NCBI GenBank assembly: GCA_023910605.1
Contig: JAAVVV010000001.1
Span: forward strand, 1-64,000
Length of the DNA stretch: 64,000 bases
Origin: Bosea sp. (in: a-proteobacteria)
GTDB taxonomy: Bacteria > Pseudomonadota > Alphaproteobacteria > Rhizobiales > Beijerinckiaceae
Direction of reading: 5' to 3'
Below, piece after piece: positions 1 to 64,000 of the stretch. The translations under genes were made by a program, and so were the position numbers. Positions within the stretch are counted from its first letter, which is position 1; every line of letters starts with the position of its first letter. Below the pieces are notes generated by a model. It made no database searches. It saw nothing but the letters and a program-made list of their open reading frames with translations, and was not told the origin of the DNA.

Positions 1-114
1 GCCTGTTCAAGGCGTTGATGACGGCGCATGTGCCTGGCTGGCGATCCCTTGAGGTCTCCCGGCCAAACAGTGCTGCTCTTTAGCGACGGTTCGTGTTTCT
101 GAATGGCCTGAAAA

Positions 115-132
115 CGGACACAGTGCGGACAC
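115..132. repeat. 18-bp direct repeat, left copy
   Basis: The sequence cggacacagtgcggacac occurs here and again, identical, at 477-494. The two copies flank the initiator tRNA gene, and the second lies 160 bases before the integrase gene. Internally the unit contains GGACAC twice. It could be an attachment or integrase-binding site; no function is shown by the sequence alone. Confidence 0.6.
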
Positions 133-135
133 AAG

Positions 136-166
136 CAAAAGCCCCGCTGGCGAGAGCCAACGGGGC
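136..166 (-). terminator. Rho-independent terminator of the initiator tRNA
   Basis: On the minus strand a stem with arms GCCCCGTTGGC and GCCAGCGGGGC (one mismatch, short CTC/TCTC-type loop) is followed by TTTTG. It lies 34 bases past the 3' end of the tRNA gene, in the right orientation to end that transcript. Confidence 0.7.
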
Positions 167-199
167 TTTGCATAAGCTGTTGAATTAGCTTTGGTATTT

Positions 200-276
<77 letters not shown>

Positions 277-653
277 TCACTGAGAACCGCGCTTGTATGC
301 GCCACCGTTCGCAAACGCAACACCTTTCATAACAGTTTGATGTCATTCGGATTTCGGCATCGACGTCGTTCAGGTTCGATTCTAGAACGCGCGCTCACCG
401 GATCGGCAGCGTTTTTCGTCGCGCGCATTCGACGGCGGAACACGGCGCGAACATCCGTTCGAGGCACGGAAGGCGACGGACACAGTGCGGACACGGAACG
501 ATGGTCCCGGCCCGAAAGCCTGCCCCACGATCTTCGCACCGTTGGCTTTCCGCCCGGTTTGCACCCGTTCCCACCATTCATCGGGAGAGCCGCCGAGAGC
601 ATCTTGCTGACCGGAAATGACCGCGGCTCAGTCCTGCGGAAAGGGTCGAAGGC
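277..653. other. Non-coding spacer between tRNA-fMet and the integrase gene
   Basis: No convincing gene is seen here; the open frames on both strands resemble no known protein. The stretch holds the second 18-bp repeat copy (477-494) and, at its end, a purine-rich ribosome binding site (ggaaaggg) before the integrase start. An island attachment site may lie here, but no copy of the tRNA end or of dusA was found in it. Confidence 0.4.
477..494. repeat. 18-bp direct repeat, right copy
   Basis: Identical to 115-132 (cggacacagtgcggacac). It lies upstream of the integrase gene at 654. Confidence 0.6.
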
Positions 654-1853
654 ATGAAGGCGCATCTTACCGAACGCAATGTGAAGGGGCTTCAACCGAA
701 GCAGAAGAACATCATCGTCTATGACGAGGAGGTTGTCGGCTTCGGCGTGCGCATCACCAGCGGCGGCACGCGCGCTTTCATCCTGACCTATCGGATAGAG
801 GCGCGGGAACGCCGCCTCACCATCGGCGCATGGCCGGATTGGTCGGTCACCGCCGCCCGGGAAGAGGCCAAGCGCCTTAAGCGCGAAATCGATCAGGGCC
901 GCGATCCTATGGCGGAACGCGACGAAGCCCGGGAGTCGCCGAACGTTCGGCAACTGATCGACCGCTATCTCGAAGAACACGCCGCCAAGCTTGCGAAGCG
1001 CAACCGCGACGATCAGGCGTCGATGCTGCGCAAGCTGGTCGAGCCTGCCTGGGGACCGCGCAAGGCGGCAGAGATCCAGCCCGATGATGTTGATCGGCTG
1101 CTGCGCCAGATCGCCGGTGGCACGCCGGGAAAACGAGGCCGCAAGCCGACGCCGGTGCGAGCGAACCGCCTCGGCGAAATCCTGCGCAAGATGTTCAACC
1201 TCGCGATCCGCTGGCGCATCCGCACTGACAATCCCGCCGCAGGCTTCGCCCGGAATGCTGAAGCGCCTCGGGATCGCTATCTCTCAACGGACGAAATCGG
1301 GCGGTTGTCAGCTGCGCTCGATGCCCATCCGAACCGGCGCGCCGCCGATGCGGTGCGCCTGATCCTGCTCACCGGCGCGCGGCGCGGCGAAGTGCTGAGT
1401 GCGCGCTGGGAGCAATTCGATCTCGAAGCCGCTGTCTGGATCAAGCCTGCGGCTACCACCAAGCAACGCCGTCTGCATCGCGCGCCGATCAGCGCTTCCG
1501 CCGCCGCGTTGCTGCGCACGATCCGGCTGCGCGTGCCCGAAGAATGCGAATGGGTGTTTCCGGGTGACGCCGAAGGCAAGCCGCTTCAGGACATAAAGCG
1601 GTTCTGGGAAGATGTCCGGGCGAAGGCCGAACTGCCCGCAGTCCGCATCCATGATCTGCGCCACACCTTCGCGTCGCTGCTCGTTTCAGGCGGCATGACG
1701 CTGCCGATGATCGGCAAGCTCCTCGGCCATACGCAGGTTCAGACCACCCAGCGCTACGCCCACCTGCTGGACGATCCTCTTCGCGCAGGGCTTGAACAGG
1801 TAGGGGAAATGCTGAGTAACAGACCCTGGTTGAAACCCAACGTAAGCGGTTAG
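654..1853 (+). CDS. P4-type tyrosine integrase, C-terminus altered by IS66
   Basis: A site-specific recombinase of 399 residues. The N-terminus (about residues 1-85) is the arm-binding DUF4102 type found in island integrases, followed by a core-binding domain (about 95-190) and the catalytic domain. Catalytic residues are visible: Arg in LLTGARRGEVLSARWEQFD, His-x-x-Arg in HDLRHTFASL, and the nucleophilic Tyr in TTQRYAHL. The IS66 left end begins at 1842, so the last residues (VSG) and the stop codon are supplied by the insertion sequence and the native tail is lost. The loss lies beyond the catalytic tyrosine, so activity may survive. It probably mobilised the accessory region or part of it. 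Confidence 0.9.
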   Translation: MKAHLTERNVKGLQPKQKNIIVYDEEVVGFGVRITSGGTRAFILTYRIEARERRLTIGAWPDWSVTAAREEAKRLKREIDQGRDPMAERDEARESPNVRQLIDRYLEEHAAKLAKRNRDDQASMLRKLVEPAWGPRKAAEIQPDDVDRLLRQIAGGTPGKRGRKPTPVRANRLGEILRKMFNLAIRWRIRTDNPAAGFARNAEAPRDRYLSTDEIGRLSAALDAHPNRRAADAVRLILLTGARRGEVLSARWEQFDLEAAVWIKPAATTKQRRLHRAPISASAAALLRTIRLRVPEECEWVFPGDAEGKPLQDIKRFWEDVRAKAELPAVRIHDLRHTFASLLVSGGMTLPMIGKLLGHTQVQTTQRYAHLLDDPLRAGLEQVGEMLSNRPWLKPNVSG

Positions 1854-3565
1854 CTGAGGGCGTTTGACCTGAAGTTCCAGGGCATGAGGGCGTCGATTTT
1901 GGATGCGGGCCATCCTTGGGCGATATGCGCGAGGGTTTGCGACAGCCAGTCGAGAGGATCGACATTGTTCATCCTGGCGGTTTGCAGAAGCGTTCCCAGT
2001 GTAGCCCAGGTCCTGCCACCGCCTTCACTTCCGGCAAAGAGGCTGTTCTTTCGCGTAATGGTTTGGGGCCTGATGGCCCGTTCGACGATGTTGGAGTCGA
2101 TTTCAATGCGACCGTCGGAGAGGAACCGTTCGAGTGCTTCACGGCGGGCGAGCGCATAGCGGATTGCTTCCGCCGTCTTGGACTTGCCGGAGACCTTGCC
2201 GAGCTCCCGTTCCCAAAGATCGAAGAGGCGCGCGACGACAGGCGCAGACTTTTCCTGCCGGAGCTTCGCGCGGGTGTCTGCATTCCGGCCGCGCACGTCA
2301 TCTTCGACCCTCCACAGCTCGGTCATGGCCATGACGCTGTCCGTGGCAGCCTGCGAGACGCCGCTGATGTGCAGATCGTAGAACCTGCGCCTGAGATGCG
2401 CCCAGCATCCGGCAAGCCTCATCGTTTCTGTGCTGCCGGTTTTGGCCTGGCTTTTGGCGTGGCTCTTGGCCTGGCTCTTGGCGTGGCTCTTGGCCTGGCT
2501 CTTGGCCTGGCTCTTGGCCTGGCTCTTGGCCTGGCTCTTGGCAAGGCTGCTATAGGCCACGTATCCATCGACCTGCAGGATGCCGTTGTACCCGGACAGA
2601 TGACGGGCCACACATTCAGCGCCTCTGCCGTCTTCGAAGCGATAGGCCACCATTGGCGGACTGGTGCCGCCATAGGGGCGATCATCGCGCGCGTAGGCCC
2701 ATAACCAGGCCTTGGTTGCTTTCCCCGATCCGGGAGCCAGAGTGGGCAAGCTCGTTTCGTCGGCAAAGATCCGCTCACCCTCCTTGATCTTTTCGAGGAT
2801 GTAATCGGCCAGTATCTGCAGTTCAAACCCAAGATGGCCCATCCATTGGGCCATCAGGGATCGGCTGATCTCGACCCCGTCGCGCAGGTAGATCGCCTCC
2901 TGACGGTAAAGCGGAAGACCGTCGGCATATTTGGAGACCGCGATAAAGGCGAGCAGCCGTTCCGTTGGCAATCCGGCTTCGATGATGTGTGCCGGTGCGA
3001 GCGCCTGGATCACGCCGTCATGGCCACGGAAGGCATATTTGGGACGGCGCGTCACGATGACCCTGAACTTCGGCGGAATGACATCGAGCCGTTCGGAACG
3101 GTCTTCGCTGATCAGCACCTTCTCCAGGCCCTCATATCCAGCGGGGAGTTCCGGCTCGATGACCTCCTCGATGCGCTCAAGATGCGCAGCAAAGCCTTTG
3201 CGCGGGCGTGGAGCGCGTTTCGGCTTGTCCCTGGCGCCCCGGTCGAGTTCGCTCTGGACGCTCGAAAGGCCGGTCTCCACCTCCTCGAAGGCAAAGGCAA
3301 TCTGCTCGTCGTCGAGGACCCCAGGACCACCGGCGCAGAGCCGTTCAGAGCGCTTGCCATGTTGCGCGCGCTGCAAGACCTTCATGATCAGCGTCAGGTT
3401 GGCAATCCGCTCGTTGGCGCTCTGTTCGATCGCCTCCAGCCGGGCGATTTCAGCCTCCGCGGCTCTTAATCGAACATCCCCTTGCGCCTGCGCACGCGCC
3501 AGGGCGAGCACCATCGCCTTGAGCGCATCCACGTCGTCCGGCAAGGTGTTCAGGGGTAAATCCAT
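1850..3565 (-). CDS. tnpC: IS66 transposase TnpC, with a four-residue repeat insert
   Basis: The DDE transposase of the element, 571 residues. An N-terminal coiled-coil region (about 10-60) precedes the IS66 core. Probable catalytic residues are Asp in FADETSLPTL, Asp in LQVDGYVAY and Glu in SNIVERAIRP. Between the second Asp and the CWAHLRRRF motif there is a run of about nine four-residue units (AKSQ or AKSH) not expected in the family, making the protein longer than usual. It differs from the second copy at a few residues (for example RLCAGG against RLRAGG). Its stop codon lies just inside the left inverted repeat. Confidence 0.93.
   Translation of the reverse strand: MDLPLNTLPDDVDALKAMVLALARAQAQGDVRLRAAEAEIARLEAIEQSANERIANLTLIMKVLQRAQHGKRSERLCAGGPGVLDDEQIAFAFEEVETGLSSVQSELDRGARDKPKRAPRPRKGFAAHLERIEEVIEPELPAGYEGLEKVLISEDRSERLDVIPPKFRVIVTRRPKYAFRGHDGVIQALAPAHIIEAGLPTERLLAFIAVSKYADGLPLYRQEAIYLRDGVEISRSLMAQWMGHLGFELQILADYILEKIKEGERIFADETSLPTLAPGSGKATKAWLWAYARDDRPYGGTSPPMVAYRFEDGRGAECVARHLSGYNGILQVDGYVAYSSLAKSQAKSQAKSQAKSQAKSHAKSQAKSHAKSQAKTGSTETMRLAGCWAHLRRRFYDLHISGVSQAATDSVMAMTELWRVEDDVRGRNADTRAKLRQEKSAPVVARLFDLWERELGKVSGKSKTAEAIRYALARREALERFLSDGRIEIDSNIVERAIRPQTITRKNSLFAGSEGGGRTWATLGTLLQTARMNNVDPLDWLSQTLAHIAQGWPASKIDALMPWNFRSNALS
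2441..2546. repeat. 12-bp tandem repeat inside tnpC (copy 1)
   Basis: About nine units of a 12-bp sequence (CTTGGCCTGGCT or CTTGGCGTGGCT on the plus strand) run in frame through tnpC, encoding alternating AKSQ and AKSH. The second IS66 copy has a run of the same length but fewer H-type units. Confidence 0.85.
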
Positions 3566-3641
3566 GGGTGCAAATAGAGCACAAAACCGCTCACTTTCCC
3601 AATGATTACAGCAGCATGATTCATCTTGCCGCAGATCGACA

Positions 3642-3986
3642 TCATCCCGTCAGCAAGGGTCGCCGCACCTTTGTCGGACGGATCTTCTTCCAGTCCATCC
3701 CGGCCAGAAGAGCCATCAGCTGCGAATGGTCCAGGCGAATGCGAGCCGCCGATAGGGCAGGCCAGCAAAAGCCTTGCTCCTCAAGCGTCTTCGAATAGAG
3801 ACAAACGCCGCTGCCATCCCACCACACGATCCGAACACGGTCCGCACGTTTCGACCGAAACACGTAAAGCGCGCCGTTGAACGGGTCGAGGCCGCCATCC
3901 CGGACAAGCACCATCAGGGATGCGGCACCTTTACGAAAGTCGACGGGCTGGCACGACACGTAAACGACGACACCCAGGCCAATCAT
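3642..3986 (-). CDS. tnpB: IS66 accessory protein TnpB
   Basis: A 114-residue protein of the IS66 Orf2/TnpB family, recognised by GVVVYVSCQPVDFRKGAASL near the start, the FRSKRADRVRIVWWDGSG core and the terminal lysine-rich IRPTKVRRP. The family is required for IS66 transposition, but its biochemical role is not settled. Its start overlaps the end of tnpA by 4 bp, so the two are probably translationally coupled. The gap to tnpC (3566-3641) is short. Confidence 0.92.
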   Translation of the reverse strand: MIGLGVVVYVSCQPVDFRKGAASLMVLVRDGGLDPFNGALYVFRSKRADRVRIVWWDGSGVCLYSKTLEEQGFCWPALSAARIRLDHSQLMALLAGMDWKKIRPTKVRRPLLTG

Positions 3987-4366
3987 GCTTTGCGCACCGC
4001 CCTCAGTATCACGGTCAGATGATCCGCATCGATGTCGCCGCCAACGCGGACAACCGTATCCCGAATGACAATCTCCACAGCCCAGTTGCCAGCCGCCTCG
4101 ACGCGCGCAAACTTCACCTCATCGTGCGCAACGGGCATGGCTTTGACCGCCCCGGATGCCCGGGCCTGTCGCCGCCATCCATAAAGCTGCGAAGGGTCAA
4201 CCCCGGCAGAACGCGCAATCGCCGAAACATTCGCACCAGGCAACAGCGTCTGGGAAATCAGTCGTGCCTTCTCGTCGACCGACCAATCACGTAGCCTGCG
4301 CCTCGTCCGCACCGGCGCTGCCGTCAAAACCTCAAAAACTCGATCTTGATTCATACTCTCGCTCAT
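3983..4366 (-). CDS. tnpA: IS66 accessory protein TnpA (helix-turn-helix)
   Basis: First gene of the IS66 operon, about 127 residues. The segment EKARLISQTLLPGANVSAIA followed by RSAGVDPSQLYGWRRQAR is the helix-turn-helix typical of the IS66 Orf1/IS3 OrfA-like family. The start at 4366 (MSESMNQD) is preferred because GGGGAA lies seven bases upstream; an ATG seven codons earlier (4387) is possible. It overlaps tnpB. Confidence 0.88.
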   Translation of the reverse strand: MSESMNQDRVFEVLTAAPVRTRRRLRDWSVDEKARLISQTLLPGANVSAIARSAGVDPSQLYGWRRQARASGAVKAMPVAHDEVKFARVEAAGNWAVEIVIRDTVVRVGGDIDADHLTVILRAVRKA

Positions 4367-4443
4367 AGGATTCCCCACATGATTCACCGGGAAAATGAGC
4401 GATCAGAACACCAAAAGATACGTGGGGTTGCCTACACGCTTAC

Positions 4444-4795
4444 GTTGCAGGTCGATCCGCCGCCAGCGCACCACGCCGTCTACAGCGCGGTTGGGGCCGG
4501 TCTCGACGATCTCGGACAGCTCCACCAGTTGCGCCTGCGACAGACGTCTTGGGTTCCCCCGGCGACGGTTGTCCTTCAACTCGGCAGGGCCTTGCTCATT
4601 AAACCGATGCGCCCAGTCCCGTAGCGTCTGGCGGTCCATGCCGCCGATCTTGGCGGCCTCCGCCCGGCTCATCCCGTCCAGCGCCGCAGCGATGGACAGC
4701 AATCGTCGACTTTGGTTCGCATCCTTGCCCGATGCCGCCAGGCGGCGCAGCTCGGCGGGAGTATGGCTCGGCTTGATCTCGACAACCTTCGGCAT
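4444..4795 (-). pseudogene. IS630 transposase, N-terminal fragment
   Basis: About 117 codons from MPKVVEIKPSHTP to WRRIDLQR are left, covering the N-terminal helix-turn-helix segment (SRAEAAKIGGMDRQTLRDWAHR). The rest, including the DDE catalytic domain, is gone, and the frame runs into IS66 sequence. One difference from the complete copies is visible (GPAELKD against GPAGLKD), so this is an independently diverged copy. Non-functional. Confidence 0.9.
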
Positions 4796-4875
4796 GGCGT
4801 GGGTCCTCCACGCACTTTGAATCACGCCGCAGTCAGTTTGGGAACCCTCGGTGAGTCAGGTCAAAGGGCCTTTGG
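4444..4875 (-). mobile_element. IS630 element cut by IS66 (copy 3, 432 bp remain)
   Basis: The sequence from 4444 to 4875 matches the transposase-start side of the complete copies at 10549-11705 and 26445-27601. It ends at the same terminal repeat (reading CCAAAGGCCCTTTGACC on the minus strand) followed by TA. The other side stops exactly where IS66 begins. The missing part is not found on the far side of IS66, so it was deleted. Confidence 0.9.
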
Positions 4876-4876
4876 T

Positions 4877-5314
4877 ATTAGCCCTATTATGGCGTTCTTC
4901 GCCCACCATGACGTGTGGGAGACCATCGCGCGGCTATGCAAAGAGCACGGCTACCAGTTGACGGTCTATATCGATGACGTGACCATATCAGGCAGTTCGC
5001 TTTCGCCGCAGGTGCTTTGGGACATCAAGCGTGCGATTCATGGCGCAGGCCTTCGGTATCACAAAGAAAAGTCTTTCATCGACCAGCCTGCCGAAATCAC
5101 CGGAGTAATTGTCGATGGCGATCGGCTGCTCGTTCCCAACAGGCAGTTGAAGAAGTTGCATGAAACGCGCAAGGCACTCAAAGGACACGTTGCCCCCGCA
5201 ACAGAGCAGAAGCTTCGCGAAAAGCTGTCGGGGCTACAAGGTCAGGTCGCGCAAATCGCAGCTCTAACCGACTCTCCCGTCAGCAGTATCCTCGCCGCCC
5301 CTTCTCCCGCTTGA
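4877..5314 (+). pseudogene. Reverse transcriptase, C-terminal remnant
   Basis: The frame begins at the IS630 border and reads ISPIMAFFAHHDVWETI, then VYIDDVTISGSS and GLRYHKEKSFIDQPAEITGV. The YIDD is the YxDD active-site motif of reverse transcriptases (fingers/palm domain, motif 5). The preceding SPIMA corresponds to the end of motif 4. The tail (NRQLKKLHETRKALKGH) resembles retron and other defence-associated bacterial reverse transcriptases. The first half, with the other catalytic aspartate, was lost in the deletion that joined IS630/IS66 to the integrase. About 145 codons remain. The exact subtype cannot be told from this part. Confidence 0.75.
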
Positions 5315-5522
5315 GTGCGGACAGGGCATCGAGCGCCATCCCTGCGGAGCAATACGGATCGTGACGCACCCTCCCTGCACGGCCGATGCGTCCCCATTCG
5401 CGGACCAGCTCCCATCCACCAAAGAGAGTGGGTTGGACCTGCATCAGGTAGAATCGGCGCTTGTTTTTGGCCGGATCGATGCACTGAAGTCGGATGCGTG
5501 TCGGGAACATATCGAGCTGCAT
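5280..5522 (-). CDS. WGR-domain protein
   Basis: An 80-residue protein made almost entirely of a WGR domain, a small nucleic-acid-associated fold also found in PARP and in MolR-type proteins. Markers are KNKRRFYLMQVQPTLFGGW, then EWGRIGRAGRV and the C-terminal ALDALSALKREKGRRGY. Its start shares an A with the stop of the upstream recombinase fragment (TAATG), which suggests the two were once co-translated. A second WGR protein lies at 24298. Stand-alone WGR proteins are frequent on rhizobial plasmids and islands; the role is unknown. Confidence 0.8.
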   Translation of the reverse strand: MQLDMFPTRIRLQCIDPAKNKRRFYLMQVQPTLFGGWELVREWGRIGRAGRVRHDPYCSAGMALDALSALKREKGRRGYC

Positions 5523-5821
5523 TAATCGCCCTCCGTTTCCTGCATCGTTGAACGTGCCGCTGGCAGGTGCCGATAGAGCGTCGCGGGTGAGACGCCCAGT
5601 CTCTTGGCGACATCCGCGACGGTGATTGTCGGATCGCCGAGCAGCGCCTTTGCAGCCTTCAGGTCATCTCCCGTCAGCTTCACGGGGCGACCGCCTACCC
5701 TGCCCCGTGCACGAGCAGCACTCAGCCCAGCCTTAGTGCGCTCTCGGATGACCCCTCTTTCGAATTCCGCCAGTGAACCGAAAATGTGAAACACTAGGCG
5801 GCCGCCGTCCATGACGGTTGG
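5522..5821 (-). pseudogene. Serine recombinase (resolvase/invertase), C-terminal half
   Basis: The sequence GGRLVFHIFGSLAEFERGVI followed by RERTKAGLSAARARGRVGGRP is the end of the resolvase catalytic domain and the E helix. The rest is the DNA-binding helix-turn-helix (DPTITVADVAKRLGVSPATL). The catalytic serine region is absent, and upstream codons to about 5998 show no resemblance to resolvase. It is therefore the 3' half of a Hin/Tn3-type recombinase gene. Non-functional as a recombinase, although the DNA-binding domain could still be made. Confidence 0.85.
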
Positions 5822-6099
5822 CGAGCCGTCGTGCGCGCCTCCGCCGGCAAGCTGACCTGCGAGCCTGCCGCCGAAATCCCGGACGACGTATGGCGCGCAA
5901 GACGTTCTACCGCGAGATGCTCGCGCAGCATATGCAGGCGCAGAAGCTGGTCCGGCATTTTCGCCTGTAGTGCGGACGCACCGACCGCTTCGATACATCC
6001 CGAATTCTCATCCGATCAACCGCCCGGTCTCGCTGCACAGCCATGCTGCTTCGTCACATGGTCAGTGCGGCGCCGGGCATCTCATTCATGGAGGAAACC

Positions 6100-6336
6100 A
6101 TGGCGATCCCAGATTATGCCAGCCGCAATTTCCAGACGCTGCTTCGCGCCGCCGAAGCCGGGCACCTCGCCTTGATGGAATGCACAGACGCGAAGACCCG
6201 TGAGATTCGCTACGTCATTTGCGCTGTTGGGCGGCAGGACGGGGACTACGTGTTCACGCCGTTTGGCCATCTCGCCGACGCCAACCCGTTCGAGATGTAT
6301 GTGCCGCCGGATGCCAATTCCGATCAACCTGCCTGA
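6100..6336 (+). CDS. DUF6117-like small protein
   Basis: A 78-residue protein starting MAIPDYASRNFQTLLRAA with ALMECTDAKTREIRYVICAV and YVFTPFGHLADANPFEMYVP. I recognise this as a conserved family of unknown function (DUF6117) common on alphaproteobacterial plasmids and conjugative elements. The start at 6100 is set by the strong ribosome binding site GGAGGA six bases upstream; the open frame extends further but without resemblance. Its 3' end overlaps the convergent vapC-like gene by 13 bp. Confidence 0.7.
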   Translation: MAIPDYASRNFQTLLRAAEAGHLALMECTDAKTREIRYVICAVGRQDGDYVFTPFGHLADANPFEMYVPPDANSDQPA

Positions 6337-6716
6337 AGGGCGCTGGCCAGATCGGTGCGCGCAAAGTCCTGACCGACATAGAGCAGTGGGCAGCCCAATT
6401 CGCGCGCGACCTCATAAGAAAAACAATCCCCGAAGTTGAGGCCAGCCTCGTGCACACCCTTGCCCCAGTGCGCATAGGCTTCTGCGACACGCCGTGCTGA
6501 AGCTGGCGTCACACTGATGACCTCGAAGCCGATGCCGTCGATGAGCGCGGCCATTTCTTCACCGACATTGCGGCGCCCCGCCACGATCAGGCATTCAGCG
6601 ACGGTGCCAGCCGAGATTGCGGTCCTCGAGCTGCTGGTCAAGACGGCCATGCACGCATCGGCTTCCGGCTCATCCAGCAGGATGGCCATCAGGGCGGAGG
6701 TATCGACCGCGATCAT
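6324..6716 (-). CDS. PIN-domain toxin (VapC type)
   Basis: A 130-residue PIN-domain ribonuclease, the toxin of a type II toxin-antitoxin pair. The acidic metal-binding residues are visible: Asp5 in MIAVDTSALMAIL, Glu in VAECLIVAGRR and the paired acidic position in LNFGDCFSYEVAREL. LLYVGQDFARTDL is the final conserved strand. It overlaps its antitoxin gene by 4 bp (ATGA). VapC toxins cleave tRNA or rRNA; the target here is unknown. Confidence 0.9.
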   Translation of the reverse strand: MIAVDTSALMAILLDEPEADACMAVLTSSSRTAISAGTVAECLIVAGRRNVGEEMAALIDGIGFEVISVTPASARRVAEAYAHWGKGVHEAGLNFGDCFSYEVARELGCPLLYVGQDFARTDLASALQAG

Positions 6717-6970
6717 TCTGGCAGACCGTCCTCGCCGTAGAGCTCATCCTGGCTGCGTGCAGCACTCAAGCCCGGCGTCGCCTTGGCGGAGGCCTTGCGG
6801 CGCAGGCTGTCGAGCAGCTGATGACGCGCCATGGGCTCGGGCATGGACCTCACGGGCACGAGCCGCACGGCAGGCTGACCGTGGCGGGTCAACACGATTT
6901 CATCGCCAGCTTCGGCGCGCCGGACCAGTTCGGTCAACTGACCCTTCGCCTCGCTTACCGACACGTGCAT
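6713..6970 (-). CDS. Phd/VapB-type antitoxin
   Basis: An 85-residue antitoxin starting MHVSVSEAKGQLTELVRRAE with GDEIVLTRHGQPAVRLVP, the Phd/YefM fold that binds operator DNA. The C-terminal tail (AARSQDELYGEDGLPE) would neutralise the toxin. The start at 6970 fits the family N-terminus; the open frame continues upstream through the promoter but without resemblance. It precedes and overlaps the PIN toxin, the usual order. Confidence 0.88.
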   Translation of the reverse strand: MHVSVSEAKGQLTELVRRAEAGDEIVLTRHGQPAVRLVPVRSMPEPMARHQLLDSLRRKASAKATPGLSAARSQDELYGEDGLPE

Positions 6971-7008
6971 GGCACCAGGCCTTTCCGTTGGAATGATGAC
7001 CGATAAAA

Positions 7009-7027
7009 TGGACCACTCAATGGTCCA
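7009..7027 (-). promoter_or_regulatory. Palindromic operator of the toxin-antitoxin operon
   Basis: TGGACCACTCAATGGTCCA is a perfect inverted repeat of 7-bp arms and a 5-bp centre, about 40 bases before the antitoxin start. On the minus strand TTGACT lies just before it, so binding here would cover the core promoter. This is the expected site for autoregulation by the antitoxin or complex. Confidence 0.55.
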
Positions 7028-7210
7028 AGTCAAGAATGGCGTTGCGGGCAGACCATGGGTCGGCACCTGCAACCGACCTTCATTGCTGTCCGGTCCTTTT
7101 TGGCATCGACACATCGTTCCAGAGGCAGAGCGGTGCCGGGGAGGGGCAAGCCGGGCGGAATGAGAGAGCGATCCCGGCCAATCACCGCACTTCTCTCGTG
7201 GACCTGTCCC

Positions 7211-8796
7211 ATGACCCCATCTGTCTCCGCAGCGGTCTTGCTGCCGCAGAATACCGCGTTGCCGCCGTGCGCCGAACGTCCCGGCACCCCAATGGCTGGT
7301 GACTTGCCAGCTCATGTGTCGGCAGTGGACACAAACCATGGTGCGGTCGCCATCTATGGCGCTGCGCAACGTCTTCTCCCTCATCTTGAGCAAGGTCAGC
7401 GTATCGACGCCGCCATTCTGCGCTCGGTCATGACCGACGCCTTCGGATCATCCGATGCTGCTGGCGGCTGGGACTGGAAGCTCGCCTATGAGGCGACGGA
7501 AGCCGCGAGCGTACTGTTCCTGAGACGACATGGCCCGGCCCTGATCGCCAAAGCGGGCTCGCCGGACGCGATGCTGTCGCCAACGCGACCGGATTGATCG
7601 GTTCAAATCGACGATCGAGATCTCAGCACACACCCGATCGATCAGCGCAGCACATTGCGCGAACGCCCACGCAGCCAGCACGCTCCCTCTCTGGACCAGA
7701 CGTGCCTGCTGCCGTCCGGCCCGCATCCCGCGCTGCGCCACCTGACGGCGTGCCGCTCGCCTACGAAACCTGCGACGGGTGTCCTCCAGCGACACCCGCA
7801 TCAGCGAGGCGATCTACGAGCCCTACGCCTTGCAGACTATCGTGATTGCTGGCGCGCAGCCCCATCCGACGGGGCTTGTGCAATCCGCCGCCATGGCCTC
7901 GGTCGCGCCGCCGAAACCCACCTATCAACCGATGTTGCCGCCGCGCCTGATCACTGACGGCATCCTGTCTGACGCCCAGCTTGAGACCATCATCCTTGCC
8001 GGCGAGGCGCATGAGGGTCATCTCGCAGGATCATGGACGGTTGATGCCGCCGGCGATGTGGTGATGGCCGCGCCCGATGATGCCAGGGACGCCGTCCGCT
8101 TCCGGCAAGGCTTCATGCTGGGTGATGGCACAGGCGCAGGCAAGGGCCGCCAATGCGCTGGCATCCTGCTCGATCATTGGCTGCGCGGACGCCGGAAAGC
8201 GCTCTGGATCTCCAAATCAGACAAGCTGCTGGAAGACGCCCAGCGCGACTGGTCATCGCTCGGCATGGAAAAACTGCTGGTCACGCCCCTGTCGCGCTTT
8301 GCCCAGGGGACCCCGCGACCTGCGCGCGCTCGGGCTCTACACCTCACGATCACTGTCCTATGTCGGCGTGCGCTATGAGCTCGTTGAACACACGCTGACG
8401 GAGCCGCAGCGGCAAATCTACGATGCCTATGCCGGGGCCTTCGGCATCATCCACCGCAACCTCAATGCCGCGCTGGAAGCGGCCAACATCACGAGTGGCA
8501 AGGTAGCCGAGAGCGGCAGCGGCCAGGGCGGCAAGGGAGCCACCCTCAACGCGCAAGCCAAGGCTGCGGCGCGCTCGGCGTTCGAATCCACCAAGCAGCG
8601 CTTTTTCGGCCATCTCCTGACGGCGATGAAGACGCCGACCTTGATGCGTTCGATTGAGGAGGACCTCGCAGCAGGGCATGCCGCTGTCATCCAGATCGTC
8701 TCGACCGGTGAGGCGCTGATGGAGCGCAGGCTCAGCCTTATCCCCACCTCAGAATGGAACGATGTCCAGGTCGATCTGACCCCGCGCGAATACGTC
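7211..8796 (+). pseudogene. Strawberry-notch-like helicase/methylase gene, decayed 5' part
   Basis: Fragments of a very large plasmid-type protein (Sno-like SF2 helicase, usually preceded by a methyltransferase domain) lie in several frames. Residues from AIYGAAQRLLPHLEQGQRID match the N-terminus up to about 7594. A stub of the methylase region follows at about 7605-7690. Next comes the helicase start with Walker A GDGTGAGKGRQ (about 7800-8310). A jump at about 8312 then drops the DEAD-box region and changes frame before RDLRALGLYTSRSLSYVG continues to REYVL at 8796. Internal deletions and frameshifts make it non-functional. The gene resumes at 16321, after the RIT/TOTE element. Confidence 0.8.
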
Positions 8797-8822
8797 TTAT
8801 CCAGAACTCCGGATAAGACGTA
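8791..8822. repeat. 12-bp hairpin at the left junction of the RIT/TOTE element
   Basis: TACGTCTTATCC and GGATAAGACGTA are perfect inverted arms around an 8-base loop. The left arm begins with TACGTC, which belongs to the target gene and also closes the right end (16315-16320). The right arm merges into the terminal repeat. The right end of the element has no such hairpin. Confidence 0.8.
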
Positions 8823-8976
8823 ATATGCCGCGTCCGCGTTATGCAGAGCGCGGCGCTTCATGTCATTGATATGATGTTTCATTTCGGGATCTCCACTTGG
8901 CATAATCATGATGCCTCTGCTCTCAATCGCAGAAGGACACCCCGACATGACCTCCCCCTCCAACTCTCACCCCGGC
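8817..8976 (+). repeat. Left 160-bp terminal inverted repeat
   Basis: Identical base for base to the reverse complement of 16161-16320. It contains a presumed promoter region, the ribosome binding site AGAAGGA (about 8931-8937), the start codon at 8947 and the first ten codons of recombinase A. Confidence 0.95.
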
Positions 8977-10479
8977 AGCGCGCCAGCCGCCGGGGCTGTC
9001 AGCGGCCAAGCACTTATTTGCGGTTATCTTGCGGATAATCCCAAGTTGTCTGCTGGCGCGCTCAGCGCGGCCCGGCATTTCCTGAAGTGGGTCGCCGACC
9101 AGCATATCGCGATCAGGGATCTTGATACTGCGGCGATTAGTCGTTTTGCGCGACACCGCTGCCGGTGCGGCCGCTATAGCGCCACGCAGTTGCGGGACCC
9201 CGCTTACATCACCGAGGTCCGGAGGTTTCTTCGCTATCTGGAAGATACCGGCCATGTGGCCATTCCAGACGAGGTTGCCCGGCTTGGCCCGCATTTGGCC
9301 TGCTTTTCCGCGTGCCTTGCTGACCAAGGCTACGGCAAGGTCACCTACAACGCCCGCATGAGTCAGGCGCGGCATTTTGCGGAATGGGCTCTGCAGCGAC
9401 GTATTCCGTCCAGCCATATCGATAACGACCTGATTGAGCAGTTTGCCCATCACGACTGCCAGTGCGGGATCAAGACCAAACGCGGCAAGCGGGTCGAGGG
9501 CACCGGCAATAGGGATCGCCGCCGTGGTGCCCGCGCCTTCGTGTCTTTCCTCAGAGTAGAAGGATCGATCCCGGTCGCGTTGGCCACTGAACTACCTGCC
9601 GATCCACGCCTCGCCGATTTTGCCGCTTGGATGCGCCGGGAGCGCGGCGCCACGTCCGAGACGATCAGGCGCTATCAGCAAGAGTTGGGCCGCTGGCTGA
9701 TGAAGCTTGGATCGGAACCGCAGGGGATCACCGCTGCGGTCGTCCGCTCGATCGTTCTGGATCAAGGCGAGGACCGCTCCCGATCGTCAGTCCGCATGAC
9801 GATAACAGTCTTGCGCACATTCTTGCGATTCATGATCGGCGAGGGGTTGTGTGCTCCGTCGCTGCTTCATGCGGTGCCGTCAGGGGTGCGACGCAGGCTT
9901 TCGACCGTCCCAAAGACGATCCCGGCTTCGACCATCGAAGAGATCGTCGCGTCCTGCGGCACAGGCACAGCGGTTGAGGTGCGGGACCGCGCCATCATCC
10001 TGCTTCTCGCGCGGATGGCCTTGCGGGCTGGCGATATCTGGCAACTCCATCTCCGCGACATCGACTGGCGCGCGAGCAGGTTGCGATTGCACGGCAAAAG
10101 CCGACGTGGGGTGTTTATGCCTTTACCGCAAGACGTCGGTGATGCGCTGCTCGCCTATATCGAGGACGCCCGGCCGGTGGTTGCATCCGATCGAGTCTTC
10201 TTGCGCGTCCAAGCCCCTTTCACCCCATTTCGTTCATCGGCCGAGATCGCCGGTATCGTCTCTCGAGTCCTTTCCCGCGGCGGTTTCGTCGGCCTTCCGA
10301 CCGGCGCACATGTGTTTCGGCATTCACTGGCTTCGACATGGCTGCGCGGTGGCGCGGAACTGGATCAGATTGGGGCCGCGCTGCGCCACGTGTCACGCGA
10401 CACAACCGCAATCTACGCCAAGGTCGATGTCGATATGCTCGGGGCGATGGCCCAGCCTTGGCCGGGGTATTCAGCATGA
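8947..10479 (+). CDS. Tyrosine recombinase A of the RIT trio, with extended N-terminus
   Basis: A 510-residue recombinase. The catalytic domain (about 310-500) shows Arg in RMALRAGDIW, a Lys in LHGKSRRG, HVFRHSLAS and the nucleophile in TTAIYAKVD. The N-terminal half contains two similar blocks, one ending FARHRCRCGRY and one FAHHDCQCGIK, each with an H-x-C-x-C motif, before the usual core-binding domain (about 195-290). This looks like a duplicated domain, perhaps metal-binding. The start at 8947 is chosen because the ribosome binding site AGAAGGA precedes it and the opposite terminal repeat starts its gene at the same point. It overlaps recombinase B by 4 bp (ATGA). Confidence 0.88.
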   Translation: MTSPSNSHPGSAPAAGAVSGQALICGYLADNPKLSAGALSAARHFLKWVADQHIAIRDLDTAAISRFARHRCRCGRYSATQLRDPAYITEVRRFLRYLEDTGHVAIPDEVARLGPHLACFSACLADQGYGKVTYNARMSQARHFAEWALQRRIPSSHIDNDLIEQFAHHDCQCGIKTKRGKRVEGTGNRDRRRGARAFVSFLRVEGSIPVALATELPADPRLADFAAWMRRERGATSETIRRYQQELGRWLMKLGSEPQGITAAVVRSIVLDQGEDRSRSSVRMTITVLRTFLRFMIGEGLCAPSLLHAVPSGVRRRLSTVPKTIPASTIEEIVASCGTGTAVEVRDRAIILLLARMALRAGDIWQLHLRDIDWRASRLRLHGKSRRGVFMPLPQDVGDALLAYIEDARPVVASDRVFLRVQAPFTPFRSSAEIAGIVSRVLSRGGFVGLPTGAHVFRHSLASTWLRGGAELDQIGAALRHVSRDTTAIYAKVDVDMLGAMAQPWPGYSA

Positions 10480-10548
10480 TGCATCACCATGTTGACCGCT
10501 ATATCAACCTTCACCGCGCCCTCGGAAAGGGGTTTGCCAAACATGATA

Positions 10549-11705
10549 CCAAAGGCCCTTTGACCTGACTCACCGAGGGTTCCCAAACTGACTGCGGCGT
10601 GATTCAAAGTGCGTGGAGGACCCACGCCATGCCGAAGGTTGTCGAGATCAAGCCGAGCCATACTCCCGCCGAGCTGCGCCGCCTGGCGGCATCGGGCAAG
10701 GATGCGAACCAAAGTCGACGATTGCTGTCCATCGCTGCGGCGCTGGACGGGATGAGCCGGGCGGAGGCCGCCAAGATCGGCGGCATGGACCGCCAGACGC
10801 TACGGGACTGGGCGCATCGGTTTAATGAGCAAGGCCCTGCCGGGTTGAAGGACAACCGTCGCCGGGGGAACCCAAGACGTCTGTCGCAGGCGCAACTGGT
10901 GGAGCTGTCCGAGATCGTCGAGACCGGCCCCAACCGCGCTGTAGACGGCGTGGTGCGCTGGCGGCGGATCGACCTGCAACGTGTCATCGCGGACAAGTTC
11001 AAGATCGCGTATCACCAGCGCAGCATCGGCAAGCTGCTGAAGCACCTGGGCTTCTCGCACATCAGCGCCCGGCCACGGCATCCCGGGCAAGATGGCGAGG
11101 TCATCGCGGCTTTTAAAAAAACTGGCCCAACACGCTCGCGGCGCACATCAAGGGCGTGACGCGCAAGACGAAGATCGAGATCTGGTTTCAGGATGAGGCC
11201 CGCATCGGCCAGAAGAACGGGCTCGTCCGGCAATGGGCGAGGCGCGGCACAAGACCTACCCAGCCTGCCGACCAACGCTATGAGAACGCCTATCTCTTCG
11301 GTGCCATCTGCCCCGAAAGAGGCGTGGGCGCGGCCCTCGCTTTGCCCCATGCTGACACCGACATGATGCAACTGCATATCGACGAGATATCCCTGCACGT
11401 CGCCAAAGGCGCTCATGCCGTGCTGCTGCTGGATCGAGCCGGATGGCACATCACCGGCGACCTGAACTGGCCGAAGAACATCACGCCGATCCTGCTGCCC
11501 TCGCGCGCGCCGGAACTGAACCCCGTGGAGAATATCTGGCAGTATCTGCGTGCCAACTACCTCTCGAACCGCGTCTTCGAGACATACGCCGACATCATCA
11601 ATGCAGCCTGCGAGGCCTGGAACAGGCTCACCGAAAGGCCCGACGTCATCACATCAATCGGGATGCGCCACTGGGCGCAAACAGGTCAGTTGTAAGGGCC
11701 GTTAG
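10549..11705 (+). mobile_element. IS630 element, complete copy inside recombinase B
   Basis: A 1157-bp element flanked by TA on both sides, the target duplication typical of IS630/Tc1. The terminal repeats read CCAAAGGCCCTTTGACC at the left and CTAACGGCCCTTACAACTG at the right (inward). It is virtually identical to 26445-27601. Confidence 0.93.
10629..11695 (+). CDS. IS630 transposase, two frames joined by frameshift
   Basis: Two overlapping frames encode one DDE transposase of about 355 residues. The first runs from 10629 (MPKVVEIK, helix-turn-helix) to a stop at 11159. The second holds the catalytic part, with KIEIWFQDEARIGQKNG, AVLLLDRAGWHITG and APELNPVENIWQYL (acidic triad D, D, E). The frames meet at TTTTAAAAAAAC (about 11112), where a -1 slip joins AFKK to NWPNTLAAHIKG. 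The same run is kept in the other full copy, which favours programmed frameshifting over a chance mutation. Confidence 0.88.
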
Positions 11706-12547
11706 TATGAGAGGTCCTTGCGCGAGTTCGCCGCATTTGCTGCTGACCGGACCGATCCGCATGTAACCGCGGCACTAATCCTCGAGTGGGCAGGCAGGGC
11801 GGCCACGCCTAATTCTGCACAAGACCGATATGATCAGGCCCGCGCCTTCGCGATGTTCCTGCATTCAGAGGACGTGCAGCACGAGGTTCCAGTGGCAGGG
11901 TTGTTCGGCCGGTCAAGGCGCCGCCGACCCGCTCCCCACATCCTGTCGCAAGACCAGATCAATGGCATCCTGACGGAGGCACTGCTGGTTCCCGGCCTGT
12001 CCCCGATCAGCCCACAGACCTATCACACGCTGTTCGGATTGCTGGCCTCGACAGGTCTGCGCATCTCGGAAGCATTGTCCCTGCGTTGCGACGACCTGAC
12101 GGAAGATGGGCTGATGATCCGCAAGGGCAAATTTGGCAAGAGCCGTCTCGTCCCTCTTCACGCCTCGACCCGTGCAGTGATGGAGCGTTATCTCGATCAG
12201 CGGCGCATCGTCCGTGATGCTGGTCATGACCTTTTCGTGCTCGGGCACGGTCACGCACCGACGGCGACGAGAGCACACGTGGTCTTCGTACGGATTGTGC
12301 GCAAGCTCGGTTACCGCAATCCGACTGGTCCCGGCCCCCGGCTACACGATTTGCGCCATACCTTCGCGGTTCGGTCCCTGGAGACCTGCGGAACTGATCC
12401 GCAGTCCGTCCTGCGGCACATGCGGGCCCTGAGCACCTATCTCGGCCATGTCGATATCGCCAATACCTATTGGTATCTCGAAGCCACGCCTGTCTTGTTG
12501 CAAATGATTGCGGCAAGGGCGGAAGAGACGTGGATCGGGGGTGCAGC

Positions 12548-13561
12548 ATGACCCCGCTCGCGCCTGACCTGTCATCTTTCCTGCAAAAGCATCTGCCCGA
12601 CGAACGTGGCGCCAGCCAACATACCATCGCCGCCTATGCCCACGCGTTCACCCTCCTGCTACGGTTTGCGGCCAAACGCCTTAAACGACAGCCTTCTGAC
12701 CTTGCGATCGAGGATCTCGACGTCAGACTGATCAGGGCCTTTCTCGAGTACATCGAAGAAGGTCGGGCCAATACCGTGCGATCCCGCAATGCCCGGCTGG
12801 CAGCCATCAAGGCATTTTTCCGCTTCCTTGAGCCACGGCGTCCAGCCTGCCTCGAACAGGCGATGATGGTGAGAGCGCTGCCCGTCAAACGCACGGATGT
12901 AAAGCTGATCGACTACCTGACGAAGGACGAGGTGCGCGCCTTGCTTGCGGCCCCAGACGGCAGAGCGCCGGCTGGGCTGCGTGATCGGGCGATGCTTCAC
13001 CTGGCCTATGCCGCAGGACTGCGGGCGTCTGAACTTCTCGCGGTTCGGATGGACGATTTCCCGAAGGGATCGTTCGCCAATATCCGGGTGCTCGGGAAGG
13101 GGCGGCGGGAACGGGTGCTGCCGCTCTGGAAGGAGACACAAGCAGCCATTCGGGCTTGGCTCGCCGTCCGTCCCAATGATCTCGGGCCGGAACTGTTCCT
13201 GAACCACGATGGCGGCCCGATGACACGGGATGGTTTTGCCTACCGGCTCCGCCAACATGTTTCCGCGGCGGAACGCACGACCCCTTCGATTGCCGACAAG
13301 CACGTGACCCCGCATGTGCTGCGGCACAGCTGCGCCATGCACACGCTGCAGGCTACAGGTGATGTCCGCAAGGTCGCCCTTTGGCTGGGTCATGCCAGCC
13401 TCCAGACGACCGAGATGTACTTGCGCGCGGACCCGACCGAGAAGCTCGCCCTTCTCGAAGCGCATCATGCCCCACTGATCAAGCCGGGCAAGTTCCGGCC
13501 GCCGTCTGACAAGCTGATGGCAATCCTTGCGGCCGCGACGGGCACGAAGACCCGGCGATGA
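12548..13561 (+). CDS. Tyrosine recombinase C of the RIT trio
   Basis: A 337-residue recombinase. The N-terminal SAM-like core-binding domain (about 5-110) is followed by the catalytic domain with AGLRASELLAVRMDD, VLGKGRRERVLPL, HVLRHSCAMH and LGHASLQTTEMYL, giving all the expected R, K, H-R, H and Y residues. The start at 12548 overlaps the stop of recombinase B (ATGA), which argues for translational coupling of the trio. The C-terminus is lysine/arginine-rich. It ends 67 bp from the convergent primase-helicase gene. All catalytic residues are intact, but the partner B is broken. Confidence 0.9.
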   Translation: MTPLAPDLSSFLQKHLPDERGASQHTIAAYAHAFTLLLRFAAKRLKRQPSDLAIEDLDVRLIRAFLEYIEEGRANTVRSRNARLAAIKAFFRFLEPRRPACLEQAMMVRALPVKRTDVKLIDYLTKDEVRALLAAPDGRAPAGLRDRAMLHLAYAAGLRASELLAVRMDDFPKGSFANIRVLGKGRRERVLPLWKETQAAIRAWLAVRPNDLGPELFLNHDGGPMTRDGFAYRLRQHVSAAERTTPSIADKHVTPHVLRHSCAMHTLQATGDVRKVALWLGHASLQTTEMYLRADPTEKLALLEAHHAPLIKPGKFRPPSDKLMAILAAATGTKTRR

Positions 13562-13628
13562 CCATCGCACTGTCCTGAGCTCTTGCCGGCCCACATACCA
13601 GCAGCGTCCCGCACAGGGTGGGGCACTG

Positions 13629-16190
13629 CTATTCCATCACATAGCCAAGTGCACGGTATCCCGACCGCCGTTTTGCGGCCATTCTCGCCAGTACTGGAAC
13701 GGCACTATCCACGTAGTCCACGACCAGAACGTCCTTCTTGCCGTCATGTTGCCTATGCAAGCGCCCAACATATTGCGCCAGCGTGCCCTTCCACGCGATC
13801 GGCATGGTCAGGAACAGGGTATCCAGCCGCGGGTCATCAAAGCCCTCACCGATGTAGCGTCCTGTCGCAAGGATCAGCCGCTCCTCGTCTTTGGGGACAT
13901 TCAGTGCGGCGGCGGCGGATTTGCGATCTTTCGCCGACATGCCGCCTCGCAGGACGACCAGATTCTTCGCAAACTTGGAGAACCGCTGCTGGAGATAATC
14001 CAGATGGTCTTTGCGCTCGGTCAGCACGATCGGGGACCGCTTCGCCTCGAGCGATTTCAGCACATCATCAAAGATCTGATCATTTCGACCGGCGTCCTCA
14101 GCCAAGGCGGCATAGATCGCGGGCATCGATGGCCGTTCCGCCATCGCAAGCATTTCGGGCAGTTTGAACCGCGTGTGACGCTCGCGCGCCCGATGCCGAA
14201 TGCCGCTCTCAGCAGCCTGCGATCTGGCATGAACCTGATGCCGTATGGGGCCGCATTGCATGAAGATGATGGGATGGTGCCCGTCTTTTCGGGCGACGGT
14301 TGCCGACAGACCGACGACATAGCGCGCCTTCGTTCTGCGCGCGACAAGTTCAAAACTCGCCGCAGACAGGTGGTGGCATTCGTCGACGATCAACTGGCCG
14401 TAGTCAGCCACGATGTCGTCGACCTCGCCGTTTCTGACTAGGCTCTGGATCAAAGCCACGTCAATCACGCCCGTCGGTTTGCGCTTTCCACCGCCTATTG
14501 TGCCAATCTGTTTGGGGTCGATCTGGAGGAAGGTCTTCAGCCGCTCGACCCATTGGTCGAGAAGTTCCCGACGATGCACCAGAACCAGCGTGTTTCGGGC
14601 GCGATAACCAATCAGGGCCGACGCAACAACAGTTTTGCCGAAGGCCGTGGTCGCGGCGAGCACGCCAGTATCATGCGCGGTGAGCGCCTCATAGGCGCGC
14701 TGTTGCGGCGGCCGAAGCTCACCAAGGAACCGAACCGTGTTCGGCAGCGGGGTTCCATCGCTGCGCTGGTCGTCCAGTTCTGCCTTGGCGCCGTGTTCGG
14801 TCAGGATTTCAACCACCTCATCAAAGCAGCCTCGCGGTAAGGCAATGTGGCGTGGGTGCAGCTCGGCACAAGCGACCACGCGAGGCTTTCCGAAGGTGGG
14901 CAGCCGCATCGCCTGCGCCCGATAGAACTCGGGGTTCTGGAAAGCTGCGACCCGTACCAATTGGGCAATCATAGCAGAGGGCAGCCCGGTTCGGTCAATG
15001 TAGACCTGATCTGCGACTGTCACCTTGATGTTTGGCGGAATCACCACGTCCGCAGGCTTTGCCTTCGGGCGTCGCGATGGCAACATTTTCCACGGCTCGT
15101 CAGCATTTTCGTCTTCAACTGGCATTCGAACTGCCAGCACCTGACTGGACGCCTCTGCGGCTGCAACAATGCTGGATACCGCCGCCGCGGACAGTCTCGG
15201 CAGCGTCGACAGATACGCCCACTGGTCGTCGTATGGCTGAAGATACTGATCGAGAAAGACGCAATTGCCGACCCTCCGCGCGCTGTGCTGCAGCGGCAGG
15301 GCGATCAGGTTTCCAAAACCGCCGAGGGGCATCGTGTCCTGGTTTGGGAAGAGGCGGTCATAGGATGCAAAGCCGATCTCCGGTCGCCTCTCCATGGTCT
15401 CCGTGATCAGCGCCGATCCAAGCTGGCGGGCAGCCCGGGCCGATACCGGTTCGGCGAAGAAGATCCAGACATGGCCGCCGTTGCCCGATCGGGATCGTTC
15501 CAGCGCAGCAGGCACTTCTTTTGCCCGGCAGGTTTCGAGCAGGGCACTGGCGTCCTCCGCCCATGAATCCCTGTCAAAATCTGCTGCCAGGAACCAGCAG
15601 GTGTCGTCCCGCAACAACGGGTAGACGCCGGCCACGAAGTCAGCCGAAGGGCCCTCGCCGCCCCGTAGGTGCCGTTCGATGACGCTGGCGTCGGGGGGTA
15701 TGAACCGCTGATGCTTGCAGTCCCCGCATTTGACGGTCGGTTTTCCGCAGATGCCTTTCACCCATTCATTGAAGCAGGCAGGCGAATAGCCGGCGCGTCC
15801 TGTCTTGCGGTTCTCCCAACGCACCGGAAACACGTCTGGGCGGCCAGCAAACAGGTTGCGGAACAGCTCTACCTTTTCGCTCGAACTCGACATGTTGGTG
15901 ACGGGGGCATTTTCAAAGGATGAACGTTTGGCTTGTGCGGCTATTTCTGCGGTTTGCTTGGCCTCCAGCACCGAAAGCTCCTGCAAAAGTTGACGTTGTT
16001 CCGCATCCAGCTCGGCCAGCCGTGCCCGAACCCTCGCCAATTCTGTTGCTGTGCCGCTTCGATCTACCACCTGTGATTTCCGCCTAGTTGTCCCTTCCCT
16101 CCGACCATAACGGCCAAACGGCTCTGCTGTAAGCATGCCTCCGCTTCCGGCGGTTGTGCCGCCGGGGTGAGAGTTGGAGGGGGAGGTCAT
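13629..16190 (-). CDS. TOTE-type archaeo-eukaryotic primase fused to SF2 helicase
   Basis: An 853-residue fusion. Residues about 45-90 form a coiled coil (ARVRARLAELDAEQRQLL). A cysteine cluster (CGKPTVKCGDCKH, about 155-167) precedes the primase core with FLAADFDRDSW (metal-binding D-x-D), RSRSGNGGHVWIFF and SYDRLFPNQDTMPLGGFGN, the signature of the TOTE conflict-system primase. The C-terminal helicase (about 490-850) has TTAFGKTVVAS (Walker A), DECHHLSAASF, VGLSATVARKDG and QYVGRLHRQH. It begins inside the right terminal repeat with the same ten residues (MTSPSNSHPG) as recombinase A. TOTE primases are proposed conflict or element-maintenance enzymes; the role here could be defence or replication/repair of the element. 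Confidence 0.88.
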   Translation of the reverse strand: MTSPSNSHPGGTTAGSGGMLTAEPFGRYGRREGTTRRKSQVVDRSGTATELARVRARLAELDAEQRQLLQELSVLEAKQTAEIAAQAKRSSFENAPVTNMSSSSEKVELFRNLFAGRPDVFPVRWENRKTGRAGYSPACFNEWVKGICGKPTVKCGDCKHQRFIPPDASVIERHLRGGEGPSADFVAGVYPLLRDDTCWFLAADFDRDSWAEDASALLETCRAKEVPAALERSRSGNGGHVWIFFAEPVSARAARQLGSALITETMERRPEIGFASYDRLFPNQDTMPLGGFGNLIALPLQHSARRVGNCVFLDQYLQPYDDQWAYLSTLPRLSAAAVSSIVAAAEASSQVLAVRMPVEDENADEPWKMLPSRRPKAKPADVVIPPNIKVTVADQVYIDRTGLPSAMIAQLVRVAAFQNPEFYRAQAMRLPTFGKPRVVACAELHPRHIALPRGCFDEVVEILTEHGAKAELDDQRSDGTPLPNTVRFLGELRPPQQRAYEALTAHDTGVLAATTAFGKTVVASALIGYRARNTLVLVHRRELLDQWVERLKTFLQIDPKQIGTIGGGKRKPTGVIDVALIQSLVRNGEVDDIVADYGQLIVDECHHLSAASFELVARRTKARYVVGLSATVARKDGHHPIIFMQCGPIRHQVHARSQAAESGIRHRARERHTRFKLPEMLAMAERPSMPAIYAALAEDAGRNDQIFDDVLKSLEAKRSPIVLTERKDHLDYLQQRFSKFAKNLVVLRGGMSAKDRKSAAAALNVPKDEERLILATGRYIGEGFDDPRLDTLFLTMPIAWKGTLAQYVGRLHRQHDGKKDVLVVDYVDSAVPVLARMAAKRRSGYRALGYVME

Positions 16191-16320
16191 GTCGGGGTGT
16201 CCTTCTGCGATTGAGAGCAGAGGCATCATGATTATGCCAAGTGGAGATCCCGAAATGAAACATCATATCAATGACATGAAGCGCCGCGCTCTGCATAACG
16301 CGGACGCGGCATATTACGTC
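16161..16320 (-). repeat. Right 160-bp terminal inverted repeat
   Basis: Exact reverse complement of 8817-8976. It supplies the upstream region, ribosome binding site and first ten codons of the primase-helicase gene. It ends at TACGTC, followed directly by the strawberry-notch coding sequence. Confidence 0.95.
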
Positions 16321-16955
16321 CTCGATTACCTCAGCCACTCCTTCCCGGTGCAGCTCTATGAGCCCTTCACCGATACTGAGGGCAATCTGCGCTCACGACC
16401 CGTGACCAGGGATGGCCAGCCCGTGCTCTGCCGGGAAGCGGTCAGGCGACGCGACAGCCTGATCGAGCATCTGGCGTCGATGGCACCCGTGCCCGGTGCC
16501 CTCGACCAGATCATCCAGCACTTCGGCACCGAACACGTCGCCGAGGTGACCGGCCGGTCACGGCGTATCGTGCGCAAGCGTGCCGGGGGCCGCGAAGTCA
16601 GTGGGGAGCACGGGCCTTCTGACCCGTTTAGCGGCGGCAATGATCGCCTTGTGGTCGAAAGCCGGGCTGGCAGCGCCAACCTCACGGATGCCCGCGCCTT
16701 CATGGATGACGTCAAGCGCATCCTGGTGTTCTCGGATGCTGGCGGCACCGGGCGCTCCTAGCACGCCGATCTGGGAGCGAAGAACCAGCGCCTGCGGGTG
16801 CATTATCTGCTGGAGCCGGGCTGGAAGGCAGACACGGCCATTCAAGGTCTTGGCCGCACCAACCGCACCAACCAGAAACAGCCGCCGCTGTTCCGGCCCA
16901 TCGCCACCGACGTCAAGGCCGAGAAGCGTTTCCTGTCGACCATAGCAAGGCGGCT
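16321..16955 (+). pseudogene. Strawberry-notch-like gene, decayed 3' part
   Basis: Continues the gene broken at 8796: DYLSHSFPVQLYEPFTDTEG, then AGSANLTDARAFMDDVKRIL and, after an in-frame TAG at 16759 where a tyrosine is expected (GGTGRS-stop-HADLGAKN), HYLLEPGWKADTAIQGLGR and NRTNQKQPPLFRPIATDV. The helicase motif VI region (QGLGRTNR) is present. At about 16955 it breaks off and runs into a different gene remnant. Non-functional. Confidence 0.82.
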
Positions 16956-17342
16956 CGCCGCCGGGCCAAGACCGACATCCTCGTGCCGGCTGGCCCCAAG
17001 GTGGCGCTGACCGGCGGCGCGGCCTTCAATGATCACACCCTGATCTGGGCCAAGCTCGATCAGGTCCAGGCCCGGCATCCCGACATGGTGCTGCTGCATG
17101 GTGGCTCGGATCGCGGGGCTGAACTGATTGCCGCCAAATGGGCCGACACCCGCAAGGTGCCGCAGATCGCCTTCAAGCCGGACTGGACCCGCCACGCCAA
17201 GGCCGCCCCCTTCAAGCGCAACGACGCCATGCTGGAGGTGCTGCCCATCGGGGTGATCGTGCTTCCCGGCTTAGGCATCCAGGACAATCTCGCCGACAAG
17301 GCGCGCGCGCTCGGCATCCCGGTCTGGAGGTGCGGCGGGTGA
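16956..17342 (+). pseudogene. DUF2493 (SLOG-like) protein, C-terminal part
   Basis: The frame ARRAKTDILVPAGPKVALTG continues as VLLHGGSDRGAELIAAKWAD, AFKPDWTRHAKAAPFKRNDA and VLPGLGIQDNLADKARALGI. This is the C-terminal domain of a plasmid protein with a DUF2493/YspA-like SLOG fold, which binds nucleotide-derived ligands. The N-terminal half is missing, replaced by strawberry-notch sequence at about 16955. A GTG at 16983 could in principle start a product of about 119 residues. Confidence 0.7.
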
Positions 17343-17428
17343 GGCCGCACGACCAATTTGGCTGAAGCTTCAACAGGGCGGTGCAAGCCGCTCAACTCGC
17401 CGTGACGCGACGTCTGGGGTGCCCTGAT

Positions 17429-17890
17429 TCAGAACAGGCGAACATCGAGCCTGAACGGCTCGGCTGTGATGATCTTGATGCGCGCTGCCGCCGGATGCCG
17501 ATGATTGATGACAATGTTGACATCAGGCGATCCAACGATCGGCACAATAACGGAAGGCACCTGCAACATCGGGGTTTCCCCATCGCCATGCCAGCGATCA
17601 CCCAAGTCTTGCGTCAAGGTCTCGGCCTTCGTCCAATCCGGTGGCAGATCGCTGAGTGAAATCACCTGTCTGGCCAGATCATCGGGCGCCTCGTAGCGCA
17701 CCATGACGAGTTCGGGCATCAAGGCTGGATCCTCGATATGGACGAGTTTTTCGAGCACGCAAAGCGACGGTGCGGTCGCTGCGTAGGTCACAGCATGTCC
17801 GGCTGTGTTCCAGCGCCCGTCGAACAGAAGGCCATACCCGCCATCAAAGGCGCGCGCGTGCTGGGCGCCGGAGAGACGCCAGAGGATCAT
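17429..17890 (-). CDS. RES-domain toxin
   Basis: A 153-residue RES-domain protein, the toxin of Xre/RES type II modules. These enzymes ADP-ribosylate targets or degrade NAD+. Visible markers are LWRLSGAQHARAFDG with FDGRWN (the R of the RES triad) and VTYAATAPSLCVLEKLVH (the E region); a conserved Ser lies near LQVPSVIVPI. It follows its antitoxin gene by 27 bp on the same strand. Confidence 0.9.
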   Translation of the reverse strand: MILWRLSGAQHARAFDGGYGLLFDGRWNTAGHAVTYAATAPSLCVLEKLVHIEDPALMPELVMVRYEAPDDLARQVISLSDLPPDWTKAETLTQDLGDRWHGDGETPMLQVPSVIVPIVGSPDVNIVINHRHPAAARIKIITAEPFRLDVRLF

Positions 17891-17917
17891 TGCGGCCGGG
17901 CCTTCATCAGCAAGCCG

Positions 17918-18361
17918 TCAAGCCGCCGCGCCCCAGGCGATCTTGGCGAGCATTGTCTCGATCACACGCGCGCCGCTTTCGGTCTGCGCGATGTCGAGCG
18001 GTGTTTCGCCTGCGAGGGCTGCAAGCGGTTTGCGCAACCAGGTGCTGGCCTTGGCGAGATCGCCGAAGGTTTCTTCCGTGATGGTCTGGATGCGAACAAG
18101 ACGCACGGCCCGGTCCGACTCGTCGATCGTCAGCGGCTGGTTCTTTTCCTGCCGGTGCCTGCGCGTGCGCTGCGGGATCACAAAACGCTCGATCTCCTTG
18201 TCGCTTAGCCCCGCTTGCGACAAGCCCTTGAGAGTTTCGAGCGGCAATCGCCGCTGTACGGCGAGCGCCAGATCGGTCTGGGAGCGCACCGCGCCGCCCA
18301 GCACCGCTGCACCGCCTAGCTTGCGGGCCATCTCCATCAACACCATCGACATCGCGCGCAT
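17918..18361 (-). CDS. Xre/MbcA/ParS-type antitoxin of the RES toxin
   Basis: About 147 residues. The N-terminal part (RRLPLETLKGLSQAGLSDKE) is the Xre-like helix-turn-helix region, and the C-terminal DUF2384 domain is clear in STWLRKPLAALAGETPLDIA followed by QTESGARVIETMLAKIAWG, which binds and inhibits the RES toxin. The start is uncertain: Met codons at 18361 and 18352 are both possible. The open frame runs much further upstream, but only through the antisense of another gene. Confidence 0.85.
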   Translation of the reverse strand: MRAMSMVLMEMARKLGGAAVLGGAVRSQTDLALAVQRRLPLETLKGLSQAGLSDKEIERFVIPQRTRRHRQEKNQPLTIDESDRAVRLVRIQTITEETFGDLAKASTWLRKPLAALAGETPLDIAQTESGARVIETMLAKIAWGAAA

Positions 18362-18634
18362 GCCTCCACACGGATCGGCAACCTGCTGGAGATATAGCGG
18401 CAAATTGCCGAAATGACAAGATCGCCTGGACAGATCGCCTGGATAGCACGGCATGGCCTTGCCGGTCATAAAGAGCTGCCATGGCCGATCACGAACGAGC
18501 TGTTCTACCGGGTCGCGTGGAGCATTCCTGCAACCGGTCCATGGCCAGTCAGAGAGCCAGAGGCAAGCGGGTGATCCCGCGACGGGTTGAAAGGGCGAGA
18601 GCAGCTTGCCCGGCCCGTCGCGGAGAACCCCGTC

Positions 18635-19639
18635 ATGGACCGGAACCATCGCCAGCAGGGCGCGTCTGACCGCGCCGACATCTACAGCCGCATCACAAAG
18701 GAGATCGTCGACACCATCGAAGCCATGCAGGCGGGAGCTCGCGCCGACTGGAAACTGCCCTGGCATCACGACGGCAGCAACGTCGCGCGCCCGATGAACA
18801 TCGCCTCGAAGAACAAGTATCGCGGCATCAACATCCTGGCGCTCTGGATCGCCAGCATGAAGGCGGGGTTCGGCTCGGGCCTGTGGGGCACCTATCGGCA
18901 GTTTGCGGAAGTGGGCGCGCAGGTCCGCAGGGACGAGCGTGCCACCACGGTGGTGTTCTGGAAAGAATTCCGGCGCGGTGAGAGCGATGATGGCGACGCT
19001 GGCGACAACCGTCGGGCGCGTTTCATGGCCCGTGGCTATCATGTCTTCAACGCGGCCCAGGTCGATGGCCTCGAACTGCCAGCGCAGCCCGTTCTGCCGG
19101 AATGCGCCCGCGTCGCCGCCGCCGAGCAGTTCTTCGCCCACCTCGGCATCACGATCAAAACCGAGGGCGATCAGGCGTGTTACCTGCCCAGCCTGGACGA
19201 GGTGCGCATGCCGCCCTTCGCACGGTTTCGGGATGCCGGCTGCTATTACGCTACGCTCGGTCACGAGTGCGGCCACGCCACAGGCGCCAAGCATCGGCTG
19301 GACCGTGATCTGGGTGGGCGCTTCGGCTCTGAACGCTACGCCGTGGATGAGCAGATCGCCGAACTGACGGCGAGTTTCGTGATGGCGGATCTGGGGCTCA
19401 GCTATGGTGCGAGGCCCGAAAGCGCCGCCTACCTCGCCTCCTGGCTCAAGGTGCTGAAGAACGATACGCGGGCCATCTTCACCGCTGCCGCAAAAGCTCA
19501 GCAGGCGGCAGACTGGATGCATGCGCAGCAGCCAGGAGCGGTGAATGGCGAGCCTGTCAGTGAGGCCGATGATGACGGAGAGGATCTGGTCGCCAGCCCG
19601 CTGCCTCAATCGACGCTCGTCAACGCTGTGGCAGCGTGA
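18635..19639 (+). CDS. ArdC-like antirestriction protein (ssDNA-binding and zincin domains)
   Basis: A 334-residue protein of the plasmid ArdC/DUF1738 family. The N-terminal domain (about 10-125) carries the family signature (IYSRITKEIVDTIEA; NIASKNKYRGINILALW; GSGLWGTYRQF), related to single-stranded DNA-binding modules. The C-terminal zincin-like domain has TLGHECGHATGAKHRLDRDL, with H-E-x-x-H, and a Glu in DEQIAELTASF. ArdC proteins protect incoming conjugative DNA from restriction. The ATG at 18635 is preferred over an in-frame TTG 16 codons earlier because resemblance begins there. It is followed 14 bp later by a DUF3846-like gene. Confidence 0.88.
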   Translation: MDRNHRQQGASDRADIYSRITKEIVDTIEAMQAGARADWKLPWHHDGSNVARPMNIASKNKYRGINILALWIASMKAGFGSGLWGTYRQFAEVGAQVRRDERATTVVFWKEFRRGESDDGDAGDNRRARFMARGYHVFNAAQVDGLELPAQPVLPECARVAAAEQFFAHLGITIKTEGDQACYLPSLDEVRMPPFARFRDAGCYYATLGHECGHATGAKHRLDRDLGGRFGSERYAVDEQIAELTASFVMADLGLSYGARPESAAYLASWLKVLKNDTRAIFTAAAKAQQAADWMHAQQPGAVNGEPVSEADDDGEDLVASPLPQSTLVNAVAA

Positions 19640-19653
19640 GGGGGAGACGGATA

Positions 19654-20124
19654 ATGACCACATCGACCTCCCAATCCATTGCCATCACCGCGCTGCTGAT
19701 CGATCCGAACCGTGCCGAGGCGCGTAGGGTCTCCCTGACCGTCATGGATGATGCGCTTCGACTGGATGAGCTCTACGTGCTCCTCGGTTGCGACCTGGTC
19801 GAGCGCGCTGCGTTCGATGAGCAACACTTGATCTGGGCCGACGAGAACGGCTGGGATGCAGCAACCGCCTTCACCGTCAGCGATGACGGCACCAACGCCA
19901 TTGCCGGACGCTTCCTGATCATCGGCGAAACTGACGATGGAGAGTTGCAGGATGTCGTTCCAGAGGTCGCGCCACTTCTGGCGCGGCTGACGTGCCATCG
20001 CTGCCTGTTCGAGCCGGAATTCGTGACGCGAACAAGCAACACGGGTGCAGGCTTCTGCGTGGAGACGAGGCTGCAGGGCGTGACGCCACGGATCGACCGG
20101 ACGCGGCCACGGCTCGTGGACTGA
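19654..20124 (+). CDS. DUF3846-like plasmid protein
   Basis: A 156-residue protein. The pattern ITALLIDPNRAEARRVSL, LDELYVLLGCDLVERAAFDE, LIWADENG and NAIAGRFLIIGETDDGE follows the DUF3846 family, small proteins found on plasmids and phages with no established function. The last third (LLARLTCHRCLFEPEFVTRT) is not typical of it. It lies directly after the ardC-like gene and is probably co-transcribed. Confidence 0.6.
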   Translation: MTTSTSQSIAITALLIDPNRAEARRVSLTVMDDALRLDELYVLLGCDLVERAAFDEQHLIWADENGWDAATAFTVSDDGTNAIAGRFLIIGETDDGELQDVVPEVAPLLARLTCHRCLFEPEFVTRTSNTGAGFCVETRLQGVTPRIDRTRPRLVD

Positions 20125-20195
20125 GCCGAGGTCAGGGGCAGCACTTGTGGTAGGAGCGGTGGAGTTCAGAATGAAGCTCCCCAGAAGAGTTGCCC

Positions 20196-20909
20196 ATGTT
20201 GTCCATCACGTCCATTCCCGATGACGAGCCGCTGCTCACAACCTCGCCGCTGATCCGTGGCCTGCTGAAGATGGCTGACTACATCGCTGAGCATGGCGGC
20301 ATTGGCCTGACGGCATCGGGCGCGTTCAATCGCAAGTTCGTGCATTGGGCGGCTGCTGAATTTGAGTGGCCGGGGTTTACGGAGGATGATCTGTTTGCCG
20401 TCAACAAGGTGCTCGACGAGATGGATTTTCCGCCGCTTGGCGATCTGCATGCGCTGCTGCGCGCCTTGCGGCTGGGCCGACATGCCAAAGGCAGGTTCAT
20501 GTTGACCAGGGCTGGCAAGGACCTGGTTGCCCGTCCCGGCCGCTTGTTTGCGGAACTTCTGCCGCACTACCTGTTTCGGCTGGACCACGGTGCGAGCATG
20601 CGATCGCACTCAGGGCTGCTTGGCAGCTGGGATGTGTTCCTCAATGTGATCAATGTCGAGGCGGAGCGCGGCGCGAGCCTCAACAGCTTGCGGCGCACGC
20701 TTTATGGCCAACCGGACAGTGCCGGCCATGACGAGACAGCACTGGCCTTGTTCATCGGTGTCCTGCGCCCACTTTGCTGGGCTGGCCTTATCACCATGGA
20801 TCTGTCGTACACCACCCGCGGTGACTCTTCCGTCATCAAGACCGAGCTCTGGCGGCGCTACCTCCGCCTTGAGACCGACTGGCATCTTGGCGAGCCCCGA
20901 CTGCACTGA
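20196..20909 (+). CDS. Conserved hypothetical protein of plasmid origin
   Basis: A 237-residue, apparently cytosolic protein with no signal peptide or membrane segment. It starts MLSITSIPDDEPLLTTSPLI and contains AEHGGIGLTASGAFNRKFVH, NKVLDEMDFPPLGDLHALLR and LGSWDVFLNVINVEAERG. Similar proteins sit in rhizobial plasmid regions, but I cannot assign a domain or activity. The start at 20196 follows CCAGAAGAG at ribosome-binding distance; an in-frame TTG two codons earlier is possible. Confidence 0.6.
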   Translation: MLSITSIPDDEPLLTTSPLIRGLLKMADYIAEHGGIGLTASGAFNRKFVHWAAAEFEWPGFTEDDLFAVNKVLDEMDFPPLGDLHALLRALRLGRHAKGRFMLTRAGKDLVARPGRLFAELLPHYLFRLDHGASMRSHSGLLGSWDVFLNVINVEAERGASLNSLRRTLYGQPDSAGHDETALALFIGVLRPLCWAGLITMDLSYTTRGDSSVIKTELWRRYLRLETDWHLGEPRLH

Positions 20910-20999
20910 TGCGCTCATGTCCAAATCGAGGAGCGATGCCCGCTATACCGGCGCAAGGCGGGATCGCGGTGCGAAGCTCTATCCTGTCGGCCACGACCA

Positions 21000-21028
21000 T
21001 TGAAAAGACCGGTTAAGAGTGCTATTGT
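21000..21028 (+). promoter_or_regulatory. Sigma-70-like promoter of the Phd/RelE operon
   Basis: TTGAAA and TATTGT are separated by 17 bp and lie 25 bp before the antitoxin start codon. The ribosome binding site AAGGAGGG follows at about 21039-21046. Confidence 0.55.
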
Positions 21029-21052
21029 GAACCCTAATAAGGAGGGCTTCAC

Positions 21053-21301
21053 ATGGCAAACCAGATCCATGCTTTGACGACGGCGAGCGTATCCGAGCTC
21101 AAGAAGAACCCCATGGGCACGGTTGCGGCCGGTGAGGGCTTCCCTGTCGCCATCCTCAACCGCAACGAACCGGCCTTCTATTGCGTGCCTGCGAAGGCCT
21201 ATGAGGCCATGCTGGAGCGTCTTGAGGACATGGAGCTCAACGCCATCGCCGATGCGCGCGAAGGCCAGGCGATCCACAAGGTTGAGCTGGATGACCTATG
21301 A
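21053..21301 (+). CDS. Phd/YefM-type antitoxin
   Basis: An 82-residue antitoxin: TTASVSELKKNPMGTVAAG, FPVAILNRNEPAFYCVPAKA and the toxin-binding tail EGQAIHKVELDDL. The form is that of StbD/RelB-like antitoxins of the Phd fold. The ribosome binding site AAGGAGGG fixes the start. Its end overlaps the toxin gene by 11 bp (ATGACCTATGA). Confidence 0.9.
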   Translation: MANQIHALTTASVSELKKNPMGTVAAGEGFPVAILNRNEPAFYCVPAKAYEAMLERLEDMELNAIADAREGQAIHKVELDDL

Positions 21302-21581
21302 GCTCGCCTTTCTGGACGACGCTCTGAAGGAATGGCGCAAGCTCGACAACGCAACGCGCGAGCAGTTCAAGGCCAGGCTTGCCGAGCGCTTGCAGAACCC
21401 GAAAATCCCGTCAGCACGGCTTCATGGCGCCAGGGAGCGTTACAAGATCAAGCTGCGCAATGCCGGGTACCGCCTTGTCTATCAGGTCAAGGATCGCGAA
21501 CTGCTGGTTCTGGTCGTCGCTGTGGGAAAACGCGAACGCAACGAGGTCTACAAACTGGCTCAACGCCGGAAGACGGACTGA
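21291..21581 (+). CDS. RelE/StbE-type toxin
   Basis: A 96-residue RelE-superfamily ribonuclease that would cleave mRNA on the ribosome. Markers are MTYELAFLDDALKEWRKLD, the basic SARLHGARERYKIKLRNAGY with RLVYQVKDRELLVLVVAVGK, and RERNEVYKLAQRR at the end. It overlaps its antitoxin by 11 bp. Downstream, IS66 copy 2 begins after about 100 bp. Confidence 0.92.
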   Translation: MTYELAFLDDALKEWRKLDNATREQFKARLAERLQNPKIPSARLHGARERYKIKLRNAGYRLVYQVKDRELLVLVVAVGKRERNEVYKLAQRRKTD

Positions 21582-21693
21582 GCGCATCTGGGCGAGCCGT
21601 CCGTTCATCACAGACGTGAATCAATCAGGCCCGTTCGATTCCAGAATTGCGTTGGACCCGTGAGCCGCATCGCAGGACATTCATGGTAAGCGG

Positions 21694-23409
21694 TTAGCTG
21701 AGGGCGTTTGACCTGAAGTTCCAGGGCATGAGGGCGTCGATTTTGGATGCGGGCCATCCTTGGGCGATATGCGCGAGGGTTTGCGACAGCCAGTCGAGAG
21801 GATCGACATTGTTCATCCTGGCGGTTTGCAGAAGCGTTCCCAGTGTAGCCCAGGTCCTGCCACCGCCTTCACTTCCGGCAAAGAGGCTGTTCTTTCGCGT
21901 AATGGTTTGGGGCCTGATGGCCCGTTCGACGATGTTGGAGTCGATTTCAATGCGACCGTCGGAGAGGAACCGTTCGAGTGCTTCACGGCGGGCGAGCGCA
22001 TAGCGGATTGCTTCCGCCGTCTTGGACTTGCCGGAGACCTTGCCGAGCTCCCGTTCCCAAAGATCGAAGAGGCGCGCGACGACAGGCGCAGACTTTTCCT
22101 GCCGGAGCTTCGCGCGGGTGTCTGCATTCCGGCCGCGCACGTCATCTTCGACCCTCCACAGCTCGGTCATGGCCATGACGCTGTCCGTGGCAGCCTGCGA
22201 GACGCCGCTGATGTGCAGATCGTAGAACCTGCGCCTGAGATGCGCCCAGCATCCGGCAAGCCTCATCGTTTCTGTGCTGCCGGTTTTGGCCTGGCTTTTG
22301 GCGTGGCTCTTGGCCTGGCTCTTGGCCTGGCTCTTGGCCTGGCTCTTGGCCTGGCTCTTGGCCTGGCTCTTGGCCTGGCTCTTGGCAAGGCTGCTATAGG
22401 CCACGTATCCATCGACCTGCAGGATGCCGTTGTACCCGGACAGATGACGGGCCACACATTCAGCGCCTCTGCCGTCTTCGAAGCGATAGGCCACCATTGG
22501 CGGACTGGTGCCGCCATAGGGGCGATCATCGCGCGCGTAGGCCCATAACCAGGCCTTGGTTGCTTTCCCCGATCCGGGAGCCAGAGTGGGCAAGCTCGTT
22601 TCGTCGGCAAAGATCCGCTCACCCTCCTTGATCTTTTCGAGGATGTAATCGGCCAGTATCTGCAGTTCAAACCCAAGATGGCCCATCCATTGGGCCATCA
22701 GGGATCGGCTGATCTCGACCCCGTCGCGCAGGTAGATCGCCTCCTGACGGTAAAGCGGAAGACCGTCGGCATATTTGGAGACCGCGATAAAGGCGAGCAG
22801 CCGTTCCGTTGGCAATCCGGCTTCGATGATGTGTGCCGGTGCGAGCGCCTGGATCACGCCGTCATGGCCACGGAAGGCATATTTGGGACGGCGCGTCACG
22901 ATGACCCTGAACTTCGGCGGAATGACATCGAGCCGTTCGGAACGGTCTTCGCTGATCAGCACCTTCTCCAGGCCCTCATATCCAGCGGGGAGTTCCGGCT
23001 CGATGACCTCCTCGATGCGCTCAAGATGCGCAGCAAAGCCTTTGCGCGGGCGTGGAGCGCGTTTCGGCTTGTCCCTGGCGCCCCGGTCGAGTTCGCTCTG
23101 GACGCTCGAAAGGCCGGTCTCCACCTCCTCGAAGGCAAAGGCAATCTGCTCGTCGTCGAGGACCCCAGGACCACCGGCGCGGAGCCGTTCAGAGCGCTTG
23201 CCATGTTGCGCGCGCTGCAAGACCTTCATGATCAGCGTCAGGTTGGCAATCCGCTCGTTGGCGCTCTGTTCGATCGCCTCCAGCCGGGCGATTTCAGCCT
23301 CCGCGGCTCTTAATCGAACATCCCCTTGCGCCTGCGCACGCGCCAGGGCGAGCACCATCGCCTTGAGCGCATCCACGTCGTCCGGCAAGGTGTTCAGGGG
23401 TAAATCCAT
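21694..23409 (-). CDS. tnpC: IS66 transposase TnpC (copy 2)
   Basis: A 571-residue DDE transposase, the counterpart of the one at 1850-3565, with the same DETSLPTL, VDGYVAY and IVERAIRP motifs. The repeat insert here has seven consecutive AKSQ units and then a single AKSH, where copy 1 alternates more; RLRAGG replaces RLCAGG. All parts look intact, so this copy could supply transposase to both elements. Confidence 0.94.
   Translation of the reverse strand: MDLPLNTLPDDVDALKAMVLALARAQAQGDVRLRAAEAEIARLEAIEQSANERIANLTLIMKVLQRAQHGKRSERLRAGGPGVLDDEQIAFAFEEVETGLSSVQSELDRGARDKPKRAPRPRKGFAAHLERIEEVIEPELPAGYEGLEKVLISEDRSERLDVIPPKFRVIVTRRPKYAFRGHDGVIQALAPAHIIEAGLPTERLLAFIAVSKYADGLPLYRQEAIYLRDGVEISRSLMAQWMGHLGFELQILADYILEKIKEGERIFADETSLPTLAPGSGKATKAWLWAYARDDRPYGGTSPPMVAYRFEDGRGAECVARHLSGYNGILQVDGYVAYSSLAKSQAKSQAKSQAKSQAKSQAKSQAKSHAKSQAKTGSTETMRLAGCWAHLRRRFYDLHISGVSQAATDSVMAMTELWRVEDDVRGRNADTRAKLRQEKSAPVVARLFDLWERELGKVSGKSKTAEAIRYALARREALERFLSDGRIEIDSNIVERAIRPQTITRKNSLFAGSEGGGRTWATLGTLLQTARMNNVDPLDWLSQTLAHIAQGWPASKIDALMPWNFRSNALS
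22284..22390. repeat. 12-bp tandem repeat inside tnpC (copy 2)
   Basis: About nine 12-bp units in frame, mostly CTTGGCCTGGCT, encoding AKSQ. Same total length as in copy 1, different unit pattern. Confidence 0.85.
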
Positions 23410-23485
23410 GGGTGCAAATAGAGCACAAAACCGCTCACTTTCCCAATGATTACAGCAGCATGATTCATCTTGCCGCAGATCGACA

Positions 23486-23830
23486 TCATCCCGTCAGCAA
23501 GGGTCGCCGCACCTTTGTCGGACGGATCTTCTTCCAGTCCATCCCGGCCAGAAGAGCCATCAGCTGCGAATGGTCCAGGCGAATGCGAGCCGCCGATAGG
23601 GCAGGCCAGCAAAAGCCTTGCTCCTCAAGCGTCTTCGAATAGAGACAAACGCCGCTGCCATCCCACCACACGATCCGAACACGGTCCGCACGTTTCGACC
23701 GAAACACGTAAAGCGCGCCGTTGAACGGGTCGAGGCCGCCATCCCGGACAAGCACCATCAGGGATGCGGCACCTTTACGAAAGTCGACGGGCTGGCACGA
23801 CACGTAAACGACGACACCCAGGCCAATCAT
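23486..23830 (-). CDS. tnpB: IS66 accessory protein TnpB (copy 2)
   Basis: Identical to the 114-residue TnpB of copy 1 as far as can be read. It overlaps tnpA by 4 bp. Confidence 0.92.
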   Translation of the reverse strand: MIGLGVVVYVSCQPVDFRKGAASLMVLVRDGGLDPFNGALYVFRSKRADRVRIVWWDGSGVCLYSKTLEEQGFCWPALSAARIRLDHSQLMALLAGMDWKKIRPTKVRRPLLTG

Positions 23831-24210
23831 GCTTTGCGCACCGCCCTCAGTATCACGGTCAGATGATCCGCATCGATGTCGCCGCCAACGCGGACAACCG
23901 TATCCCGAATGACAATCTCCACAGCCCAGTTGCCAGCCGCCTCGACGCGCGCAAACTTCACCTCATCGTGCGCAACGGGCATGGCTTTGACCGCCCCGGA
24001 TGCCCGGGCCTGTCGCCGCCATCCATAAAGCTGCGAAGGGTCAACCCCGGCAGAACGCGCAATCGCCGAAACATTCGCACCAGGCAACAGCGTCTGGGAA
24101 ATCAGTCGTGCCTTCTCGTCGACCGACCAATCACGTAGCCTGCGCCTCGTCCGCACCGGCGCTGCCGTCAAAACCTCAAAAACTCGATCTTGATTCATAC
24201 TCTCGCTCAT
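23827..24210 (-). CDS. tnpA: IS66 accessory protein TnpA (copy 2)
   Basis: Same helix-turn-helix protein as in copy 1 (RSAGVDPSQLYGWRRQAR). The start at 24210 is chosen for the same GGGGAA ribosome binding site; 24231 is the alternative. Confidence 0.88.
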   Translation of the reverse strand: MSESMNQDRVFEVLTAAPVRTRRRLRDWSVDEKARLISQTLLPGANVSAIARSAGVDPSQLYGWRRQARASGAVKAMPVAHDEVKFARVEAAGNWAVEIVIRDTVVRVGGDIDADHLTVILRAVRKA

Positions 24211-24297
24211 AGGATTCCCCACATGATTCACCGGGAAAATGAGCGATCAGAACACCAAAAGATACGTGGGGTTGCCTACACGCTTACCATTCATGCG

Positions 24298-24615
24298 ATG
24301 AATACGGCGAATGTCACTCACCCTCCTGCCAATGCCGATGCCCCTGCCGACGCCAATGTTGATGCGAACTTGGAACGGCACGACCCCATCGTGCTGCGGC
24401 GCGTTGAGCCCGCCCGCAACATGGCGCGCTGGTACGCCCTCTCGCTGGAGGTCACGCTGTTCGATGACTGGTCGTGCACGAGACGCTACGGCCGCATCGG
24501 GCAGCGGGGAGAGAGGGTGATGATCGGGTTGTTCGAGGATCACCGGTCCGCCGAGGCCGAGCTTCAGGCCATCCTGCGCGCCAAGCAGGCGCGTGGTTAC
24601 GAGATCACCGGGTGA
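24298..24615 (+). CDS. WGR-domain protein downstream of IS66
   Basis: A 105-residue protein with an alanine/aspartate-rich N-terminal tail (residues 1-30) and a WGR domain: MARWYALSLEVTLFDDWSC, RRYGRIGQRGERV and HRSAEAELQAILRAKQARGY. The ATG at 24298 is the first one outside IS66 that retains the domain. IS66 entered 10 bp upstream, which has separated the gene from its native promoter and ribosome binding site, so it may be silent or driven from the IS. It is related to the WGR protein at 5280. Confidence 0.78.
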   Translation: MNTANVTHPPANADAPADANVDANLERHDPIVLRRVEPARNMARWYALSLEVTLFDDWSCTRRYGRIGQRGERVMIGLFEDHRSAEAELQAILRAKQARGYEITG

Positions 24616-24753
24616 CACCCGGAGCCAGGACTGGGTAGTGTCTCAGTTTGAAATTCAGCTCAGACTGTCCGTCTGAGCCTTCCATATGCCCTTGGCGTCT
24701 TTGCAGTTGCGCCAAACCCCGCAATGCGCCATAAGGCGCGCAGGAGGTGAGGC

Positions 24754-25233
24754 ATGGGCCGATTCGACGAACTCATTGAAGATTTAAGGGCGGCGGCCAA
24801 GGCCGAGTATGGGAGAGGGTTTGCGGACGGTTTGGCCGCAATGCGGCAGCGCATCCTTGATGTCGCCAGCGCGCCCTCGCAGGGTTCATTGGCTGATTTG
24901 TACGCGCCGCAAGCTAGGCCCGAACTTGGGGATATTCTTCCCCGCAAAGCAGCAGAGGCAGGCTTGCGCGCCCCTCGTGGTTCTGTGGGGCGAATGATGG
25001 TTCGCCTTCTGAGCGATCACCCGGACGGGTTGACCGCCACGCAAATTGAAGGGATCGCCCCCAAATACGATGCGGAAGTTGCCGCCAAGTCGATTGGCAA
25101 CGAGTTGCGCCGTTTCGAGGGGGAAAAGTATCGCCGCGATGAAAGAGGACGATGGCTCCTTTTGAGCGGCTCTCAAATGGAAACGGCGGGGAGTGCCCCC
25201 GCCGTTAATTCAGAAGAAGGAGGACAACCGTGA
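24754..25233 (+). CDS. Hypothetical protein with a possible winged-helix domain
   Basis: A 159-residue soluble protein. The N-terminus is helical (FDELIEDLRAAAKAEYGRGF). The segment PRGSVGRMMVRLLSDHPDGL, then TATQIEGIAPKYDAEVAAKS and RRDERGRWLLLSG, has the layout of a small winged helix-turn-helix. I do not recognise the family. The start is well supported by AGGAGGTGAG six bases upstream. A strong terminator follows at 25323. Confidence 0.55.
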   Translation: MGRFDELIEDLRAAAKAEYGRGFADGLAAMRQRILDVASAPSQGSLADLYAPQARPELGDILPRKAAEAGLRAPRGSVGRMMVRLLSDHPDGLTATQIEGIAPKYDAEVAAKSIGNELRRFEGEKYRRDERGRWLLLSGSQMETAGSAPAVNSEEGGQP

Positions 25234-25322
25234 AGCCGCCAATATAACCCCTTCCAGATCGCAGAGCGCCTGACACGCGCCATGCGGTGTGCAGCCCCGT
25301 AGGGGAGCAAAGTAAGCGTAGA

Positions 25323-25352
25323 ACGGAGGCGGGAAACCGCTTCCGTTTTTTT
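25323..25352 (+). terminator. Rho-independent terminator
   Basis: ACGGAGGCGG, a GAAA loop and CCGCTTCCGT form a stem followed by a run of seven T. It ends the transcript of the gene at 24754. Confidence 0.8.
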
Positions 25353-25388
25353 ACATTAGCACACCAAGATAGGTTTGGAATCCCCCCC

Positions 25389-25673
25389 CTAGTTTGATTT
25401 TTTCTTATACGGCCCGCGAACCTTGGGCGCGTTCATCGCGTCGATCACCGCAAGCACATCATCCCATGCCCATAGGCGCGTTGTCAGGTTCGCAGCCATG
25501 GCAGGCGTAACCCGCGTCGTCTTGTGAATGCGGCACCAGTTGTAGTGAAAGAAGTAGAGCGCCAGCGCGTCGCAGTGGCTTTCCAGCTTCTTTGAGAAGC
25601 CGTTCGTCAGGCGCGTGAAGCGACGCATCCCCATGCGCATCGTCAGGTTCTGGCGCTCCACATAGGACGTGCT
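25389..25673 (-). pseudogene. IS1-family transposase, C-terminal fragment
   Basis: TSYVERQNLTMRMGMRRFTR is followed by LTNGFSKKLESHCDALALYF and HYNWCRIHKTTRVTPAMAAN, the end of an IS1-type DDE transposase as found in alphaproteobacteria (including the last catalytic Glu in VERQNL). The N-terminal part is absent; unrelated sequence begins at about 25674. Confidence 0.75.
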
Positions 25674-26073
25674 GACACCTGGGCAGGATCGGGCGAGCCT
25701 TCAACCCGCTCCCTTGCGTGCACCAACGCACTCGGCAGGGCTGTAGCGGCCCTTGGCGCTGTCTGGCGAGGCTCCGTAGATCCCCCTCCCCCTTGGCCGC
25801 TCCGTCCGGGGTCAGCTTGCGCTGGCCAAACTGGCTGACCACCCCGCCTCGCCGTCGCTTCGTCAGCAGCGTCCCGGAGATGGTTCCGGAAACAGCAAGC
25901 AAGAAGAGACGAACATGGTGTCACTGGCCGATGAATACTCCCTCATTGTGGGCCTTGAATTTTCCCTGAGTTGGTGCCCCTGCCGGCCTGTTGAGGGCGC
26001 GCCCTCAACAGGCCGGCTTTCGCCCGATGCCGCCGACGATACCGTCCTGGGGAAAGGACGGGGAGCGGCGCGG
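25674..26073. other. Mosaic of insertion-sequence debris without a recognisable gene
   Basis: No protein on either strand is recognisable. The stretch lies between an IS1 fragment and IS21 fragments, contains a 36-bp perfect palindrome (25982-26017), and probably consists of broken IS ends. Confidence 0.5.
25982..26017. repeat. 36-bp perfect palindrome
   Basis: The left half, GCCGGCCTGTTGAGGGCG, is followed directly by its exact reverse complement with no spacer. It may be two abutted IS ends. Confidence 0.9.
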
Positions 26074-26160
26074 GTGGTTCAGCTTGGAGATGTGATGATG
26101 ATCCTGGATTTACACCGGCAAGGCCTGTCCGTGACTGCGATTGCGCGGCGGACGGCACGC
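26074..26160 (+). pseudogene. IS21-like IstA, N-terminal fragment
   Basis: VVQLGDVMMILDLHRQGLSV followed by TAIARRTARD is the N-terminal helix-turn-helix of an IS21-type transposase. It breaks off after about 29 codons where a second IS21-like fragment begins on the opposite strand. Confidence 0.6.
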
Positions 26161-26377
26161 GATCCTTGCTCGCCTCGGCCCGGAGCCACACCGTTATCTT
26201 CCCGGCAAAAGGGTCGATTTTGCTCGGGCGATCGGGGACCTTGAACTGAGGCTCAACCGTGCCCGCGCGAAGATATTTACGGATCGTGTTCCGCGACAAT
26301 CCCGTGCGTCGCTCAATCTCCCGGATCGGCATCCCTTCCCGGAAATGCCAGCGCCGGATGACGCTTAATAATGCCAT
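26153..26377 (-). pseudogene. Second IS21-like IstA, N-terminal fragment
   Basis: MALLSVIRRWHFREGMPIRE, then IERRTGLSRNTIRKYLRAGT and VPDRPSKIDPFAGKITVWLR are the start of an IS21 IstA transposase of a different subtype. About 75 codons are left before the junction at about 26155. Non-functional. Confidence 0.7.
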
Positions 26378-26444
26378 GTCGATCACTCCATGTTCCCCCG
26401 ACCCAAAGCCAGGGAGATGGTCAGAACATGGGTCAAATCTCATA

Positions 26445-27601
26445 CTAACGGCCCTTACAACTGACCTGTTTGCGCCCAGTGGCGCATCCCGATTGATGTG
26501 ATGACGTCGGGCCTTTCGGTGAGCCTGTTCCAGGCCTCGCAGGCTGCATTGATGATGTCGGCGTATGTCTCGAAGACGCGGTTCGAGAGGTAGTTGGCAC
26601 GCAGATACTGCCAGATATTCTCCACGGGGTTCAGTTCCGGCGCGCGCGAGGGCAGCAGGATCGGCGTGATGTTCTTCGGCCAGTTCAGGTCGCCGGTGAT
26701 GTGCCATCCGGCTCGATCCAGCAGCAGCACGGCATGAGCGCCTTTGGCGACGTGCAGGGATATCTCGTCGATATGCAGTTGCATCATGTCGGTGTCAGCA
26801 TGGGGCAAAGCGAGGGCCGCGCCCACGCCTCTTTCGGGGCAGATGGCACCGAAGAGATAGGCGTTCTCATAGCGTTGGTCGGCAGGCTGGGTAGGTCTTG
26901 TGCCGCGCCTCGCCCATTGCCGGACGAGCCCGTTCTTCTGGCCGATGCGGGCCTCATCCTGAAACCAGATCTCGATCTTCGTCTTGCGCGTCACGCCCTT
27001 GATGTGCGCCGCGAGCGTGTTGGGCCAGTTTTTTTAAAAGCCGCGATGACCTCGCCATCTTGCCCGGGATGCCGTGGCCGGGCGCTGATGTGCGAGAAGC
27101 CCAGGTGCTTCAGCAGCTTGCCGATGCTGCGCTGGTGATACGCGATCTTGAACTTGTCCGCGATGACACGTTGCAGGTCGATCCGCCGCCAGCGCACCAC
27201 GCCGTCTACAGCGCGGTTGGGGCCGGTCTCGACGATCTCGGACAGCTCCACCAGTTGCGCCTGCGACAGACGTCTTGGGTTCCCCCGGCGACGGTTGTCC
27301 TTCAACCCGGCAGGGCCTTGCTCATTAAACCGATGCGCCCAGTCCCGTAGCGTCTGGCGGTCCATGCCGCCGATCTTGGCGGCCTCCGCCCGGCTCATCC
27401 CGTCCAGCGCCGCAGCGATGGACAGCAATCGTCGACTTTGGTTCGCATCCTTGCCCGATGCCGCCAGGCGGCGCAGCTCGGCGGGAGTATGGCTCGGCTT
27501 GATCTCGACAACCTTCGGCATGGCGTGGGTCCTCCACGCACTTTGAATCACGCCGCAGTCAGTTTGGGAACCCTCGGTGAGTCAGGTCAAAGGGCCTTTG
27601 G
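26445..27601 (-). mobile_element. IS630 element, complete copy 2
   Basis: 1157 bp, flanked by TA at 26443-26444 and 27602-27603, with the same terminal repeats as 10549-11705 but in the opposite orientation. The right flank is the 3' remnant of another gene, so it may also have been a deletion end. Confidence 0.93.
26455..27521 (-). CDS. IS630 transposase (copy 2), two frames
   Basis: Same protein as at 10629-11695. The first frame starts MPKVVEIK at 27521 and stops at 26991. The second carries the DDE domain (IWFQDEARIGQKNG; LLLDRAGWHITG; LNPVENIWQYL). The A7 slippery run is preserved, which supports a -1 programmed frameshift. Confidence 0.88.
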
Positions 27602-27659
27602 TATCAGTGGGAATTTACGAGCCCGCCGGGTCAGTTCTCAGCGGTAATCAACAAATTCG

Positions 27660-27836
27660 AGGCTGAAGGAGCTGGTCGACCTGTTCATGGCCTCGCCGCT
27701 GGTCACCGTGCAGATGGCGACCGAGAAGCTCAAGGTCACGCAACAAGCTGTCGAGGTGATGCTGAAGGAACTCGGGCCCAGCCTGCCGCGCGAGCTCACA
27801 GGGCGGAAGCGGTATCGGGCGTGGGGGATCGTGTGA
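27660..27836 (+). pseudogene. C-terminal fragment of a helix-turn-helix protein
   Basis: RLKELVDLFMASPLVTVQMA followed by TEKLKVTQQAVEVMLKELG and LTGRKRYRAWGIV-stop is the winged C-terminus of a rhizobial plasmid protein family (RHE_PE00001/DUF1612-like, or the similar end of Fic proteins). The front part is missing; IS630 lies 56 bp upstream. Confidence 0.55.
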
Positions 27837-27882
27837 GGCGCGCAAGGCTGACTGTGAAGTGCTGCCCGAAGTGTGATCGCCT

Positions 27883-28299
27883 TCAGTCCGGAGGTAGGGC
27901 GTAGCGCAGGATGTGGATCTCATCGGCAGCGTCGGCTGTGACCTCGAGCACCTGATTGACGAGGTCGGGATCGCCTGCCAGCTCGTCAAGCGCGACCTCG
28001 AACAGCTCAAGCTGCAGATCGAGGTCCATGGCGTCCGCGGCGCCAAGGCAGATCAGCCCGGCATGCAGTGCGACGCCGGCGTATTGCCCCTTCGCGCCCG
28101 GCCGATCTGCCGGCCCGCGGAAATCGACCGCGTTCTTGGTGACGAAGGTCCAGTCGCCGGCGAGGATAATCGGCTTCAGCTCCCAGTCCTTGCGGCCGGC
28201 AAGACCCAGCCAGACCACATGCGAGGATTCGCCGTGGCCGCGCCGCTGCGCCAGCTTGGTGAGGTCCGGGCTGAGGCACTCGTCGATGAGGAGCTTCAC
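27883..28299 (-). CDS. DUF5615 PIN-like toxin
   Basis: A 138-residue protein starting MKLLIDECLSPDLTKLAQRR, with ILAGDWTFVTKNAVDFRGP. These are the markers of the DUF5615/Mut7-C-like PIN nuclease family (Asp6 and Glu7 near the start, later Asp in the NAVDFRG segment). It is usually paired with a DUF433 antitoxin, and one, frameshifted, lies directly upstream and overlaps its start by 4 bp. Confidence 0.85.
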   Translation of the reverse strand: MKLLIDECLSPDLTKLAQRRGHGESSHVVWLGLAGRKDWELKPIILAGDWTFVTKNAVDFRGPADRPGAKGQYAGVALHAGLICLGAADAMDLDLQLELFEVALDELAGDPDLVNQVLEVTADAADEIHILRYALPPD

Positions 28300-28938
28300 G
28301 CCGCCGCCCTGCGGCGCACCACGCGGCGATCCGTAACGATCCGAGCGCCGGCAGGCAACTCGACCGACCGAGGCCGCCCGCGCGGCGGGTTAGCGGCGGC
28401 GTAAAAGGCGGCGAGGTCGACTTGGCGCCCGTCGAGGCTCGGATAGGCCGAAAGGATGCGCTCCATCGGAAGACCCGCCGCCACCAAGGCCGCTACGTCA
28501 TGGACCGGCACACGGGTGCCGCGGACGACTGGCGCACCGCCCAAGATGTCGTGATTGTTTTCGACGAGGGCGCGAGCCTCGGCCAGCTTGTCCAGCCGCT
28601 CGGACGAACGGCCCGAGGTCAACCGCAAGATAGGCCTCGCGCCAAGTCCAGTCCTCGTCAGCGGCCTCGCTCAGCGTCCTGGATCCCAAACTGCCCAGCC
28701 GTGGAGCCATGGCGTTCAGCACGGCCAGCCGCTCCTCGGCCGCCAGGCGCCGGGCGCTGGCGAAATAGAAGGCGATCATCGGGCAGGTGGCGGCCCGCAG
28801 ACGGCGGCCGTCCTCGGCCGCGAGCAGGTCAGCCGGCAGGAGCCTCTCGTCCACGACCCGGTTGACGTCGCGCAGCGAGACTCCCGCAACCGCGGCCGCT
28901 TCGGGTGGCTTCAGAAGTTCGGTGGCTGTAATGAGCAT
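28296..28938 (-). pseudogene. DUF433 antitoxin gene with a frameshift
   Basis: The front part, from MLITATELLKPPEAAAVAGV to TWREAYLAVDLGPFVR, lies in one frame. The DUF433 domain (ALVENNHDILGGAPVVRGTR, VPVHDVAALVAAGLPMERIL, PRGRPR) lies in another. They meet at about 28608, where one base appears to be missing (GTCCGAGCGG region). The DUF433 part could still be made alone from an internal start (28628). If the antitoxin is inactive, the adjacent toxin must be silent or weak. Confidence 0.7.
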
Positions 28939-29014
28939 GACCGTGCTCCTAACGCATAAAATCATCCGATCGATCGGATTATATATCAACGCTGTGAGAT
29001 GATCAACCTGACAG

Positions 29015-29871
29015 GGTACTGTCATGTTGACGACGTGTCGGCGAACATCGGCTCTTCGAGCGCGATGGTGACGAGTGCGGAATCCATTGATCGTGGCGAT
29101 CGGTTCCCGGCGGACGTCATCGAGCAGGCTGTCTGGCTCTTTGTCCGTTGTCCACTCAGCCTGCGGATGGTCGAGGACCTGCTGGGGGCAAGCGGGATCG
29201 TCGTCAGCCATGAATCAGGCACGAAACCGTGCGGTGCCGGGCGGAGACATTCGGACGGATATACGCCAACAAGATCCGTCGGCGCGCCCCGCAGTTCTGC
29301 GACAAGTGGCATCTCGACGAGGTCGTGATCTCGATCAACGGCAAGATGCAGTGCCATGTTCGCGCCGTCGATGCTGATGGCTTGTGGCGGCCTGGTTCTC
29401 GACGCCCTGGTTCAGGGCCGCGAGGGTCGGTGCGCAGCGGAGAAGCTCGCAGTGGAGAAGCTCTTGCGCAAGTTGATACGAAAGCAATCCCGCGCACCGC
29501 GGGTGATGGTCACCGACAAGCTCGGTTCCTATGGCGCTGCCCGGACCGGGATGGGCATGACCTTCGAACATCGCCAGCACAAGGGCCTCAACAACCGGGC
29601 AGAGAATTCGCATCTGCCGACGCGGAGGCGAGAGAGGATCATGAAGCGGTTCAGATCCGCCAGGCACCTGCAGCGCCTCGTCTCCATCCACGATGGGGTC
29701 GCCAACCTCCACAACTTTCCCCGCCACGCCATGTCGTCATCCGACTATCGAGCGCTTCGTTCCGAGGCGATGGTCGTCTGGCGCGAGATCGCCGAACTGG
29801 GCGTCGCCGCGTAGCGCCAGGGGAAGGCGCCCCGTCTTCACGCGACCGCCGGTCGGCAAGTTGACAGCACC
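29015..29871 (+). mobile_element. IS6-family element, degenerate
   Basis: An 857-bp element with ends GGTACTGTCA (left) and, reverse-complemented, GGTGCTGTCA (right), enclosing a broken IS6-type transposase gene. No 8-bp duplication is seen (cctgacag against tgatgctg). Confidence 0.7.
29065..29814 (+). pseudogene. IS6-family transposase with two small insertions
   Basis: Three frames together make an IS6 transposase: FPADVIEQAVWLFVRCPLSL with ASGIVVSHE; then TVRCRAETFGRIYANKIRRR and KWHLDEVVISINGKMQCHV; then GLVLDALVQGREGRCAAEKL, VMVTDKLGSYGAA and KGLNNRAENSHLPTRRRER. The D, D, E residues are all present. Short insertions of about 11 bp (near 29216) and 10 bp (near 29385) shift the frame, so no full protein is made. 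Confidence 0.8.
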
Positions 29872-30022
29872 TGATGCTGAATGTGCAGTCGTTATTGCGT
29901 TCTCCCATATGGGCAAGCTGCATCCGACGGCAGAGTATCAGAAATTGGCGCTTCCTCTCCTGCCAGCGCCGCGCATTGGTTCTATTCCCAAGCGTTTGGG
30001 TTTATGGTAGACGTCTCCACCA

Positions 30023-30271
30023 ATGCCGAAGGTCTTGACCATCGATGGTTTGCGCGTCGTGATCTATCCCAACGATCACCGTCCGTCCCATGTCCACATC
30101 ATCGGGCGGGGTTGCCAGGCGGTGTTTCAGTTGCACTGCCCGGAAGGGCCGCCTTCGCTGCGCGAGAACTACCGGTTCAAGGCAACCGAACTGACCGAGA
30201 TCAGTCAGCGGCTCGCTGGCGCGCTTATGCAGATCTGTGATCAATGGAGAAAGATCCATGGCGATTTCTGA
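30023..30271 (+). CDS. DUF4160 protein
   Basis: An 82-residue protein of the DUF4160 family: LTIDGLRVVIYPNDHRPSHV with HIIGRGCQAVFQLHCPEGPP. DUF4160 genes are nearly always followed by a DUF2442 gene, as here, with a 14-bp overlap. The pair is suspected to be a toxin-antitoxin-like module, but the activity is not established. Confidence 0.85.
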   Translation: MPKVLTIDGLRVVIYPNDHRPSHVHIIGRGCQAVFQLHCPEGPPSLRENYRFKATELTEISQRLAGALMQICDQWRKIHGDF

Positions 30272-30680
30272 GAAAGACGTTGCTGATGCCGAAGCACGCG
30301 CGAACGAGACGCGTCGCGCAGGCTATGCAATCCGCGCACGCTATGACGGCCGCCGCCGACGCATCATCATCGGGCTCGATAGCGGCCTGGAGATCACTGT
30401 TCCGGCCGAAATGATCGAGGGTCTGCAGGGAGCGTCGAATGACGAACTGTCCGAGATTGAGGTCAGCCCGAATGGTTTGGGTCTGCACTGGCAGGCACTC
30501 GACGCTGACGTTTATGTGCCGGCGTTGATGAATGGTATCTTTGGCACGGCTCGGTTCATGTCCGAGACCACCGCAGCCCAAATGATCGGAGCACGGGGCG
30601 GACGGTCGGAAAGCAGCGCTAAGGGAGAAGCCGCGCGGAGAAACGGCCAGAAGGGTGGCAGGCCAAGGAAAACGGCCTGA
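30258..30680 (+). CDS. DUF2442 protein
   Basis: A 140-residue protein. The middle part (IIIGLDSGLEITVPAEMIEG, NGLGLHWQALDADVYVPALM) is a DUF2442 domain. The C-terminus is basic and glycine-rich (ARGGRSESSAKGEAARRNGQ), suggesting nucleic-acid binding. The start at 30258 (MAISEKDV) follows GGAGAAAG at ribosome-binding distance and overlaps the DUF4160 gene. Confidence 0.82.
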   Translation: MAISEKDVADAEARANETRRAGYAIRARYDGRRRRIIIGLDSGLEITVPAEMIEGLQGASNDELSEIEVSPNGLGLHWQALDADVYVPALMNGIFGTARFMSETTAAQMIGARGGRSESSAKGEAARRNGQKGGRPRKTA

Positions 30681-30712
30681 AAGTCGCGCTATTCCCGGTT
30701 CTGGCCGGATTT

Positions 30713-30807
30713 GGTACTGTCAACTTGCCGACCGGCGGTCGCGTGAAGACGGGGCGCTTTCCCCTGGCGCTACGCGGCGATGCCCAGTTCGGCAAGTTGA
30801 CAATACC
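30713..30807. mobile_element. 95-bp MITE derived from the IS6-type element
   Basis: The ends, GGTACTGTCAACTTGCCGA and (reverse-complemented) GGTATTGTCAACTTGCCGA, match in 18 of 19 positions. The inside repeats the last 75-80 bp of the degenerate IS6 element at 29015-29871 (from its stop codon to its right end), almost unchanged. It is therefore an internally deleted, non-autonomous copy. Confidence 0.75.
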
Positions 30808-30819
30808 ACAAAAACACAA

Positions 30820-31099
30820 GGCGGTCTCAAATCTGAAGTGCATCACCGAGTTTCGATAGCTCAATCATAAAGACTTCCTCGGGTGTTTGGAAGCCGAGGA
30901 CGGCGCGCGGTCTGGTGTTGAGGCTGTGGGCGATCCTGTCGAGATCACGCTGGCTGTAGATCGACAGGTCGATGCCCTTGGGCAGATACTGCCGGACGAG
31001 GCCATTGAGGTTCTCGTTGGACGGCCTCTGCCAGGGGCTGTGCGGATCGCAGAAGTAGACCGGCAGCTCAAACACGGACGCTTGCAGCATCACCTGCAA
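30820..31099 (-). pseudogene. IS30-family transposase, C-terminal fragment (left of the catabolic cluster)
   Basis: [20 protein letters not shown] followed by [20 protein letters not shown] and [20 protein letters not shown] is the end of an IS30 transposase, including the last catalytic Glu (NENLNG). The first two thirds are missing. Bases 30820-30928 recur inverted and unchanged at 45017-45125. Confidence 0.88.
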
Positions 31100-31251
31100 G
31101 CCGCTTGAACCCTAACCCGGATGAGCAAGAGCCTCCCTTCGAAAACCGCCTGAACTGTCTCGAATCATCTGCCGACGGACAGTCCGGGTCGCCTGAAGCC
31201 GATGGCGGAGGGGGGAGCTGCGGTTCGGGCCATCTTCATGCAACAAGCTCC

Positions 31252-32331
31252 TTAACGCCGCAAAACCTCTTTCACGCGTCCGAGCGCATCAAAGCCCATC
31301 TGCATCATCAGGTCGAGCATGTCGAGCGGAACCCAGTTCTCACGGATAAGTCCCTCATGATGCAGGTAGAAATCCATCACGCGCATGAAGACCGGTTTGC
31401 CGGAAGGCGGCAAACCGCAGAACCCGCCGCCGGCATGCACCGCATAGACCGAAGGCCAGCCACCGGTGACCGAGTACGGCCCATCGCCGATGCGGATGTA
31501 ATGCCCCGCGCCGTGCCGCGCCCTCTCGGCCTGCACCTCGGCGAGCGTGCCCTGCGGGCGGTGGAAGGCGATGCGGAACGGCAATTGATGCCCGTCCACA
31601 AAGCCATCGAGCCCACGCGTGGAGCCGATTCCGGCTGGGCCATACCACATCATTTTCGGGTGCCAATGCTCCTTTTGCGGCATAGCGATGAGGTTCTCGC
31701 GGTTTAGCTTCGCACGGTCGTCGAATTCGGCCAGCGTGCGATGCATCGCGAGCGTCTGTGCGATGCTCGCAACCGACTGCTCCGCATCCGACACATCAAA
31801 GCGCACGCCATCCGCAGTAAGCGGTGCAGGCCACATTTCAGCACTGCCAAGCGGCGGCGCAATCGGCCAGATGCCAGCTTGCCGCATCAAATCAAGCACA
31901 TCCCAGAGCAGATTGGCATGAATCACCGTGCCTTCGGCATCGATCTCATAGACTTCGCCATAGCGCAGATAGATCGGCCGGTTGGTGGCCGGGATGCCGA
32001 GCCAATCGCCGCGCATCGTGCCGCAATAGTGGCCGATGGCCGCGACGTAGCGCCGGTTCTGGTAACTGCCGCCGACAAATATCACGTCGCGACGCTCAAG
32101 GTCCGGGAAGGCGCGCTTGAGTGGCCGGAATGCCCGCTCAAGCGCCACCGAAGTGTCAGCACACTGGTTGATCGGGTGAGCAACGCGCCAGAGCGCATGC
32201 TTCCGAGCAAGCGCCCCCAGCGCGTCTTCAAGCCTGCTTTCGTGCGCCTCGGCCAAAACTGTCAGGCGTTTATGAACACTGCGGCGGGCAGCGGCCTCCG
32301 GCGAGGCAAGGGGATCAAAATCGGAAACCAT
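31252..32331 (-). CDS. Two-domain SnoaL/NTF2-like protein (divergent from the importer)
   Basis: A 359-residue protein made of two SnoaL-like (ester cyclase/NTF2 fold) domains. The first is at about 60-190 (HYCGTMRGDWLGIPATNRPI, YGEVYEIDAEGTVIHANLLW) and the second at about 225-355 (WHPKMMWYGPAGIGSTRGLD, LPPSGKPVFMRVMDFYLHHE). The two halves share the pattern of a small barrel closing over a polar pocket. It is related to the products at 36885 and 41502. The start at 32331 is chosen because upstream codons show no resemblance. It is transcribed away from the ABC importer, across a region with two operator candidates. Confidence 0.75.
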   Translation of the reverse strand: MVSDFDPLASPEAAARRSVHKRLTVLAEAHESRLEDALGALARKHALWRVAHPINQCADTSVALERAFRPLKRAFPDLERRDVIFVGGSYQNRRYVAAIGHYCGTMRGDWLGIPATNRPIYLRYGEVYEIDAEGTVIHANLLWDVLDLMRQAGIWPIAPPLGSAEMWPAPLTADGVRFDVSDAEQSVASIAQTLAMHRTLAEFDDRAKLNRENLIAMPQKEHWHPKMMWYGPAGIGSTRGLDGFVDGHQLPFRIAFHRPQGTLAEVQAERARHGAGHYIRIGDGPYSVTGGWPSVYAVHAGGGFCGLPPSGKPVFMRVMDFYLHHEGLIRENWVPLDMLDLMMQMGFDALGRVKEVLRR

Positions 32332-32417
32332 GCGACACATCCTGCAAGGCGGGAGAGAAAGGAAAGTGCAACGAGCGCAGCCGCGCAACGCGCCGTCCAG
32401 ATGGACTGTTCCTCAAC

Positions 32418-32433
32418 TTGCAAGCGTATTCAA
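32418..32433. promoter_or_regulatory. LacI-type operator candidate 1
   Basis: TTGCAAGCGTATTCAA is an imperfect palindrome centred on CG, with TTG at one end and CAA at the other, the usual layout of LacI/GalR operators. It lies in the divergent promoter region between 32331 and 32549. Confidence 0.5.
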
Positions 32434-32441
32434 GAAGCATG

Positions 32442-32457
32442 TTGCATACGAATGCAA
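32442..32457. promoter_or_regulatory. LacI-type operator candidate 2
   Basis: TTGCATACGAATGCAA is palindromic except for one central pair. Its centre lies 24 bp from that of the first site, close to two helical turns. The LacI-family regulator encoded at 40474 is the natural candidate to bind both. Confidence 0.55.
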
Positions 32458-32548
32458 GACATGTTCCTATGCAGTTGGAAAAGCTGCCGGCTGATTTTAG
32501 CCCATGGACATATGAACGACGGCAGCGCCACTCAGGAGGATCAGGCGC

Positions 32549-33793
32549 ATGATGAGGACCATGAAGACGGCTCTTTTGCTGGCGGCTTTGCTCGCCGCAG
32601 GAGCGGCGCAAGCGCAGGTGAATTGCGGCGCGACCAGCGGCCGGGTGAATATCGTTGGCAACGAGTTCCCGGCGATCAAGACCGTGGCGGCCAATGCCGC
32701 CAAGTGCCAGACCGGTTCTCTCACCGTAAAGTCGAACCTCACAGCGAACCACCAGCGCATCAATCTGCCCGGCATGCAGGGCAATCCGGCGGAATACACC
32801 TCGGCCATCGTGGCGACCTCGTCGATCGTCGCTCTCATCAATGAGAACGTGATCCGCCCGCTCGATGCGCTCGTGGCTGCTCACGGGCAGGACATTCCGA
32901 AGAACCAGTTCATCACCATTGACGGCAAGGTGATGGCCGTGGCCTTCATGGCGAACTCCCAGCACCTCGTCTATCGCAAGGATCTCCTGGCACAGGTCGG
33001 CGCCGAGCCGCCCAAGACCTACGAGGACATGATCCGGATCGGCAAGCTGCTGCGCGAGCGTGGCATCGTGAAGAACCCGATTGGCGGAGCCTACAAGGCG
33101 GGTTGGTCCCTCGCGCAGGAATTCGTCAACATGTACACCGGCCATGGCGGCGAGTTCTTCAAGGCCGGCTCGGCGGAGGCAGCCATCAACAATCCGCGTG
33201 GCATCGCAGCGCTCAATACCATGAAGGCCTTGTCCGAGCTGATGCATCCGGATTTCCTGACGCACGACAACAACGAGACCAGCGCCGAGTGGAAGTCGGG
33301 CAACGTTGCGCTGATGAACATGTGGGGCTCGCGCACCGGCGTACTGATGGCGAAGGAAGGCAACGATCCGAAGGTCTCGGAGAACACCGCCGTTGGCGCG
33401 CCGATGACGGTCGGCGGCGGCAATATCCCTGCGACCACGCTCTGGTGGGATGGCTGGACGGTTGCACGAAACATCCCTGATGAGGATGCCCGCGCCACTT
33501 TTGTCGCCATGAAGAACGGCATCGCGCCGTCCATTCTGACGGACCAGACCATGGGCGAGGCCGTCTGGATGATCGCCGGCTACAAGCCCGCCCCGGTGAA
33601 CCAGGGCGTGATGCAGACAATGGCAATGGGCGCGAAACCCTACCCGATGCTGCCCTATATGGGCCTGCTTCACACCGCGCTCGGCGACGGCCTTGCCCCG
33701 TTCCTGCAGGGCCGCAAGGATGCCGCGACGACGCTCGCGGACATCGAGAAGGCCTATGCCACGGCGGCGAAGGAAAAGGGCTTCCTGAAGTAA
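32549..33793 (+). CDS. ABC importer, periplasmic solute-binding protein
   Basis: A 414-residue family 1 (MalE-like) extracellular solute-binding protein. The signal peptide is MKTALLLAALLAAGAAQA (cleavage near AQA-QVNC). The mature part shows RVNIVGNEFPAIKTVAANAA, FMANSQHLVYRKDLLAQVGA, MWGSRTGVLMAKEGNDP and WWDGWTVARNIPDEDARATF. Such proteins bind sugars, polyols or glycerophosphodiesters; the ligand is not evident. The start at 32549 is supported by AGGAGGA eight bases upstream. It is followed by a stable stem-loop and then the permease genes. Confidence 0.9.
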   Translation: MMRTMKTALLLAALLAAGAAQAQVNCGATSGRVNIVGNEFPAIKTVAANAAKCQTGSLTVKSNLTANHQRINLPGMQGNPAEYTSAIVATSSIVALINENVIRPLDALVAAHGQDIPKNQFITIDGKVMAVAFMANSQHLVYRKDLLAQVGAEPPKTYEDMIRIGKLLRERGIVKNPIGGAYKAGWSLAQEFVNMYTGHGGEFFKAGSAEAAINNPRGIAALNTMKALSELMHPDFLTHDNNETSAEWKSGNVALMNMWGSRTGVLMAKEGNDPKVSENTAVGAPMTVGGGNIPATTLWWDGWTVARNIPDEDARATFVAMKNGIAPSILTDQTMGEAVWMIAGYKPAPVNQGVMQTMAMGAKPYPMLPYMGLLHTALGDGLAPFLQGRKDAATTLADIEKAYATAAKEKGFLK

Positions 33794-33811
33794 GTCGCTT
33801 CGCACGATCCT

Positions 33812-33838
33812 GACGGCGGCGGGATCTTCGCCGCCGTC
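33812..33838 (+). promoter_or_regulatory. Stem-loop between binding-protein and permease genes
   Basis: GACGGCGGC and GCCGCCGTC pair perfectly around a nine-base loop, without a T run. Such intercistronic hairpins commonly protect the upstream mRNA and lower permease expression relative to the binding protein. Confidence 0.5.
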
Positions 33839-33915
33839 ATGCCCAGTCCCGATCCGCTGCACTATGAGGCGTATCCTCCAGTTTGCCGCGCTGCCGCTTG
33901 CGCGAACGATGTGTC

Positions 33916-34938
33916 ATGAAACACGCGACATTCCTGCGCTTCTTCGTGCCGACGGCGACAGCTATGCTGCTGTTCATCGCCCTGCCGATCATCTCGGTGC
34001 TGATCCAGTCGACCCATGTGCCGCATGATCAGGTCGTCGTGGAATCCCAGAACTGCACGCCCTTCGGCTGCACGAAATCCACCACGATCGATCAGGCTGC
34101 CACGCGCAAACTCCGGGAGGAAAAGCCGCTCGGTCGCTTCGTCGGCGCAGCGATCTATACGGATCGGTCCCATCTGGCTTTCGGGGAATTGTCCGAGGCC
34201 TGGGCACGGGCTGGCGGAATGGGCGATTTTCTGAAGCGGTTGATGGACCTGCCCTTTTACAAGGCTCTTGCCTTCACGCTGACCTACATGGTTTTCGTGA
34301 CCCCGCTCTCGATCATGCTTGGGTTTGTCGTGGCTCTGGCAGTCAATGCCATTCCGCGGCTCATGCGCGGTCCGGTGATCTTTTTCTCGCTTTTGCCGAT
34401 GATCGTGACACCGCTTGTGGGCGCGTTGATCCTGTTCTGGATGGTGGATTCGCGCGGCATCATCGGTGCGGCGGTGCAATGGCTTTTGAACGATCCGAAC
34501 CTGTCGCTCAAGGCCTCTACGCCACTGACCTGGATCATGCTGATCGTCTACGGCACATGGTCCTCTGCACCATTCGCTTTTGTCGTCTATTACGCCGGTT
34601 TGCAGACCCTGCCGCAGGACACCATGGAAAGCGCGATGCTCGACGGGGCCTCGCGCAGGCAGCGCATCCGCTACATCGTCCTGCCGCATCTCTTGCCGCT
34701 CACGACCTTCATGTTCCTCATCAAGATCATGGATAATTTTCGGGTTTTCGAGCCGATTGTCAGCTTCAACGCCGGCGCGCATGCGCAATCGCTCTCCTAC
34801 TTCATCTATTCCGATCTTGGTGGCGAGACGCGGCTCCTGTCTTCTGCAGCGGCAACCTCGGTGCTGACCATCGCCGGTGTGCTGGTGCTGTTGTCGCCAA
34901 TCCTCGTGCGCACATGGCGCCAGTTCGGCAAGGCCTGA
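33916..34938 (+). CDS. ABC importer permease (MalF type)
   Basis: A 340-residue membrane protein. The first segment (FVPTATAMLLFIALPIISVL) is followed by a periplasmic loop with two Cys (NCTPFGCTK), then about five more segments. The cytoplasmic EAA loop is visible as MLDGASRRQRIRYIVLPHLL, which contacts the ATPase. The start at 33916 (MKHATF) is preferred over an upstream frame without resemblance. The next gene starts 10 bp after its stop. Confidence 0.9.
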   Translation: MKHATFLRFFVPTATAMLLFIALPIISVLIQSTHVPHDQVVVESQNCTPFGCTKSTTIDQAATRKLREEKPLGRFVGAAIYTDRSHLAFGELSEAWARAGGMGDFLKRLMDLPFYKALAFTLTYMVFVTPLSIMLGFVVALAVNAIPRLMRGPVIFFSLLPMIVTPLVGALILFWMVDSRGIIGAAVQWLLNDPNLSLKASTPLTWIMLIVYGTWSSAPFAFVVYYAGLQTLPQDTMESAMLDGASRRQRIRYIVLPHLLPLTTFMFLIKIMDNFRVFEPIVSFNAGAHAQSLSYFIYSDLGGETRLLSSAAATSVLTIAGVLVLLSPILVRTWRQFGKA

Positions 34939-34948
34939 GGAGGCAGAG

Positions 34949-35830
34949 ATGTCCGTTCGCACCCAGAGACGCCCGCTCAGCCTCAACCTGGTTCTCAGCC
35001 TCTTCATGGTGCTGTGGCTGGTGATCGCGATCTTCCCCTTCGCCTGGACCCTGTGGGGCAGCTTCAAGGTGGAAGGCGATTTCTTCTCGAAGGCGAGTTG
35101 GTGGAACGCCCTGTGGGGGCCGCTGACACAGCTCGATCATGGCTCGGCTTTCACCGGCGCGGGATATCACGGCGCCTGGATTAAAGAGGAGTTCTGGCGG
35201 GCGGCTCTCAATACATCGATAGTCGTTGTCTGCGTCGTGGTTGTTTCGCTGACCTTCGGAACGCTCGGAGGTTATGCGCTCAGCCGCTCCAGGTATCGTT
35301 ACGCCTTCTGGCTGCTGATTATCGCGCTCGTCTTCCGGGCCATGCCGCCGGTCACGCTGGTCTCGGGCTATCTGCTGCCCTTCTACCAGTGGAACCTGTG
35401 GGGGCATCTGCCGACCGCGATCATCGTGCTGGTGGCGATCAACCAGCCCTTCACCCTGTGGATGCTCACCGCCTTCTTCAAGAACATCCCGAAGGATCTT
35501 GACGAAAGCGCGCGCGTGGATGGCTGCACGCCGTTCCAGGCCTTCCGGCATGTGATCATCCCGGTGATGTGGCCTGGTGTGATCACCACAGGGCTTTTCT
35601 CCTTCCTGCTCGCCTATAACGATTTCGTGGTCACCTCGATGCTGCTCTCGAAGCAGAACCAGACGATGATCCCGAAGATCGCGAGCTTCCTCGGCACCAC
35701 GCAGACCGAAGGCAACGTGATGTTCGCGGTGTCTTCGGTTGTCTCTGTCACCGTGCCGCTTTTCCTGCTGGTGATGTTCTTCCAACGCCAAATTGTGTCG
35801 GGCCTGACGGCTGGCGCGGTGAAGGGGTAA
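34949..35830 (+). CDS. ABC importer permease (MalG type)
   Basis: A 293-residue permease with an N-terminal segment (LNLVLSLFMVLWLVIAIFPF), core segments from about residue 80 and the EAA loop ARVDGCTPFQAFRHVIIPVM. It pairs with the product of 33916 to form the channel. Ribosome binding site GAGGAGG before the ATG at 34949. The ATPase gene begins 4 bp after its stop. Confidence 0.92.
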   Translation: MSVRTQRRPLSLNLVLSLFMVLWLVIAIFPFAWTLWGSFKVEGDFFSKASWWNALWGPLTQLDHGSAFTGAGYHGAWIKEEFWRAALNTSIVVVCVVVVSLTFGTLGGYALSRSRYRYAFWLLIIALVFRAMPPVTLVSGYLLPFYQWNLWGHLPTAIIVLVAINQPFTLWMLTAFFKNIPKDLDESARVDGCTPFQAFRHVIIPVMWPGVITTGLFSFLLAYNDFVVTSMLLSKQNQTMIPKIASFLGTTQTEGNVMFAVSSVVSVTVPLFLLVMFFQRQIVSGLTAGAVKG

Positions 35831-35833
35831 GCC

Positions 35834-36895
35834 ATGGCCGATATCCAACTCGTCAACCTGTCGAAACGCTGGGGAGCAGTCACCGGCGTGAAGACGATGA
35901 ACCTCCACATCGCCGATGGCGAGTTCCTCGTGCTGCTCGGGCCGTCCGGCTGCGGCAAGACCACAACCATGCGCATGATCGCGGGGCTGGAGGATGTAAG
36001 CGCCGGCGAGATTCGTGTGGGCAACCGCGTCGTCAATGACCTTGACCCCAAGGACCGCGACATTGCGATGGTTTTCCAGTCGTACGGGCTTTACCCAACC
36101 ATGACGGTCTATGAGAACATCCGCTTCCCGCTGAAAGTGCGGAAGATTCCTGATGCCGATCATCATGAACGGGTGATGCGCGCGGCGAAGACCGTGGAAC
36201 TCACCGAGCTTCTGGACCGCAAGCCGGCAGCGCTCTCGGGCGGCCAGCGCCAGCGTGTGGCCCTGGCTCGCGCCATCGTGCGCAAGCCAAAGGTCTTCCT
36301 GATGGATGAGCCATTGTCGAATCTGGATGCCAAACTGCGCGTTTCCACCCGCGCGCAGATCAAAAACCTGCACCACGAGCTGAAAACCACCACGATCTAT
36401 GTCACCCATGACCAGATCGAGGCGATGACGCTGGCGGATCGCGTGGTGGTGATGAACAAGGGCGAGGTGCAGCAGGTCGGCACACCGCTCGAAATCTACG
36501 ACAGGCCCGCCAACACCTTTGTCGCGTCCTTCATCGGCAACCCGGCGATGAACCTGATCGAGGGTGAATTGCGCGGCGGTGTTTTTGCGGCTTCCTGCGT
36601 GCAGATTGCTGGCTTTGATGCACCGGATGGGCCAGTGACGCTCGGCTTCCGCGCCGAGGATGCCACGGTCGCTGCCAAGGGCGAAATCACCGCGCCAGTC
36701 TATTCCATGGAGCTTCTTGGCGATTCCTCGATGGCGACGCTTCAACTTGGTCCTGGCGCCTTCGCTGCGATCAAGTCCGCGAAGGATTTCAAGGCGGGTA
36801 TCGGCGACACTTTGGCCGCCCATGTGCCGGCACGTATCTGCCACCTGTTTGATGCCGCATCGGGCCAGCGCGTGGAGCCTCTCCGTGAGCAGTGA
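35834..36895 (+). CDS. ABC importer ATPase (MalK/UgpC type)
   Basis: A 353-residue ATPase energising the importer. Walker [10 protein letters not shown] (about 37-45), Q-loop in [20 protein letters not shown], signature [18 protein letters not shown], Walker [13 protein letters not shown], and the H-loop [15 protein letters not shown]. The C-terminal regulatory TOBE-like domain (about 240-353) is present. Its last codons overlap the start of the next gene (GTG at 36885). Confidence 0.95.
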
Positions 36896-37874
36896 TCCAG
36901 CCCAGGCCCTGAAGCGGCGGTTCGCCGCGCATCTCGCCGCATTTGGCACACCCGGAGAGGATCGCTGGAAGGCCTCGACAAGGGACTTCTTCGCGCCGGA
37001 CGCCGTCATCAATGCCGTTCATCCCTTCAATGCCTCGACCGGACCGGACGCGCATTGGGCCTCGGTTCACGAACCGCTTCTTGCGGCCTTTGATGGTCTT
37101 TACCGGCGCGTCGATATCCTGATGGGCGGCCGCTTCGAGCAGGCGGACTGGGTCAGCGCGACCGGCTATCTCGTCGGGCATTTCCGGAGGCCGTTTCTTG
37201 GCATTCGCCCCACCGGCAAGATGGCGCATCTTCGCTTTGGCGAATTTCACAGGATGGAGAATGGCCAGGCTGTCGAGAGCTACATCTTCCTCGACCTTCC
37301 GGAACTGATGATCGCCGCCGGGCAGTGGCCTTTGCCGATGCCGCCGGGGCACACCGGCATCCTGCATGGGCCGGCGACGCAGGACGGGCTGCAACTGCAC
37401 GCCAATGACCCGGCGCAAGGAGCCCGCTCTTTCACGCAGGTGACGGAGATGCTCTCAAAACTCAACACGCCGGATGAGGCCTGGCGCCCTTACTGGCACC
37501 CCAACATGGTTTGGTATGGCCCGGCTGCATTCGGTAGCTATCTCGGCGTCGACCGATTCTCAGGGTTCCAGCGTCCCTTCGAACAGTGTTTCGAGGGCTG
37601 GGCGGGGGGGTCGGCAGGATCGGGAAGGACGAAGCACTTCACCCGCTTCGGTGATGGCCTCTACACCTGTTCGGGCGGGTGGCCGTCGCTTTCGGGAACC
37701 TCGGTCAAGCCCTTTCTTGGCCAGCAACCCACGGGAAAGATGACCTTCTTCCGGGTCTGCGATTGGTGGCGGCGCGAGGGCGACTTGCTGATGGAGAACT
37801 GGGTTTTCGTCGACATCCCCAACGCCATGCTGCAGTTCGGTGTGGATGTTTTCGAACCTCAGCGGGCCCCCTGA
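36885..37874 (+). CDS. Two-domain SnoaL/NTF2-like protein
   Basis: A 329-residue protein with two SnoaL-like domains. The first covers about 20-150 ([40 protein letters not shown]) and the second about 190-325 ([40 protein letters not shown]). It starts with GTG at 36885, 11 bp inside the ATPase gene, and its stop overlaps the next start (TGATG). It is clearly related to the products of 31252 and 41502. Family members are ester cyclases, epoxide-type hydrolases or isomerases, but many have no proven activity. Confidence 0.78.
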
Positions 37875-38383
37875 TGAGCAAGATTGCAGGCCACTGCGCC
37901 CGCTCTTTGGAGACCCTCGCCGCCATACAGCGCATGGAGGCGGCGCTGGGCGCGAACGCCAACGATATGGAGCGCCATTTCCACGAGAACTTTGTTTGGC
38001 GCGGGAATGTCGGCTGCGGCTTGAAGCAGGGTCTCGCCGAATTCCGGCGCAATTGGCAGCTGCCGTTGCGCGCCGCTTTCTCGGATCGCATCTACAAAAC
38101 AGAGAAATTCCTCGCCGATGGCGACTGGGCCGCTTGTTTCGGCCACATCGAAGCCACCCATTCCGGCGCATTCATGGGCATCGCTCCGACCGGCAAGCAC
38201 GTGACCATTCCCTACATGGATTTCTGGCGGGTCGAGGACGGCCGTATCGCCGACAATCCCGTCTTTGTCGATTTTGCTGCCGTGCTCGCCCAGCTTGGAC
38301 GCGATGTCTTCGCAGGCGAGGGCTGGGAAGCTTTTGATCGCGGCGAACAAACTCCACCGACCCCGCCGGAAACAACCCTCTGA
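37874..38383 (+). CDS. Single-domain SnoaL/NTF2-like protein
   Basis: A 169-residue protein with one SnoaL-like domain: [40 protein letters not shown] with [20 protein letters not shown]. The motif MGIAPTGK is shared with the two-domain paralogues. The start overlaps the stop of the previous gene. It ends 10 bp before the dehydrogenase gene. Confidence 0.8.
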
Positions 38384-38393
38384 GGACAGGCTC

Positions 38394-39704
38394 ATGGCGA
38401 CCATTTCCCTCAAGTCCGGCAAGCCGGCAGAAGCACGCGCCGAGGATGATGCGAAGGTCCGCGCCACGGTCGAGGCGATCCTGAAGGATATCGAAACGCG
38501 CGGCGACGCGGCCGTGCGCGAGCTTGCGCTGAAATTCGACCGCTACGCGCCGCCGGCCTTCCGGCTCTCGCCCTCGGAGATCGAGGCAGCGATGGCGAAG
38601 GTTTCCCCGCGCGACATGGATGACATCCGCTTTGCGCAGGCGCAGATCCGCCGTTTCGCGGAAGCACAGCGCGCGAGCATGCAGGATATCGAGATCGAAA
38701 CGCTGCCGGGCGTCGTCCTCGGGCATCGCAACATCCCGGTGCAATCGGTCGGCTGCTATGTGCCGGGCGGAAAGTTTCCGATGGTCGCTTCCGCGCATAT
38801 GTCGGTGCTCACCGCGTCGGTGGCGGGCGTACCGCGCATCATCACCTCCGCGCCTCCGGTCAATGGCGAGCCGCATCCGGCCATCGTCGCCGCGATGCAT
38901 ATGGGGGGCGCGCACGAGATCTATGTGCTCGGCGGGATCCAGGCGGTGGGGGCGATGGCGCTCGGCACGGAGACCATCCGCCCTGTTGATATGCTTGTCG
39001 GACCCGGCAATGCCTTCGTGGCGGAAGCGAAGCGCCAGCTCTACGGCCGCGTCGGCATCGATCTCTTCGCCGGGCCGACCGAGACGATGCTGATCGCCGA
39101 TGAGACAGTCGATGCCGAGCTCTGCGCAACCGACCTGCTGGGCCAAGCCGAGCATGGCTATAATTCGCCCGCGTGCCTGATCACCAATTCACGAGCGCTG
39201 GCTGAAGGCACGTTGCGAGAGGTCGACAGGCTGCTCGCCATCCTCCCCACAGCCGAGACCGCCGCGATCAGCTGGCGCGATTATGGCGATGTCATCCTCT
39301 GCGACACCCATGACGAGATGCTGCAGGTCGCCAACGACATGGCCTACGAGCATGTTCAGGTGATGACCGACCGCGATGACTGGTATCTGGCGAACATGCA
39401 TTCCTACGGCGCGCTCTTCCTCGGCGCGCGCACCAATGTTGCGAATGGGGACAAGGTGATCGGCACCAACCATACGCTTCCGACGAAGCGGGCCGGGCGT
39501 TACACCGGGGGCCTCTGGGTGGGTAAGTTCCTTAAGACCCATAGCTACCAACGTGTCACCACCGATGAGGCGGCGGCCCTCATCGGCGAATACGGCTCGC
39601 GGCTCTGCATGCTTGAGGGCTTCGTGGGCCATGCCGAGCAATGCAACATCCGCGTGCGGCGCTATGGCCGCAAGAACGTGCCCTACGGCGCGGGGGCGGA
39701 ATGA
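38394..39704 (+). CDS. Histidinol-dehydrogenase-family polyol/sulfopolyol dehydrogenase
   Basis: A 436-residue NAD-dependent zinc enzyme of the HisD fold. Zinc ligands and catalytic residues of the family are visible: Q and H in [11 protein letters not shown], the EH pair in YEHVQVMTD and the His in [11 protein letters not shown]. The C-terminal part ([37 protein letters not shown]) resembles HpsN, the sulfopropanediol 3-dehydrogenase, rather than true HisD, and there are no histidine genes nearby. It probably oxidises a secondary alcohol of the imported substrate to ketone or acid. The following SDR gene overlaps its stop. Confidence 0.8.
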
Positions 39705-40477
39705 CCAGCGCGGTGTTGCTTCCCCGCACCCCCTCCTTCCGGCTCGATGGAAGGCGCGCGCTTGTCACGGGCGCGTCCTCCGGCATCGGGCTCGGCGCGG
39801 CGGCGGCGCTGGCCGAAGCGGGAGCCACGGTGACGCTCGTTGCGCGGCGGGTTGCTGAGCTTGAGGCCGCAGTGAGCGCCATCCGCGCGGCAGGCGGGAA
39901 GGCAGAGGCGAAAGCGCTCGACATCACCGATCTCGCCGCCACGGCCTCCTTTGTGGCGGAGGCCGGGCCGTTCGATGTGCTCGTGAATTCGGCTGGTTTG
40001 GCGCGCCATGCGCCGGCGCTTGAGACCAGGCCGGAAGATTACGATGCGGCGATGAACCTCAACCTTCGCGCGGCCTATTTCCTTACGCGCGAGGTGGCGC
40101 GCGGGCTGATCGCGGCGGGGAAGCCCGGCTCGCTCATCAACATTTCCTCGCAGATGGGGCATGTCGGCGGGCCGGATCGCGCAGTCTATTGCGCGAACAA
40201 GCATGCGCTTGAGGGCATGACGAAGGCCATGGCGCTCGAATGGGCGCCACATGGCATCCGCGTGAACACGCTTTGCCCCACCTTCATCCGCACGCCGCTC
40301 GCTGAACAGACTCTCGCCATCCCGGAGCGAAAGGCCTGGATCCTCTCGAAGATCAAGCTTGGTCGGGTGGGCGAGATCGAGGACCTGATGGGTCCCATTG
40401 TGTTCCTGGCCTCGGATGCTTCCGCCCTCATGACCGGTACGCATCTCATCATCGACGGAGGTTGGACAGCGGAATGA
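39701..40477 (+). CDS. SDR-family dehydrogenase
   Basis: A 258-residue classical short-chain dehydrogenase. Cofactor motif [12 protein letters not shown] (about 24-35), NSAGLARHA, catalytic Ser in [12 protein letters not shown], and Y-x-x-x-K in [11 protein letters not shown]. The terminal [19 protein letters not shown] is typical. The absence of an Arg after the glycine motif and the acidic DITD position suggest NAD(H) use, but this is uncertain. It starts 4 bp inside the HisD-like gene and overlaps the LacI gene. Confidence 0.9.
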
Positions 40478-41505
40478 GTGGCTCCCGTCCCCTCGAAAAA
40501 GTGACGAGCGCCGATGTTGCGCGTCTTGCCGGCGTTTCGCAATCGGCCGTGTCACGCGTCTTCACGCCCGGCGCTTCGGCCTCGCCGAAGACGGCGGCAA
40601 GGGTGCGTGCCGCAGCCGAGCGCCTCGGCTACCGGCCCAACATACTCGCCCGCGCGATGATCACGGGACGCAGCCGCATCATCGGGTTGGTTGTCGCCTA
40701 TCTCGAGAACCAGTTTTACCCCGTCGCCCTGGAGCGGCTTTCCAGCGCCTTGCAAGATCGCGGCTATCACATCCTCATCTTCATGGCGGGCAACGACTCC
40801 GGGAACGTCGGCAAAGTGCTCGATGAGCTGCTCGATTATCAGGTCGATGGCATCATCACCGCCTCGGTCGCCATGACGAACGACCTCACCTTGCGCTGCC
40901 AGGCGGCAGGCATTCCGGTTGTCATGTTCAACCGCGGTCAGAATGACCCACGCCTCAGCGAAGTGACTTCCGACAATCGTCTTGGCGGCCGGCGCGTGGC
41001 GGAGTTCCTGATCGCCGGCGGTCACCGGCGCATCGCGCATATCATGGGCTGGCAAGGGTCCTCGACGGGGCGCGATCGCGCCGAGGGCTTCAGCGAGCGC
41101 CTCGCAGCGACGGGGCTCGAACCCTTCGCGATGGTCGATGGCGAATATTCCCGCGAGCGCGCTGCCGAAGCGGCGCGCAGGCTCTGCACCGGTCCGGATC
41201 GGCCTGATGCCATCTTCGTCGGCAATGACCACATGGCCTTCGCCGTCATCGATGAGCTCAGGCATCACATGGGCCTGCGGGTGCCGGAGGATATCTCGAT
41301 CATCGGCTATGACGATGTGCCCATGGCCGCCTGGGCCGCTTACAGTCTCACCACCATCAGCCAACCGGTGGAGGCGATGGTGAATGTGACGGTCGAGACC
41401 CTGCTCGGCCAGATCGAGGGCGATACCGAGCCATATCACCACCGCATCGATGGGCCGCTGATTGTCCGCCGCTCGGCCCGCATTCCCGAAGGATTCCGCC
41501 CATGA
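40474..41505 (+). CDS. LacI-family transcriptional regulator
   Basis: A 343-residue repressor. The N-terminal helix-turn-helix and hinge read TSADVARLAGVSQSAVSRVF and AAAERLGYRPNILARAM, followed by a periplasmic-binding-like ligand domain (RIIGLVVAYLENQFYPVALE; ISIIGYDDVPMAAWAAYSLT). It overlaps neighbours on both sides, so it is co-expressed with the genes it probably controls. Likely targets are the paired palindromes at 32418 and 32442. Confidence 0.93.
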   Translation: MSGSRPLEKVTSADVARLAGVSQSAVSRVFTPGASASPKTAARVRAAAERLGYRPNILARAMITGRSRIIGLVVAYLENQFYPVALERLSSALQDRGYHILIFMAGNDSGNVGKVLDELLDYQVDGIITASVAMTNDLTLRCQAAGIPVVMFNRGQNDPRLSEVTSDNRLGGRRVAEFLIAGGHRRIAHIMGWQGSSTGRDRAEGFSERLAATGLEPFAMVDGEYSRERAAEAARRLCTGPDRPDAIFVGNDHMAFAVIDELRHHMGLRVPEDISIIGYDDVPMAAWAAYSLTTISQPVEAMVNVTVETLLGQIEGDTEPYHHRIDGPLIVRRSARIPEGFRP

Positions 41506-42491
41506 CCACCTTTTCGAACCGCTGGCCGGATTTCCGCGACTACATAATCGATATCACGAAGGAGATCTGGGAAGATCGCGGCATCGGCACGCTGAACCAC
41601 TATTATGCGCCCGACATCCCTGTGCGATCGCCCATGGGCGTGAGCCGGGGCAACAAGGCAGTGATCGCCGCAACCCTTGCAACGGTGCATGAATTCCCCG
41701 ATCGCCAACTCTTTGCCGAAGATGTCATCTTCTCGGAAGACGAAGCTCAGGGGTTTCTGTCCTCACATCGCATCATCACCACAGCTACTCATGCTGCTGA
41801 CGGAGCCTTTGGGCCGGCCACCGGCAAACGCTTCCAGGTCCGCGTCATCGCGGATTGCGCAGCGAAGAACGACACGATCTACGATGAATGGCTTGTACGG
41901 GATTATTGCGGCATCGTCCGCCAACTCGGTATGGTGCCGGAGGACTTTGCGCGGATGCTAATCCGTCGCGAAGGCGGCATCGAGAAGGCTGGTCGCCCGC
42001 TGACCCCCGAAACCGATCCGCCGGATGTCTACAAGGGCAGGGGCAATGCGAACCCCTGGGGCGCGCGCTATGCGGAAATGCTGAAGCGCATCATGGCGGC
42101 GGATATCAACCACATTCACTCGCACTACGATCGTGCGGTTATCGGCGAATATCCCGGCGCGAAACAGGCAATCGGCCGGGATGCGGTGGCTGCCTTCTGG
42201 GTGGGCCTGCGCTCGGCCTTCCCCTCCGCCACCTTCGCCATCCATCACCAGATCGGGATGGAGGCCGACATGATGCCGCCGCGCGCCGCGATCCGCTGGT
42301 CGCTCACCGGCGCGCATGATGGCTGGGGCGCCTTCGGCCGGCCCACCGGTGCGCGTGTGCATGTGATGGGCATGAGCCATGCCGAATTCGGCCCCTTCGG
42401 TCCTGATGGCATCGGGCTGCGCCGGGAGTTCACGCTTTACGACGAAATCGCGATCTGGAAGCAGATCCTCCTACAGACAGGTGACCTATGA
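41502..42491 (+). CDS. Two-domain SnoaL/NTF2-like protein
   Basis: A 329-residue protein with two domains, about 15-160 (LNHYYAPDIPVRSPMGVSRG; DRQLFAEDVIFSEDE) and 185-325 (DINHIHSHYDRAVIGEYPGA; SATFAIHHQIGMEADMMPPR; RWSLTGAHDGWGAFGRPTGA). It is more distant from the other three SnoaL-like proteins of the cluster and closer to SnoaL polyketide-cyclase-like annotations. It overlaps the LacI gene by 4 bp and the cupin gene by 4 bp. Confidence 0.78.
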   Translation: MTTFSNRWPDFRDYIIDITKEIWEDRGIGTLNHYYAPDIPVRSPMGVSRGNKAVIAATLATVHEFPDRQLFAEDVIFSEDEAQGFLSSHRIITTATHAADGAFGPATGKRFQVRVIADCAAKNDTIYDEWLVRDYCGIVRQLGMVPEDFARMLIRREGGIEKAGRPLTPETDPPDVYKGRGNANPWGARYAEMLKRIMAADINHIHSHYDRAVIGEYPGAKQAIGRDAVAAFWVGLRSAFPSATFAIHHQIGMEADMMPPRAAIRWSLTGAHDGWGAFGRPTGARVHVMGMSHAEFGPFGPDGIGLRREFTLYDEIAIWKQILLQTGDL

Positions 42492-43456
42492 CCCCGCAAG
42501 AGATGGAAGCGCGCATCGTCCGCTATGGCGATCTGAAAGCCTGCAAGACAGCCTTTATCGATGCCCATACGCCGGGCTCGGACCGGAAGGAGAATTTCAC
42601 GATCATCGGTGGCGGTGTTTCTGAATCGCCCGATCAGCATGTGCACATCCGCGAAACGCCGGGCTTCAATATCGGCGCTGCCGGTCAGCCGCCGGGCTGC
42701 CGGAACTCTCTGCACTCACACCGCACGGCCGAGGTGTTTTTCGTCCTGAAGGGACGCTGGCGCTTTTTCTGGGGACGTTGGGGTACGGCGGGTGAGTTCA
42801 TCGCCGAGGAAGGCGACATCTTCAATATTCCCACCGGCATCTTTCGGGCTTTCGAGAATGTTGGCACGGATTACGGGATGATCATGGCCATTCTCGGCGG
42901 AGATGATGCGGGCGGAGGTGTGATCTGGGCTCCGCAGGTGATCACCGATGCCAAAGATTATGGGCTGATCTTGGGCAAGAACGGCAAGCTTTACGACACC
43001 AGGAAAGGCCAGAAACTGCCTGAAGGTTTGCCCCACATGCCGCTGCTGACCGATGAGGAATTGAAGGCCTATCCCGAACCCACCACGGCGGACGTCATCC
43101 CCAACCATGTCGCACGATATCAGGACCTGATGGCGCTCTCCGATCGTCAACCGGCCAAGGTGATCGGAGCGGAAGGCCGGCTGCGCGACCGGCCCGGCTT
43201 CGAGGTGGAACTGCTATCGCGGAACTCTATTTCCGCGGAGGAGTATTCCACACCCCGCCACGAGATCCTGATGCCGATGCGCGGCTATTGGCGCTTGGGC
43301 TGGGCGGGTGGCTCCACCGTGCTGAACCCGGGCGACACCGCCGCCATTCCGCCGGGCCTCAGGCACAGCCTCGCGCCCTCGATGACGGGCGAGGCTTCGC
43401 TTTACCGCGTGCGCAACACCGACGATCCAGCCGGCGCGACCGGCCGCCTGCTTTGA
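42488..43456 (+). CDS. Two-domain cupin protein
   Basis: A 322-residue bicupin. The N-terminal cupin (about 45-150) has the metal-binding pattern NSLHSHRTAEVFFVLKGRW and EEGDIFNIPTGIFRAFEN. The second cupin (about 230-315) lacks most histidines (RHEILMPMRGYWRLGW; LNPGDTAAIPPGLRHSL) and may be structural. Such proteins act as isomerases, dioxygenases or lyases on small carboxylates or sugars; the reaction here is unknown. It overlaps the gene before it by 4 bp. Confidence 0.82.
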   Translation: MTPQEMEARIVRYGDLKACKTAFIDAHTPGSDRKENFTIIGGGVSESPDQHVHIRETPGFNIGAAGQPPGCRNSLHSHRTAEVFFVLKGRWRFFWGRWGTAGEFIAEEGDIFNIPTGIFRAFENVGTDYGMIMAILGGDDAGGGVIWAPQVITDAKDYGLILGKNGKLYDTRKGQKLPEGLPHMPLLTDEELKAYPEPTTADVIPNHVARYQDLMALSDRQPAKVIGAEGRLRDRPGFEVELLSRNSISAEEYSTPRHEILMPMRGYWRLGWAGGSTVLNPGDTAAIPPGLRHSLAPSMTGEASLYRVRNTDDPAGATGRLL

Positions 43457-43466
43457 GGAACGTACC

Positions 43467-44588
43467 ATGACGCTGCTTTCCACCCATGTCGGCTCACTGC
43501 CTCGCTCGCAGAAGGTTGTAGATTTCCTTTTCGCCCGCGAGCGCGGCGAGGCCTACGATCAGGCTGCCTTCGATGCAGCGATGGAAGAGGCCGTGATGGA
43601 ATTGGTGCGCCGGCAGAAGGAAGCCGGCGTGGATATCGTCTCTGACGGCGAGACCTCGAAAATTTCGTATGCCACATACGTGAAGGATCGTTACACAGGC
43701 TTCGCCGGCGACAGCCCGCGCAATGCCCCGGCGGACCTGAAGCTCTTCCCGACCTATCTCGAACGCCTCGCGCGCGACGGCGGCACGCCGAAATACGCGC
43801 GTCCGCAATGCGTCGGGCCGGTGGTCTCGAAGGGCCAGGGCGAATTGCAGAAGGACATCAAGGCCCTGAAGGCTGCGATGGCCACGCATGGCGTGGAGCG
43901 CGGCTTCATGAATGCCGCCTCGCCCGGCGTCATCTCCCTCTTCCTGCAGAACGTGCATTACGCAAGCCGCGAGGCTTATCTCGAGGCCCTCGCGGAAGTG
44001 ATGCGCGAGGAGTATCGCACGATCATCGAGGCGGGGCTCGACCTGCAACTCGATTGCCCCGATCTCGCGCTCTCGCGCCACATGCTTTTCACGCATCTTT
44101 CGGACGAGGAATTCCTGAAGATCGCGGGGTTGCATGTCGAAGCCCTGCGCCATGCGGTGGGAGGCCTGCCGCAAGATCGCATCCGGCTTCATATCTGTTG
44201 GGGCAATTACGAGGGTCCGCATTGCTGCGACATCGACATGGCCAAGGTGTTTTCGCTGCTGATGGCGGTGCCCGCGCGCTACATTCTGTTTGAGACCGCG
44301 AACCCTCGCCACGGGCATGAATGGACCGTGTTCCGCGATCGCGCCAAGGAAATCCCGCAAGACAAGGTTCTGGTGCCCGGCGCGGTGGATACGACGACGA
44401 ATTTCGTCGAGCATCCGGAACTCGTACGGCAGCGGTTGGAGCGGTTCACATCCATCGTCGGCAAGGACCGCGTGATCGCGGGCTCTGATTGCGGATTTGG
44501 CACGTTCGCAGGCTTTGGCTCGGTTGATCCCGAAATCGCCTGGGCGAAGCTCGCGACCCTGAAGGAGGGGGCGCGGCGCGTGCAATGA
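43467..44588 (+). CDS. MetE-like (cobalamin-independent methionine synthase II family) protein
   Basis: A 373-residue TIM-barrel protein of the UROD/MetE superfamily, half the length of true MetE and lacking its N-terminal domain. It starts LLSTHVGSLPRSQKVVDFLF. Zinc-ligand candidates are H and C in RLHICWGNYEGPH and C in VIAGSDCGFGTFAGFG; DIVSDGETSKISYATYV and the C-terminal GAVDTTTNFVEHPE are family features. Stand-alone members are thought to move methyl groups or process small thiols; a link to catabolism is only inferred from the cluster. Its stop overlaps a truncated hydrolase gene. Confidence 0.82.
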   Translation: MTLLSTHVGSLPRSQKVVDFLFARERGEAYDQAAFDAAMEEAVMELVRRQKEAGVDIVSDGETSKISYATYVKDRYTGFAGDSPRNAPADLKLFPTYLERLARDGGTPKYARPQCVGPVVSKGQGELQKDIKALKAAMATHGVERGFMNAASPGVISLFLQNVHYASREAYLEALAEVMREEYRTIIEAGLDLQLDCPDLALSRHMLFTHLSDEEFLKIAGLHVEALRHAVGGLPQDRIRLHICWGNYEGPHCCDIDMAKVFSLLMAVPARYILFETANPRHGHEWTVFRDRAKEIPQDKVLVPGAVDTTTNFVEHPELVRQRLERFTSIVGKDRVIAGSDCGFGTFAGFGSVDPEIAWAKLATLKEGARRVQ

Positions 44589-44635
44589 TCCCGCTCGTGC
44601 TGATCCCCGGCATGATGTGCGATGCTCGTATGTGG
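44585..44635 (+). pseudogene. Alpha/beta hydrolase, first codons only
   Basis: MIPLVLIPGMMCDARMWG is the typical first strand and oxyanion region of an alpha/beta hydrolase. It starts in an ATGA overlap with the MetE-like gene. After about 17 codons the sequence changes into insertion-sequence debris, so the rest of the gene is lost. It was evidently the last gene of the cluster. Confidence 0.7.
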
Positions 44636-45016
44636 GGCAACCTGGACACCTCCGGAAAGGCTCTGATTTCGGCTTGATGGGTGTTGCCTTTGTGAGCAAC
44701 CCCGCTGTCTGCGGTCATCGCCTCGACTTTGGTGGTTTTCTGCGTCCCGGTGCCGATGTTCCCGCCCGTTTTCGCCTCATGCAGGCAGAATCCGGGCGTC
44801 AAGGAACACCCATCGCTTCATGTTGAAGGCCATGTTCGCGAGCGTGATCGTGGCTTCGGCGCGGGCAATGCCGATCATTCCCCAGCTTCAAGATCAGCCA
44901 CCACACAGAACTGTGGCAGGCGCTGGACGCCAAGAGCGCGGCGAAGAATTTCGGCTGTGCTGGTGACTACAAGGGGACATGGGTCTGATACGACGCTTGG
45001 GTTGCTCGGGTGCGCG
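44636..45016. other. Insertion-sequence debris right of the catabolic cluster
   Basis: No intact gene. At about 44785-44885 the minus strand reads IGIARAEATITLANMAFNMK and RWVFLDARILPA-stop, which looks like the end of an IS5/IS1182-type transposase. At about 44887-44992 the plus strand reads FKISHHTELWQALDAKSAAK and NFGCAGDYKGTWV-stop, the 3' end of a gene I do not recognise. Confidence 0.5.
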
Positions 45017-45125
45017 CACAGCCTCAACACCAGACCGCGCGCCGTCCTCGGCTTCCAAACACCCGAGGAAGTCTTTATGATTGAGCTATCGAAACTCGGT
45101 GATGCACTTCAGATTTGAGACCGCC
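45017..45125 (+). pseudogene. IS30-family transposase, 3' end (right of the catabolic cluster)
   Basis: 109 bp identical to the reverse complement of 30820-30928, encoding the last residues [20 protein letters not shown] and [11 protein letters not shown]-stop. With the fragment at 30820 it brackets the 31-45 kb cluster in inverted orientation, 14 bp before dusA. Confidence 0.9.
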
Positions 45126-45139
45126 GACTAAAAGAAAAA

Positions 45140-46150
45140 ATGACGACAAATCAACACTTTAGATTCGCCGTGGCACCTATGATGGATTGGACGGACAGGC
45201 ACTGCCGGGCCTTCCATCGCCTGCTGACGCGCCATGCGCTGCTTTACAGCGAGATGGTCACGGCCAATGCCGTGATCCATGGCGAGCGCGAGCGGCTGAT
45301 CGGTTGGTCGGCGGCCCATGAGGGCCGCGTGGCGCTGCAACTCGGCGGCAATGACCCTGACGCGCTGGCCAGGGCCGCCCGCATCGGCGAAGGCTTCGGC
45401 TATGCCGAGATCAACCTCAACTGCGGCTGCCCGTCCGACCGCGTGCAGGGCGGCGCTTTCGGTGCCTGCCTGATGCGCGAGCCGGCGCTCGTCGGGGCCT
45501 GCGTGGCGGCGATGAAGGCGGCGGTTTCCATCCCCGTCACGGTCAAGTGCCGGATCGGCGTGGACGATCAGGACCCGGCCGAGGCGCTGCGCGCGTTCAC
45601 GGCTGCGGTGAAGGCGGCAGGCGTCGATGCGCTCATCGTCCATGCCCGCAAGGCCTGGCTTCAGGGCCTGTCGCCGAAGGAGAACCGCGAGGTCCCGCCG
45701 CTCGACTATCCGCTGGTCCATGCGCTGAAGGTCGAGAACCCCGAACTGTCCATATCCATCAACGGCGGCCTCCGCGAGCCGTCCGACTGGCTGGCTCACC
45801 TCGACCGCCTCGATGGTGTCATGGTCGGCCGCGAGGCCTACCAGAACCCGCAGGTCCTGCTGGAGGTCGACCCCGGCCTGTTCGGCGAACCCGCGCCGGC
45901 GCAGGACCTCTTCGCGGCGATGGAGGCCTATGTGCCCTATGTCGCGGCCGAACTGGCACGCGGCACGCGGCTTCATTCGATCACGCGGCATCTGACGGGG
46001 CTTTTCGCCGGGCGGCCGGGCGCGCGCGCCTTCCGCCAGGGGCTCGCTCTTGATTGCATGCGGCCCGATGCCGGGCTGGACGCGCTGCGCGGCGCGGTGG
46101 CGCGGGTATCGCGCGAGTGCGTGGCCCCGCAGGAGGAGCGCGCAGCATGA
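45140..46150 (+). CDS. dusA: tRNA-dihydrouridine(20/20a) synthase
   Basis: A 336-residue flavoprotein that reduces uridine 20/20a in the tRNA D-loop. FMN-binding and catalytic motifs are FAVAPMMDWTDRHCRAFHRL, the active Cys in INLNCGCPSDRVQGGAFGAC, HARKAWLQGLSPKENR and SINGGLREPSD with MVGREAYQNP. The first nine codons are only one third G+C (AAT, TTT and AGA codons), unlike the rest. The 5' end of dusA is a known attachment site of integrative elements, and the accessory region ends 14 bp upstream. The next gene overlaps its stop (ATGA). Confidence 0.95.
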   Translation: MTTNQHFRFAVAPMMDWTDRHCRAFHRLLTRHALLYSEMVTANAVIHGERERLIGWSAAHEGRVALQLGGNDPDALARAARIGEGFGYAEINLNCGCPSDRVQGGAFGACLMREPALVGACVAAMKAAVSIPVTVKCRIGVDDQDPAEALRAFTAAVKAAGVDALIVHARKAWLQGLSPKENREVPPLDYPLVHALKVENPELSISINGGLREPSDWLAHLDRLDGVMVGREAYQNPQVLLEVDPGLFGEPAPAQDLFAAMEAYVPYVAAELARGTRLHSITRHLTGLFAGRPGARAFRQGLALDCMRPDAGLDALRGAVARVSRECVAPQEERAA

Positions 46151-46614
46151 GCGCGGATGATCCGTCGGCGGCGGTCGTCAGCGCCGGAGCGGAGGCACGC
46201 ATCCGCGAGAGCTTCGCGCGGCAGGGGCTCATGGCCACTCTGGGCGCCAGGATCACGGCCGTGACGCCGGGCGAGGTGACGATCATGCTGCCCGTGGCGC
46301 CGTCCGTCAGCCAGCAGCACGGCTTCGTTCATGCCGGCGCCGTCGCCGCGATCGCGGATTCGGCCGCCGGCTATGCAGCCTTGACGCTGATGCCGGAGGG
46401 CGCAGGCGTGCTTACCACCGAGTTCAAGATCAATCTCGTGGCCCCTGCCGCTGGCGAGCGCCTCCTGGCGCGGGGCAGGATCATCAAGGCCGGGCGCACG
46501 CTGACCCTTGCCATGACCGAGGTCCATGCCGTCGCGGACGGGCGCGAGAAGCTGTGCGCCGTGCTCACCGCCACGCTGATGACCATGGCGGGACGCGCCG
46601 GCGTGGCGGATTGA
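46147..46614 (+). CDS. PaaI-like hotdog-fold thioesterase
   Basis: A 155-residue hotdog-fold protein. The region GFVHAGAVAAIADSAAGYAA (G-x-x-H-x-G and the catalytic acidic residue) marks the PaaI/YbgC-like thioesterases that hydrolyse acyl-CoA, often aromatic or medium chain. The substrate is unknown. It overlaps the end of dusA by 4 bp and is probably co-transcribed with it. Confidence 0.88.
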   Translation: MSADDPSAAVVSAGAEARIRESFARQGLMATLGARITAVTPGEVTIMLPVAPSVSQQHGFVHAGAVAAIADSAAGYAALTLMPEGAGVLTTEFKINLVAPAAGERLLARGRIIKAGRTLTLAMTEVHAVADGREKLCAVLTATLMTMAGRAGVAD

Positions 46615-46827
46615 CGCGACCCAGCCGCAGTGGGGCGGCGGCGAAGCCATGCTGTTGCTTTGCCTGATGGTCCGGGTTGCGTGGCCAGTATCAGCATGCT
46701 ACGGCACCCCCGCTTTGCGGGGAAACAAACCCTGGCGAAGTCTCCATTCATGCGCGGCTTGCGCGGCTCGGCGACGCTCCCGGAACGGGGCTCGAATCCG
46801 GGCTTCATGGACCAAGAGAGATCAGAC

Positions 46828-47388
46828 GTGGCCCAGAGCGGTTCCATCGTGTCAGGTGTCAGCGGGCGTTATGCCTCCGCCCTGTTCGAGCTTTCGCAGG
46901 AGATGAAGGCGGTCGACGAGGTCGGCGCGAGCCTTGATCGCTTCGGCGCGATGATCGACGGCAGCGAGGATCTCAAGCGCCTCATCCGCAACCCGGTCTT
47001 CACCGCCGACGAGCAGGTCGCTGCCGTCAAGGGCGTTCTGGCCGCCAGCGGCATCGGCGGCCTGGCCGCGAACTTCATCGCGCTGGTTGCATCCAAGCGC
47101 CGCCTTTTCGCCCTGCCGGGAATGATCGAGGGCTACCGCAAGCTTCTGGCCGACCATAAGGGAATCGTGCGCGCCGAAGTGATGATCGCCGAGCAGCCCT
47201 CCGCAGGCCAGCTCAAGGACATCGCCGCCGCGTTGAAGGATGCGGCCGGCAAGCAGGTCGAGATCGACCTCAGGATTGATCCGGCGCTCATCGGCGGCCT
47301 CATCGTGAAGATGGGCTCGCGGATGATCGACGCTTCGCTCAAAACCAAACTCAACTCTATACGCCTTGCGATGAAAGAGGTCGGCTGA
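46828..47388 (+). CDS. atpH: ATP synthase F1 subunit delta
   Basis: A 186-residue subunit joining the F1 head to the peripheral stalk. It reads [20 protein letters not shown] at the start, [20 protein letters not shown] in the middle and [20 protein letters not shown] at the end. The GTG at 46828 is preferred, since AGAGAGA lies about seven bases upstream and the resulting length matches alphaproteobacterial AtpH; an ATG at 46807 lacks a ribosome binding site. First gene of atpHAGDC; atpA starts in an overlap with its stop. Confidence 0.92.
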
Positions 47389-48917
47389 TGGAACTTCGCG
47401 CCGCAGAAATCTCCGCGATCCTCAAGGATCAGATCAAGAATTTCGGCTCGGAGGCTTCGGTCACCGAAGTCGGCCAGGTGCTGTCCGTCGGCGACGGCAT
47501 CGCCCGCGTCTATGGCCTCGACCAGGTGCAGGCCGGCGAGATGGTCGAGTTCGAGTCAGGCGTGCGCGGTATGGCGCTCAACCTTGAAAGCGACAATGTC
47601 GGCATCGTCATCTTCGGCTCCGACCGCGAGATCAAGGAAGGCCAGACCGTCAAGCGCACCGGCGCCATCGTCGACGTTCCTGTCGGCAAGGAGCTTCTGG
47701 GCCGCGTGGTCGACGCGCTCGGCAATCCGATCGACGGCAAGGGCCCGATCAAGGCCACCCGCCGTGCCCGCGTCGACGTCAAGGCGCCAGGCATCATTCC
47801 GCGCAAGTCGGTGCACGAGCCGATGGCGACCGGCCTCAAAGCCATCGACGCGCTCATCCCGATCGGCCGTGGCCAGCGCGAACTCATCATCGGCGACCGC
47901 CAGACCGGCAAGACCGCCGTGGCGCTCGACACCATCCTCAACCAGAAGTCGCTCAATGAAGGTGATGACGAGAGTCAGAAGCTTTACTGCGTCTATGTCG
48001 CGATCGGCCAGAAGCGCTCCACCGTCGCCCAGTTCGTGAAGGTGCTCGAAGAGCGCGGCGCTCTGGAATACTCGATCATTATCGCCGCCACCGCCTCGGA
48101 CGCTGCGCCTATGCAGTTCCTGGCGCCCTTCTCTGGCTGCGCGATGGGCGAGTATTTCCGCGACAACGGCATGCATGCCGTCATCATCTATGACGATCTT
48201 TCCAAGCAGGCCGTGGCCTATCGCCAGATGTCGCTGCTGCTGCGCCGCCCGCCGGGCCGCGAAGCCTATCCCGGCGACGTTTTCTATCTCCACTCCCGCC
48301 TGCTCGAGCGCGCCGCCAAGATGGGCGACGATGCCGGCAAGGGTTCGCTCACCGCTCTTCCGGTGATCGAAACCCAGGCCAACGACGTGTCGGCCTACAT
48401 TCCCACCAACGTGATCTCGATCACCGACGGCCAGATCTTCCTCGAGACGGACCTGTTCTACCAGGGCATTCGCCCGGCCGTGAACGTCGGCCTCTCGGTC
48501 AGCCGCGTGGGCTCCTCGGCCCAGACCAAGGCCACCAAGAAGGTGGCCGGCAAGATCAAGGGCGAACTCGCCCAGTATCGCGAGATGGCCGCCTTCGCCC
48601 AGTTCGGCTCCGACCTCGACGCCGTGACCCAGCGCCTGCTCAACCGCGGCGCACGCCTGACCGAGCTGCTCAAGCAGCCGCAGTTCTCGCCGCTCAAGAT
48701 GGAGGAGCAGGCTTGCGTGATCTATGCCGGGGTCAACGGCTATCTCGACAAGCTGCCGGTCAGCAAGGTCCGCGCCTTTGAGGACCAGCTCCTGTCGCTG
48801 CTGCGCGGCAAGCATGTCGACCTGCTGAACACCATCCGCGACTCGAAGGACCTCTCCGATGCCAGCGCCGCGACGCTGAAGGGCATTGTTGAAGGTCTGT
48901 CGAAGTCGTTCGCCTGA
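47388..48917 (+). CDS. atpA: ATP synthase F1 subunit alpha
   Basis: A 509-residue nucleotide-binding subunit. P-loop [14 protein letters not shown] (about 169-182), the conserved [20 protein letters not shown], the Arg-finger region [16 protein letters not shown] and [16 protein letters not shown] near the end. Full family length. It shares its first base with the last base of the atpH stop codon (TGATG). Confidence 0.97.
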
Positions 48918-49036
48918 GACGGCTCCGGGCCCGCTCGCGGGCTCCAGCGAGGCGAACCGTTCCCGAAGGGACAGGCTCGCCTCACCGCCGCGCCCCTCGC
49001 GGGGCCGGACATGACCAGCGGCAAGGGAACGATCGA
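48918..49036. other. atpA-atpG intergenic region with stem-loops
   Basis: 119 bp containing three GC-rich inverted repeats: GGGCCCGC/GCGGGCTC, GAGGCGA/TCGCCTC and GCCCCTCGCGGGGC. No T run follows, so they are more likely mRNA-processing or stabilising hairpins than terminators. Confidence 0.4.
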
Positions 49037-49912
49037 ATGCCCTCTTTGAAGGACCTTCGCACACGCATCGCCTCGGTGAAGGCGACGCAGAAGATCACCA
49101 AGGCGATGCAGATGGTCGCCGCGGCGAAGCTGCGCAAGGCGCAGCTGGCCGCCGAGGCCGCGCGTCCCTATGCCGAGCGTATGGAGAGCGTGCTCGCCAA
49201 TCTTGGCGCCGGCGTCGATGCCTCCTCCGCGCCCCGCCTGCTGGCGGGGACAGGATCGGACAAGGTGCACCTTCTGATCGTCTGCACGGCCGAGCGCGGC
49301 CTGTGCGGCGCCTTCAACTCGTCCATCGCCCGTCTGGCGCGCGAACATGCCGGGCGTCTGCTGTCCGAAGGCAAGACCGTCAGGATCCTGTGCGTGGGCA
49401 AGAAGGGCAACGACGCCCTGCGCCGCACGCTTGAGCGCAACATCATCGACCTGATCGAGTTCCGCTCGGTGAAGCAGATGAGCTTCGTGCAGGCCGATGA
49501 GGTCAGCGCCCGCGTCCTGAAGATGTATGAGGCCGGCGAGTTCGACGTCGCAACCCTGTTCTTCTCCAAGTTCAAGTCGGTGATCTCGCAGATCCCGACC
49601 GCGCAGAAGCTGATCCCGGCCGAGATTCCCGCCCGCGCCGCCGCCGGCGGCGCGCAGTCCGTCTATGATTACGAGCCCGACGAGAGCGCCATCCTCGAGA
49701 CCCTGCTGCCGCGCAACGTGGCCGTGCAGATCTTCAAGGCGCTGCTCGAGAACGCTGCGTCAGAACAGGGCGCGCGCATGTCCGCCATGGACAATGCCAC
49801 GCGCAACGCCGGCGACATGATCAAGAAGCAGACGCAGAAGTACAACCGCACGCGTCAGGCGATGATCACCAAGGAACTCATCGAAATCATTTCGGGCGCG
49901 GAAGCGCTCTGA
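49037..49912 (+). CDS. atpG: ATP synthase F1 subunit gamma
   Basis: A 291-residue central-stalk subunit. The terminal helices are clear: [20 protein letters not shown] with [13 protein letters not shown] at the N-terminus, and [20 protein letters not shown] with [20 protein letters not shown] at the C-terminus. [16 protein letters not shown] is the family motif. Full length. Confidence 0.97.
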
Positions 49913-49926
49913 TCACCGAAGCTTGA

Positions 49927-51411
<1,485 letters not shown>

Positions 51412-51520
51412 TTGATTGATCCCAGTCGGGGGCAAGCATTGGGCAGCCGGGCGTTCGGTCCGGCGGCCGTCTGTACCAACTCTCCGACTGTCCACTGCCC
51501 ACTGCCGTCCGGAGCGCCCT

Positions 51521-51922
51521 ATGGCCACCTTCCAGTTCGAACTCGTCTCGCCTGAACGCGTGCTTTTCTCGGGCCCGGTGGACAGCGTTGTCGTGCCGGC
51601 CTCCGAAGGCGACATGACCGTGCTGGCGGGCCATGCGCCCTCCATGGCGACGCTGAAGCCCGGCGTCGTCACGGTGGCCGAAGGCAAGAGCGGCCAGCGC
51701 CGCCTGTTCGTGCGCGGCGGCTTCGTCGACATCAACGAAACGGGGCTCACCATCCTCGCCGAGCATGCCATCCCGCTCGAGGACCTGAAGCCCGAGATGA
51801 TCGCGGCCGACATCAAGAACGCGATGGACGACGTCGCCGATGCCCGCTCGGTGGAATCGCGCATCGCGGCCCAGGCGCGCCTTGATGGCCTGCGGCAGCT
51901 TCAGGGCGCCCTCGTCAACTGA
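51521..51922 (+). CDS. atpC: ATP synthase F1 subunit epsilon
   Basis: A 133-residue regulatory subunit: ATFQFELVSPERVLFSGPVD, GDMTVLAGHAPSMATLKPGV and a C-terminal helix (SVESRIAAQARLDGLRQLQG). The start at 51521 fits the family; the frame is open upstream but without resemblance. Last gene of the F1 operon; the F0 genes are elsewhere, as usual in alphaproteobacteria. Confidence 0.95.
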   Translation: MATFQFELVSPERVLFSGPVDSVVVPASEGDMTVLAGHAPSMATLKPGVVTVAEGKSGQRRLFVRGGFVDINETGLTILAEHAIPLEDLKPEMIAADIKNAMDDVADARSVESRIAAQARLDGLRQLQGALVN

Positions 51923-51983
51923 GCGCGGGAAGCACGCCCACGCCGCTGCCAGCCCGCCACACCCGCCTGTTGCGGCAACGCCC

Positions 51984-52415
51984 TCAGCGCGGCGCGTCGG
52001 TCAGCTGGATTGTCCAGCTCTTCTGCTCGCCGGTGTCAACCTCGAAGAAATTGGCCCGGTCGAAGCCGCGCGGCAGGCAGTCGTCGATGCCCCGGATTGT
52101 GAACTCGCGATTGCGCACGCACATGGTGGATTTGCCGGTCCACTCCCCGCCCTTGTCGTAGTCGACGGCGTGAATGTAGTAGAACCGCGCCGCCAGCGTC
52201 CCGCGCAGGATGGTCTCGCAGCCACGCGGGCTCAGATTCCACCACCCTTCCGTAATCCAGCCCTGGGCATCGCGATAGCCGAGCGCGACGCCGACGCGGC
52301 TTGCGGTGTTGTTGCAAATGCGCAGGTCCGCCAGGGCCGCGCCAGACCACAGCATAGCGACGAGCGCGACGGCGGACGAAAGGCGGGGCAAGGACAGGAG
52401 GCGGCGAAAAGGCAT
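51984..52415 (-). CDS. DUF1036 secreted protein
   Basis: A 143-residue protein with an N-terminal signal peptide (LSSAVALVAMLWSGAALA) and a DUF1036 domain: DLRICNNTASRVGVALGYRD, WITEGWWNLSPRGCETILRG and GIDDCLPRGFDRANFFEVDT. Four Cys may form two disulfides in the periplasm. The function is unknown. The ATG at 52415 overlaps the stop of the glycerate kinase gene, so the two form an operon. Confidence 0.88.
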   Translation of the reverse strand: MPFRRLLSLPRLSSAVALVAMLWSGAALADLRICNNTASRVGVALGYRDAQGWITEGWWNLSPRGCETILRGTLAARFYYIHAVDYDKGGEWTGKSTMCVRNREFTIRGIDDCLPRGFDRANFFEVDTGEQKSWTIQLTDAPR

Positions 52416-53707
52416 CACGGCTCGATCAGGATGACGCGGCAGTCATTCACATTGGTGAGCGTCGGTCCCGGCGTCAACAGGTCGCCGATCGCCTCGAAGA
52501 AGCCGGTGGAATCATTGTCGGCCAGCATCGCGGCAGGATCGATCCCGGCCACCCGCGCCCGCGCGAGCGTTCCCGCATCGATCAGGGCTCCGGCCGGATC
52601 GCTGGGCGAGCCGTCGCCGCCATCGGTGCCGTCCGTATCGCCCGAAACCGCCGCGATGCCCGGCTCGGCGCTGAGCGCAACAGCCAGCGCCAGCGCATAC
52701 TCCTGATTGGGCCCGCCGCGCCCTCGCCCCCTCAGGGTCACGGTGAGTTCGCCGCCGGAGACCAGCGCCGTCCGCCGTCCGGCGGCCTTCAGCGCCAGCG
52801 CCTGGCGCGCATGATCGGCGGCGATCAAGCTCGCTTCGCCCTCGAGATCCGCGCCAAGCGAGACGGGTTCGAAGCCAAGCGCGGCGCAGGCCCGCGCGGC
52901 GGCGTCGATCGCATCGGCCGGCCTCGCGATGATGCGGAAGTCGCTGCGCGCCATGTCGGGATCGCCCGGTTTGGGCGTCTCCATGGCGGGGTCATCGAGG
53001 AGGCGCCGCGCGCTTTGCGGCAGCGCCAGCCTGTAGCGCTCCACCACCGCGCGGGCGTCTGCGTTGGTGGATGAATCCGCCACCGTGGGGCCGGAGGCGA
53101 TGATCGACGGTTCATCCCCCGGCACGTCCGACACCGCGAGGGTGAGCACAGTCGCAGGCCAGGCCGCGCGCGCCAGCCGGCCGCCCTTGATCAGCGAAAG
53201 CCGCTTGCGCACGGTATTGATCTCGTCGATCGAGGCGCCCGAGCGCAGCATGGCGCGGGTCACCGCCTGCTTCTCCGCGAGGGTCAGCGCGCCAGCCGGC
53301 GCGATCCAGTTGGCCGATCCGCCGCCCGAGAGCAGCACCAGCACGAGGTCATCCTCGGCGGCCTCACGCGCCAGCGCCAGCGCTCGTGACGCCGCTTCCA
53401 CCGAGTGGGCGTCAGGCACCGGGTGGCCGGCCTCGATCATCGGAATGTGCCGCGTGCGCCCGCCATAGCCATGCCGCGCGACCGCGACGCCGGTGATCCG
53501 GGACGGATCGACCCCCAGCGTATCGAGATAATGCGCCTCGGCCGCCGGCGTCATGCTGCCTGCGGCCTTGCCGGCGCTGAGGATGATGAGCCGGCCCTTC
53601 GGCATGGGCGGCAGAAAGGGCACGAGGCTTTGGGCCGGCAAGGCGGCTGCGACGGCTGCGCGGTAGATGGATTCCAGCGTGGCGCGCACAGTGGGGCTGA
53701 TCGGCAT
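52415..53707 (-). CDS. gckA: Glycerate 2-kinase, MOFRL type
   Basis: A 430-residue type II glycerate kinase (GckA/TtuD family) phosphorylating D-glycerate to 2-phosphoglycerate. Markers are ILSAGKAAGSMTPAAEAHYL, VLLSGGGSANWIAPAGALTL, EINTVRKRLSLIKGGRLARA and the MOFRL domain with RTALVSGGELTVTLRGRGRG and SGDTDGTDGGDGSPSDPAG. Older annotations call such proteins hydroxypyruvate reductase. It overlaps the DUF1036 gene. Confidence 0.92.
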   Translation of the reverse strand: MPISPTVRATLESIYRAAVAAALPAQSLVPFLPPMPKGRLIILSAGKAAGSMTPAAEAHYLDTLGVDPSRITGVAVARHGYGGRTRHIPMIEAGHPVPDAHSVEAASRALALAREAAEDDLVLVLLSGGGSANWIAPAGALTLAEKQAVTRAMLRSGASIDEINTVRKRLSLIKGGRLARAAWPATVLTLAVSDVPGDEPSIIASGPTVADSSTNADARAVVERYRLALPQSARRLLDDPAMETPKPGDPDMARSDFRIIARPADAIDAAARACAALGFEPVSLGADLEGEASLIAADHARQALALKAAGRRTALVSGGELTVTLRGRGRGGPNQEYALALAVALSAEPGIAAVSGDTDGTDGGDGSPSDPAGALIDAGTLARARVAGIDPAAMLADNDSTGFFEAIGDLLTPGPTLTNVNDCRVILIEP

Positions 53708-53802
53708 GGCAGACCTTCGTCTGGGACAGGTGGGAGATCCTGTTAGACCGTATAAGCGCGATATGCCATGAGCATTCCCATGTCAGCGCGGGGGCATCAT
53801 TC

Positions 53803-54633
53803 ATGAACATGTCGGCCATCCCGGCACCAGGGGCGGGACAGCACGCAGGCCTTCCGGTCCCCTGCGAGGTCGAACTTGTGCCAGGCCCGGACGGCGCAGC
53901 CGCCCTGATCCTGTGCGACCATGCCAGCAACGCCATGCCGCCCGAGTTCGGGGATCTCGGGCTGCCCGCGGCCCAGCTCCAGCGCCACATCGCTTATGAC
54001 ATCGGAGCGGCCTGGGTGACGCGGCGCCTCGCCGCCCGCCTTGATTGCCCTGCCATCCTCTCGACCTTCTCGCGCCTGCTCATCGACCCCAATCGCGGGC
54101 TGGATGATCCCACGCTGGTGATGCGCCTGTCCGATGGCGCGATCGTGCCGGGAAATGCCCGCCTTGACGAGGCCGGCATCGCGGCGCGTGTCGCCCGCTT
54201 CTACCAGCCCTATGACAAGGCCGTTGGCGACGCCGTGAGCCAGCGGATTGCGCTGGGCCGTCCTCCGGCCATCGTCTCGGTGCATTCCTTCACCCCGCTG
54301 TGGAAGGGTCGCCCGCGCCCCTGGCATGTCGGCGTTCTGTGGGATCGCGACGACCGCATCGTCGCCCCGCTGTTCCGGGCCCTGCGCGCCGAGGCCGATC
54401 TCGTCATTGGCGACAACGAGCCTTATGCCGGCTGGCTCTCGGGCGACACGATCCACCGCCACGCCACCCGCCACGGCCTGCCCAGCGCGCTGATCGAGCT
54501 GCGGCAGGATCTGATCGACACCGAGGCGAAGGCCTCCGCCTGGGCCGATCGCCTTGCCGCCATGCTCGCTCCCATCCTCGATGACTGGCGCCTGACGGGA
54601 GCGGCCCTGTTGCCGCAGGCCGCGCGCGCCTAG
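53803..54633 (+). CDS. N-formylglutamate amidohydrolase family protein
   Basis: A 276-residue zinc hydrolase. Markers are LILCDHASNAMPPEFGDLGL (D-H near the metal site), STFSRLLIDPNRGLDDPTLV, IVSVHSFTPLWKGRPRPWHV and ALIELRQDLIDTEAKASAWA. The family releases formate from N-formylglutamate or cleaves related N-acyl amino acids. No histidine-degradation genes lie nearby, so the substrate is uncertain. The start at 53803 is the first Met; a second (MSAIPAP) lies two codons later. Confidence 0.88.
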   Translation: MNMSAIPAPGAGQHAGLPVPCEVELVPGPDGAAALILCDHASNAMPPEFGDLGLPAAQLQRHIAYDIGAAWVTRRLAARLDCPAILSTFSRLLIDPNRGLDDPTLVMRLSDGAIVPGNARLDEAGIAARVARFYQPYDKAVGDAVSQRIALGRPPAIVSVHSFTPLWKGRPRPWHVGVLWDRDDRIVAPLFRALRAEADLVIGDNEPYAGWLSGDTIHRHATRHGLPSALIELRQDLIDTEAKASAWADRLAAMLAPILDDWRLTGAALLPQAARA

Positions 54634-54665
54634 ATAAGAACCTGCAGCCAGCAGGAGCCAGACCC

Positions 54666-54971
54666 ATGCCCGACATCGACCAGGCCACCATGACCGAACT
54701 CGAGGCCGCGGCCTTCCGCCGGCTGGTGCAGCATCTGCGCGACCGCGCCGAGGTGCAGAACATCGACATGATGAACCTGGCCGGCTTCTGCCGCAATTGC
54801 CTGTCCAACTGGCTGAAGGAGGCGGCTGATGCACGCGGCCTCGCCATGAGCAAGGATGACAGCCGCATGGCGGTCTATGGCATGAGCTACGACGCGTGGA
54901 AGGCGCTTCACCAGGGCGATGCCAGCGAGGCGCAGAAAGCGGCCTTTGAGGCGAACAGGCCACAGCACTGA
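54666..54971 (+). CDS. DUF1244 protein
   Basis: A 101-residue protein: LEAAAFRRLVQHLRDRAEVQ, NIDMMNLAGFCRNCLSNWLK (with the conserved C-x-x-C) and MSYDAWKALHQGDASEAQK. The family is conserved in alpha- and gammaproteobacteria and has no assigned function. AGCAGGAG upstream supports the start. It lies 32 bp after the amidohydrolase gene. Confidence 0.9.
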   Translation: MPDIDQATMTELEAAAFRRLVQHLRDRAEVQNIDMMNLAGFCRNCLSNWLKEAADARGLAMSKDDSRMAVYGMSYDAWKALHQGDASEAQKAAFEANRPQH

Positions 54972-55059
54972 GGCGTTGCGCGCCTTGCCCCATCGTGCCG
55001 CTTGACGAAGCGGGGGCAAGGCCTCACTCCCTGCTGCCCCACAGCAGGAACACCACACC

Positions 55060-55302
55060 ATGTCAGATCCCATCCAGGGCGATCAGCTCAAGAGCATCGT
55101 CCAGCGCATAGAGCGGCTGGAGGAAGAGAAGAAGACCATCGCCGACGACATCAAGGAGGTCTACTCCGAGGCCAAGGCCAACGGCTATGACGTCAAGGTG
55201 CTCCGCAAGGTGATCTCGATCCGCAAGCGCGACCTGCGCGAGCGCCGCGAGGAGGAGGCGATCCTCGATCTTTATCTGCAGGCGGTGGGCGAGTCGGCCT
55301 GA
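55060..55302 (+). CDS. gapR: GapR-family (DUF2312) DNA-binding protein
   Basis: An 80-residue, mostly helical protein: [40 protein letters not shown] and [20 protein letters not shown]. This is the DUF2312/GapR family; GapR of Caulobacter clamps overtwisted DNA ahead of replication and transcription. The length is typical. It probably acts as a nucleoid-associated protein here. Confidence 0.92.
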
Positions 55303-55332
55303 TCGGCTATCGGCTCGCGCAGCGCCCTGCGT

Positions 55333-57099
55333 TCACCGTCCGATATAGGTCGTGGGCAGGGGCTGCACCGCTGGGCCCGAGAACCGGTCCGCGCGCGTGT
55401 CGTTCGGCTCGCGCTGGCTGAAGCCGAGCGCAGCGGCAGGCCCTGTCTCGGTGTTGACCTGACCCGGCTGCGGCTGGGCCGCGCGGGCCTTCGTCTGCGT
55501 GATGCGTGGAGGGCCGCCGCTGGGCAGCGTGCCGGTGGCCACAGCCGCGAAGAGATTGTCTAGAGCCTGCCGATCGACGGTGGCGGGTCCCGGAACCGGC
55601 GTCGCGGCGGGACGCGGCGACACGCCGCGCAACGCCGGCAGCGGCGCGGCCATGGCCACGGGTGCCGTTGCAGTGGCGGCGACGGGCGCGGCTGCGAGAG
55701 CCGGACGAGGACGCTCGGGCGGGGCGGGATGCGCGACCGCGACAAGCCTCGGCGCAGGATCGCGCGCGTCGCGCGGAGCGTCCACGGCATCGGCCGAGGC
55801 GAGGCGGGGTCCGTCGCTTGCCCGGCGCGGCGGCAAGGGCGCGAGCACCAGACGCCCGGCCGCCTCGGGCGGGGCTGACGCTTCGGGCGGCAGGCCGCTC
55901 GGACCTTGTTGCCAGTTGAGGCGCTGTCCGGTGGAGCCCGGCTGCACTGCCGCCAGCTGCACGGGAGCCAGATCCGTGGGACGGGCAGTGGGGAACGGCG
56001 CGGCCACGAAGCGCGGCTGCGCAGGCGCTGCGGGCACGGGGGCCGGTGCGGCGGCGGGCGCCGGAAGTGGCTCTGCCGCGCGCTGCGGTGCAGGCTCGGC
56101 GCGCGGCGCGGGCGCCTCGATGGTGCGTGGCAGCGGCGCGCTGCGCGCAGGCGGCTCGGCCGAGCGGTTGAACAGCCCGTAAAGGTCGCCTGATTCGCCG
56201 CCGCTGGACGGCGCATAGGCAAGCGTCTGCTGGGAGCGGCTGCTGCGTGCGGCCCGCCCGCGGGCAGGCCGCACCTCATCCTCCTCGTTCCAGCCGAACA
56301 GGGATGCCCAGAGGCTGCGGCGCGAGCCCTGCATGATCGCGCCCTCGTCGAAATCGCCGGTGGTGTAGCCGCCCACGCTGCCGCCGCGCGCCAGGATCTG
56401 CGCCTTGGCGACCTCGTAGCCTTCGAGCGGGCGGCCATCGGCGGCGATGTGCACCGTGTCGCCCTGAGGGAACAGACGCACGAGCTGGTCGCGCGTCATG
56501 CGAGGCCAGGAGCGCACCGAGCCGACGTCGAGATGCACGAAGGGCGTGTTGGCGGTCGGATAATAGCCCACCCCCCCACGCTGGAGCTTCATGCCCACTG
56601 CGCGGATCTGCGAGGAGCTCGCATCGGGCAGGAAGAAGTCCATCGCCTTGCCCTGCATGTGCTGCGAGTGCTTCGCGACGCCGCGCGAGCGGCGGCGCAG
56701 CATGGCGTTCGTCCCGGGTGAGCGATAGGCGGAGACCACGTGGAACGGGCTCGATGAGCCGACCTCTCGGTGCACCTCCCAGGCGATGTCGAACAGGCGC
56801 GGGTCCATCCTGATCTGGTCGTCATTGCGCCAGTCGCGCAAGGCATGGTTGAGCCGATCCACAGCCTCAGGGACATAGCGCCCGTCTCGGCGGAAAGTGA
56901 CCGTGGTGAGTTCCTTGGTGTGCATGTGCAGGATGGAGATGCTGCGGGTGTCGCCATTCGCCACCGCGTCCTGGGTGCCGCGCGAGCCGATCGCCAGGGC
57001 GCAAAGGCTCGCCAGCGCGACGAGCGCGGCGCGACGAAACGGCCGCAGCCTGCGCCTCAGCGGGGCGACCGGCCGGCCGGGATCAGGCGGCGTTGACAA
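55333..57099 (-). CDS. DUF882 peptidase-like envelope protein with a long Pro/Ala tail
   Basis: A 588-residue protein. A membrane or signal segment (AALVALASLCALAIG) is followed by a DUF882 domain (about 50-215; YcbK/M15 D,D-carboxypeptidase-like) with zinc-site motifs SAYRSPGTNAMLRRRSRGVA, KHSQHMQGKAMDFFLP and TPFVHLDVGSVRSWP. The remaining 350 residues are rich in Pro, Ala and Arg and look disordered, suited to spanning the periplasm. It lies next to an L,D-transpeptidase gene, so a role in peptidoglycan trimming is likely. Confidence 0.85.
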   Translation of the reverse strand: MSTPPDPGRPVAPLRRRLRPFRRAALVALASLCALAIGSRGTQDAVANGDTRSISILHMHTKELTTVTFRRDGRYVPEAVDRLNHALRDWRNDDQIRMDPRLFDIAWEVHREVGSSSPFHVVSAYRSPGTNAMLRRRSRGVAKHSQHMQGKAMDFFLPDASSSQIRAVGMKLQRGGVGYYPTANTPFVHLDVGSVRSWPRMTRDQLVRLFPQGDTVHIAADGRPLEGYEVAKAQILARGGSVGGYTTGDFDEGAIMQGSRRSLWASLFGWNEEDEVRPARGRAARSSRSQQTLAYAPSSGGESGDLYGLFNRSAEPPARSAPLPRTIEAPAPRAEPAPQRAAEPLPAPAAAPAPVPAAPAQPRFVAAPFPTARPTDLAPVQLAAVQPGSTGQRLNWQQGPSGLPPEASAPPEAAGRLVLAPLPPRRASDGPRLASADAVDAPRDARDPAPRLVAVAHPAPPERPRPALAAAPVAATATAPVAMAAPLPALRGVSPRPAATPVPGPATVDRQALDNLFAAVATGTLPSGGPPRITQTKARAAQPQPGQVNTETGPAAALGFSQREPNDTRADRFSGPAVQPLPTTYIGR

Positions 57100-57326
57100 G
57101 GCTCGTTTCCCGCGCGTGGCTGAGGCTGACCATGGCCGAAGACCTTCCCCGATACGATACGAACGCTGCTTCCATAACCAGCCGGCTGTCCCTCATTCGG
57201 AATCGACCATTGCCGATGACGGTTAACCATGCGTTGCCGAATGACAAGACGGGAGCCCCCGCCGCGACATCCGGCCATCCCTGCCCTTCGATCATGGCGA
57301 AAAGCTGCGCCGGCGGCAAGCGCGCG

Positions 57327-59375
57327 TCAGACGCCCAGCGCGTCGCGTGTGCGTCGATGGAAGCCGTAAATGTCCTCGAAGGTCCGAAGCGCGCCGTTCT
57401 CGTCAACAACATGGGTCATGTAGACGATGTGGATGGGCAGCTTGCGCGCCAGCCTGATGGTGCGCTCGCCCGAGCCCACGAGGTTCTGCAGCCGCCGTTC
57501 GGACCAGCCGCCATCCGTGCCGCTCAGCACGAGTTCGGCGAGCTTGAGCGGCCGCTCGACGCGCACGCAGCCCGATGAATAGGCCCGCCGCGCCGAGGCG
57601 AACAGGTTCCGCGACGGCGTGTCGTGCAGATAGACGGCATGATTGTTCGGGAACATGAACTTCACATTGCCGAGCGCATTGGAGGGGCCGGGCGGCTGGC
57701 GGACGGTGATGTTGTTGCCGCGCCGGATGACCTGATAGCCAAGCCGCTCGGCATAGCCCGGATCGGAGGCGAGCTTGGGCAGGATGTCCTTGCGCAGGAT
57801 GGTGGGCGGGATCGTCCAGGACGGATTGAGCACCAGATGATCCATCATCTCCGAAAAGATCGGCGTCGGCCGCTCGGCCTTGCCCACCACGACGCGCGAG
57901 CTGTGCACCACGGCGCCGCCCTCGACCTTGCGCATCATGTATTCGGGCACGTTGACGATGATATGCTCCTCACCGAGGTCGGCAGGCAGCCAGCGCCAGC
58001 GTTCCATCGCGGCGATCAGATCGCCCTCGGCCTGCGCCGGCGACACGCCGTTGAGCGCGTCCACCGTGACGCGGTTGAGCACGCCATTGGCGGTCAGCCC
58101 GTTCTCGCGCTGGAACTCGGCGATGACGGCGGCAAGTGAGCGATCATGGACGCGGTTCTCGCCGGGAGCGAAGCCGAAGCGGGCCCTGACCAGCACGATG
58201 CGGTCGTCGCGCATGCCGATGCGCACCGCCGGTCCGGCCGGGATGCGAACTTCCGGGGCGGGCGCAGGTCGCTCGGCGCGCAGCGTGGCAAGCCTCGTTC
58301 GCAGCGCGCGGTAGCCGGCATGGTGCGGCTGGAAGGAGGCCAGCACGGAGGCCGGCTCGGCTCCGGCTGCTCCAAGACGCGACAGGACATCAGCCGTCGC
58401 CGGCAGTTCGAGCCTGGGCGTGATCAGGGCCGACAGCCGGCGCGGATCGATGCGGCCGCCGCGTGCATCGCGCGCATAACGCACGGCCGCAAGCGTCAGT
58501 CGCACATCGGCCGCGGCCAGATCGACGCTGCGTGGCAGCAGAAGCTGCGGCAGCGCATAATCGGCCGGCCGCAGGCCATCTTCCGCAGCGCGCGCCAGTT
58601 GGGCCCGCAGCATCTGGCCGGCGGCATTGAGCGCCTCGCCGTCATGCCAGAGCGGCGCATGGTCCCGCTCCTGATAGAAGGCGAGGACCGCGCGCTGCTC
58701 GGAATCGGGCAGCCAGGGCTGGCGCACGAGGTCAGGAAGGCCTGCGGCGATCAGGGGCCTGAGCGCATCGGCCGTGACGCCCTCCCTGGCAGGAGCGGTG
58801 GCGACATCGTCAAGGCGCACCGGCGCGGCTTCCGGCGGCTCCGGCAAGGCCATGGGCAGGGAAGCGAGCGGATCAACGGGAAGCGAGGGAGAAAGGCTTG
58901 CCGTCGAGATCGGCGCTGGCGGCTCCTCGACCGGCTGCGCTGCGATGACGGGCGCGGCGGTAATGGTCTCGGCCAGGCTGATCGCCACAGTGGAGGCGGT
59001 ATCGGCGCCGAGCGACGCTTGCCGCACATCGCTCAGATCGACCTCGGCGGGTTCCGGCAAGGGCGGCACGAGCGTGGCGATGTCGAGTGGGTGCCCGGCA
59101 GCGGCTTCGGGGCCGCTCACATCGAACACGACCTCGGCCGGCTCGGGCGGCGGCGGCAACAGCGTGACGATGTCGGGAAGCACGCTGGAGGCGGCAGGCG
59201 CTTCGGTCAGCGCAATACGCTGAGCCGAAAGGTCGGCTTGCGTGAACACGACCTCGGCCGGCTCGGGCGGCGCAGGCAGCGCCAGAAACTCATCGACACT
59301 CGCGAGGCTCAAGGTGGCGGATGCGATGCACAGACCCAGAATGGACGCCGACACTGCTGCGCGCCTCAACGCCAT
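57327..59375 (-). CDS. L,D-transpeptidase (YcbB type)
   Basis: A 682-residue protein with a signal peptide (RRAAVSASILGLCIASATLS). A proline-rich segment with repeats of PPEPAEVVF (about 20-150) is followed by the scaffold and peptidoglycan-binding region and a YkuD catalytic domain (about 485-640) with YLHDTPSRNLFASARRAYSS and GCVRVERPLKLAELVL, where Cys is the nucleophile. It would form 3-3 cross-links in peptidoglycan. The start at 59375 (MALRRAAV) is set by the signal peptide. It lies downstream of the sigma-54 regulator gene on the same strand. Confidence 0.9.
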   Translation of the reverse strand: MALRRAAVSASILGLCIASATLSLASVDEFLALPAPPEPAEVVFTQADLSAQRIALTEAPAASSVLPDIVTLLPPPPEPAEVVFDVSGPEAAAGHPLDIATLVPPLPEPAEVDLSDVRQASLGADTASTVAISLAETITAAPVIAAQPVEEPPAPISTASLSPSLPVDPLASLPMALPEPPEAAPVRLDDVATAPAREGVTADALRPLIAAGLPDLVRQPWLPDSEQRAVLAFYQERDHAPLWHDGEALNAAGQMLRAQLARAAEDGLRPADYALPQLLLPRSVDLAAADVRLTLAAVRYARDARGGRIDPRRLSALITPRLELPATADVLSRLGAAGAEPASVLASFQPHHAGYRALRTRLATLRAERPAPAPEVRIPAGPAVRIGMRDDRIVLVRARFGFAPGENRVHDRSLAAVIAEFQRENGLTANGVLNRVTVDALNGVSPAQAEGDLIAAMERWRWLPADLGEEHIIVNVPEYMMRKVEGGAVVHSSRVVVGKAERPTPIFSEMMDHLVLNPSWTIPPTILRKDILPKLASDPGYAERLGYQVIRRGNNITVRQPPGPSNALGNVKFMFPNNHAVYLHDTPSRNLFASARRAYSSGCVRVERPLKLAELVLSGTDGGWSERRLQNLVGSGERTIRLARKLPIHIVYMTHVVDENGALRTFEDIYGFHRRTRDALGV

Positions 59376-59517
59376 AATCAGTCTCCCCGAAATAAGCCCG
59401 CGTCGCAGCAGTGTCGAATCGCGCCCGGAGTCGCAATCCCAATCCTGCAACACCTGAATAAAAAATTTATCATGCTGCCAAGCTGACGCTTTGCGAGATC
59501 CGCCGAAAGCGGCATCC

Positions 59518-61014
<1,497 letters not shown>

Positions 61015-61231
61015 TGTCAGTCCAAACCGGCGGCACGGCGGGAATCGCGTGTGTCGTTTCGGATCAATGTCAGGCACAAGAGTTAAGCGCCGCTTAAGCG
61101 AAAGCTCTGCGCCGATGGCAATTCCTGCAGGGCCGCGACAGAGCGCCGGTTGATTGCACTGGCCGAAGCGCACATATGCTGCTTGGCCGCGCCGTTCCGC
61201 TCCGGCACCCGCCAGCCAGAGGTCCGCCATC
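61015..61231. other. Divergent promoter region between regulator and oligopeptidase genes
   Basis: 217 bp between two divergent genes. No gene or clear operator is seen. Confidence 0.4.
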
Positions 61232-63097
61232 ATGCCGCATCGTCCTGACCTCGCCCCCGCATCCTTGCGGATGGCCATGTCGCCGGCGCCCCCCGCGCGG
61301 CGCGCGTCCCCTGATCCGGGCCTGGTCGACCTGCCCGAATGGGATCTGAGCCATCTCTATCCGGCCATGGACGCGCCAGCGTTCGGGGCCGACATGGAGC
61401 GCGCCGCTGGCCAGGCGCTCGACTTCGCCGGCCGCTATCGCGGCAGGCTCGCCGAACTTGCCAGCCGCCCGGATGCATCCGTGAGGCTGCATGAAGCCGT
61501 GACGGAATACGAGGCTCTCGATGACCTCATGGGCCGGATCATGTCCTATGCCGGCCTTGTCTACTCGGGCGACACCACCGACCCCGCCCGCGCGAAATTC
61601 TACGGCGACGCGCAGGAGCGCATCACCACCGCCTCGACCGAGCTGCTGTTCTTCACGCTGGAGCTGAACCGCCTCGACGATGAAGTTCTGGACAAGGTGG
61701 CCGCCTCACCGCCGCTGAGCCACTACAAACCCTGGCTCGACGACATCCGCAAGGACAAGCCTCACCAGCTCGACGACAGGCTCGAGCAGCTCTTCCACGA
61801 GAAGTCCGTGACCGGCCGCGCCGCCTGGAACCGGCTTTTCGACGAGACCATAGCCTCGCTGCGCTTCAAGGTCGGCGACCACGAGCTGACGCTCGAACCC
61901 ACGCTCAACAAGCTCCAGGACAGCGACGGCAAGGTGCGCAAGGCAGGCGCGGAGGCCCTCGCCAACGTCTTCAGCCAGCACATGCGGACCTTCGCGCTCA
62001 TCACCAACACTCTGGCCAAGGACAAGGACATCCAGGACAAGTGGCGCGGCTTCGGCGATGTGGCCCAGTCGCGCCATCTCGCCAACCGGGTCGAGCCTGC
62101 CGTGGTCGATGCGCTGGTCAGCGCCGTGCGCGATGCCTATCCGCGCCTGTCTCACCGTTATTATGCGCTCAAGGCCCGCTGGTTCGGCAAGAGTGAGCTC
62201 AACTTCTGGGATCGCAACGCCCCGCTGCCCAAGGTGGAGCAGCGCACGATCCCGTGGAGCGAGGCGCGCGACACCGTACTCGGCGCCTACGACGCCTTCT
62301 CGCCGCGCATGGCCTCCATCGCGCGTCGCTTCTTCGACGAGCGCTGGATCGATGCGCCCGTTCGCCCCGGCAAGGCGCCGGGCGCCTTCGCTCACCCTAC
62401 GGTTCCCTCCTCGCACCCCTATGTGCTGATCAATTATCAGGGCAAGCCGCGCGACGTGATGACGCTGGCCCATGAGCTGGGCCATGGCGTGCATCAGGTG
62501 CTGGCCGCGCCCAATGGCGCGCTGATGGCGCCGACCCCGCTCACCCTGGCCGAAACCGCCTCGGTCTTCGGCGAGATGCTGACCTTCCGCCGCCTGCTCG
62601 ACGCCACCACCAGCCAGAGCCAGCGCAAGGCCATGCTGGCGAGCAAGGTCGAGGACATGATCAACACGGTCGTGCGCCAGATCGCTTTCTACTCCTTCGA
62701 GCGCAAGCTCCACGAGGAGCGCAAGCAGGGCGAGCTCACCGCCGATGCGATCAGCGCGCTGTGGATGAGCGTGCAGGCCGAGAGCCTTGGCCCCGCCATC
62801 AGGCTCGGCCCCGGCTACGAGACCTACTGGACGTACATTCCCCACTTCATCCACTCGCCCTTCTACGTCTACGCCTATGCCTTCGGCGATTGCCTCGTGA
62901 ATTCGCTTTATGGCGTCTACGAGCGCTCGGCCGACGGTTTCCAGGACCGCTATTTCGCCATGCTGAGCGCAGGCGGCACCAAGCACCATTCCGAGGTGCT
63001 CGCGCCTTTCGGCCTTGATGCGCGCGACCCCGGCTTCTGGCAAATCGGGCTTGGGCTGATCGAGCGCATGATCGTGGAACTGGAACAGATGGGATGA
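61232..63097 (+). CDS. pepF: M3-family oligoendopeptidase (PepF type)
   Basis: A 621-residue cytosolic zinc metallopeptidase degrading short peptides. The N-terminal helical part (about 25-190) includes WDLSHLYPAMDAPAFGADME. The catalytic motif is VMTLAHELGHGVHQVLAAPN (H-E-x-x-H), followed by LAETASVFGEMLTFRRLL with the third ligand Glu, and HFIHSPFYVYAYAFGDCLVN near the end. The ATG at 61232 fits the family start; the frame is open further upstream without resemblance. Confidence 0.94.
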   Translation: MPHRPDLAPASLRMAMSPAPPARRASPDPGLVDLPEWDLSHLYPAMDAPAFGADMERAAGQALDFAGRYRGRLAELASRPDASVRLHEAVTEYEALDDLMGRIMSYAGLVYSGDTTDPARAKFYGDAQERITTASTELLFFTLELNRLDDEVLDKVAASPPLSHYKPWLDDIRKDKPHQLDDRLEQLFHEKSVTGRAAWNRLFDETIASLRFKVGDHELTLEPTLNKLQDSDGKVRKAGAEALANVFSQHMRTFALITNTLAKDKDIQDKWRGFGDVAQSRHLANRVEPAVVDALVSAVRDAYPRLSHRYYALKARWFGKSELNFWDRNAPLPKVEQRTIPWSEARDTVLGAYDAFSPRMASIARRFFDERWIDAPVRPGKAPGAFAHPTVPSSHPYVLINYQGKPRDVMTLAHELGHGVHQVLAAPNGALMAPTPLTLAETASVFGEMLTFRRLLDATTSQSQRKAMLASKVEDMINTVVRQIAFYSFERKLHEERKQGELTADAISALWMSVQAESLGPAIRLGPGYETYWTYIPHFIHSPFYVYAYAFGDCLVNSLYGVYERSADGFQDRYFAMLSAGGTKHHSEVLAPFGLDARDPGFWQIGLGLIERMIVELEQMG

Positions 63098-63394
63098 CGG
63101 CCGCGTGCTGGCTCTAGGCGGCGATCAACGGTCCCTGGGGCAAGAGCCGCCAACCCGGCATCCCGACCAGCATGCGCGACATCGTCGCGGACGGCATCGC
63201 AGCGGCGAAGGCCGGGGCGGGCATGGCCGCTCAGGGCTCGCCGCGCTCACGCAGGAGCAGCTTGACGACAAGGGCATGCGCTCCGATCGGGACCTGATGC
63301 TGGGCGCCGTGTCCCGGTTGACCGCCGGCGAGCCCTGAGCGGCATGCCCCCCCGCGACCTTGGCGAGGGCCGGGAGCAGGCTTATGTCAGGGAC
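63098..63394. other. Intergenic stretch with a possible gene remnant
   Basis: No intact gene is supported. From 63119 the plus strand reads AINGPWGKSRQPGIPTSMRD then IVADGIAAAKAGAGM, which faintly resembles the start of a keto-acid cleavage (BKACE/DUF849) enzyme and then breaks off. A further short frame ends at 63338. This may be a degraded remnant. Confidence 0.25.
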
Positions 63395-64000
63395 ATGAGC
63401 AGCCCCCGCGACACCGAAGAGAACCGATTTTCCGCGCGCGCCTCGCGCTATGCCCGCGTCGGCGCCAATGTCGGCGGCGTCGCGGCGCGAATCGCCACGA
63501 CCTTCATCACCGGCCGTACAGGCGCGGCGGACAGCCGCAATGCCGCCGCTCTGGCGCAGGCGCTCGGCGGGCTCAAGGGCCCGCTGATGAAGGTCGCGCA
63601 GCTTGTCGCCACCATTCCCGATGTGGTCCCGCCCGAATATGCCGAGGAGTTGCAGAAGCTCCAGTCGGAAGCCCCGCCCATGGGCGCGGCCTTCGTCAAC
63701 CGGCGGATGATGGCCGAGCTTGGCGGCAACTGGCGCCAGCGTTTCGGCGCCTTCGACCTCAAGCCTGCTGCCGCGGCCTCGCTCGGCCAGGTCCACCGCG
63801 CCACCTCGCTCGACGGCGTGTCCCTGGCCTGCAAGCTCCAGTATCCCGACATGGAATCGGCCGTGGAGGCGGACCTCAAGCAGCTCCAGCTCCTGCTGGC
63901 GCTGCACCGCCAGCTCGACTCGGCCATCGACACGCGCGAGATCGCCAAGGAACTCGGCGCCCGCGTGCGCGAGGAGCTCGACTATCACCGCGAGGCGAGG
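63395..64000 (+). CDS. ABC1/UbiB-family kinase-like protein, 5' part
   Basis: The first 202 codons, cut by the window end. RFSARASRYARVGANVGGVA is followed by the signature LGGLKGPLMKVAQLVATIPD (the K-G-P-x-x-K-x-x-Q motif of the ABC1/UbiB atypical kinases), PPEYAEELQKLQSEAPPM, the A-rich nucleotide loop AAAASLGQVHRATSLDG and the Lys in VSLACKLQYPDM. Related proteins support ubiquinone synthesis or lipid homeostasis. An in-frame ATG at 63344 is an alternative start. Confidence 0.88.
   Translation, partial: MSSPRDTEENRFSARASRYARVGANVGGVAARIATTFITGRTGAADSRNAAALAQALGGLKGPLMKVAQLVATIPDVVPPEYAEELQKLQSEAPPMGAAFVNRRMMAELGGNWRQRFGAFDLKPAAAASLGQVHRATSLDGVSLACKLQYPDMESAVEADLKQLQLLLALHRQLDSAIDTREIAKELGARVREELDYHREAR

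Follow-up and report, generated by a model that had tools for sequence, protein, structure and literature searches.

A RIT element variant with a primase-helicase module in strawberry-notch genes of alphaproteobacterial plasmids and genomes

The element at positions 8797-16320 of a Bosea sp. contig is a RIT variant with a primase-helicase module and, judged by sequence comparison, a member of a family of elements of about 6.3 kb found on alphaproteobacterial plasmids and genomes. The recombinases and the primase-helicase are regarded as one mobile unit because the association with a recombinase trio and the long terminal repeats recur in other copies and empty sites exist. The mobility of the family is well supported by the comparison of its copies.

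The window, i.e. the whole stretch of DNA that was analysed, comprises 64,000 nt (Bosea sp. GCA_023910605.1, contig JAAVVV010000001.1, positions 1 to 64,000, forward strand). The following features were assigned to it:

7271..8796, plus strand: sno N-terminal remains, in several frames with pieces missing (tblastn with the L124 sno; Pfam AAA_34)
8791..8796, plus strand: left 6-bp core TACGTC, adjoining the palindrome on its sno side
8797..8816, unstranded: 20-bp imperfect palindrome TTATCC...GGATAA
8817..8976, plus strand: left terminal inverted repeat, 160 bp, perfect; contains the probable ritA start
8947..10479, plus strand: ritA, tyrosine recombinase, 510 aa; frame open from 8908 (Pfam Phage_integrase, 69.7 bits; annotated starts of relatives)
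10476..10545, plus strand: ritB, first ~25 codons, severed by the IS (compared with the intact 303-aa ritB in L013, L015 and L025)
10544..11712 (approximate borders), plus strand: IS630-family insertion sequence, orfA 10599-11159, orfB 11156-11695 (Pfam/NCBIfam)
11718..12551, plus strand: ritB, remaining 277 codons
12548..13561, plus strand: ritC, tyrosine recombinase, 337 aa; 4-bp overlap with ritB
13629..16229, minus strand: AEP-TOTE primase with XPB-like SF2 helicase; 866-aa frame, 853 aa from a start at 16190
16161..16320, minus strand: right terminal inverted repeat, same sequence as the left
16315..16320, plus strand: right 6-bp core TACGTC
16321..16956, plus strand: sno gene, continuation past the insertion

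The element that the original prediction had placed here is real and its borders are exact, the palindrome starting at position 8797 and the right repeat finishing at 16320. The 160-bp inverted repeats (8817-8976 and 16161-16320) are indeed free of mismatches, which is far above chance. In a search of the window's genome, the primase gene and the pair of repeats each turned up once. Between the repeats, the three recombinase genes, an IS and the primase-helicase gene were recognised and nothing else, and a sigma-70 consensus scan of 8780-9100 found no promoter in the repeat. The element is about 6.3 kb in relatives and, with the IS, 7.5 kb in the window.

Three overlapping recombinase genes had been described. 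The three frames are present, but the second gene is not intact: an IS630-family insertion (PF13358, NF033545) at ~10544-11712, missed previously, parts about 25 N-terminal ritB codons from the other 277. In the relative L013 the three genes overlap by 4 bp, and the overlaps are also kept in the window despite the split ritB. RitA residues R373, H468, R471 and Y503, which we take to be the catalytic residues of the R-H-R-Y set, are invariant among eight aligned sequences. Matches of the RitB remainder and of RitC to Phage_integrase span almost the whole profile, the R-H-R-Y residues of both being read by eye only. The repeat contains the annotated ritA start in the three relatives checked (L013, L018 and L025). 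Since the IS splits ritB, the window copy has probably lost its reaction and is probably dead. The description as a self-contained mobile unit thus stands as to the mobile unit, but this copy is not self-contained.

The convergent primase-helicase gene of 853 residues was found as described from an ATG at 16190, in a frame open for 866 residues. Like the AEP-TOTE family, its product combines the primase domain (PF22548, 323.8 bits) with a fused SF2 helicase (ResIII, 80.7 bits), and the motifs are intact. D217/D219, H253, G531-K532-T533 and D616-E617-C618-H619, which presumably have catalytic roles, are invariant in 33 aligned, chosen sequences. The first ~50 residues fall outside the conserved fold. 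A primase start inside the repeat was rejected as a general rule, as the Dinoroseobacter copies are annotated with a start outside the repeat and the first 56 residues have a pLDDT below 50 in the model. Among 45 pairs from 10 chosen loci the median dN/dS was lowest for the primase-helicase (0.078, vs 0.162 for ritA, 0.108 for the ritB remainder and 0.084 for ritC). The translated primase match holds one or two stops in 8/20 copies, and in three of those eight (L018-L020) a full-length primase gene is annotated from a later start.

In order to assess the association between primase and recombinases, 108 primase loci were split at 77% identity and their neighbourhood was searched for a trio gene within ~5 kb. 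The original prediction passed this test, which it had itself named as a refuting one: at least one trio gene lies near the primase in 33 of the 45 loci at or above 77% identity (all three in 27), against two of the 63 below it, of which 41 have at least 4 kb of sequence after the primase. The plasmid regions and 80 genome loci are best matches, and the counts therefore favour close relatives. Pieces of the window itself (L001, L002, L114-L116) were left out, and so was L007/L012, a single broken gene that lies in two pieces. The counts also leave out primase matches below 700 bits, such as L014 (broken) and L033 (a fragment). The primase and ritC match ends are 55-127 bp apart in 30/30 convergent cases. 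Within the plasmid collection the terminal repeat occurs only alongside the primase (20 records) or a primase fragment (1), i.e. in 21/21 records. A tree of 87 rows, excluding those with stops or under 690 aa, places the 17 convergent rows inside one well supported 30-row clade. Long terminal repeats do recur in other copies, measuring 148-181 bp where contig ends do not cut them, and 19 of the 20 copies with a full trio and both flanks have inverted repeats. L044 shows no repeat pair and, of ritA, just the final part, L020 carries an IS3-family transposase inside ritA, and part of ritB is missing from L048. Dinoroseobacter shibae DFL 12, Gemmobacter fulvus and Paracoccus aminophilus have copies that look intact.

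The insertion host is, as predicted, a strawberry-notch (sno) gene (AAA_34, Helicase_C_4). The insertion is not clean base for base, however, since 6-bp cores flank it on both sides and a 20-bp palindrome on one of them. The sno gene of the window has itself decayed: parts of it are gone and its frame shifts (tblastn with the intact 1467-aa plasmid sno of L124). Sequences of sno adjoin all 20 copies with a full trio and both flanks, which come from 16 strains. All three parts of the sno query lie within 9 kb in 17 of them, two in L020 and the C-part only in L036 and L044. L014, with its broken primase, also sits in sno. Eleven of 19 tabulated copies face one way in sno and eight the other, and the palindrome lies toward sno-N in 19/19, regardless of orientation. 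Comparison of the copies gives the order sno-N, 6-bp core, 20-bp palindrome, core, repeat ... repeat, core, sno-C. In a control of the palindrome score, 0.3% of 2400 random stretches scored at least 22 (best 28), and the window's own palindrome scores only 16.

Empty sites, proposed as a comparison, exist, for example on p4 of a Sagittula strain (L125), whose p5 and p6 are occupied. The cores differ among the four empty sites read. With a core table that leaves out L036 and L044, the 6-bp footprint rule known from SE and Tn554 fits the cores in 4/4 same-strain pairs vs 4/84 control pairs; its time-reversed form fits equally, so that donor and direction are not fixed. In all four same-strain pairs the element is 99.98-100% identical over 6.29-6.34 kb, the flanking blocks are 74-91% identical and the orientation is opposite. 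Between Yoonia and Sulfitobacter the element is 99.0% identical and the flanking blocks 73-82%.

Primase-only units with RIT-like ends occur in rhizobia. The palindrome was clear at the ends of two of six rhizobial elements tried (L052 and L068); none was clear at those of L062, L055, L029 and L101, which were set roughly. Mobilisation of primase-only units in trans was considered and set aside. Of four genomes in which no trio accompanies the primase, that of L062 gave a RitC relative (E ≤ 1e-60), and those of L052, L055 and L068 gave none. A repeat search in five genomes gave six matches, one per genome except for two in that of L068, and these are taken to be the elements' own repeats.

We propose that the excised circle would join its repeats via a core-palindrome-core junction. 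As this junction would be symmetric, either core could recombine with the 6-bp core in sno, which would make insertion possible in either orientation, and the moving core would obey the 6-bp footprint rule of SE and Tn554 elements. After strand exchange the primase-helicase may open the junction and prime synthesis, so that the element would be copied rather than cut. In the model for SEs, as given in the accessible part of PMC10214605, an enzyme that awaits identification in prokaryotes has to release the priming 3'-OH from the bound integrase, and a copy-out route that retains the donor has been proposed. Our preferred reading, put forward tentatively and ranked ahead of a repair or defence cargo, is that the primase-helicase may prime the element's own copying. 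We counted for it the lowest dN/dS, the invariant motifs, the primase-ritC spacing and the restriction of the repeat to primase-bearing plasmid records. Counted against it were the multiplication of primase-free trios, the rhizobial primase-only units, the time-reversible core rule, the incomplete copies, and the 61 of 63 homologues below 77% identity that have no trio gene nearby, from which it follows that a primase-helicase can act without a RIT.

Alternatively, the primase-helicase could be passenger cargo that aids the host plasmid or cell, by damage tolerance or in anti-phage or anti-plasmid conflict, with the RIT merely transporting it; we consider this a serious contender, if somewhat on the unlikely side. 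Trio-less homologues are common and highly conserved, TniQ genes adjoin a few rhizobial homologues, and Pfam describes the domain as part of a 'conflict system'. The primase domain also resembles CRISPR-associated PrimPol families (84.9 bits, under the NCBIfam cut-off of 200 bits) and the PADLOC PrimPol (292.8 bits), and the helicase part matches XPB-type helicases. The element, however, holds no nuclease, toxin or other effector, and no defence family dominates among the 150 ORFs scanned out of 214 selected ORFs flanking trio-less homologues (AbiEii 5, DUF736 4, TniQ 3). The best 25 of 107 matched PADLOC families were AbiEii (5 members) and mostly helicase-type models with four members each, the latter probably the same few SNF2 proteins. 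Neither flanking ORFs nor PADLOC gave anything decisive about a defence neighbourhood. Our literature search found no paper on TOTE conflict systems, and no partner gene was recognised in the element.

It is improbable that the primase-helicase replaces the plasmid's own pair of sno helicase and toprim primase, broken by the insertion. A toprim primase gene does follow sno by at most 15 bp in two intact plasmids, another RIT class splits a toprim gene and holds complete toprim copies in its repeats, and some rhizobial primase elements sit in a DUF736 gene and bring a second, full-length DUF736 gene whose distance from the primase is 43-44 bp. Nevertheless, the primase-helicase and sno are not homologous, the rhizobial relatives target DUF736 rather than sno, and the annotation of several occupied plasmids still shows normal-length toprim genes close to the disrupted sno. 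A chance assembly or one-off capture beside the trio, for which the location elsewhere of most homologues below 77% identity might speak, is refuted because the architecture recurs, with gene order, spacing and adjoining sno constant in 20/20 copies, inverted repeats in 19 and the 17 convergent rows in a single clade.

A broader extension of the priming role is somewhat unlikely. Some RITs of alphaproteobacterial plasmids might be copy-out elements that bring their own primase, namely an AEP primase-helicase in the sno branch and a TOPRIM primase duplicated in 1.1-1.2-kb repeats in the toprim branch; a palindromic junction would let them insert either way into a single conserved plasmid gene, and one branch or more would bring along an intact substitute for the gene it disrupts.

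RIT elements were described as ~3.5 kb long and made up of the three recombinases alone, with terminal inverted repeats of 28-34 bp and an overlapping palindrome (Van Houdt et al. 2012, PMC3414803; here and below, sources cited by PMC number with their content are represented by the accessible part of their text). Like them, the family has three neighbouring tyrosine recombinase genes (A-B-C), a palindrome at its inverted ends and identical copies on several replicons, but it differs in its 6.3 kb, its repeats of 148-181 bp (160 in the window) and the convergent primase-helicase within them, of which that part of PMC3414803 makes no mention. According to the same source, Dinoroseobacter shibae DFL 12 has two RIT copies of identical sequence, which are presumably our loci L018/L019. 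Several tyrosine recombinases, site specificity and an apparently travelling 6-bp core are shared with SE and Tn554 (PMC10214605), which differ in their recombinase sets; the palindromic junction, the long repeats and both orientations at one site set the present family apart. GInts are islands whose movement likewise involves three genes that encode tyrosine recombinases or relatives of these, but they need four essential genes, and no primase-helicase is mentioned for them in the accessible text (PMC5385486; PMC10214605). The window element has neither of the SE/Tn554 gene sets, IntA-Tfp-IntB-Srap or TnpA-B-C. The Ccr recombinases of SCCmec are of the serine type. The primase-helicase operon of SCCmec also belongs to a recombinase-moved element that brings priming and helicase proteins of its own and is argued to be replicative, but there the recombinases are Ccr and the polymerase/primase and helicase are separate proteins (PMC7581432). 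The terms 'transposon', 'tyrosine recombinase' and 'TOTE' are all absent from PMC5862659, on primases of mobile elements, and strawberry-notch-type ATPases are placed next to methylases in PMC5512222, the accessible part of which does not mention a tyrosine recombinase. A pairing of RIT and primase was not found in print by a literature search that did not extend to Ricker 2013.

A 2023 table in PMC10214605 lists the target specificity, empty site and movement of RITs as untested, and to those authors' knowledge RIT transposition has had no laboratory reproduction. The sno-targeting family answers part of this by comparison, with one exact site, matching empty sites and an apparently travelling 6-bp core; both orientations occur, and the palindrome would explain them. 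The primase-helicase is now tied to a recombinase-driven element, the source of priming in tyrosine-recombinase copy-out movement becomes directly testable in environmental bacteria that are kept as laboratory strains, and the family may help explain how such units copy themselves.

Several minor observations were made. Concerted evolution of the repeats was rejected: mean identity is 97.9% within elements vs 86.5% between same-side repeats, but the within-element identity is strictly higher than the best outside match in only seven of 15 elements, tied in three and lower in five. The window's genome contains nine full-length copies of the IS630-family insertion, counting the one in ritB, with an identical copy at 26438-27606. 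Trios without a primase multiply too: in Sagittula, p5 and p6 carry copies, 100% identical to each other, of a canonical 3.83-kb RIT with 33-bp repeats and no primase, and the annotation of p4 lists its three protein accessions as well.

The terminal repeats of the element are identical over exactly 160 bp, as the original prediction had it. They enclose the recombinase genes ritA, ritB and ritC and, convergent with these, a gene for a primase-helicase.

8817-8976, terminal repeat
~10544-11712, IS630-family copy that splits ritB after ~25 codons
16161-16320, terminal repeat

A Phage_integrase domain was found in all three recombinases, and AEP-TOTE (323.8 bits), ResIII, DEAD and Helicase_C domains were found in the primase-helicase (Pfam). 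Three overlapping recombinase genes had been predicted; three are present, with ritB split by the IS630-family copy rather than intact (RitB is 303 aa in three relatives). The genome has nine full-length copies, this one included, and the copy at 26438-27606 is identical to it. The target gene sno (strawberry-notch) is also decayed in the window. A piece of the same IS630-family element lies at 4442-4878 (99.8% over 437 bp).

Three collections were searched for primase-helicase homologues: plasmids (274 matching records, of which 40 were listed and 20 regions retrieved), genomes at one per species (best 80 of 580 relatives kept) and 397 genomes from the order to which the window belongs (10 matched, the window's own included). 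The searches yielded 108 tabulated primase loci. At 90% primase identity or more, 8 of 9 loci have one or more trio genes within ~5 kb (all three in 7); this holds for 25 of 36 at 77-90% (all three in 20), 2 of 38 at 70-77% (all three in 2) and 0 of 25 below 70%. Many contigs stop early near the primase; among loci whose sequence continues for 4 kb or more past it, the counts are 5/6, 20/26, 2/28 and 0/13, respectively. Overall, at least one trio gene accompanies the primase in 33 of 45 loci at 77% identity or more, and in 2 of 63 below.

The layout is convergent, like that of the window, in 30 loci, with the primase and ritC match ends 55-127 bp apart, and tandem in five (L029, L050, L077, L067, L101). 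In a tree of 87 primases, built by a quick method with stop-containing sequences excluded, all 17 convergent rows fall within one 30-row clade (SH-aLRT 100); of its other members, 7 have an unknown context, 4 lack a trio and 2 retain trio remnants. In the plasmid collection, 21 records contain the terminal repeat, 17 of them twice, and six of the 21 come from Dinoroseobacter shibae. Twenty of these records also carry the primase, and the remaining one carries a primase fragment.

Twenty convergent copies that have the full set of recombinase genes and flanking sequence on both sides, from 16 strains, were used to examine the target. Inverted repeats, expected in other copies if the unit is real, were found in 19, the exception being L044. 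sno sequence adjoins the element in all 20, with all three sno query parts in 17; the first part is missing from L020, and only the C-terminal part is present in L036 and L044. L036 (Pseudogemmobacter bohemicus) is a rearranged copy, since its sno C-terminal sequence is found on both sides, inverted, as a 1.65-kb inverted repeat (81%); the arrangement is perhaps the product of recombination between two insertions. Among damaged copies, ritA of L020 holds an IS3-family gene, L044 has only the ritA end and ritB of L048 is shortened. The translated primase match contains 1-2 stops in 8 of the 20, and L018-L020 have a full-length gene annotated with a later start.

Junctions were tabulated for 18 of these copies and L014, a sno-borne copy with a broken primase. 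After sno-N come a 6-bp core, the 20-bp palindrome TTATCC..GGATAA, a second 6-bp core and the first repeat; at the far end, the other repeat is followed by a core and sno-C. The palindrome lies towards sno-N in 19/19, and the end facing sno-N is the ritA end in 11 and the primase end in 8. The joined window flanks matched 417 plasmid records, 72 of which cover 80% or more of the query at a single place. Four of these empty sno sites were read: that of Sagittula p4, from the strain that carries the element on p5 and p6, is PREYV|LDYL, and the other three are PREAC|LDYL.

Gemmobacter fulvus, Dinoroseobacter shibae, Pukyongiella litopenaei and Sagittula sp. MA-2 each carry two copies on different plasmids. 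In all four pairs, element identity is 99.98-100% over 6.29-6.34 kb and the copies lie in opposite orientation; flanking blocks are 81-91% identical, with one further Sagittula block at 74.5%. Copies in different genera, Yoonia and Sulfitobacter, share 99.0% in the element and 73-82% in flanking blocks, and L047 and L048, whose names place them in two different families, share 99.3% and 97.5% in two element blocks and 74-80% in flanking blocks. Under a 6-bp rule, in which the circle takes the six bases left of the donor and its core is retained at the new right junction, each donor-copy pair should satisfy two equalities. Both held in one direction in 4/4 same-strain pairs versus 4/84 unrelated opposite-orientation pairs; plain inheritance of both cores fits 1/4. 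The time-reversed rule fits the same pairs equally with donor and copy exchanged, so either copy of a pair may be the donor. For SE elements and Tn554, PMC10214605 describes the same 6-bp rule.

Median dN/dS was 0.078 for the primase-helicase, 0.084 for ritC, 0.108 for the ritB remainder and 0.162 for ritA (45 pairs, 10 chosen elements). Motifs commonly taken as catalytic are invariant in 33 chosen primases, the window's included. PDB relatives by sequence are XPB-type helicases, UvsW and chain 7nqd, a CRISPR-associated PrimPol, the name borne also by a weak NCBIfam match. In the structure model (mean pLDDT 72.1, pTM 0.56; first 56 residues below 50), XPB/TFIIH structures match first and UvsW lower, and the TM-scores, taken relative to the query, are 0.2-0.4.

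As judged by comparing copies, the element uses one site in both orientations, has moved recently and encodes a constrained primase. It may leave as an excised circle with a palindromic junction, by a copy-out route, and integration would be orientation-blind at the 6-bp core. We favour, as an unproven role, that the primase-helicase primes element copying. Almost as likely, it is cargo for repair or defence; the main objection to priming is that RIT elements without a primase multiply too, such as the canonical 3.83-kb RIT of Sagittula, identical on p5 and p6 and with its own one-sided palindrome.

L027 (Sagittula), 15389-19221, canonical 3.83-kb RIT with 33-bp repeats, near the primase element
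L028 (Sagittula), 4598-8430, the same

The element works like a RIT, and its intact relatives have the RIT gene order. The available portion of PMC3414803 gives a RIT length of ~3,500 bp and two identical copies in D. shibae DFL 12, and mentions no primase with RIT elements; as size, repeat length and content go beyond those described, we regard the element as a new RIT variant.

The Sagittula element appears to be a mosaic formed from two lineages: its primase-side repeat is identical to that of Pukyongiella (L025) over 150 bp and the primases are almost identical, but the ritA-side repeat and RitA differ. The window element has probably crossed orders, because the genome's 16S rRNA best matches a Bosea plasmid record in the plasmid collection (95.3%), yet its primase is 93.4% identical to one on a Paracoccus aminophilus plasmid.

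A second trio in the host genome (contig C1, 353500-361000, L138, and 766200-773800, L139) is flanked by inverted repeats of 1206 bp that differ at 2 positions; each repeat contains a complete, identical 351-aa toprim primase gene (DUF7146 + Toprim_3). The insertion point follows residue ~65 of a toprim gene and has a palindrome on one side, and the element seems to bring an intact replacement for the gene that it interrupts. L138 and L139 may be one duplicated insertion, since their flanks are also alike (99.2% over 6.5 kb). The toprim-RitABC-toprim layout recurs on all three fetched plasmids, Sagittula p4 (L150), Aminobacter pAA02 (L151) and Rhodobacter xanthinilyticus pEJ01 (L152). The repeats of L150 (1139 bp) and L152 (1135 bp) are 100% identical and hold divergent full toprim genes, 52% identical to a plasmid toprim that the halves of the split gene resemble at 76-85%. 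L151 has two additional transporter-type genes, and its second toprim extends beyond the fetched stretch.

Rhizobial primases (74-75% identity) stand alone between 62-91-bp repeats at L052, L062 and L068. A one-sided 28-bp palindrome with at most one mismatched pair was found in 2 of 6 rhizobial elements tried (L052, L068; scores 22 and 28, 99% background 14). A DUF736 gene is the target in five of seven flanks tested with Pfam (L029, L052, L055, L067, L101) and was not found in those of L062 or L068. At nine loci (L029, L050, L055, L057, L060, L067, L077, L101, L129), the strand opposite the primase has a complete DUF736 gene 43-44 bp beyond the primase stop, and in L029, L067, L077 and L101 a full DUF736 gene is present on both sides of the trio. 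Of these rhizobial elements only some have a trio (L029, L050, L077, L067, L101). On Agrobacterium and Sinorhizobium plasmids (L030, L031), homologues lie beside TniQ, in L030 also with TniB and a transposase, which suggests association with a second transposon type.
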